A DNA stretch of 33,283 nt from Bacteroidota bacterium (GTDB taxonomy: Bacteria > Bacteroidota > Bacteroidia > M30B66): positions 1 to 33,283 of the forward strand of contig CANHIS010000032.1 of assembly GCA_947460255.1 (NCBI GenBank). The letters run 5' to 3'. Position 1 is the stretch's first letter. Each line of letters starts with the position of its first letter. Of the stretch, positions 1 through 33,283 are shown piece after piece. The notes beneath the pieces are model-generated. The model was not told the origin of the DNA. It did no database searches and was given only the letters and a program-made list of their open reading frames with translations. The position numbers were made by a program, and so were the translations under genes.

Positions 1-408
1 ATTTAATTTCTTGCCTATAATTCTCACGGGTGCAAAACCTTCCTTTTCGAGGCAGGTAATTTCTGCACCCAAAGAACGTAAAGCCTCAATGAGTAAGTGT
101 TGCGGACGTTCTTTTAATCTTTCGGTTCCAGTTAAAATACCTGAATAATTCTCCGTTGCAGCAAAAAAAGCTAGTGCAAATCGAAAGGTCGTTCCACCAT
201 CACCAGCATCAGCAAAATCAGGCTTATTCGATAATAAATGATGTAATTTCTGTGAATCATCTGCATCAGAAATTATTTCAGGAACAATTGCTCCATTCGA
301 AACTTGCTGAAGTACCAACAATCGGTTGCAAATGCTCTTGGAAGCAGGCAATTGAGGTTGCGCATTGATAGTTCGCGTTGAAGAAACCAGTTCTAGTGTT
401 TCAGGCAT
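1..408 (-). CDS. aroA: 3-phosphoshikimate 1-carboxyvinyltransferase (EPSP synthase), partial
   Basis: This enzyme transfers enolpyruvate from PEP to shikimate-3-phosphate in the shikimate pathway, in the cytoplasm. Only the first 136 codons are visible; the gene continues past base 1. The start ATG reads leftward from 408 (M-P-E-T-L). The PEP-contact motif S-K-S-I-C-N-R lies at about residues 23-29. The family's glycine/arginine loop appears as DAGDGGTTFRF at 67-77, and the LTGTERLKERP stretch (92-102) matches the family's LTG-x-x-R-M-x-x-RP motif. The start overlaps the aroB stop by 8 nt, so the two consecutive shikimate-pathway genes are probably translationally coupled. The loop is more divergent than the textbook NAGT-A-M-R form, as is common in Bacteroidota. 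A plus-strand reading frame at 156-368 is its antisense shadow. Confidence 0.93.
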   Translation of the reverse strand, partial: MPETLELVSSTRTINAQPQLPASKSICNRLLVLQQVSNGAIVPEIISDADDSQKLHHLLSNKPDFADAGDGGTTFRFALAFFAATENYSGILTGTERLKERPQHLLIEALRSLGAEITCLEKEGFAPVRIIGKKLN

Positions 409-1444
409 GCAAATAATGCAAAATTGAAGCACGAATATACGTCTCATCAGGCTCGATTCCGACGAGTGGTAAACCAACCGATTCGAGCAGAGAGAATGTA
501 ATTTGCTGCTTATTTTTTTTGTCGTTGCGCATCAAAGCGATGATTTCATCCACAGAATTTTCCTCGATAATCACCTTTGGAAATTGGGTTGAAATATAAT
601 GCTGAATTTCTCGGCATTCGCCGGATGATAAACCGGTGCCAATTCGCATCGCCATTTCAGCCTCAATGAAAACGCCTGCTGCAACCGCAAATCCATGAGG
701 AATTTCCAGATTTTGCTGAAGGTTCCACGATTCTATGGCGTGAGCAGTTGTATGACCGAGGTTTAAAATTTGTCGGCGGCTTTGATCGCGAAAATCGGAA
801 TTCACCACCGATTCTTTAAAACGCGCATTGGCTTCTATCAAAGCATCAGGCGGACTTTGAAGCGTGTCGTATTGCTGAAACGCTTCCCAGGCTTGCCCTG
901 AAGTTAGCAAAGCATGTTTCATCATTTCTGCCCAGCCCGATTGAATTTCAACCTTCGATAAAGTTTCCAAGAATTTCGGGAAAATAAAGACCGATTGAGG
1001 ATGTGCAAAAACGCCTGCGATGTTTCTGAATTGGTTCACATTCACAGCAGTTTTTCCACCAATGGCAGCATCAACCATTCCCATTAACGTTGTTGGAATA
1101 TTGATGTATTGAATTCCTCTCTTGAAAGTTGAAGCAGCAAATCCACCCAAATCGGTTATAACTCCACCGCCAAGGTTAAAAAGCACTGAATTTCTGCCTA
1201 AGTTGAGCCTAAGCAGTTCTTCATATACTTTCGAAACTTGATCGAGATTTTTGTTGGCTTCTCCTTCTGGAATTACCAGAACTGGTGCATTGTTCAGGTG
1301 AGAAAAATCCTTCAACAATACAGGCAAACAATGCTCAACTGTATGACTATCGCACAAAATAGCGATTTCATTCTGCAATGTAGCTTCACGAAATTTTGCA
1401 AAAGATTCAGCTCCGAAATGGATATTTGAAAGCGGCTCCAACAT
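401..1444 (-). CDS. aroB: 3-dehydroquinate synthase
   Basis: This NAD- and metal-dependent enzyme converts DAHP to 3-dehydroquinate, the second step of the shikimate pathway. The 347 aa are a normal length. The NAD-binding signature GGGVITDLGGFAAS is at about residues 92-105, preceded by the PEGE-x-x-K motif (59-64). IPTTLMGMVDAAIGGKT (116-132) is the conserved substrate loop. Metal ligands predicted from the family are E173 (in WAEMMKH), H231 (in NLGHTTAHAIE) and H250 (in IPHGFAVAAG). The gene lies directly upstream of and overlaps aroA, and is divergent from proline dehydrogenase across a 172-nt intergenic region that should hold both promoters. I see nothing unusual in the sequence. Confidence 0.97.
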   Translation of the reverse strand: MLEPLSNIHFGAESFAKFREATLQNEIAILCDSHTVEHCLPVLLKDFSHLNNAPVLVIPEGEANKNLDQVSKVYEELLRLNLGRNSVLFNLGGGVITDLGGFAASTFKRGIQYINIPTTLMGMVDAAIGGKTAVNVNQFRNIAGVFAHPQSVFIFPKFLETLSKVEIQSGWAEMMKHALLTSGQAWEAFQQYDTLQSPPDALIEANARFKESVVNSDFRDQSRRQILNLGHTTAHAIESWNLQQNLEIPHGFAVAAGVFIEAEMAMRIGTGLSSGECREIQHYISTQFPKVIIEENSVDEIIALMRNDKKNKQQITFSLLESVGLPLVGIEPDETYIRASILHYLHA

Positions 1445-1616
1445 GTCGCTAAGGTCTGTAATTTCTGTATATCCAACACCAATTAGGATGGAAATGACGG
1501 ATCAAAATAAATAATCTGCTCATCAACAAAACAAGCCTTTGGCTGTCTTATGGGTGAATAAACTTCTCCAACCAATACGGAGATTTACATAATTTTACGG
1601 CGGTCAACCACAGTAC

Positions 1617-2777
1617 ATGATATCATTCGACAATACAGAAATTGCCTTCAAATACCGAAATACCAACGAATTGAAGAAAGCCTGGTGGCTCTTCAGGATG
1701 ATCGGCAACAACCAATTTGTAAAGTTCAGTAAACCGTTTGCAGGTATCGCATCGAGCCTTGCCCCTACGCGATTCTTGATCAAACAAACGATTTATGCGC
1801 ACTTCTGTGGAGGCGAAACCATCCGCGAATGCGAAAAAACAATTGGGGCCTTAGCCAATTTCAACGTTGGAACAATCCTCGATTATTCGGTTGAAGGCAA
1901 AGAGTCGGAAGAAGATTTCGATCGTACATTGGAGGAAATCATGGATACCCAAGACCGTGCAGTGTTGGATGACCAAGTTCCATTTTGTGTGTTCAAGCTT
2001 ACCGGATTGGCTCGCTTCGGATTGTTGGAAAAAGTGAGCGCAGGTGAAACACTTACAGATTCAGAAAAGCATGAATTTGAAAAGGTAAAACAACGCGTTG
2101 AAAAGCTTTGCAAAAAGGCCGTTGAGACCGATCGAAAGCTTATGCTCGATGCTGAAGACAGTTGGATTCAACAAGTGATGGACGATCTGATTCTCGATAT
2201 GATGCGCAAGTACAACACCGAGAAGCCTATCGTTTACAATACCTTCCAAATGTATCGACACGACCGTTTAGCGCTTCTCAAAGAGTGGCACGAAATAGCG
2301 GTGAATGAAGGATTTTATGTTGGCGTTAAAGTCGTTCGTGGTGCTTACATGGAAAAGGAAAGGAAACGTGCCAAAGAATTAGGCTACTTAGATCCAATTC
2401 AGCCCGATAAAGCTTCTTCCGACCGCGACTACAATGCAGCTTTGGAATTCATTACCAGCAATATAGATCGCTTCGGACTTTGCGCTGGTACACACAACGA
2501 GCAAAGTTCAATGTTGCTCACCAAGTTGATGCAAGAGAAAAACATCCCATCAAATACCTCACAGATTTATTTTTCACAATTGTTGGGAATGAGCGACCAC
2601 ATCAGCTTTAACCTTGCACATGCGGGCTACAATGTGGCTAAATATGTACCGTATGGTCCTGTGAAAGAAGTACTTCCATACCTTATCCGCAGGGCGGAAG
2701 AAAACACTTCGGTAGCTGGTCAAACCAGCCGAGAACTGGCATTATTGACCCGTGAAGTTAAGCGCAGAAAAGCCTGA
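1617..2777 (+). CDS. Proline dehydrogenase (monofunctional PutA/PRODH family)
   Basis: This is an FAD-dependent enzyme that oxidises L-proline to 1-pyrroline-5-carboxylate, the first step of proline catabolism. The 386 aa match the stand-alone Bacteroidota form and lack the P5C-dehydrogenase domain of PutA. Conserved barrel segments include KLMLDAED near residue 174, VYNTFQMYRHDRL, the VVRGAYMEKER strand (about 239-249), GTHNE, and YVPYGPVKEVLPYLIRR. The C-terminal R358-R359 with E362 corresponds to the proline-binding Arg-Arg-x-x-Glu of PutA (R555, R556, E559 in E. coli). The start ATG at 1617 follows a 172-nt gap shared with divergent aroB. The same aroB/PRODH neighbourhood is, from memory, common in Flavobacteriia; this was not checked. 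Confidence 0.95.
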   Translation: MISFDNTEIAFKYRNTNELKKAWWLFRMIGNNQFVKFSKPFAGIASSLAPTRFLIKQTIYAHFCGGETIRECEKTIGALANFNVGTILDYSVEGKESEEDFDRTLEEIMDTQDRAVLDDQVPFCVFKLTGLARFGLLEKVSAGETLTDSEKHEFEKVKQRVEKLCKKAVETDRKLMLDAEDSWIQQVMDDLILDMMRKYNTEKPIVYNTFQMYRHDRLALLKEWHEIAVNEGFYVGVKVVRGAYMEKERKRAKELGYLDPIQPDKASSDRDYNAALEFITSNIDRFGLCAGTHNEQSSMLLTKLMQEKNIPSNTSQIYFSQLLGMSDHISFNLAHAGYNVAKYVPYGPVKEVLPYLIRRAEENTSVAGQTSRELALLTREVKRRKA

Positions 2778-2813
2778 TAACATTTGGTGCTTTCAGATTT
2801 TTCAGGAATTCAT

Positions 2814-2821
2814 TAAGTTTG
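2814..2821 (+). promoter_or_regulatory. Putative Bacteroidota -7 promoter box (TAnnTTTG) upstream of 2838
   Basis: TAAGTTTG matches the Bacteroidota -7 consensus TAnnTTTG exactly and lies 17 nt before the ATG at 2838. A TTTG at 2783-2786 could be the -33 element, but the 27-nt spacing is longer than the usual ~20. If real, this would start a transcript for the small secreted protein and the downstream TPR genes, separate from proline dehydrogenase. Confidence 0.4.
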
Positions 2822-2837
2822 AATCCTCGTAGAAAAT

Positions 2838-3389
2838 ATGAAGTACGCTATCCTGTTTGTTGCCCTATTTGCTGCAGTATTTCTGATACATCCCCCGCAA
2901 AGCGTTCGTGATGCTGATGATGAATGGACGCAAGTATCGAATGCTTTGATGTTAGAGGTTCCTTCGTGTTATTCAAATGGGATGATCAAACTCGGGCAAA
3001 CGCCTGATCAAGTGCTTACTGCCATGGAAATTCGTCCTGAGGAAGAAATAAACGGCTCGAAGCTATTTTGGAAATGGAAGCAGCACAATGAAATTGCAGG
3101 AACCGATACTTTAATCACTTGTACTTTCGATAAATCAAGGCTCATCGAGCTTGAAGCAGTTACGATGTCTCATCAAACTCAAGCCTCAAAGAAAGAATTG
3201 CTTGATGTTGTTTCATCGGATTTAGGTTGTTTGCAAGATGTGGCCAACGTGCTCTTGGAAGGCAAAAACCTTTCGTACATAGAAGAAGAATTGGCGGTTC
3301 AACAAGAATTTCGCATTTTAAAATCCGACAATGGGTACACCGGAATTCGATACAATTTGAAATACAACAACAACGAAATCAACTCCTAA
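2838..3389 (+). CDS. Secreted protein of unknown function (183 aa)
   Basis: I do not recognise a family. The N-terminus (MKYAILFVALFAAVFLIHPP) is a hydrophobic export signal or membrane anchor; no lipobox cysteine is visible, so a lipoprotein is unlikely. The mature part is soluble and mixed-charge, with two cysteines near residues 37 and 95 and one near 131. The segment LGQTPDQVLTAME resembles the start of small SmpA/OmlA-like or BamE-like domains, which often begin with G-x-T-x-x-x-V, but the match is too weak to name. It lies 60 nt after proline dehydrogenase and 9 nt before the first TPR gene, so it is probably the first gene of the TPR cluster. Confidence 0.75.
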   Translation: MKYAILFVALFAAVFLIHPPQSVRDADDEWTQVSNALMLEVPSCYSNGMIKLGQTPDQVLTAMEIRPEEEINGSKLFWKWKQHNEIAGTDTLITCTFDKSRLIELEAVTMSHQTQASKKELLDVVSSDLGCLQDVANVLLEGKNLSYIEEELAVQQEFRILKSDNGYTGIRYNLKYNNNEINS

Positions 3390-3398
3390 CTTACCGGA

Positions 3399-4211
3399 AT
3401 GAAAGTAAAATTTACGCTCAGTTTGTTTTTGATGTTTGGATTTGGCTTGATGCTTCAGGCTCAAACTCCAACGAAAGAAGAAATCCTTGCACATATTACC
3501 AACGGAGAAGGTGCAAATGCACTTGAAAAAGCAGAACGTTTGGTAAAGTACGATCCAGATGCGGCTGAAAATTATTTTATCCGTGGAAGAGCATTTCTAT
3601 CGATGAAAAATGCAGTTTCAGCGTTGAAAGATTTCAACAAGGCTGATTCTCTGAAATTAGAAACAGCTGAATTGTATTTCCGAAAAGCAACAACACTATC
3701 ATTGTTAGGTAAATACAAAGATGCGATTGTATCGTTTGATAAATCTTTAAAACTTGATGACCGTAACGCTTTGGCTGTTTACAACCGTGGTTTGGCTTAT
3801 GTAGATTTGGGGAATGACGATATGGCGATGAAGGATTTTAACAATGCCATCGATCTAAATCCTTCGCTTGCAGAGGCCTATTTGAGTCGAGCTGAATTGA
3901 GTTTTGAAGCTGAAAACTTTAAATACACGATCAAAGATTGCAATAAAGTGATCGAATTGAATCCCAATTTTGCAGATGCCTACTATTTCCGAGGAGTTGC
4001 TCGTGGAGGAACGGAAAACGATAAAGAAGCGATCGAAGATTTCAACAAATGCATTCAGCTTAATCCAAACCACGACCAAGCATTGAGTTATAGAGGTTCG
4101 GCAAAGTTTCTTTCGGGGAACAAAAAAGGCGCCTGTTCGGATTGGAAAAAAGCGATGGAATTGGGGAATGACGATGCTGAAAACAGCTATAATTCTTACT
4201 GTGTAGAATAA
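3399..4211 (+). CDS. Secreted tetratricopeptide-repeat protein (270 aa)
   Basis: This is a periplasmic or outer-membrane-associated TPR scaffold; the binding partner cannot be inferred. The signal peptide is residues 1 to about 22, ending L-Q-A-Q. About six TPR units follow, seen as repeated A-x-x-x-[YF]-x-x-[AR]-x-x-x-x-x-x-x-x-x-[AY]-x-x-D-[FC]-[ND]-K and L-[ND]-P-N boundaries. The last unit ends in a cap with C246 and C268, spaced 22 residues apart and ending ELGNDDA...NSYC. The next two genes have the same cap with identical spacing. The stop is 6 nt before the next start, so co-transcription is very likely. Confidence 0.9.
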   Translation: MKVKFTLSLFLMFGFGLMLQAQTPTKEEILAHITNGEGANALEKAERLVKYDPDAAENYFIRGRAFLSMKNAVSALKDFNKADSLKLETAELYFRKATTLSLLGKYKDAIVSFDKSLKLDDRNALAVYNRGLAYVDLGNDDMAMKDFNNAIDLNPSLAEAYLSRAELSFEAENFKYTIKDCNKVIELNPNFADAYYFRGVARGGTENDKEAIEDFNKCIQLNPNHDQALSYRGSAKFLSGNKKGACSDWKKAMELGNDDAENSYNSYCVE

Positions 4212-4217
4212 AAGAAA

Positions 4218-4589
4218 ATGAACAAAATCATCCTTACTTTAACCAGTGTAATTCTGTCGATTTCGGCAGTTTCTGGCCAAGCAGATCAATACAGCACTCT
4301 TTACAACGAAGGCGTTGAAAAAATTGGCAAAAAACAATACCGAGAAGCCATTGCATTATTTGACAATGCGATCTTATTAAAGCCAGACTACAAAGAAGCA
4401 ATTATGGCCCGTGGACAGTCATTCTTGATGATTGAAGAACGCGACAAAGCATGTGCAGATTTCGCATTAAGCACCAAACTCGGATGGGCTCCAGCGAAAG
4501 AATATGTTGAAAAATATTGTGGTGCTAATGCTCCTGGAAGAAAATTAAAAACCAAAAAGGCAACCAACGCTAGTGGGCAATCTAAATAA
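4218..4589 (+). CDS. Short secreted TPR protein (123 aa)
   Basis: A signal peptide (about residues 1-20, ending V-S-G-Q) is followed by one to two TPR units (YNEGVEKIGKKQYREAIALF, then LLKPDYKEAIMARGQSFLMI). The C-terminal cap has C79 and C101, 22 residues apart as in both neighbouring TPR proteins. After the cap comes a basic, low-complexity tail rich in lysine (KLKTKKATNASGQSK) that the others lack. The start follows the previous stop by 6 nt, and the 3' end overlaps the next gene's GTG start by 17 nt. It looks like a shortened paralogue of its neighbours. Function unknown. Confidence 0.85.
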   Translation: MNKIILTLTSVILSISAVSGQADQYSTLYNEGVEKIGKKQYREAIALFDNAILLKPDYKEAIMARGQSFLMIEERDKACADFALSTKLGWAPAKEYVEKYCGANAPGRKLKTKKATNASGQSK

Positions 4590-5187
4590 GTGGTTTCTGA
4601 TTTCTTTGCTGTTCTTAACAGTTAATATTTCAGCACAGAAAACAGCCGACGACTTTTACAATAGCGGCACTGCAAGAGGATTAAAGGAAGAATATTTATC
4701 CGCAGTTGCAGATTTTTCGGAAGCTCTTGCACTTCAACCAGATTTTGAAGATGCTCGCTACAATCGAGGCATTTGCTACATCAAAATGAAACGATACAAG
4801 GAAGCCGTCGCAGATTTTAACATCATTTTAAAGAAACTTCCAGAAAGCGCCAGAACACTCAATCAAAGAGGATTAGCTAAGCACTTGCTGGGCGATTACA
4901 CTGGAGCTCTTACAGATTTCAACGACGCAATTGCGCTGAATCCAAAAGATGTTACAGCTTATGGAAATCGTGGCCAAAACCATTATTTGATGAACAATTA
5001 TGCTGAAGCCATTGCGGATTACGATGCGGCAATCGCCATGGAATCTTCGAATGGGAAATATCATTTCAAGCGCGGAGTTATCTTATATCTCTCAGGAAAT
5101 CGTGAAGCTGGCTGCATCGACCTTCAAAAATCGGGCGAACTAGGACACCTAGAAGCTTTCGATATTCTGAAATTCTACTGTCGATAA
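4573..5187 (+). CDS. Secreted TPR protein (204 aa), GTG start
   Basis: This is the third TPR paralogue in the row. The GTG at 4573 is chosen because it is the only start that leaves an intact signal peptide (GNLNKWFLISLLFLTVNISA-Q); the next in-frame ATG lies far inside the repeats. It overlaps the previous gene by 17 nt. About four TPR units are visible, with boundaries such as ALALQPDFEDARYNRG and AIALNPKDVTAYGNRG. The C-terminal cap has C181 and C203 with the same 22-residue spacing as its two neighbours. The next gene starts 19 nt downstream. Likely periplasmic; partner unknown. Confidence 0.87.
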   Translation: MGNLNKWFLISLLFLTVNISAQKTADDFYNSGTARGLKEEYLSAVADFSEALALQPDFEDARYNRGICYIKMKRYKEAVADFNIILKKLPESARTLNQRGLAKHLLGDYTGALTDFNDAIALNPKDVTAYGNRGQNHYLMNNYAEAIADYDAAIAMESSNGKYHFKRGVILYLSGNREAGCIDLQKSGELGHLEAFDILKFYCR

Positions 5188-5206
5188 TCCTTCTCAGGAC
5201 TACAAA

Positions 5207-6112
5207 ATGGCACTGTTGGCATATCCAATTTTATTGATCATTTATACACTTTCATGGCTTCCGATGTGGATGCTTTATGGGGTGGCGGATTTTGCCTATT
5301 TCATTCTGTACACAGTGTTGAAATATCGGGTGAAGGTTACAAGAAAAAATCTCCGAAATGCCTTTCCCGACAAGTCGGACAGCGAGTTGCTCGTTATAGA
5401 AAAGCGCTTTTACCGACACATTGGTGATGTTCTCGTTGAAACTATAAAATCGTTCAGCATTTCTGCTTCTTCATTGAAGAAAAGAATGAAAGTGCTCAAC
5501 CCCGAATTGCTTGAACAATATTACCTGCAAAAACGGTCGGTAATTGCCACAACTGGCCACTATGGAAACTGGGAATGGGCAGCAATGACACTCTCCTTGC
5601 ATTGCGAGAAAAACTTCAGGGCAAAAGGCCTTTACTTACCTTTAAAGAATAAAGTATTCAATCGTGCGATGATTCGCTCCAGAAGCCGCTTTGGTGTTAA
5701 TCTCGTTTCAGTAACTGAAATCAGCGAGGTGATGGAACAAACCAAAAATGACTGCTGCATCTGGGGATTAATCGTGGATCAAAGTCCGGGGCGACCAGAA
5801 AAAGCACTTTGGATGAATTTCCTCAACCAAGAAACACCAGTTGCTGCGGGAACCGAAAAATACGCGCGACAATACAATATGGTAGTGGTGTACGGGAAAA
5901 TCACCAAGGTGAAACGGGGTTGGTACACCTTAGAATATTTACCGGTGATCGATAGCGCAGCATCAAGCCCAGTGGGAGAAATCACCTCAAGGCATACTTC
6001 CGAATTAGAAAAAGTGATCAAGGCAGAACCTTCGTATTGGCTTTGGACGCACAAACGCTGGAAACACAAAAGACCTGAAGGCATTTCAATGGTTCAATCA
6101 TTCGGAAAATGA
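5207..6112 (+). CDS. Lysophospholipid/lipid A acyltransferase family protein (LpxL/HtrB-like)
   Basis: This inner-membrane acyltransferase probably adds secondary acyl chains to lipid A or another amphiphile. A hydrophobic N-terminal segment (residues 3-35) is the membrane anchor. The catalytic H-x4-E motif is GHYGNWEW, with H118 and E123. The RNAF-P motif near residue 48 and LIVDQSPGRPEKALWMNFL (about 187-205) are typical of the family, as is the C-terminal W-x-W-x-H-x-R-W-K-x-R segment. The 301 aa are normal. The stop overlaps the rarA start (ATGA), so the two genes are translationally coupled. Substrate specificity cannot be read from the sequence. Confidence 0.92.
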   Translation: MALLAYPILLIIYTLSWLPMWMLYGVADFAYFILYTVLKYRVKVTRKNLRNAFPDKSDSELLVIEKRFYRHIGDVLVETIKSFSISASSLKKRMKVLNPELLEQYYLQKRSVIATTGHYGNWEWAAMTLSLHCEKNFRAKGLYLPLKNKVFNRAMIRSRSRFGVNLVSVTEISEVMEQTKNDCCIWGLIVDQSPGRPEKALWMNFLNQETPVAAGTEKYARQYNMVVVYGKITKVKRGWYTLEYLPVIDSAASSPVGEITSRHTSELEKVIKAEPSYWLWTHKRWKHKRPEGISMVQSFGK

Positions 6113-7401
6113 GTTTACATCTTCCAAATGAGCCATTGGCCGAAAGAATGCGCCCTTCCACTTTGGAAGATTATGCCGGACAACAGCATTTGTTGGGCGA
6201 AGGTTCGGTGTTGCGTAAAATCTTGGATCAAAAAATCCCGCTGCCTTCTATCATTTTCTGGGGACCACCGGGTGTTGGAAAAACCACCTTGGCAAGATTA
6301 ATCGCTGAAGTTTCACAAACCCAAATCTATACCCTCAGCGCCATTGCATCGGGTGTAAAGGATGTTCGAGATGTGATCGATTCTGCTTCGCGACAAGGTG
6401 GATTGATGAAAAAACCAGTGTTGTTCATCGATGAGATTCACAGGTTTTCGAAATCTCAACAAGATTCGCTACTTGGAGCTGTGGAAAAAGGAATTGTGAC
6501 CTTGATTGGCGCTACAACCGAAAATCCTTCGTTCGAAGTGATACCCGCTTTGCTGTCGAGATGCCAAGTATACACCTTAAAATCGCTCGACAAAAACGAG
6601 TTGATTGCCTTGTTGCACCGAGCATTAAAGGAAGATCGTTACCTCAAAATGCGACCAGTTGAAATCGTTGAATCGGATGCCTTGTTGCGTTATTCGGGCG
6701 GTGATGCGAGGAAGTTGCTCAACCTGTTCGAACTGGTCATCAACACCTTTCCTGCGGGCGAAACTGCAGTAATTACGAACGAGCACACAACATCGGCACT
6801 GCAATCGAACTTGGCATTTTACGACAAGAATGGTGAGCAGCATTATGACATTGTATCGGCATTTATCAAGAGCATGCGCGGATCTGATCCGAATGCAGCT
6901 CTTTATTACCTAGCGAGGATGATGGAAGGTGGAGAAGATCCGAAATTCATCGCGCGAAGGATGTTGATTTTGGCAGCAGAAGACATCGGAAACGCCAATC
7001 CAACGGCTATGATTTTAGCCAACAATACCTTTCAATCGGTGGCGGTAATCGGGTACCCGGAATGCGACCTACTGCTGGCACAAACTGTAGTGTATTTGGC
7101 ATGTTCACCGAAGAGTAATGCTTCCTACATGGCGATCCGCGCAGCGCAGGATTTTGTGAGGAAGACCGGCGATTTGCCGATACCATTGCATTTGAGGAAT
7201 GCGCCCACGAAGCTGATGAAAGAACTCGGTTACGGTGAAGAATACCTTTATGCTCATTCGTACTCGGGCAATTTCGTTGATCAAGAATTTATGCCTGAAG
7301 CTGCGGCTGGAACGAAGTTTTATGATCCTGGATCCAATCCAAGAGAAAACGAAATGCGCGAAAAATTGCGCAAACAATGGCAAGACAAATACGGCTACTG
7401 A
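6109..7401 (+). CDS. rarA: Replication-associated recombination protein A (AAA+ ATPase)
   Basis: RarA/MgsA is a cytoplasmic AAA+ ATPase related to clamp loaders that acts at stalled or gapped replication forks. The Walker A motif GPPGVGKTT is at residues 52-60 (K58, T59). Walker B is VLFIDEIHRF with D108 and E109, followed by the family's S-K-x-Q-Q-D-x-L-L. Sensor 1 lies in LIGATTENPSFE. The C-terminal tetramerisation region carries the hallmark MRGSDPNAALYYLARM and PKFIARRMLILAAEDIG. The 430 aa are a normal length. It is the last gene of this plus-strand run and converges on the DUF4256 gene with only 22 nt between the stops; no clear hairpin terminator is visible there. Confidence 0.97.
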   Translation: MSLHLPNEPLAERMRPSTLEDYAGQQHLLGEGSVLRKILDQKIPLPSIIFWGPPGVGKTTLARLIAEVSQTQIYTLSAIASGVKDVRDVIDSASRQGGLMKKPVLFIDEIHRFSKSQQDSLLGAVEKGIVTLIGATTENPSFEVIPALLSRCQVYTLKSLDKNELIALLHRALKEDRYLKMRPVEIVESDALLRYSGGDARKLLNLFELVINTFPAGETAVITNEHTTSALQSNLAFYDKNGEQHYDIVSAFIKSMRGSDPNAALYYLARMMEGGEDPKFIARRMLILAAEDIGNANPTAMILANNTFQSVAVIGYPECDLLLAQTVVYLACSPKSNASYMAIRAAQDFVRKTGDLPIPLHLRNAPTKLMKELGYGEEYLYAHSYSGNFVDQEFMPEAAAGTKFYDPGSNPRENEMREKLRKQWQDKYGY

Positions 7402-7423
7402 GTTTGCTCAGTTTTGTGGTGAA

Positions 7424-7984
7424 TTAGATTTTCACGAACCCACGGAAAGCCCTACCCGCATAATAAGACTGCACTCCGTTGTGGTAGATAAATACCTGAC
7501 CATATCGGTAATCGCCGAAAATGGCTCCACCAAGTTTGCGGATGTTGTTGGGCGACTTAAGCCAGCTTGATGTCTTTTGGTCGAACGGACCGAATTGCTG
7601 AAGAAACCGGTATTGCTCTTCATTAAGCATTTCGATGCCCATTTCTGCCGCTGCCTCCATGGCGTTGTGTGCAGGTTTGTTTTCCTTGCGCGCGTCGAGA
7701 GCTTCACGGTCATAACAATAGCTTCTTCTGCCGGCAGGCGATTCGGGTGAGCAATCGAAGAAGATGAATTCACCTGTTGCAGCATCAAAATCAAGTACAT
7801 CAGGCTCTCCGCCTGTTTCCTCCATTTTATGAAGCGACCACAATTTTGCCTCTTGTGAAATCAAACGCGCTTCAACATCTATCCAATGAATGTCTTTGCT
7901 TCGCTTTTTGTTTTTCTCGAAGCGTTTTTGAAGGATATCCAAAAGATTGTTGCGTTGTTCAGCAGATAGCTTGAATGAAGTCAT
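7424..7984 (-). CDS. DUF4256 domain-containing protein
   Basis: This 186-aa soluble protein covers the whole DUF4256 family. Diagnostic segments are EETGGEPDVL near residue 61, FFDCSPESPAGRRSYCYDRE (about 73-92), MEAAAEMGIEML, and the C-terminal SSWLKSPNNIRKLGGAIFGD with YHNGVQSYYAGRAFRG. No signal peptide or membrane segment is present, so it should be cytoplasmic. The family has no established function. It stands alone, convergent with rarA and divergent from the large secretion locus. A plus-strand frame at 7975-8214 overlaps its start and is not supported as a gene. Confidence 0.92.
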   Translation of the reverse strand: MTSFKLSAEQRNNLLDILQKRFEKNKKRSKDIHWIDVEARLISQEAKLWSLHKMEETGGEPDVLDFDAATGEFIFFDCSPESPAGRRSYCYDREALDARKENKPAHNAMEAAAEMGIEMLNEEQYRFLQQFGPFDQKTSSWLKSPNNIRKLGGAIFGDYRYGQVFIYHNGVQSYYAGRAFRGFVKI

Positions 7985-8480
7985 GGCCTTGGTTTCGGAG
8001 GTTCAAAGGTCGAAGAAATCATGAAAATTTCAATTCGATATTTCGGAAAGAAAGGCAAAAGTTGATTCGGGTGAAAAATGAACTTGAATCGCTCAACTTA
8101 TTCACAGCCCAAAATGAGTATATGTATTCAGGACTCCCTAAAATCAACACTTGCAGACTGAAAAAGATATTCATTCAGCGCGGTTTTCAACAATCGACCA
8201 TTCATAAAGTTTGATTTTGAAAAAAGTATTTGTAGATTGCTGTAGAGTAACCCCATAACTTGTTGACAACCAAGAGCTCAATCCTTGCAAAACATCTGTA
8301 AACATTGAGTAATTGAAAAATCTGCCTATGATCAAACCGCTACACAACTTCAATCAGTCGATTTCCAAAGACAATCCTGAATAAACTTCAGCTTTCTAAC
8401 AAATCTTCCAGTTTTTTTGATCAAACGTTCGTTAATGCGAGCAAGATCAGATACCTTATAAACGACTGATTTACAAACAC
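7985..8480. other. Intergenic region between DUF4256 and the adhesin locus
   Basis: These ~500 nt are AT-rich and should hold the divergent promoters for the DUF4256 gene and the 8481-20564 locus. I found no exact TAnnTTTG box in a convincing position. A 10-bp perfect palindrome TTTGATCAAA lies at 8416-8425, about 55 nt before the first start codon, and could be an operator. No RNA gene or convincing small gene is visible. Confidence 0.5.
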
Positions 8481-8852
8481 ATGACTTCAATCCGAGGACT
8501 GCTTTTAGCGGTCGTCATGCTATGCTTTTGCCTTCAACTTGACGCTCAAGAGGAAAGAGATTCGAACAAGAAACACTTCGAAATCGTGGGCTCATTGTCG
8601 CCAGATGAAAAGTTGAAAGTTCAGGATGCGCTCGATCATTATGGTTTGTTGGATGCCTATCGTTTGGATGCTCAACGAAGAACGGTTGTTCTCGATGGAC
8701 TAAAGGCTTCCGTGGTTTTGTACAGTAACCAAGAATTGCAAAAACCGATAGGAAATCAAAAGCGCGCTGCGTTGAAGTCTGCTCCACAAGGAACATCGAT
8801 GCGCTTTGCCATCACCCCGAAGGGGAAATTAAAAGTGATTGCTGAACAATGA
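8481..8852 (+). CDS. Small secreted protein, first gene of the adhesin locus (123 aa)
   Basis: I do not recognise a family. The signal peptide is residues 1 to about 22 (hydrophobic LLLAVVMLCFCLQLD-A-Q). The mature part is about 100 aa, basic toward the C-terminus, with a central helix-like DEKLKVQDALDHYGLLDAYRL and a beta-rich RRTVVLDGLKASVVLY. The stop overlaps the next start (ATGA at 8849-8852), so it is translationally coupled to the giant CUB/Ig protein. That suggests a matching stoichiometric or chaperone-like role, but this is inference from position only. Confidence 0.8.
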   Translation: MTSIRGLLLAVVMLCFCLQLDAQEERDSNKKHFEIVGSLSPDEKLKVQDALDHYGLLDAYRLDAQRRTVVLDGLKASVVLYSNQELQKPIGNQKRAALKSAPQGTSMRFAITPKGKLKVIAEQ

Positions 8853-11800
8853 GAAAACTGTTGCACATATTGCTGTTGTTTATCATCTGGATTCCAGGTG
8901 TGGCGCAGGTTTACAATATGGGTAACTTCGGCACCATTACAGATGCTTGCGGAGGATTGTTTTACGATAGTCAGGGTCCTGGAACAAATTACCAGAACAA
9001 TGAATTTTCTACCATCACATTTTGCGCTCCGGCAGGACAAGCAATCACATTCACATTCACCGACTTTAGACTAGAAGCGGGATTCGATTTTTTGGATGTT
9101 TATAATGGGCCATCCACCGCTTCGCCACTTTTAGGTTCCTACACGGGAAATCTTGGCCCTGGAGTAATTTCTTCAACCATTGGCGGCTGTTTAACCTTCC
9201 AGTTTTTCTCAGATGGCATCACACGGCGCAGAGGCTGGGAAGCCGCAATTTCCTGCGGGGATCTTCCTCCACCGACAAACAATGGAGATACTTGTCCGAA
9301 TGCAACACCCTTTTGCACAGGAACAACTTATACATTTAACAACAACATCAATGTACCCAGCTTGGGCACTATTAATTGTTTGAATTCAACACCAAATCCT
9401 GTTTGGTATTATTTTGAAATTGAAAACCCAGGCGATTTAACCATCGATATTGCCCAGTTTGATGTTTTCGATTTCCCGATTGATGTTGACTTTTTGCTTT
9501 GGGGCCCGTTTTCATCTTTACCAGATGGATGCACGCAAATTCAAAACAGTACGGCGCCAGTTGCAGATTGCAGCTTCTCGGGATCTGCATTTGAACAGGC
9601 GAATGCTGTTGGCACACTCGCAGGCGAAGTGTACATTTTACTACTCACCAATTTCGACAACGAATTAGGGTACATTACCTTCAACAGTGCATCAAGCTCA
9701 ACAGCTACAACAAATTGCGACATTCTTTGCAGCATTACAGCACTTTCGGCAACACCATCTACCTGCGATCCAACCACAAATTCCTACGAAGTTTCAGGAG
9801 AACTTACCGTTACCAATCCTCCTGAAAGCGGCATCCTCACCTTTACGAGCTCTTGCGGCGGAACCACCACGCTAAGTGCACCCTTTCCAAGTCAAATTAG
9901 TTATACCATTTCTGGAATCAATGCAACAGGAGGAAACTGCAATGTTGTTGCGACGTTTTCAGCCGACCCATCTTGTACTATTTCTGAGAGTTACACTGCA
10001 CCAGCGGGATGTGCAAGTGTGTCGTTGAATTGTCCAGATTATTCAAATACATCAAGTAGCCCAACAATTGCTTGTTCAAACCAAACCTATTATTTAGATG
10101 TTGCAAACACGGCTTGTTCAGGGCAGATTTTTCTAACTGTTGAAGGCAATTATGGGTCACTTTATCAAGATGAAATTTCTTGGACACTCACCAGTATCTC
10201 AACGGGAAACATTATCGCTAGTGGAGATTTCTTTTCTAATGGTCAGTCCTTCACTTTGAACTTACCTGCTATCGACCCAATCGTTCAAGGTACAATCTTT
10301 CGCTTAGATGCATTCGATATTCTTGCTGATGGATTCGATGGAACGGGTGGATTCATTCAAGTAAAACAAGGTGGTACTATTATCGGCGGCCCATTAAATT
10401 CTGATTTTTTCAGTAACATCTACACCATTTTCGGTGCGAGTATCAGCATTTCTCCAGCCACAATCACCGTTACCACCCCTGCTGGAAATGTGGTACAAAC
10501 GGTTCAAAACTGCAACGATTTCCGGGTGCCGATCAGTATTGAAAATCCAAATTTCTGCAATACGATCAATGCGACATTACCTTGGACAGTTACCTGCAAC
10601 AGCACCGGCACAACACTGGCTTCAGGAAGCAACACATTAACTGTTTATCCGACCCTTCCTAGTTCTTCAAACGATGTGGTGAGCATCCTATACAACACCT
10701 CAACCTGCGATTGGGAAGTTACAGGCAACAACGATTGCGATGCAGGAGATATCGGCACCATTTTTACGATTAGTCCGAATCCTACAACCCTAGCAAGCAC
10801 AGCCTGCACGGGCGGAAACCAAACATTCGATTTAACCTATCTCGGCCTTAGTGGTGGGCCAAATTGTTGCTCAACTGGAGGCGCTCTCATTCCGATTCAA
10901 ATCAACAATGCTTATCCGAATGGAAGTTACGTAATTGCGAATTCGCCTTTTGGTGGGATCAACAATGCGGCCTACCTCAACATTCCTCCCAATACAGTTG
11001 GCGGAAATGCCACTTCCTTGCAATTAGACCTTAACATGACAGGTTTCTGCATGGATCCAGCTGGACCAAATTTAGGAGCTGATTTATCCTATTGGGTTAC
11101 AGTTTTAGTGGATGGACAAATTGTATCCGACATCAATACCATTGATCCAGGTCCTTCAAACTATTCGCAAACAATAAATCTAGCTGGAATACCAGGAGGT
11201 TTCAATTCGTCGATGGACATTGAAGTATATGTTTACCCAAATATTTTTGCAAGTCCGAACGGTTTAATCTTCCAAACATTCAATCCATCAGCCTCTTGCG
11301 CATCCTTAGGCAATGGGATTTGGACTGCTTCAACCATCACAGCAAATCTAGCAGCAACCTTCGAAGAGTTTGAGCCAACTCCGGCCACTTGCCTCTACCC
11401 TACCAATGCTGCATTTTCTTGTTGCTCACCTACAACGGTTAGCAACGCATCATCCACTATTTGTTCTGGTGGAAGTATTTCTGCTGTTACAACCTGGCAA
11501 AATGCTGTAGCAGCAGCCAATCCAACCTGCGTGGTATATTCGAGTGTTTTGCCAGTTGCCGGAACTACCGCTCCAAACAATTCGCTCCCTTCGGGGATAA
11601 ATAACACCGCAGCTCCGATAATTCAAACCGTTAGCGCATACGCTTACTGCGATGCCGACGGTAGCAGCACAATCAATACGGGCGATACTTACACGCTGAT
11701 CAGCACCTACAATCTTACGGTAAATCCAACTGCTACAGCAGGCTCAAATGGAAGCACTACGATTTGCAACACTGGAAGTCCAGTAAATCTGTTTAGCCTA

Positions 11801-13372
11801 CTGGCCGGAACGCCATCCATAACGGGCACTTGGAGTGGTCCATCAGCCCTTTCGGGCGGACAATTAGGCACATTCAATCCGGCAAGCAATACTGCTGGAA
11901 TTTACACTTACACTGTGGCGGGCACTTCACCTTGTCCGAATGCAGCTGCTTCGGTAACAGTAACACTCACTGCAGCCCCAACAGCTGCGATTTCCTATTC
12001 AGGTTCACCTTTCTGCACAAACCAAGCAGGCACACAAGCCGTGAGTATTTCAGGAACTACTGGAGGCACTTTTACAAGCGCTCCTTCAGGCTTGTCGATC
12101 AATACTTTAACCGGCGCGATCACTGCATCGAGCAGCACGCCAGGCACTTACACAGTTACCTACACAATTGCTGCAGCTGGTGGATGCGCAGCATTTTCCA
12201 CAACAACCACGGTGGTGATAACAAGTGCTCCAAGCGCGCCGAACCTCACACCTGCCCTTCCATGCGCAGGCGAAGTGATCAACTTTACAGCATCAGGTGG
12301 TTCTTGGTATAGCTTTACTGTGAATGGCGTGGAATTGCAAGCGCCTTCAGCAGATAACACCTACACTTCGGCCGTTTTAGCCGCTGGCGATCAAGTTTGT
12401 GTGCAGTCGTATCCAACGCCCCCATTTGTTTTCAACGGACAAATTTCTGAGCCCGAATGGGGAGCGCCATTGGCGACTTCTACAGGCGGACCAACAAGCA
12501 GTTTTGGCACATTGAACAACCTCGATGCTTTGTATTTGAAAAACATGTCGGGCAATTTGTACGGCGCATTGGCGGGACAAACCGAGAACGGAAGCAACAA
12601 CCGAATTCTGTTGTTTATCGATTGCATTCCTAATGGATTCAACTCACTTTCAGGATGGATAAACCGAAGTGAGGCTCCATATTTCTCGACAGAAAACCTG
12701 AGCAGCAACATCAGTTTCGATCCAGGTTTTAACCCAGACTATATTTTGGCGATGAACCAAGCATTTGGATCAGGCTACTTCGATTTGTACAACATGCAAA
12801 CGAACGTCAATTTGTTTTTGGGTCAATCGGGAACTTCAGCGCCATTGGGCTACCAAAACAATGGTGGTTCAGGAAATTTCACGCAAGGGTTTGAATTTGC
12901 GATTCCGCTAGACATTTTAGGCAATCCAACTGGTTCGATTCAGGTATTTGCAATGATGGTAAATGATCCGGGAGAGTTCATTCCAACCTTTGTGAGTAAC
13001 CAATTTCTCACACCTGCAGGCCCATTTGAGAATAGCTATGGAAATGCTGCTATTTCGTTTGGCAGCGCAACGCCCAACCCGGTTTCATACGCATTGAGTG
13101 CCGACTGCAGCAGCGAAACCTGCGTTACAGTTACAACACCTGTTACGCCGACGTTCAGTGTAATACCTCCATTTTGTGAGGGTTCAATAGCGCCAAGTTT
13201 GCCTGCTACTTCTATAAATCTAATTTCGGGAACTTGGAACCCATCCGTAATCAGCAATACTGCAGGGAACACCTACAATTTCACTCCAAATGCTGGACAA
13301 TGTGCTGATCCGACTTCAACAACCACAACAGTTTTGCCTAAACCTTCCACAACATTGATTTATCATGATTAA
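8849..13372 (+). CDS. Giant secreted CUB / Ig-like / CBM9-like adhesin ending in I-Y-H-D (1507 aa)
   Basis: This is a predicted cell-surface or secreted modular protein. The signal peptide ends near residue 20 (V-A-Q). A CUB-like domain follows (about 22-137; LDVYNGPS and the closing GWEAAISCG are typical). Next is a cysteine-rich beta region whose WYYFEIENPGDLTIDI is typical of Bacteroidota surface proteins. Ig/PKD-like modules follow (about 960-1130, including GGTFTSAPSGLSINTLTG). A DOMON/CBM9-like module begins at NGQISEPEWG near residue 1195. The last module (IAPSLPATSINLISGTWNPS) resembles one in the 833-aa protein. It has no type A or B T9SS sorting domain and stops abruptly at S-T-T-L-I-Y-H-D. 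The first gene is coupled to it by ATGA; a 126-nt gap follows. Ligand unknown. Confidence 0.88.
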   Translation: MRKLLHILLLFIIWIPGVAQVYNMGNFGTITDACGGLFYDSQGPGTNYQNNEFSTITFCAPAGQAITFTFTDFRLEAGFDFLDVYNGPSTASPLLGSYTGNLGPGVISSTIGGCLTFQFFSDGITRRRGWEAAISCGDLPPPTNNGDTCPNATPFCTGTTYTFNNNINVPSLGTINCLNSTPNPVWYYFEIENPGDLTIDIAQFDVFDFPIDVDFLLWGPFSSLPDGCTQIQNSTAPVADCSFSGSAFEQANAVGTLAGEVYILLLTNFDNELGYITFNSASSSTATTNCDILCSITALSATPSTCDPTTNSYEVSGELTVTNPPESGILTFTSSCGGTTTLSAPFPSQISYTISGINATGGNCNVVATFSADPSCTISESYTAPAGCASVSLNCPDYSNTSSSPTIACSNQTYYLDVANTACSGQIFLTVEGNYGSLYQDEISWTLTSISTGNIIASGDFFSNGQSFTLNLPAIDPIVQGTIFRLDAFDILADGFDGTGGFIQVKQGGTIIGGPLNSDFFSNIYTIFGASISISPATITVTTPAGNVVQTVQNCNDFRVPISIENPNFCNTINATLPWTVTCNSTGTTLASGSNTLTVYPTLPSSSNDVVSILYNTSTCDWEVTGNNDCDAGDIGTIFTISPNPTTLASTACTGGNQTFDLTYLGLSGGPNCCSTGGALIPIQINNAYPNGSYVIANSPFGGINNAAYLNIPPNTVGGNATSLQLDLNMTGFCMDPAGPNLGADLSYWVTVLVDGQIVSDINTIDPGPSNYSQTINLAGIPGGFNSSMDIEVYVYPNIFASPNGLIFQTFNPSASCASLGNGIWTASTITANLAATFEEFEPTPATCLYPTNAAFSCCSPTTVSNASSTICSGGSISAVTTWQNAVAAANPTCVVYSSVLPVAGTTAPNNSLPSGINNTAAPIIQTVSAYAYCDADGSSTINTGDTYTLISTYNLTVNPTATAGSNGSTTICNTGSPVNLFSLLAGTPSITGTWSGPSALSGGQLGTFNPASNTAGIYTYTVAGTSPCPNAAASVTVTLTAAPTAAISYSGSPFCTNQAGTQAVSISGTTGGTFTSAPSGLSINTLTGAITASSSTPGTYTVTYTIAAAGGCAAFSTTTTVVITSAPSAPNLTPALPCAGEVINFTASGGSWYSFTVNGVELQAPSADNTYTSAVLAAGDQVCVQSYPTPPFVFNGQISEPEWGAPLATSTGGPTSSFGTLNNLDALYLKNMSGNLYGALAGQTENGSNNRILLFIDCIPNGFNSLSGWINRSEAPYFSTENLSSNISFDPGFNPDYILAMNQAFGSGYFDLYNMQTNVNLFLGQSGTSAPLGYQNNGGSGNFTQGFEFAIPLDILGNPTGSIQVFAMMVNDPGEFIPTFVSNQFLTPAGPFENSYGNAAISFGSATPNPVSYALSADCSSETCVTVTTPVTPTFSVIPPFCEGSIAPSLPATSINLISGTWNPSVISNTAGNTYNFTPNAGQCADPTSTTTTVLPKPSTTLIYHD
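13346..13372 (+). other. C-terminal tail STTLIYHD-stop (copy 1)
   Basis: These are the last eight codons plus stop of the 1507-aa protein. The final four residues I-Y-H-D are encoded att tat cat gat. They match the ends of the next two proteins at the peptide level but use different codons, which argues for conservation of the peptide rather than a recent DNA copy. Confidence 0.75.
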
Positions 13373-13498
13373 CAAATACTTCACATACAAATTACCTCAT
13401 CATGGATTTGAACATGATTCAGCTGCTTTGAATTCTCTAATGCATCAAGTTAACAATACTTTAGATTCATTTGAGAACAAGATTTTTGCGGTTTGGAA

Positions 13499-14482
13499 AT
13501 GTTGGCCAGCGCAATGGATCTTAAGTGGAAATCGGAAAGTAAGAAACAGTTCAACCTTAAACTGTTGTTGCTTATGATTTTGCTTACGTCATATTATTTG
13601 GGTCGGAGTCAAACGGTGATCGCCAACCAAGGTTTTGAAGGACTTCCAACCGACAATTGGGGCTATATTCCCCCAACACAAAATGCCACTACTCCTCAAG
13701 TTTTAGTAGGTGCAGCAAATTATGGTGCAGGCTATTCATCTTCTGGAAGCCGAAGCATGCGCATTGGAGGCGGCTCAACCAATTGTGGAAATTTAACAAG
13801 CCCCAATTGTATAAATGGACAAACTTCTGGCGGAAACTGTAACGACAACCCAAATGGGAGAATACTTCAATTTCAACCTGTAGAGATTTCCTGTTACAAC
13901 AACGTTCGCGTTTCGGTTGCCTACAGAACAAATACATTTTGCAGCGGAGGACCTGGTTTTGACAGTGGTGATCAAATATTTTTCGAGGTGAGTGAGAATG
14001 GTGGTCCGTTTTCTACAGCAGCAACGATTAATGGCTTTGACGATTGCATCTGGAATTACGCAACAACCAATGTTAACTGTACTGGCCCGGCCATTCAAAA
14101 TCCATTTGTTTACAATGTTCCTCCAGGGCGAAATACTTTGGCCTTTAGGATTAGAATCAATGTAAATCGATCCGATGAAGTGCTTTACATCGACGACGTT
14201 AAAATCACTGGAAGCTTCAGTGGTGATTTCAATTATCCGCCAATTGCTTGCTCCGCCGAACTGCTTGTAGCTCCAGCCATCGATATCAATTTGGTGAGTG
14301 GAGGAACATTTTCAGCTTCCCCGCTCGGCTTATCTCTGAATGTATCGAGTGGAAACATCAATCCTTCAACCTCCACTCCAGGAAACTACACTGTGAACTA
14401 CATCAAATTCACCGAAATCTGCGCTTCATCAACAGTTACGGTAGGAAACGTCATATCAACAACACCCATTTACCACGATTAA
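13499..14482 (+). CDS. Secreted jelly-roll-like protein ending in I-Y-H-D (~327 aa)
   Basis: The start is uncertain: ATG at 13499 or 13514, both upstream of a clear signal peptide (FNLKLLLLMILLTSYYLGRS-Q); a TTG at 13493 is less likely. The mature N-terminal ~200 aa look like a beta-sandwich (galactose-binding or MAM-like): it opens ANQGFEGLPTDNW, has SRSMRIGG and DQIFFEVSENGGPF, and closes LYIDDVKITG, a typical final strand of such domains in T9SS cargo. A short Ig-like module follows (GGTFSASPLGLSLNVSSGNI), which resembles one in the 1507-aa protein. There is no recognised sorting domain; the protein ends S-T-T-P-I-Y-H-D. It lies 126 nt after the previous gene and 11 nt before the next. Confidence 0.85.
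   Translation: MLASAMDLKWKSESKKQFNLKLLLLMILLTSYYLGRSQTVIANQGFEGLPTDNWGYIPPTQNATTPQVLVGAANYGAGYSSSGSRSMRIGGGSTNCGNLTSPNCINGQTSGGNCNDNPNGRILQFQPVEISCYNNVRVSVAYRTNTFCSGGPGFDSGDQIFFEVSENGGPFSTAATINGFDDCIWNYATTNVNCTGPAIQNPFVYNVPPGRNTLAFRIRINVNRSDEVLYIDDVKITGSFSGDFNYPPIACSAELLVAPAIDINLVSGGTFSASPLGLSLNVSSGNINPSTSTPGNYTVNYIKFTEICASSTVTVGNVISTTPIYHD
14456..14482 (+). other. C-terminal tail STTPIYHD-stop (copy 2)
   Basis: These are the last eight codons plus stop of the jelly-roll protein, with I-Y-H-D encoded att tac cac gat. The peptide equals copy 1 except for P in place of L, although the upstream domain is unrelated to the one before copy 1. Confidence 0.75.
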
Positions 14483-14493
14483 ACAACCCGCTT

Positions 14494-16995
14494 ATGAGAC
14501 ACTTAAAACTTTTACTCATCTTAATCTTGGGCTTTGTCTGGAGCCAGGATACAATTGCGCAGGACAATTCGTCGCCCACGCAGGTAATTTGTGAAGGCAC
14601 TATTCGTCCGTATCGGGTTGATAAGGATGAAAATGGCGGCGCTGGAACAACAAATGCGCAGTACAGTTGGTCGATAACTTCTGGGACTTTCCTTGGAACG
14701 ATCACCACAAACCAAGGACCAGTTGTGGCATGGTCGCCCACGGGAAGCACCAACAGAATCATCATCGACTGGGGCACTTCCGCACCTGGAAACTATGTTC
14801 TCACAGTAATTGAGACCTTAAATGGTTGTGATGGCGATCCGATCGACCTTGACATTCAGCTCACGCCAAAAGTCGATCCTACCTTCGGTACATTTGGGCC
14901 TTATTGCTTGAATGCAGTTCCTCCAGCGCTTCCATTGATTTCGAACAACCTTATCGACGGAACTTGGACACCTTCATCAATTAACACCAGCGCACCTGGA
15001 ACAACCACTTACACCTTCACGCCAGCGGCGGATGAATGTGCGAAAGTCTACACCATGGATGTAATCGTAACACCTTTGCCGGTTGTGCTCATTTCGGGCA
15101 CCAACGAGGTTTGTCCAGGTGGAAGCACAACGCTTACGGCAAGTGGAGCAACTACTTACGATTGGAGTCCAAGTTCAGGATTGTCGGCGACGGACATTAG
15201 CATTGTTGATGCAACACCAGCATCAACCACCACTTATACCGTTACAGGAACCGATGGAGACGGATGTACAGCATCCGATGATATCACAATCACTGTGAAT
15301 CCGTTGCCAACAATCAGCACGAGCGGAGATGTGGCGATTTGCGATGATGGATCTACCACGTTGCAAGCATTTGGTGCAGACAGTTATATTTGGAGCCCAG
15401 CAACAAATCTAACGGCCACTTCTGGACAAAGTGTAATTGCAGATCCAAACAGCACGATCACCTACACTGTTACTGGAACCGACAACAATGGTTGCCAAAA
15501 CACAGCAAATCTTGAAGTTACAGTAAATCCAACGCCAACCTTTACTACTCTAGGTTCTGCAACTTGCTCGGCCGATTTGTCAACTTATAGTTTAACTGTG
15601 AGTGTATCAGCTGGAACGGTAACCAGTACTGAAGGAACGGTTGCAAACACAAGTGGAAATAACTGGTCGATTTCATTGGTTCCAGCAGGAACCGATATTA
15701 CCTTAACTGTTACTTCAGGCACTTGCGACGAAACATCGTCGATCATCGCTCCTGTTTGTACCTGTCCTCCAATAGCAAATGCTATCAGTTTAGGTGATGA
15801 TGATTTCTGTACTGGCAGCACCATCCCAACTTTGGGCGTGCAAGCTGTTTCGGGAATTGCATTCGATTGGTATAGTGTTGCTTCAGGAGGAATCGCTTTG
15901 GCAACCGGCGTAAACACTTACACACCAGCTGCAGCTGGAGATTATTACGTTCAGGCACGTGATATCGCTACGGGCTGTTTAAGTTCAACGAGAACACAAA
16001 TCACCTTGATTGAAAATGGACTTCCAACTGTTGATGCAACACTCGACTTTGCGATTTGTGAAGGCGCTACAGCTTCACTTTCTGCTTCAGGTGCAGTAAG
16101 TTATGCTTGGGTTGGAACTGGATTGGTTTCGAATACTGGCTCTAATGTAACTGCCAACTTAGGTGATGGAGTATTTACATTCACCGTTACTGGAACTGAT
16201 GGAAATGGATGTACTGATACAGAAGATGTTCAGGTAACTGTTAATCCTGTTCCAACAATCACGGTTGTGAGTGCTCAAGTTTGTTCGGCTGATCTAGCAA
16301 CTTGGAGCATGGAAATTTCGGTTTCGGCAGGAATTCCAACAAGCTCAGCTGGAACAGTTGCAAATGCAGGCGGAAACAACTACACAATTGTTGGAGTTCC
16401 AGCAAGCACCGATATTACGATCTCGCTTACGGTAGCAGGATGCCCTATCACATCTGATGTTACTGCACCAGTTTGTAATTGCCCAACTGTGAATGTACCT
16501 GTAGGAACCGATGCAGCATATTGCGCAGGATTTACGCCTGTTCCAGCATTAACGGCAACGGTTGAGGCTGGCCAAACTTTAAATTGGTATAACGCTTCCA
16601 TTGGTGGCTTACCAATTGGCACAGGATCTCCATTCGTACCAGTAGGTCCGGGCACCTACTATGCCGAAGCATTCGACAACCTTACTGGTTGTGTGAGCTT
16701 ATCGCGTGATGCAGTTACCTTGACCGAAAACGCACTTCCAAATGTTACGGCTAGTGCGAATATCTCGATTTGTGAAGGCGAAAACACAGAGTTAACCGCT
16801 GGTGGAGCTACAACATTAACTTGGGACAATACTGGAAGTCTTTCTTCAGGTTCAGGCTCTCCGGTTACGGCAACACCAACAACTACAACTACTTACACCG
16901 TTACCGGAACAGATTCCATTGGTTGCCAGAACACTGCAACGGTTACTGTTACAGTGAATCCAAGGCCAAACACTTCTGCAATTTTCCACGACTAA
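14494..16995 (+). CDS. Secreted PKD/Ig-like repeat protein ending in I-F-H-D (833 aa)
   Basis: ATG 14494 is chosen because it begins the signal peptide (MRHLKLLLILILGFVWSQ...IAQ); the frame is open further upstream only because it overlaps the previous gene. Domains: a PKD-like N-terminal domain (about 28-127, Y-S-W...APGNYVLTVIETLNGCDG); a GTWTPSSINTSAPG module; C-x-G-x-x-x-x-L-x-A-x-G-A Ig-like repeats with closing TYTVTGTD-x-x-G-C; then two tandem copies of a ~239-aa three-part super-repeat (from 15565). The last repeat ends VNPRPNTSAIFHD with no T9SS sorting domain. The next gene shares its N-terminal domain and super-repeat but ends in a type B sorting domain, so the two are paralogues with different C-termini. 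Likely surface adhesin or filament subunit. Confidence 0.88.
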   Translation: MRHLKLLLILILGFVWSQDTIAQDNSSPTQVICEGTIRPYRVDKDENGGAGTTNAQYSWSITSGTFLGTITTNQGPVVAWSPTGSTNRIIIDWGTSAPGNYVLTVIETLNGCDGDPIDLDIQLTPKVDPTFGTFGPYCLNAVPPALPLISNNLIDGTWTPSSINTSAPGTTTYTFTPAADECAKVYTMDVIVTPLPVVLISGTNEVCPGGSTTLTASGATTYDWSPSSGLSATDISIVDATPASTTTYTVTGTDGDGCTASDDITITVNPLPTISTSGDVAICDDGSTTLQAFGADSYIWSPATNLTATSGQSVIADPNSTITYTVTGTDNNGCQNTANLEVTVNPTPTFTTLGSATCSADLSTYSLTVSVSAGTVTSTEGTVANTSGNNWSISLVPAGTDITLTVTSGTCDETSSIIAPVCTCPPIANAISLGDDDFCTGSTIPTLGVQAVSGIAFDWYSVASGGIALATGVNTYTPAAAGDYYVQARDIATGCLSSTRTQITLIENGLPTVDATLDFAICEGATASLSASGAVSYAWVGTGLVSNTGSNVTANLGDGVFTFTVTGTDGNGCTDTEDVQVTVNPVPTITVVSAQVCSADLATWSMEISVSAGIPTSSAGTVANAGGNNYTIVGVPASTDITISLTVAGCPITSDVTAPVCNCPTVNVPVGTDAAYCAGFTPVPALTATVEAGQTLNWYNASIGGLPIGTGSPFVPVGPGTYYAEAFDNLTGCVSLSRDAVTLTENALPNVTASANISICEGENTELTAGGATTLTWDNTGSLSSGSGSPVTATPTTTTTYTVTGTDSIGCQNTATVTVTVNPRPNTSAIFHD
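15565..16980 (+). repeat. Two tandem copies of a 3-module super-repeat (period 717 nt, ~239 aa)
   Basis: Copy 1 runs from 15565 to 16281 and copy 2 from 16282 to about 16980. Each has module A (begins CSADL[SA]T, contains GTVAN and VPA[GS]TDIT), module B (begins with a CPP or CPT cysteine; W-Y-x-x-x-x-G-G core; YY[VA][QE]A) and module C (ICEG-x-x-x-x-L-x-A-x-G-A...VTGTD-x-x-G-C). A third copy lies in the next gene from 17347. Divergence at the base level is clear, so this is not a recent duplication. Confidence 0.85.
16969..16995 (+). other. C-terminal tail NTSAIFHD-stop (copy 3)
   Basis: These are the last eight codons plus stop of the 833-aa protein, with I-F-H-D encoded att ttc cac gac. 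The tail follows directly after an Ig-like module and P-R-P linker, at the point where the neighbouring paralogue continues into further repeats and a sorting domain. Confidence 0.75.
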
Positions 16996-17010
16996 GCGAA
17001 CGAACGCACC

Positions 17011-19527
17011 ATGCTCTTGCATCTCAAGAAATATTTACTGTTGATGAGCCTCATCGGGGCTGTGCTGCCATTGGTAGCGCAAACCGATACGCTCTGTCAG
17101 GCCGATCCAGTGGGGAATTACCACGTGGTCGGGTTGACAAACAGTACCTATTTCTGGGATACGCAAGGTGATGGAACGATCCTCAATGGTCAAGGAAATG
17201 ATTCGGTGCAGATTAGTTGGGCGAACGGGCCGGGCAACTACCAACTTACGGTGTTGGAAACGAGCAGCTTCGGTTGCGCAGGTTTGCCAATGGTGTTGAA
17301 TATTGTGATTTTAGATCCTTCTGTTTCGTTAAATGGGCCGCCGGTGTGCTCCGCGGATTTATCGACCTATAGTTTTAGCGTGACGTTAAATGCCGTTTCA
17401 CTTGAAACATCTGCAGGAACCGCAAGCAACACTGGTGGAAATATTTGGTTGATTGATGGCGTGCCTTCGGGAACTGATGTTGAACTTACAGTTTCGACAG
17501 GAAGTTGCTCAGTTAACCTCACGGTAAACGCCCCGGATTGTAACTGTTTGCCGATTTCACCGCCAACTGCCGCAAGCGTTTCGTATTGTGCAGGCGAATT
17601 GGTTCCGAGCTTAACTGCCACACCACCAACGGGATTTGAAGTGGATTGGTTTACAGTACCCACTGGAGGAATTCCGCTGTTGAGTGGATCGAACAGCTAC
17701 TCACCAGGAACCTCAGGTACTTGGTGGATCGAATCGCGAGAACCTTCCACTGGATGCGTGAGTAGCCAACGGACGGAAGTAAGTGTGATTGAGCATGCGC
17801 TTCCAACCGTAATTGCTTCCCCGGGCAATGCAATTTGTTTAGGTGAATCGATTTTGCTCACTGCCAATGGCGCAGAAACATACGATTGGAGTCCGCCCGA
17901 AGGGCTTTCCGCGGTGAGCGGCAATGATGTAAACGCGAACCCAACTACAAGCACCACCTACACCGTGATTGGCACGGATGCAAACGGATGTTCGGCCAGC
18001 GCGACTGTTTCGGTGGATGTGAACGCGAATTACAACAATACAATAACTGCAAGTATTTGTGGAGGAAGTAATTACGTGCTACCTGATGGAAGTTCGGTAA
18101 ATGCCACTGGAAGCTATTCGGTGACCTTGAGCTCGATAACGGGCTGCGACTCGGTGATTACGACCAATTTAACCGTGTTCAATTTAATTGCAACGACCAT
18201 AAATTCAAGCATTTGCGAAGGCAGCATCTATACCTTACCTGATGGCAGTTTGGTAAGTGCAACAGGAAGCTATCCAGTAATCTTGAGCAGTTCAACCGGC
18301 TGTGATTCGATTGTGACAGTGAACTTAATTGTTGATCCAGCCATCAACATCACCTTGAGTGAAGATGTAGAAATTTGTCAGGGAACGAGCGCCAATCTTA
18401 CGGCATCGGGCGCAGAAACCTATTTGTGGATTCCGGGCATAGGGTTATCCGACAGCACTGGATCAACAGTTACGGCAAATCCTACGATAACAACGACCTA
18501 CCTCGTTTATGGCAACAGCGGTTTGTGCAGCGACATCGACACAGTAACAGTTACAGTTCTTCCGGTGCCACAACTGCAAATCGATCCTTCGGCAGCGGCA
18601 ATTTGTGTGGGCGATACACTTACACTTATGGCGTCGGGCGCTGATGTGTTGATTTGGAACGATACAAGTGGAGTGAGTTTGAGTTGCGACACCTGTGCTG
18701 CAGCGCTCGCCTATCCGCAGGAAAGCATAACCTTTAGCCTTACGGGAATCGAGGGGCAGTGTTCAGCAACAGCTAGCGTTATAGTGGATGTTTTACCAAA
18801 TGTTGTGGCAACCATTTCGGGCGATACGACACTCTGTTTGGGAGAAAGCGTGCAACTTACCGCATCAGGCGGATCGATATATACCTGGAGCACAGGAGAT
18901 TCGACAGCAGTGATTGATGTTTTCGCACAGAATAGCACCTTTATTACTGTGGAAGTGAGTAATGGTGTTTGTCGCGATTCTATAACCACGGCATTGCTAG
19001 TATATCCTACTCCATTGGTAAATGCAGGCGTTGATACCTTAATTTATTTCGGAACATCTGCACAGATATTGGCCAGCAGCAGCAGTTCAGACGGAACTTG
19101 GTTTCCTAGTACCAATTTAAGTTGTTCGGATTGTTTTGAACCGACAGCCAATCCTCCATCCACAACAACCTATTGCTTAACAGTAATGAATATTTATGGC
19201 TGTGCAGCAACAGATTGCATCGATATTACCGTGGATACTTTGTGTGCCGACTTGTTTATACCAAACGTTTTTGCACCTGATGATGCTGGACATACAGAGA
19301 ACAACTGTTTCAAACTTTACGGTTCAGATTGCATTGGAACGATGACCTTAACGGTTTACAATCGTTGGGGTGAAAAAGTATTTGTGTCTTCAAATCCAGA
19401 CGATTGTTGGGACGGGAATTTCAGGGGGCAGCCGCTCAACACCGGTGTTTATGTGTATTACCTAGAAGCTGAATTGATTACTGGAGAATCGCTCAGCAAA
19501 CAGGGCAACTTAACCTTAATGCGTTAG
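17011..19527 (+). CDS. T9SS type B (gliding-motility-associated C-terminal domain) cargo, PKD/Ig-like repeats (838 aa)
   Basis: This is a secreted surface protein exported by the type IX system. The signal peptide is residues 1-24 (LLLMSLIGAVLPLVA-Q). It has the same PKD-like N-terminal domain as the previous gene (WANGPGNYQLTVLETSSFGC), then one copy of the ~239-aa super-repeat (17347 to about 18025). Two 52-aa repeats with SIC-x-G and LPDG-S and GCDS-[VI]-[IV]-T motifs follow, then three to four C-x-G-x-x-x-x-L-x-A-S-G Ig-like units. The C-terminal CHU_C-like domain spans about 745-838: LFIPNVFAPDDAG...TLTVYNRWGEKVF...CWDGNFRGQPLNTGVYVYYLE. PorP/SprF begins 2 nt after the stop, the usual pairing for type B cargo. 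Confidence 0.93.
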   Translation: MLLHLKKYLLLMSLIGAVLPLVAQTDTLCQADPVGNYHVVGLTNSTYFWDTQGDGTILNGQGNDSVQISWANGPGNYQLTVLETSSFGCAGLPMVLNIVILDPSVSLNGPPVCSADLSTYSFSVTLNAVSLETSAGTASNTGGNIWLIDGVPSGTDVELTVSTGSCSVNLTVNAPDCNCLPISPPTAASVSYCAGELVPSLTATPPTGFEVDWFTVPTGGIPLLSGSNSYSPGTSGTWWIESREPSTGCVSSQRTEVSVIEHALPTVIASPGNAICLGESILLTANGAETYDWSPPEGLSAVSGNDVNANPTTSTTYTVIGTDANGCSASATVSVDVNANYNNTITASICGGSNYVLPDGSSVNATGSYSVTLSSITGCDSVITTNLTVFNLIATTINSSICEGSIYTLPDGSLVSATGSYPVILSSSTGCDSIVTVNLIVDPAINITLSEDVEICQGTSANLTASGAETYLWIPGIGLSDSTGSTVTANPTITTTYLVYGNSGLCSDIDTVTVTVLPVPQLQIDPSAAAICVGDTLTLMASGADVLIWNDTSGVSLSCDTCAAALAYPQESITFSLTGIEGQCSATASVIVDVLPNVVATISGDTTLCLGESVQLTASGGSIYTWSTGDSTAVIDVFAQNSTFITVEVSNGVCRDSITTALLVYPTPLVNAGVDTLIYFGTSAQILASSSSSDGTWFPSTNLSCSDCFEPTANPPSTTTYCLTVMNIYGCAATDCIDITVDTLCADLFIPNVFAPDDAGHTENNCFKLYGSDCIGTMTLTVYNRWGEKVFVSSNPDDCWDGNFRGQPLNTGVYVYYLEAELITGESLSKQGNLTLMR
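17347..18025 (+). repeat. Third copy of the A-B-C super-repeat
   Basis: This copy starts at CSADLSTYSF and runs through WFTVPTGG (module B) to ICLGESILLTANGAETYDW and VIGTDANGC (module C), in the same order as the two tandem copies in the upstream gene. It shows that the two neighbouring genes share blocks of several modules, not just single Ig folds. Confidence 0.8.
18037..18336 (+). repeat. Two 52-aa LPDGS / GCDS repeats
   Basis: Two consecutive units inside the type B cargo, 156 nt apart, each read T-I-x-x-SIC-x-G-x-x-Y-x-LPDGS-x-V-x-ATGSY-x-V-x-LSS-x-TGCDS. This repeat type is common in Bacteroidota gliding-associated surface proteins. Confidence 0.8.
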
Positions 19528-19529
19528 TT

Positions 19530-20564
19530 ATGAAGAGAATAATTACGCTTTCAATTTGGATGATCTTGGGCTTTGGAATAAAAGCGCAGGATGTGCATTT
19601 TTCGCAGTTCAACCAAGCACCATTGCTTCAAAATCCAGCAATGGCAGGAGCAACATCGCCACTTCAGGCAACGATTAATTATAGAAGTCAGTGGAAAAGT
19701 ATTACCGTTCCATTTAAAACTTCAATGGCCTCATTTCATATGCGTGTAATAAGGAATCGAAACCAGAAGAATTACTTTGGGATGGGCTTGAATTTTATTT
19801 ACGACCAGAGCGGCGACGGTCAATTGCTAACAACGATAGTGAATTACTCACTTGCTTTTCATGTGAAATTAAATCGGAATCATCATTTAGGGTTAGGATT
19901 GCAGGCTGGCTATGGACAAAGAAGAATTGATACGCAAGGCTTTCAATGGGGCAGTCAATATGAAGCTTTAGGATTTAACTCAAGTATTGCATCAGGCGAG
20001 AATTATGGCAGCGAGGCATTTTCCTATTTAGATATTTCGGGCGGGTTGGTTTGGACATACGACAACAACGCAGGAAAAATGAAAGTACAAGGCAATAACT
20101 ATTCGAAAGGAAGTGCTGGAATTTCTTTGTTTCACTTTAATCGTCCGAATTATTCGTTCAATGCAACGGGCGAAAAGTTGCTCATGAAATACGTGGTGCA
20201 CGGAAACTTTTTGCAAAGCTTTGGCGCTTCTAAAGTGGCTATAAATCCAGGTTTCTTTGCATACTTGCAAGGACCAAACAGGGAAATTTTGATGGGCAGT
20301 TTGGTTAGATACGATCTGTTAGCAGAATCGAAATATTCAAATAAATATGAAAACGTTGGGGCATCAATTGGGGCATATTATAGAATGGGTGATGCTATGA
20401 TAATAAGTTCGTTGATTGAATTAGGAAGTTGGAATTTCGGATTGAGTTACGATGCTAATTTGTCGACATTAAGACAGGCAAGTAACGGTAGAGGTGGATT
20501 TGAGATTTCTATTGGTTACAATGTCTCGGCTGCTCAATTTGGAAAATCGTTCAGGATGCGATAA
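19530..20564 (+). CDS. PorP/SprF family type IX secretion membrane protein
   Basis: Predicted outer-membrane beta-barrel partner of T9SS; family members attach or stabilise type B cargo such as SprB at the cell surface. The signal peptide is about residues 1-19 (ends I-K-A-Q). The diagnostic start of the mature protein DVHFSQFNQAPLLQNPAMAG and then YRSQWKSI are at about 20-55. Alternating aromatic and glycine strands run to a C-terminal beta signature ending G-K-S-F-R-M-R. The 344 aa are normal for the family. It starts 2 nt after the type B cargo stop and is the last gene of the locus; convergent with the methyltransferase gene, with a 48-nt gap and no clear terminator. Confidence 0.95.
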   Translation: MKRIITLSIWMILGFGIKAQDVHFSQFNQAPLLQNPAMAGATSPLQATINYRSQWKSITVPFKTSMASFHMRVIRNRNQKNYFGMGLNFIYDQSGDGQLLTTIVNYSLAFHVKLNRNHHLGLGLQAGYGQRRIDTQGFQWGSQYEALGFNSSIASGENYGSEAFSYLDISGGLVWTYDNNAGKMKVQGNNYSKGSAGISLFHFNRPNYSFNATGEKLLMKYVVHGNFLQSFGASKVAINPGFFAYLQGPNREILMGSLVRYDLLAESKYSNKYENVGASIGAYYRMGDAMIISSLIELGSWNFGLSYDANLSTLRQASNGRGGFEISIGYNVSAAQFGKSFRMR

Positions 20565-20612
20565 ATCTAAATTGAAATAAAACAGCTTAGTGTAACAAAC
20601 AATTGTGGAAAG

Positions 20613-21302
20613 CTATTTTATTGCAACACCATAGCCAATGTATTTCCATTGATTTGGAAAGAGGCGATTGAAGATTAAATTATCAAGAAAAGAAAGTACT
20701 TTACGTTGAAGTTCGGATCTGCCGAAAGTAGCGACTACTCCATTGGCATTAATTTGATAGGAGGAGAAATCCTTCAAAAACGACTTAAGCTCTATAATTG
20801 AGACATAACGCCAAGAGTCGCCCCATTTTACAAATCTTTTTCTGAATGTTTGGTGCAAAGGAGACGCAATAAGATTTTCAGCAAATAACAGTTTCCCTCC
20901 TGGTTTTAAGGCCTTGTGAATCTGCTTGAATACTTGCTGTTGCAATTCGATGTTGTTGTTTCGACCTATTCCACCGATGATGGATTTAAACACAATTAGA
21001 TCGAAATAATTTTCATAAGGAATAATTGATGCATCGATATCTTGGTAATCTATCAAATGCGCTACATTGAAATTTTGATGAAGTGCACTTGCTGTTTTCT
21101 TCGTGTTGGACAGGTCGGAACAAACTACGGACTTCCCATGTAATGCTATCCACAGCGACAAGCCACCTTCTCTTCCGCCCAATTCCAGTGAAGTAGAAAC
21201 TTCACTAAAGTTCGTTTGTTTCTCCCAAAATTCAAGTGCTTTTGCCCATGAGTTTACATCCCATTGCAAGAAACTCTTTAGTTCTTTTTTAGAATAATTC
21301 AC
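20613..21302 (-). CDS. Class I SAM-dependent methyltransferase (229 aa)
   Basis: Cytoplasmic methyltransferase of unknown substrate. Motif I LELGGREGGLSLWIA is at about residues 40-54, followed by the acidic end of strand 2 (VVCSDLS). Motif II/post-I D-I-D-A and the FDLIVFKSIIGGIGR strand come next, and HKALKPGGKLLFAENL (about 129-144) is the standard motif III. The C-terminal part (WGDSWRYVSIIELKSFL) resembles the variable lid of small-molecule or lipid/sugar methyltransferases. There is no signal peptide. It is transcribed toward PorP, and the next minus-strand gene upstream is 103 nt away. Confidence 0.88.
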   Translation of the reverse strand: MNYSKKELKSFLQWDVNSWAKALEFWEKQTNFSEVSTSLELGGREGGLSLWIALHGKSVVCSDLSNTKKTASALHQNFNVAHLIDYQDIDASIIPYENYFDLIVFKSIIGGIGRNNNIELQQQVFKQIHKALKPGGKLLFAENLIASPLHQTFRKRFVKWGDSWRYVSIIELKSFLKDFSSYQINANGVVATFGRSELQRKVLSFLDNLIFNRLFPNQWKYIGYGVAIK

Positions 21303-21405
21303 AAGATGGTTTACTGATATTTATCGGTGAAAGTTAACTAGCTGAAGAATCCTGACGCAATAAATTTTAGGGATAATTCCAATAAAGTAAATGTTTTTCA
21401 GAAAA

Positions 21406-21858
21406 TTATTTGCGCGCTTTTCCTTCTTTGGAAAGAATCATTTTTTCGTTGCGGGTGAAATTCTTGATGAAATCCACTTTTCGAAATCTGAGTGCACTCC
21501 AATCTTCATCGATAGCAACTTGTCGCACGCCTTCCATTCCAAAGCTTCCCATGGTTTGCCATCCTGTATCTCGATTAAATTCGCATTTGTATTTCTTGGA
21601 ACTTCCTTTGGGGTAGGCCACCCAAAATATGGCATCACCTTTTAATTTTGGAGCAATGGCATGTATTGCTTCATCGAGTTGTTTTTGGGTAATGGTAAAT
21701 GCTAGTGCAAAGTGAATCACGTCTTTTTCCGAAACTTGCTGCTGAACGTTTGTAAATTGGCTCATAGCATCTAAATGATGCAGAAGATTTTCAGGAATAT
21801 TCAACACAAACAGCTCCGGTTGATCTTTAAAATTTAATTTTTTGAAGAGTGCATCCAT
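21406..21858 (-). CDS. DUF3052-like protein (150 aa)
   Basis: This soluble protein of unknown function most resembles the DUF3052 family. The core FWVAYPKGSSKKYKCEFN (about 77-94) and the terminal VAIDEDWSALRFRK match the family pattern [LF]W-V-x-[WY]-PK-x-x-S-K and [AV]-x-D-x-x-WSA-L-[RK]. The N-terminus (FVLNIPENLLHHLDAM) is shared with Bacteroidota members. The C-terminal end is lysine-rich. No signal peptide is present. It lies 103 nt from the methyltransferase on the same strand and could be co-transcribed. Confidence 0.75.
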   Translation of the reverse strand: MDALFKKLNFKDQPELFVLNIPENLLHHLDAMSQFTNVQQQVSEKDVIHFALAFTITQKQLDEAIHAIAPKLKGDAIFWVAYPKGSSKKYKCEFNRDTGWQTMGSFGMEGVRQVAIDEDWSALRFRKVDFIKNFTRNEKMILSKEGKARK

Positions 21859-22182
21859 GAAAGCGAAAATAAAAAAGAATGAGAATAAATGTGATAAAGT
21901 AAAATGTAATTTATCAAAGTAGATTTTGCTAAATGATCAGATGTTAAAGACAAAGACAATAGAATGATAACAGTGTTAAGCGCATTCATTAAAAGCAGTT
22001 AACTCTTAATCAGATGTTTCTTTTCTTAAAGTTAAAAATCGCACAGTTCACTAAGGTGAAAACAAATTATTGAACCTTAGTGAACTGTGCGATGGAATTG
22101 TTCTTTGAACGAATCAAACACAATTTCGAAATTAGACCATGATGATAATCAGAATTTCTAACTGAATTATCTCTTATTAAAT
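21859..22182. other. AT-rich intergenic region with inverted repeat
   Basis: This 324-nt non-coding gap contains a perfect 20-bp inverted repeat (22038-22093) listed separately. It should also hold the promoter for the DUF3052-like gene. Nothing else is recognisable. Confidence 0.5.
22038..22093 (-). terminator. Perfect 20-bp inverted repeat, probable terminator of the beta-barrel gene
   Basis: The arms are 22038-22057 and 22074-22093, exact reverse complements (left arm atcgcacagttcactaaggt), with a 16-nt loop. Read on the minus strand, the stem lies about 90 nt after the stop of the 206-aa gene and is followed by a short U-run (TTTTTAAC). On the plus strand there is no U-run. The 20-bp perfect match is longer than most terminators, so an operator or mobile-element remnant remains possible. 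Confidence 0.6.
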
Positions 22183-22803
22183 TTACCTGAACAACCCGAT
22201 TTTCAATCCTAAATAGCCTGTTAAACCAGAAATATCGTTTTGATTAAAATTTCTGTATTTCATATTTGACACAAAACGATAACCAGCACCAGCATTGAGT
22301 CGAATATACTTATGTAAATTCAATTCAAGCATAGCACTTGGTTCTACTTGAAAAAACTTGGCTTCACCTAAACCAGCATCGCCAAATGAATTGTCCATTT
22401 GAACTTCGCTAACACCTAAGCTAACTGGCAATGTTAAATGCACCAATTTCTTAGACCATACAGTGTATTCAACAAAACCGCCAGCAGACCAATAATCCAT
22501 GTAAATAAATGGAATTGTTTCGCTCTGTGGATATATTTCATTCATCGAAAAAGCATAGTAGCCACCAAAGGCAAAACGACTTTTATAACTAATGCCTCCT
22601 CGTGCATGAAACAGCGCTGTGGTACTTTGATCAAATGAGGTTATCCCAAATGAAGGTTCAACGAAAAAGCCAATACTTTTCACGTCAATCTTTTGATTGT
22701 TTCGAAACAAAGTCTGAGGCTCTTGTTCGGATTGCGCATTTAAAGTACTCATGCAAATTGATGAAACAATTAAAACTGCAGATAAATTGATTTTTGAATT
22801 CAT
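22183..22803 (-). CDS. Secreted outer-membrane beta-barrel protein (206 aa)
   Basis: The signal peptide is about residues 1-23 (NLSAVLIVSSICMSTLNA-Q). The mature part is rich in alternating amphipathic strands (FFVEPSFGITSF, FAFGGYYAFSM, YMDYWSAGGFVEYTVW, LTLPVSLGVSEV, LELNLHKYIRLNAGAGYRFV) and ends in a short strand with terminal aromatic-Arg (LKIGLFR), as in small OmpA/OmpW-like barrels. I cannot assign a precise family. The codon ATG at 22803 sits inside one of two copies of attcattaaaaaa (22798-22810 and 22818-22830). An upstream in-frame start is not evident. It is probably monocistronic, ending at the inverted repeat. Confidence 0.85.
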   Translation of the reverse strand: MNSKINLSAVLIVSSICMSTLNAQSEQEPQTLFRNNQKIDVKSIGFFVEPSFGITSFDQSTTALFHARGGISYKSRFAFGGYYAFSMNEIYPQSETIPFIYMDYWSAGGFVEYTVWSKKLVHLTLPVSLGVSEVQMDNSFGDAGLGEAKFFQVEPSAMLELNLHKYIRLNAGAGYRFVSNMKYRNFNQNDISGLTGYLGLKIGLFR

Positions 22804-23223
22804 TAAAAAATATTTTTATTCATTAAAAAAATGAGTTTTTTTTTCACGCCTTGAAAATTAAGTCGAGCTTGGCTTTTTCCTTTTCTATAGAAAAAATTAC
22901 GCTTTATAAACACTCCTTTATCGACGTGCAATTATGATGAATCCTTGGTAACATGTGCCTTCATTTCATACATATCTTAAATTGATACTTTAAAGCCAGA
23001 AGAAAAAGCAAAGCCCTCTTCAAAAGATTTCACTCAAAAAAACATTTACACAATTTCGAATTTCCAGTGCATTAAATGCCTTAAATTCTGCAACATATTC
23101 AATACATGTTACTGTGCCGGTTAAATAAATAATTTTATTTAAAATGTCTTTTTTTCAATTTCTTTTGATTGCATAAAAATGCAGGTGACGAGCATATTTG
23201 AACGCCATTTATAGAAAAAGAAA
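22804..23223. other. AT-rich intergenic region
   Basis: These 420 nt are strongly AT-rich with several A/T homopolymers. A direct repeat attcattaaaaaa occurs at its left edge. No open frame with coding character, RNA gene or exact promoter consensus was found. It separates two minus-strand genes of different character. Confidence 0.5.
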
Positions 23224-23610
23224 TTATCCTTTTGGAGGCGGAGGCACTAATTCAGGATGAAACTGGCTTGAATAAGTTTCTTTATATCCTGCATGTTTGA
23301 TTGGTGATGTATTAACGTCTGCAAACTGAAAGGGATACAAATCAAACGGTGTGTAAAAATCGATATCCTCTAAAAACGGAAATTGTTCAGATTCGCTTTC
23401 GTCATTTTCGTCGTATTCAACAAAGAAATTATCGCAATCAAGTACTTTTTCCATCACTATTTCCAAAATACTTTCCATATCGTTGTAAGTTAAATCTTCA
23501 GAAATATTTAACGGCAAATGATCGGGGCTATCAATACTACAGTTTAAAATATTGATGGACAGTAATATCGTCCAAAAGCGAACAAAATGAAAATTCCTCC
23601 AAAATTCCAT
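23224..23610 (-). CDS. Acidic small protein with proline tail, unknown function (128 aa)
   Basis: No family could be named. A hydrophobic N-terminal stretch (VRFWTILLSINILNC) may be a signal or anchor; the cysteine at about residue 24 could be a lipid-attachment site but lacks a clean lipobox. It is followed by a helix (MESILEIVMEKVLDC), a very acidic patch (VEYDENDESESE) and an aromatic segment (DFYTPFDLYPFQF). The end is HPELVPPPPKG. From memory, similar small proteins with this order (helix, acidic run, proline end) occur widely in Bacteroidota, some on mobile resistance islands; this could not be checked. It is divergent from the esterase gene. Confidence 0.65.
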   Translation of the reverse strand: MEFWRNFHFVRFWTILLSINILNCSIDSPDHLPLNISEDLTYNDMESILEIVMEKVLDCDNFFVEYDENDESESEQFPFLEDIDFYTPFDLYPFQFADVNTSPIKHAGYKETYSSQFHPELVPPPPKG

Positions 23611-23668
23611 AGTAACATAAATGTATACAAAACATTGAATTAAAAAATGTTCAATATTTTTAGAATAT

Positions 23669-23676
23669 TAAATTTG
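23669..23676 (+). promoter_or_regulatory. Putative -7 promoter box TAAATTTG upstream of the esterase
   Basis: TAAATTTG is an exact TAnnTTTG match 18 nt before ATG 23695. No clear -33 TTTG is present at the usual spacing. If used, the transcript would start after the ATG at 23647, which supports the 23695 start. Confidence 0.4.
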
Positions 23677-23694
23677 CCCATCAAACGAATTATT

Positions 23695-24840
23695 ATGAAG
23701 AATATTTTTATAGCTATAACAATAACTTTTTTAACACATCTGCTGCATGCGCAAAACACCGATACTTTGCGCATACAATCCGCTGCATTTAAATCAGAAC
23801 GAACTGTTTATGTTCGCAAGCCTGCCGATTACAAATACGCTGGCGCGGATGTGAGATTTCCGGTGATGTACATCCTCGACGGGCAACATGATTGGTTCGT
23901 AAAACCTATGTTGCAACTCATAGAAAGCCTCCAACAAACCAAGGAAGTTCCTCAAATGCTGATTGTAATCATCCCCTTGGAAGACCGCATCAATGAATGC
24001 AATGTAGATTCTCTAAACATGCCAGAAGCACCTTTACATACATTGATCACCAAGGAAATCCCAAACATCTTACAAGCGTATCGTGCCGGAAAGTATCACG
24101 CAGTAGTGGGCCATTCATTTAGCGCCTCATTTGCGCTATACTCAGCCATTAAAACACCCGAATTCTATGATGCTGTTTTTGCCCATTCTCCAATGGATGC
24201 TCTCCAAATACTTGTGAACGAATTATCGAATCAAGCCAAAAGCAACTTAAGTAAAATCTACTATTCAGTTGGAAGTCCAGATCAATCGAAAGACGCATAC
24301 CATTATGCTGCGTATCAAAAAGCTCTTGCAACAAACCCAACTTTCTTCGAAAATGTGCATGTATATGTAGCGAATTTCTCAGCACATAATGCAGTTCCAA
24401 TTGTGGCAATGCCGAGCTTTTTAAGTGAATGCTTTACTCCCTTTCACAATAGATTTAAGGATGTTGCCGCAGTCGACATGAATTACAAAATGGTCGACAA
24501 GCCCATGAAACCAGAAGATGATATCAAGAAATTGATCAGCTTAGCCAAATTGGGAAACATGAATTACCCACCCGAAATATCCGATTACAATGGCATTGCC
24601 TCTCGTTACTTGAATTCTGAATACTACGAACATGCCTTAGCTGTTTATCTACAAGCCATGCAAGACTACCCGAACTATTACGAATTCCCTGCCTATGCAG
24701 CAGAATTGAGCAAGAGCCAAAAGCCTGATAGCGCTAAATTATTCATCCAAAAAGCCATCGAATTATTGAATACCTTCGAAAAAGACCTACCAGAACGGGA
24801 GGAAATCTTGGTAGAACTCAATGCAATTTTGGAAAATTAA
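23695..24840 (+). CDS. Secreted alpha/beta-hydrolase esterase (esterase D / enterochelin-esterase-like) with TPR-like tail
   Basis: Exported hydrolase; substrate unknown. ATG 23695 is chosen because it begins a signal peptide (MKNIFIAITITFLTHLLHAQ); an upstream ATG at 23647 would add 16 residues before it. The fold starts with VYVRKPADYK and FPVMYILDGQHDW, as in putative esterase family members. The predicted triad is S141 in GHSFSA, D196 in SVGSPDQSKD and H231 in NFSAHNAVP. The last ~80 aa (YNGIASRYLNSEYYEHALAV onward) form TPR-like helices. Total length is 381 aa. Bacteroidota often pair this esterase with a helical tail. The gene is monocistronic by spacing. Confidence 0.88.
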   Translation: MKNIFIAITITFLTHLLHAQNTDTLRIQSAAFKSERTVYVRKPADYKYAGADVRFPVMYILDGQHDWFVKPMLQLIESLQQTKEVPQMLIVIIPLEDRINECNVDSLNMPEAPLHTLITKEIPNILQAYRAGKYHAVVGHSFSASFALYSAIKTPEFYDAVFAHSPMDALQILVNELSNQAKSNLSKIYYSVGSPDQSKDAYHYAAYQKALATNPTFFENVHVYVANFSAHNAVPIVAMPSFLSECFTPFHNRFKDVAAVDMNYKMVDKPMKPEDDIKKLISLAKLGNMNYPPEISDYNGIASRYLNSEYYEHALAVYLQAMQDYPNYYEFPAYAAELSKSQKPDSAKLFIQKAIELLNTFEKDLPEREEILVELNAILEN

Positions 24841-25174
24841 AGAATCCATGCGATTCAATTCCAAAATGCTCGTTTCGAAACTTCTACATTTCAGGCACTT
24901 GTTCTTCGAGATGTTTTAATTTATCATTCAAAATTGCTGAGTAATCCTTGGCTTTATTTAAACGAATATGATTAACTATGTTCTTGCTTCCCCCTTGAAA
25001 TGAAGCTCTTATAATCACAAAACCTGACGAACTGTAGGCAAAATCTTAGAATTTACTGCAATTCTTAACGTGAAAAACACGCGATTCAACGCAGTAATTT
25101 CAGTTTAATCTGTTGATTATGTTAAACTTAAGCACTCCTCTCAACTATTGTGACTGTACTTCAAATAATTAAGG

Positions 25175-25182
25175 TACATTTG
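25175..25182 (+). promoter_or_regulatory. Putative -7 promoter box TACATTTG of the cold-shock gene
   Basis: TACATTTG is an exact match to TAnnTTTG. A TTG at 25148-25150 could serve as the -33 element with 24-nt spacing. Initiation a few bases downstream would give a leader of about 140 nt before ATG 25331, similar in length to leaders of cold-induced csp mRNAs. Confidence 0.5.
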
Positions 25183-25200
25183 TGCGTCGAAAATAGAAAC

Positions 25201-25315
25201 TTTGATTTTTAAGGGTTGTAGGTAATTCTTCAATCTACTATTAAAATTTCGTTTTTGATTTTTAACACACAGTGTGTTAGAAAAATAATAATTAATGAGG
25301 TTCCAGAGATGGAAC
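25201..25315 (+). promoter_or_regulatory. Structured 5' leader of the cold-shock mRNA
   Basis: The leader has an exact 12-nt direct repeat tttgatttttaa (25201-25212 and 25254-25265), a 6-bp hairpin gtaggt/atctac (25218-25223 with 25233-25238), a 17-nt perfect palindrome taacacac-a-gtgtgtta (25263-25279), and a 6-bp hairpin gttcca-gaga-tggaac (25300-25315) ending 15 nt before the ATG. Such mutually exclusive small stems fit a temperature-responsive leader, by analogy with cspA of E. coli. Confidence 0.45.
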
Positions 25316-25330
25316 AAAAAAAAACACAAA

Positions 25331-25522
25331 ATGAATAAAGGAACAGTAAAATTCTTCAACGATGCTAAAGGCTTCGGTTTTATCACAGGTGAAGATGGTC
25401 AAGAAATTTTCGTACACGTTACAGGTCTTAAGCAAGACATCCGCGAGAACGATCAAGTAACTTACGATACCGAAAGCGGTAGAAAAGGTTTGAACGCAGT
25501 AAACGTATCTGTTATCAGATAA
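25331..25522 (+). CDS. Cold-shock protein, CspA family (63 aa)
   Basis: Single-stranded nucleic-acid-binding protein that acts as an RNA chaperone. It starts at ATG 25331 (MNKGTVKFFNDAKGFGFI); the longer open frame from 25295 lies in the leader. The RNP1 motif KGFGFI is at about residues 13-18 and RNP2 is IFVHV (about 26-30), both with the aromatic residues that stack on bases. The 63 aa are normal for Bacteroidota Csp proteins. It is monocistronic, with its own promoter, long leader and terminator. Confidence 0.97.
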   Translation: MNKGTVKFFNDAKGFGFITGEDGQEIFVHVTGLKQDIRENDQVTYDTESGRKGLNAVNVSVIR

Positions 25523-25536
25523 TTACTGAATAAATG

Positions 25537-25573
25537 AAAAAAGGCAGGCTCTCTCGAGTCTGCCTTTTTTTTT
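25537..25573 (+). terminator. Rho-independent terminator of the cold-shock gene
   Basis: The stem is ggcaggctc (25543-25551) with gagtctgcc (25556-25564): 9 bp with one G-U pair and a tctc loop. It is preceded by six A and followed by nine T. It starts 20 nt after the stop codon. This is the clearest terminator in the window. Confidence 0.93.
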
Positions 25574-25941
25574 GCTTTTTTTTGGGCAATTTAATTTCCT
25601 TCAACTCCATAAAAATCAACTATAGACCAATAAAAACAAGTCTTTTCGTTCATCAAAATTGAATAATTTAAAATTCAATTTCCAATATTAAATTACCAAT
25701 ACACAACCAAATACTTATCTAAAAATCCCTAATCGTTCATTGTATTTGGTGCTGAATAAAAACAAAACGCCAGTAAAAGGACTAAATCATTATGCATCAC
25801 TATAAAATTAAGCATTCAAAATAATAGGATTAATTATCTTCGTTGGTCATAATTCACACTTGTTCATCCAATGCCAACGAATATCCATTTACAACACCCT
25901 TCCTTTGGATGTTGATGATATTTGATGGATCATATACAACC
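25574..25941. other. AT-rich intergenic region before the VCBS cargo
   Basis: A second T-run follows the terminator, then about 350 nt of AT-rich DNA with no recognised promoter consensus, RNA or gene. The frame is open from 25843 into the next gene, but that stretch has no signal-peptide character and is treated as upstream DNA. Confidence 0.5.
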
Positions 25942-28900
25942 ATGACCAACCGTTACTTTGCACTTACAGTGCTCCTTCTCAGCTTCATTTCCGCGGAAGC
26001 GCAAAACTTTACCAGCACTTTTCTCGCCTACAACAACTTGTACATGAACAAGACCGACCTCGACCAAGATGGCGATCTTGACATCATCACTGGCGGACTC
26101 AATTGCGTGTCGTGGGAAGAAAATAAAGGGAACAATGTTTTCGTGAACCATGTGATTTCTCAAAGTCAGCCCGAAGTGCAATGGGTGGTAGGTGCCGATC
26201 TCGATGGCGATGGATATCAAGATATTGTGACCGCTTCTCTGAGCAACAATGCGGTGTATTGGTTGAGAAACTTGGGAAATCAGACTTTCGCACAAACCAC
26301 TTTAGCCACTGCTACAGGCGGAACTTCATCGGTTGCAGTAGCCGATCTCGACAATGATGGCGACATGGACGTGGCTGGCACAGGATTCAATGGCGACCGC
26401 GTTTTCTGGCTGCGGAACAATGGAGCCGAAGTGTTCACCCAAATTGAATTGCTTGCCGCTTTCGACGGAGCATTGAACATCGAAACAGGCGACCTTGACG
26501 ATGATGGTGACGCCGATATTATGGCCGCTGCGCGTGAAGGTGGAAGAATCAACTGGTTCCGCAATAACGGCGGAGGTTCCTTTACGAGCAATACCATCAT
26601 AAACAACTTCGCCAACCCGCGTGAAGTAAAACTTCGCGACTACGACCAAGATGGCGACCTCGATGTGATCTATGTTGCTGAGGCTGGAAGCGGCTGGTTT
26701 AGCAATACAAACGGCAATTTTACCATCAATGCCTATACGACCAGTTCGAATGCATTCTCGGTGGATGTTGCAGATATAGATGGCGATGGATTGCTCGATT
26801 TTATTCGTGCTTTCCCACAAACTCCAAGTATTTCATGGTCGAGAAATACAGGAAACCAAGTGTTATCAGGCGGCGGAACCATCGACAATGGACTGACGAG
26901 CCCTTCGCTGGTCGTACCCGGCGACTTTAATGCCGACGGAAAAGTGGATGTGATGTGTGGAAGCGATTTCGACGTGCGCTTGGCCATCAACGCAACAGGA
27001 CAAGTGTTTTCAAGTGTCGTGTTAAACCGCTACGCCACCAACAACCACGGTGCTTGTCACGGAGATTTCGACAACGATGGCGACATCGATTTGATGGAAA
27101 CGGCCTTCACATTTATGTACTGGTACCGAAATGAAGGAAATGGCGACTTCACTCCTATCCGACTTACCGACAACGGATTTCAGTTCATCAACAACAATTA
27201 TGGAATCAACATCGAAACCGTTGATATGGATGGAGATGGCGACGATGATGCGGTGTACAACGAGAACGACAATAACAAAGTGAGTTGGATTGAAAATCGC
27301 GGGAACGGATTGTTTTCCTACCGTTTTGCATTTAGCATTGAAGGGCCTTATTGCATTGATCCTGTTGACTTTGATAATGATGGAGATATAGATGTTGTGT
27401 GCGGAAGCACTGCCAACGATGCGGTGTATTGGTTCGAAAATAACGGAAGTCAGACTTTCACTCAGCGCTTCGTGAATGGCGAATACTTCGATCCGTTTTC
27501 CATCTTGGCGGAAGACATCGACAATGATGGCGATATGGACATCTTTACAGCACAAGGAAATCCTACCAACAAACTGATTTTACACAGAAACTCAGGAAAC
27601 AATTCCACCTTCACGGCAAGTCAAATTGATGCGAGCGCACCAAATATTTCCTCCATCGACTTGAAAGATGTGGATGGAGATGGAGACCTTGATTTACTTA
27701 GCGCCACGGGCGGAAACGAAGACCGCATCAGCTGGTACCGAAATTCGGGTGGGTCATTTCCCACTTTTACAGAATTTACCGTGAGCACTGGCGTGGATGG
27801 CGCAACTTACGTGTTTGGTGGCGATTACGATGGAGACGGCGATATGGATGTCGTGTCGGCATCTCAAACCGATAAAACCATCAGCTTATTTAAAAACGAT
27901 GGAAGTCAGTCCTTTACAAGAATCATTTTAGCTGAAGATATCGACGGCGCCGACTTCGTAGAATCGGGCGACTTGGATGGAGATGGATTAGAGGAAATTT
28001 ATGCCACTGGATCTACACATGGCATTGTGCAGGTTTTCAAAAACACACCTTATACTCCTCCACCGCCGGTTACTTTGCAACCATGTGCAGATTTGTTCAT
28101 CTCGGAAGTGGTAGAAGGAAGTTCTTGGAACAAGGGCATCGAAATCTACAATCCAACCCAAAACGACATAGAACTTTCGCAGTATCGCATCCAGATTTAT
28201 GCGAATGGATCAACCCAGCCAACCCAAACTTTAGCACCTAACGGAACCGTTGTTGCAGGCGATGTGTATGCCTTTGTGCACATTTTAGCCGATCTAGATT
28301 TCTGGTTCGAAGGTGATCTCGATGGGCAATACAATTTTAATGGCAATGATGCCATCACGCTCACGAAAAACGGCGATATCATTGATATTTTCGGGGTGAT
28401 TGGACAAGATCCCGGAGTCAACGGATGGCTGGGAACCAATGGTGCACAAACAACAGATAGAACAATCGTTCGAAAGGCATCCATCACCAAAGGGAACAAC
28501 ATCAACGGACCAACATTCGATGCTTCCACAGAGTGGGAAGTGTATCCAATTGATGCCTACCAATATTTTGGAAATCATACGGGAATCTGCGCTACAGCTT
28601 GCGTTCCGACGGTTGCGATAAGTACGACCAACCTCAATATCTGTGCAGGCGCAAGTGTGACATTTACCGCGACAATCACCAACGGTGGCGACACTCCGGT
28701 GTACCAATGGAAGAAAAACGGTAACAATGTCGGCACCAACAGTGCATCCTTCACCGCTTCCAATTTGGTGGATAACGATGTGATTACCTGCACCTTGGTA
28801 AGCAATGCCACTTGTGCCATCCCCGGAATATTCACTTCGAATCAATTGGTGATGAATGTATCATCGGCGGTTACGCCAACCATCAGCATTTCAACACCAA

Positions 28901-31455
28901 GCACTACAATTTGCACCGGAAGCAATGCCACATTCACCGCCACGATTACAAATGGTGGATCATCTCCACTTTATCAGTGGAAGAAAAATGGCACCAACGT
29001 AGGCTTGAGTTTGTCAACATACATCGCTACAGGCTTGGTATCGGGCGATGTGATTACCTGTGTGCTCACTTCGAATGCAAACTGCGTAAGCAACTCAACA
29101 GCTACATCTAACAGTCTCACGATGAGTGTTGTGAGCAGCTTAAATCCATCTGTTTCAATTGCGGCTTCAAGTACAACGATCTGCGCTGGTACTTCAGTTA
29201 CATTCACCGCAACTCCTACCAATGGCGGCGCATCGCCAAGCTACCAATGGAAAGTGAACGGAAACAATGTAGGTACAAATTCGGCGACCTACACAACCAC
29301 AACCTTAGCCAACGGAAACATTGTAACCTGTGTATTGACGAGCAATGCAAGTTGTTTATCGACCACAACAGCAACCAGCAATGCAATTACAATAACTGTT
29401 AGCAGCGCAGTTACGCCAACCATTTCCATTTCAACACCTAGCACAACTGTTTGCGGATCGGCATCTGCAACATTTACAGCGAACATCACCAATGGCGGTA
29501 TATCGCCAGTGTATCAGTGGAAGAAAAATGGATCAAACGTAGGCACCAACGCTTCTACTTATACCGCAAGCGGATGGTCAACAGGCGATCAGATTACATG
29601 TACTTTAACAAGTAATGCAAGTTGCGCAAGCGGAACTGTAACGAGCAATACAATTACATTAACGATAACAAATCCAGTTACACCAACTTCATCAATTACT
29701 GCTTCAAACACCAACATTTGCAGTGGCACCTCTGTACTCTTCAGTGCATTTGGAAGCAATCAAGGTCCAGCGCCTGGAATTGTTTGGAAAATCAACGGTA
29801 ATACAGTGGCAACCAGCGGAGGAACTTACTCAACAAGCACCTTACAAAATGGAGATGTAGTGAACGTAACCATCACCAGTTCGTTGGCCTGTGTGAGTCC
29901 GAGCACAGTAACTTCGAACAGCATCACCATGACTGTAAATCCTTCGGTGACGCCAACGATTTCAATCACAGCTTCTAACACGAATATTTGCAGCGGCCAA
30001 TCAGTTACCTTCACTGCAGCAACCACCAATGGCGGCACCACACCAAGCTATCAATGGAAACGCAATGGAAGCAATGTGGGCAGTAATGCATCAACTTACA
30101 GTACAACTGCACTTTCCAACGGCGACATCATTACCTGTGTGCTAACGGGAAGTTTACCTTGTGGAAATACGCCACTTACCAGCAATGGCATCACGATGAG
30201 CGTATCTACAACAGCCAGTCCATCGATTTCAATTAGCACTGCAACAACCAGTGTGTGCAGCGGTCAATCGGTGAGTTTCACAGCCAATACGAGCAACGGA
30301 GGAAGCAATCCGGTTTTGAATTGGAAAGTGAACGGCAACACTATCTTCACGGGACCTTCTCCTTTTGTAACAAGCGCCTTGGTGGATAATGATGTTGTGA
30401 GTTGCACCATGGTGAGCAATGCGCCTTGTGTTACAACCACGACAGCGAATTCGAACAATATCACGATGGATGTTTCACCATCGGTAACACCCGCAATTTC
30501 GATCAGCACAAACAATACAGATATTTGTGTTGGACAGTTGGTGACCTTTACGGCAACACCTTCAAATGGTGGAACTTTCCCAGGTTACCAATGGAAGAAA
30601 AACGGAAGCAATGTGGGAACCAATTCGGCCACTTACACAGGTAGCTCTTGGGCGAATGGAGATGTGGTTACGTGCACAATGAGCAGTAATGCAGCTTGTG
30701 CAAGCAGTTCGTCAGCTACAAGCAATGCAGTTACTTTAACTGTGAATCAAACGGGTGATCCAATAGTGAGCATTTCAACAGCAAATACAAGTATTTGTGC
30801 GGGTGATGAAATAGTATTTACATCAAACGTGAGCTCTGGCGGAAGCAATCCGAATTATGCTTGGTTGATTAATGGCGGAAATACGAATGGAAACGCGGAA
30901 ACATTTGCAACCACAACGTTGAATGATGGCGATGTGGTAACCTTATTTGTGAGTGGATCATCGGCATGTATTGGTGCAGCAACATCACAAGGAATAACCA
31001 TAAATGTTTTGAATATTCCTACACCTCAAATTGTTGAAAATGCTGGGGCTTTGGAAACAGAACCTATTGTTGGCGCAACATACAATTGGTATTTAAATGG
31101 TGGGCCATTGGCTGGACAAAATACTTCTGTGCTAATTCCTGAATCGAGCGGTTCGTTTACAGTAGAGGCAGAATTGAATGGATGTACCTCGGAAGTTTCT
31201 GCACCATTTGATTTAATTATCACTTCTGTAAAACACCAACGTGCTGAAACATGGAATTTAATTCCTAATCCTGCAGCGAATATGTTCGAAATAAAATCAT
31301 CCGAAACCATTGAAATAATTGAATTATTCGATGTGAATGGAAGGTTAATTCAAACCTCGAATTTGAAACAAATGTGGATTCAGGATTTATCGAATGGTAT
31401 TTATTTCGTTCGTGTAAATCAACAGCGCGTTGAAAAACTGGTAATACAGCATTAG
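25942..31455 (+). CDS. FG-GAP/VCBS - lamin-tail - Ig-like array - T9SS type A cargo (1837 aa)
   Basis: Large secreted or surface protein. ATG 25942 begins the signal peptide (RYFALTVLLLSFISAEA-Q). Residues about 35-700 form an FG-GAP/VCBS beta-propeller-like region with 14 Ca-binding motifs of the form D-x-[DN]-x-D-G-x-x-[DE] (for example DLDQDGDLD). Residues ~715-880 resemble a lamin-tail domain (CADLFISEVVEGSSWNKG-IEIYN). Nine Ig-like repeats of ~89 aa follow (from ~888), each with IC-x-G-x-x-V-x-F-T-A and YQWK-x-NG, plus a degenerate tenth. The Por-type sorting domain spans ~1771-1837 (WNLIPNPAANMFEI...LFDVNGRLIQ...NGIYFVRV). It is exported by T9SS and likely anchored or released by PorU. 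The sensor kinase starts 15 nt downstream. Ligand unknown. Confidence 0.93.
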   Translation: MTNRYFALTVLLLSFISAEAQNFTSTFLAYNNLYMNKTDLDQDGDLDIITGGLNCVSWEENKGNNVFVNHVISQSQPEVQWVVGADLDGDGYQDIVTASLSNNAVYWLRNLGNQTFAQTTLATATGGTSSVAVADLDNDGDMDVAGTGFNGDRVFWLRNNGAEVFTQIELLAAFDGALNIETGDLDDDGDADIMAAAREGGRINWFRNNGGGSFTSNTIINNFANPREVKLRDYDQDGDLDVIYVAEAGSGWFSNTNGNFTINAYTTSSNAFSVDVADIDGDGLLDFIRAFPQTPSISWSRNTGNQVLSGGGTIDNGLTSPSLVVPGDFNADGKVDVMCGSDFDVRLAINATGQVFSSVVLNRYATNNHGACHGDFDNDGDIDLMETAFTFMYWYRNEGNGDFTPIRLTDNGFQFINNNYGINIETVDMDGDGDDDAVYNENDNNKVSWIENRGNGLFSYRFAFSIEGPYCIDPVDFDNDGDIDVVCGSTANDAVYWFENNGSQTFTQRFVNGEYFDPFSILAEDIDNDGDMDIFTAQGNPTNKLILHRNSGNNSTFTASQIDASAPNISSIDLKDVDGDGDLDLLSATGGNEDRISWYRNSGGSFPTFTEFTVSTGVDGATYVFGGDYDGDGDMDVVSASQTDKTISLFKNDGSQSFTRIILAEDIDGADFVESGDLDGDGLEEIYATGSTHGIVQVFKNTPYTPPPPVTLQPCADLFISEVVEGSSWNKGIEIYNPTQNDIELSQYRIQIYANGSTQPTQTLAPNGTVVAGDVYAFVHILADLDFWFEGDLDGQYNFNGNDAITLTKNGDIIDIFGVIGQDPGVNGWLGTNGAQTTDRTIVRKASITKGNNINGPTFDASTEWEVYPIDAYQYFGNHTGICATACVPTVAISTTNLNICAGASVTFTATITNGGDTPVYQWKKNGNNVGTNSASFTASNLVDNDVITCTLVSNATCAIPGIFTSNQLVMNVSSAVTPTISISTPSTTICTGSNATFTATITNGGSSPLYQWKKNGTNVGLSLSTYIATGLVSGDVITCVLTSNANCVSNSTATSNSLTMSVVSSLNPSVSIAASSTTICAGTSVTFTATPTNGGASPSYQWKVNGNNVGTNSATYTTTTLANGNIVTCVLTSNASCLSTTTATSNAITITVSSAVTPTISISTPSTTVCGSASATFTANITNGGISPVYQWKKNGSNVGTNASTYTASGWSTGDQITCTLTSNASCASGTVTSNTITLTITNPVTPTSSITASNTNICSGTSVLFSAFGSNQGPAPGIVWKINGNTVATSGGTYSTSTLQNGDVVNVTITSSLACVSPSTVTSNSITMTVNPSVTPTISITASNTNICSGQSVTFTAATTNGGTTPSYQWKRNGSNVGSNASTYSTTALSNGDIITCVLTGSLPCGNTPLTSNGITMSVSTTASPSISISTATTSVCSGQSVSFTANTSNGGSNPVLNWKVNGNTIFTGPSPFVTSALVDNDVVSCTMVSNAPCVTTTTANSNNITMDVSPSVTPAISISTNNTDICVGQLVTFTATPSNGGTFPGYQWKKNGSNVGTNSATYTGSSWANGDVVTCTMSSNAACASSSSATSNAVTLTVNQTGDPIVSISTANTSICAGDEIVFTSNVSSGGSNPNYAWLINGGNTNGNAETFATTTLNDGDVVTLFVSGSSACIGAATSQGITINVLNIPTPQIVENAGALETEPIVGATYNWYLNGGPLAGQNTSVLIPESSGSFTVEAELNGCTSEVSAPFDLIITSVKHQRAETWNLIPNPAANMFEIKSSETIEIIELFDVNGRLIQTSNLKQMWIQDLSNGIYFVRVNQQRVEKLVIQH
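28603..31020 (+). repeat. Nine tandem Ig-like repeats (~270 nt each)
   Basis: Units start near 28603, 28873, 29143, 29413, 29680, 29950, 30217, 30487 and 30757. Each is about 89-90 aa with the pattern TP-x-[IV]-S-I-[ST]...[IV]C-[SA]-G...TNGG...YQWK-x-NG...NVG...D-[VI]-[IV]-T-C. Unit 5 is the most divergent of the nine (GIVWKINGN in place of YQWKKNG). Units 2 and 4 share a long opening (TPTISISTPSTT). A degenerate tenth unit (from 31021) joins the sorting domain. Confidence 0.9.
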
Positions 31456-31470
31456 GCAATTCCAGTTTAA

Positions 31471-33283
31471 ATGAAAAAGTTAATTTTTGTTGTGTTGATT
31501 GGCATTGTTCTGACCTTCCATTTGAGGGCTCAGAACAGTGTCGCTTTAGACAGTTTAACCCGCGCTTGGAAAACAGAAGTTGATCCGTGTAGGAAAGCGG
31601 AAGCGTGTAATGAATTATCCAGATTATATATCTCTGAAAGCCTTAAGAAAGCTAGTGAATACGTTCTTCAGGGAATCGAATTGGCCAGAGAGAAAAAGTG
31701 TGAAAGGAATTTAGGTAATTTATACAATACAGCTGCAATTGTTCGAATTAATGAAGGCAACAATTCCAAGGCTTTTTCTTATATCGATAGTTCGATCGAA
31801 ATACACAGAAAAATCGGAAACAAGGAAGGATTAGCGGCGGCTTTAGGAAATAAAGGCACACTAAAAATTTACGTTGGGAAGTACGACGATGCCTTGAAAT
31901 TGCAATTCGAATGCTTGAAAATTAACGAGGAATTAAATAACAAGAGTGGTATTGCGACTACGTTGGTAAATATTTTCACTGTTTATTTTGCGCAGAAAGA
32001 TTATCCGAAGTCATTAGAAATTGCGCTGAAAGCCTATTCCATGTTTAAGGAATTAAATGAAGTAGACGGCATGGCATTGATGAGTTTTAATATTGCATCA
32101 GTGTATTTTGACACGAACAATCTGGACTCTTGTAGTTATTATATAGAGCAATCTAAACGTCAATTCGAACAAATAAATAACAAGGAAGGCGTTGCAGATA
32201 GCTATAGAATCCAATCGGATATATTGCGAAAGAAAAAGAAATTCGATGCAGCCATATCATTGATCGAACAAGCTATTCTGACTTACAATGCCATTGGTCA
32301 AGTGCACAAAAGAATCGAATCATATTCCTACTTGGCATCCATTTATTACGATGCAGAGAAATATCAATTAAGTATAGAAGCGGCAGATACTTTTCTAAAA
32401 CTCTCCCAAGAATTTAAAATCAAACAATTTGAAAGAGATGCTGCACAATTTTTAATGAACAATTACAAGGCGCTGAAACAGTTCGAAAAAGCGATGTTTT
32501 ATAGCGACTTGTACCAAAAATTAAAAGATGAAATTCTAAACGAGGAATCGATATCAGAAATTAATCGATTAAAAAACGATTATGAAAACGAAATCAAAGA
32601 ACGAGAATTGCAAGATGCCAAACAGAAGTCACAATTACTTGCTTTTGATTTAGAGCGAAAAAACATTGTTCTGCTGGTTTTGTTGGGCGGATTAATTTTG
32701 ATTTCGGCAATTGTATTCCTAGTGTATAATCAGCGAAAGATCAAGACGCAGCGCCAAATGGTCATGTTAGAACAACGCCTTTTGAGAGCGCAGATGAATC
32801 CTCATTTTATCTTCAATTCATTAACAGCCATTCAAACCTTTGTGTATAAAAGCGAACCCAAAGAGGCTGGAAAATTCCTATCTTCATTTGCATCGCTAAT
32901 TCGTACAATTCTCGATAATTCTAGAGAAGAATATATCTCTTTGAACAAAGAAATCAATTGGCTTGAAAATTATTTAAAACTGCAATTGTTGCGTTTTGAA
33001 AATCGATTCTCCTATTCAATTGAAATAGATGAATCGGTGGTTGATAATACCATCCAAATCCCACCAATGCTTACGCAACCGTTCATTGAAAACGCGTTGG
33101 AACATGGCTTAAGAGATGTAGATTATCATGGTGAAATCATTGTTAAGTTTAAGCAATTAAACAACATGCTGTATGTAACAATTACCGACAATGGCGTAGG
33201 ATTGAATGAGAAATTGAATGAGAAAAAAGAAGGCCATATATCACATGCAACAGAAATTACTAAAGAGAGATTAAATATTTTAA
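31471..33283 (+). CDS. TPR sensor histidine kinase, LytS/YehU (His_kinase) type, partial
   Basis: The gene runs off the window with no stop; 604 codons are visible. The signal peptide is about residues 1-22 (LIFVVLIGIVLTFHLRA-Q). Periplasmic TPR helices fill about 25-370. A coiled-coil linker precedes one membrane helix at about 398-420 (NIVLLVLLGGLILISAIVFLV). The His_kinase domain carries the phospho-acceptor motif RAQMNPHFIFNSL with H445. The N-box is PPMLTQPFIENALEHGL (N541) and the G-box is ITDNGVGL (D573). The gene starts 15 nt after the VCBS cargo stop, so they are probably co-transcribed. Kinases of this kind usually act with a LytTR response regulator, which would lie just beyond the window. 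Confidence 0.93.
   Translation, partial: MKKLIFVVLIGIVLTFHLRAQNSVALDSLTRAWKTEVDPCRKAEACNELSRLYISESLKKASEYVLQGIELAREKKCERNLGNLYNTAAIVRINEGNNSKAFSYIDSSIEIHRKIGNKEGLAAALGNKGTLKIYVGKYDDALKLQFECLKINEELNNKSGIATTLVNIFTVYFAQKDYPKSLEIALKAYSMFKELNEVDGMALMSFNIASVYFDTNNLDSCSYYIEQSKRQFEQINNKEGVADSYRIQSDILRKKKKFDAAISLIEQAILTYNAIGQVHKRIESYSYLASIYYDAEKYQLSIEAADTFLKLSQEFKIKQFERDAAQFLMNNYKALKQFEKAMFYSDLYQKLKDEILNEESISEINRLKNDYENEIKERELQDAKQKSQLLAFDLERKNIVLLVLLGGLILISAIVFLVYNQRKIKTQRQMVMLEQRLLRAQMNPHFIFNSLTAIQTFVYKSEPKEAGKFLSSFASLIRTILDNSREEYISLNKEINWLENYLKLQLLRFENRFSYSIEIDESVVDNTIQIPPMLTQPFIENALEHGLRDVDYHGEIIVKFKQLNNMLYVTITDNGVGLNEKLNEKKEGHISHATEITKERLNIL

Follow-up and report, generated by a model that had tools for sequence, protein, structure and literature searches.

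Why should three consecutive secreted proteins of a Bacteroidota genome end, directly before the stop codon, in what is essentially the same eight-residue peptide? The question arises from a stretch of 33,283 nucleotides (the window), contig CANHIS010000032.1 of assembly GCA_947460255.1, which is part of a genome of 4.13 Mb. An earlier note, made from these letters, had drawn attention to the shared tail and had considered that it might be an export or assembly signal, a sortase-like end, a strand docking into a neighboring cargo protein of the type IX secretion system (T9SS) or into PorP or, more plainly, the first strand of a lost immunoglobulin-like (Ig) domain.

The tails and their genes

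The three tails, STTLIYHD, STTPIYHD and NTSAIFHD, at ORF ends 13372, 14482 and 16995, each lie immediately 5′ of TAA and are encoded by differing codons, which confirms the shared ending. In Pfam and NCBIfam the three proteins are unmatched for any T9SS C-terminal sorting domain (CTD), be it TIGR04183, TIGR04131/CHU_C or type C, and in this too the earlier note was right: they are not CTD-bearing T9SS substrates. Its placing of them upstream of a type B cargo gene and of a PorP/SprF gene also held (Table 1). The start of the gene initially taken to encode ~327 aa is probably ATG 13514, giving 322 aa, and that of the 833-aa gene is probably ATG 14494. By eye, the signal peptides of the operon are without a lipobox, and none of its proteins matches a fimbrial family in Pfam or NCBIfam.

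Table 1. Features of the gene run in the window
Feature	Position	Strand	Evidence
Small secreted protein, 123 aa, opens gene run	8481..8852	+	ORF; no Pfam/NCBIfam match
Tip-like protein 1, 1507 aa: signal peptide, CUB, Ig-like repeats, tail, no N-dom	8849..13372	+	
Tail 1, STTLIYHD	13346..13369	+	
Tip-like protein 2, 322 aa: signal peptide, tail, no N-dom, no family match	13514..14482	+	
Tail 2, STTPIYHD	14456..14479	+	
Link protein, 833 aa: signal peptide, N-dom, Ig_7 repeats, tail	14494..16995	+	
N-dom of link protein, proposed acceptor of tails 1 and 2	14569..14871	+	N-dom profile E 2.9e-20, 74 bits
Tail 3, NTSAIFHD	16969..16992	+	
Base protein, 838 aa: signal peptide, N-dom, Ig repeats, T9SS type B CTD, no tail	17011..19527	+	
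N-dom of base protein, proposed acceptor of tail 3	17077..17316	+	N-dom profile E 1.3e-26, 94.6 bits; AlphaFold2 model
T9SS type B CTD (CHU_C) of base protein	19255..19515	+	CHU_C E 2.2e-14, TIGR04131 E 8.5e-9
PorP/SprF-family outer membrane protein	19530..20564	+	PF11751 E 2.9e-39, TIGR03519 E 1.3e-54

Some other features of the window deserve mention in their own right. The stop of the small gene that opens the run overlaps the start of the first tip gene by 4 bases; the small gene has an orthologue at the same position in genome G003, and similar-sized small genes are present in G002 and G007. Tip protein 2, with a Cys/Gly-rich N-terminal half that resembles a jelly-roll lectin-type domain, was found in G003 and not seen in G002, G006 and G007. 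Further along (25843-31455) a 1870-aa protein with FG-GAP-like VDLDGDGD repeats and Ig repeats has an end that by eye resembles a type A T9SS CTD; it is a second, unrelated large surface protein.

A strictly C-terminal peptide

The consensus before the stop is (xP)x-T-[TS]-x-I-[YFW]-H-[DN], with I, H and T invariant or nearly so across Bacteroidota orders, and a final residue that is mostly D or N, though Q, R, L and H also occur. How specific is so short a string? In the window's own genome I-[YF]-H-D-stop has 7 matches at the DNA level versus 3 for a reversed-pattern control, and when the matches on contigs C27, C53 and C109 are set in context and rejected as out of frame, the three window tails are left as real in-frame gene ends; the match on C88 ends in TGG, not a stop. 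The longer pattern T[TS]xI[YF]H[DN]-stop gave 12 matches within the order, mostly clustered as pairs or triples, in 6 of 10 genomes, the control giving 0. A GTDB-wide DNA scan for P-x-T-[TS]-x-I-[YF]-H-[DN]-TAA returned 50 stretches. On reading, 36 of them proved to terminate long Ig-repeat ORFs, without exception in Bacteroidota (Flavobacteriales, Bacteroidales, Prolixibacteraceae, Lentimicrobium, Salibacter and others). The remaining 14, short ORFs scattered across several phyla, are attributable to chance, and short ORFs that end in the motif but belong to other phyla, or have 5-120 residues and lack Ig repeats, were rejected on that ground.

Position within the protein is strict. Every long-ORF match in the fetched loci sits at the ORF end, including variants that had not been searched for, IWHN and TSGIYHN. 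The earlier note had proposed comparing the motif at protein ends with the motif inside: among 24 genomes, some of them entered twice, a stop comes next in 41 matches and a non-T sense codon in 7, and the 7 are at the level of the reversed control (8). Read in context, none of the 7 is in a recognizable Ig-repeat frame. Carriers are few: of 395 genomes sampled evenly across the class, 8 have the tail in real genes, 6 of them from the window's own family, and the system is therefore judged widespread but rare. Within a genome the tail genes are confined to one locus, second copies being rare. These features support the view that the tail is a conserved and functional C-terminal peptide.

The domain that follows the tail

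What accompanies the tail is to be found in the next gene. The gene 3′ of a tail gene nearly always opens, 4-12 residues past its signal peptide, with a domain (N-dom) that resembles PKD_6 and has the consensus C-x-G-x4-Y-x-V...GSTY-x-W...W...G-x-Y-x-L-x-V-x-E-T...GC-x-G. The usual operon order is tip (tail, no N-dom), link (N-dom and tail) and base (N-dom and CTD, no tail), an anatomy that runs donor-only, both, acceptor-only in gene order, sometimes with PorP/SprF next. The tail occurs at the C-terminus alone, this gene order is conserved and N-dom goes with the tail: 72 of 82 tail ORFs have an N-dom no more than 1.3 kb downstream and 69 of 74 N-doms have a tail upstream, those left unpaired being mainly chance ORFs, contig ends or cases of inserted genes. 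Counting one locus per system, a tail gene lies directly upstream of 60 of 64 N-dom genes versus 5 of 23 tail genes without N-dom (Fisher p about 1e-10, uncorrected for kinship), and such pair statistics rest on related genomes found largely through the tail itself.

Searching in the other direction is informative. With a profile of N-dom run against 18 genomes, a gap separates N-doms, which score above about 62 bits, from ordinary Ig repeats, which reach no more than 58, and nearly all the N-doms so detected fall in the tail locus. Strong matches elsewhere come to three loci, each with a tail gene directly upstream. In one (G408:C200, locus L153) the N-dom base gene is preceded by genes ending TTSEISVGP and NTSEISHP, in another (G006:C15, locus L155) a gene ending TPIIQHRN precedes an N-dom gene whose product has a type A CTD, and in the third (G402:C25) the upstream gene ends TTSSIYHN. 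The tails of two of the three are divergent; N-dom therefore predicts an upstream tail gene even where the letters of the tail have diverged. The exceptions are loci L154 and L026, in which the N-dom gene is the operon's first and no tail gene precedes it. Conversely tip protein 2 has no N-dom although the gene before its own, both in the window and in G003, is a tail gene, and two tips would therefore share one acceptor. In an even sample of 296 genomes of the phylum, N-doms above 65 bits were present only in the window's genome, and matches of 56-64 bits were discounted as internal or pre-CTD PKD domains, not N-terminal ones.

L153 is a second, divergent system within one genome and so a candidate orthogonal tail/N-dom pair. 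The tails of L155 have the form TP-x-IQH[RK][ND], and there an additional tail gene sits 3′ of the base gene.

Could the genes be joined by stop codon read-through? This was rejected, as only some pairs are in frame and the downstream genes have their own signal peptides. Nor does the tail look like the recognition end of a protease or ligase, whether sortase-like or an isopeptide tag acting through the terminal D or N. The prevalence of D or N at the last position would suit such a role, but Q, R, L or H can stand there instead, no Lys is conserved in the N-dom alignment, and neither Pfam and NCBIfam nor the neighboring genes provide such an enzyme at the locus. Moreover the motif comprises the last residues of the protein, with no transmembrane segment or charged tail after it, which speaks against the sortase-like end that had been suggested and makes any reading of this kind very improbable.

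A first strand on another polypeptide?

Internal N-dom-like domains of giant proteins are preceded in cis by ...VTINPLPEPSISGPVSVC..., and these internal relatives have PxPx-I-S-G ahead of the Cys, corresponding to G-strand, PxP and tail, with a median PxP-to-Cys distance of 12 in the internal repeats. At the C-terminus of a tail protein stands ...VTVNPRPNTSAIFHD, and (A)QTDTLC opens the mature protein that comes next. Taken together, the cis strand before the internal domains and these two ends give the tail the look of N-dom's first strand (strand A), carried on another polypeptide. The plain alternative offered at the outset thus came close: the tail does resemble the first strand of a next Ig domain, but that domain is not lost, its remainder appearing to open the protein encoded by the next gene.

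The correspondence of the tail to G-strand, linker and strand A of an Ig array is also what would be seen if a long Ig-array gene had been broken at a domain boundary, leaving a remnant without function. A remnant would decay, however, and the near-invariance of I, H and T across orders is not decay; the downstream genes each have a signal peptide of their own, and the same break point recurs in many operons. We give a functionless remnant very little credence.

Do tails differ with the gene that they precede? TT is present in 12 of 26 tails before link genes versus 3 of 25 before base genes, F in 5 of 26 versus 13 of 25, and a last residue other than D or N in 8 of 26 versus 1 of 25 (p 0.013-0.024, unadjusted). 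Such differences would fit separate acceptors, and shared ancestry could also cause them.

Since tail 3 and the base gene share a frame, one read-through chain could be modelled with AlphaFold2, from DNA 16939 to 17331 with TAA read as Gly, which comprises tail 3, the signal peptide and the N-dom of the base protein; the alignment was shallow (ten further natural read-throughs and 17 N-doms). The pLDDT is 85/81 for the tail blocks, 55/61 for the linker and 93-97 for N-dom, and F16-H17 are placed in a strand. In a control with the last Ig domain and the same tail, and no N-dom, the final five residues are at 64 and form no strand. Docking of the tail at N-dom is thus predicted with moderate support, within one tethered chain and short of the exact contact. 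By Foldseek the read-through model falls among PKD/Ig folds, and matches to N-dom among PDB sequences are to Ig-repeat proteins only, e.g. GhpA. The suggestion that the tail might dock as a strand into the type B cargo is favored by the N-dom pairing, by the cis relatives and by this model.

Base proteins and the type IX system

Of ten base proteins scanned, eight have a T9SS CTD (type B in seven and type A in one) and two have FISUMP. Two Bacteroidales loci (L055:2240-3400 and L076:6337-7806) have an N-dom base protein that ends in FISUMP (Fib_succ_major) in place of a T9SS CTD, a hint that FISUMP might serve for attachment to the surface. For type B cargo it is the cognate PorP/SprF that brings about secretion and retains the secreted protein (PMC9143113, PMC12618676). 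The base protein of the window has the C-terminal CHU_C/TIGR04131 domain and the adjoining PorP/SprF expected of such cargo, and this PorP/SprF is presumed to be its shuttle and anchor. SprA, the only T9SS component searched for, was found in the window's genome (E 1e-168). A PorP/SprF gene adjoins the system in the window, in its relatives G003, G006 and G007, and in Salibacter, G403, G407 and L048, as well as the second of the two systems in G408, and is not adjacent in several other loci. The linkage to T9SS loci in relatives that the earlier note had asked about accordingly holds in most for a T9SS-type base gene, but only in part for PorP/SprF.

Might the tail itself be a short signal for type IX secretion or for assembly at the surface, recognized by translocon, shuttle or PorP with no involvement of N-dom? 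The tail proteins have a signal peptide, are without a CTD, lie near a T9SS base gene and need some export route. However, genomes hold 2-14 PorP/SprF genes and yet their tails are confined to N-dom loci, which also counts against the more general export signal first envisaged; the tail type varies with the N-dom gene that follows, N-doms still follow tails that have diverged, and many loci have no adjacent PorP, which speaks equally against docking to PorP itself. Known T9SS CTDs, moreover, each make up an entire domain, about 70-100 residues long (PMC10202324). A secretion signal is on balance an unlikely explanation.

A proposed surface chain

We consider it likely that the tail is a C-terminal docking strand which joins tip, link and base into a surface chain held by T9SS. 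Each protein of the operon would reach the periplasm through its own signal peptide. Its last ~10 residues, after the final Ig domain, would pair with the N-dom encoded by the following gene and complete it with the strand A that N-dom has in cis inside longer Ig arrays. Split Ig domains of this sort would connect a tip, which has only the tail, through at least one link protein (N-dom and tail) to the base (N-dom and T9SS CTD, sometimes FISUMP). The base would be secreted and held on the surface by T9SS, here probably with the adjoining PorP/SprF, and tip and link would most simply cross the outer membrane together with it. Like strand-A replacement, chain formation, surface location and co-export of the members without a CTD, an adhesive role is something that we infer.

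The same genetics would be expected if N-dom bound the tail as a periplasmic holding or chaperone step, with no part in the final surface structure, gene-order evidence being silent on where binding takes place. N-dom belongs, however, to a large secreted protein and not to a separate periplasmic chaperone, and a passing interaction of this kind seems to us distinctly improbable.

With the docking strand as the preferred reading, how might proteins without a CTD cross the outer membrane? It is possible, though we would not quite wager on it, that they do so through the type IX translocon, pre-assembled with the base protein and coupled to it by the tail/N-dom joint. If true, one CTD would export a whole multi-protein adhesin. 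We found nothing in the open-access literature matching CTD-less T9SS partners, piggyback export or T9SS strand complementation.

The interpretation in the earlier note is, overall, partly supported. The tail/N-dom system is real and conserved and, as far as the open-access literature shows, undescribed. It offers a function for secreted Bacteroidota proteins that have no known type IX signal, and it allows an eight-residue tail to predict protein partners. It also bears on the general question of how surface proteins without a CTD exit the cell and stay attached, one that is testable in cultured Salibacter halophilus, whose genome has the same operon (L071, G012:C7) with a PorP gene beside it. 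The tail/N-dom pair could, in addition, serve as a small natural peptide-domain coupling.

Comparison with known systems

Sortase substrates differ in having a hydrophobic segment and a positive tail, neither of which follows the motif here. PKD_6 (PF19408) is nearer, N-dom being a relative of it with E values of 4.3e-9 to 0.00026 in some members; against the family cut-off of 25 bits one of five N-doms scores above (37), and those of the window give 21.7 and no match. Unlike PKD_6, N-dom comes directly after the signal peptide, is set apart from ordinary repeats by its own profile and a gap in score, and is proposed to be without a strand A of its own. The Ig/PKD repeats of GhpA, the grappling hook protein of Aureispira (PDB 9flp and others), likewise match the N-dom profile. 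GhpA is, in contrast to the tail system, a giant surface filament made from a single chain of 5898 residues. We know of no split domain or tail in it.

The pairs SprB-SprF and PG1035-PorP resemble the window's arrangement in that the base protein has a CHU_C/TIGR04131 CTD and an adjoining PorP/SprF, and secretion and anchoring at the surface require pairs of this type (PMC9143113, PMC12618676). The difference is that here the base would be tied to two or three extra secreted proteins without a CTD; no description of such partners of type B cargo was found in open-access papers.

In chaperone-usher pili and the type V pili of Bacteroidales (FimA/Mfa1) a neighbor's strand completes an Ig-like fold, and there are tip, shaft and anchor (PMC4789730). 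The tail system would be like them in that a strand from the neighbor is proposed, from sequence and model, to complete an incomplete Ig-like fold in a chain with tip and anchor. It is unlike them in having as subunits modular Ig/PKD-repeat proteins with no fimbrillin domain and with ends of the signal peptide I type, in a locus without usher or chaperone gene, and in having a base that carries a T9SS CTD. As proposed, the tail system resembles donor-strand complementation but stands outside any known pilus family.
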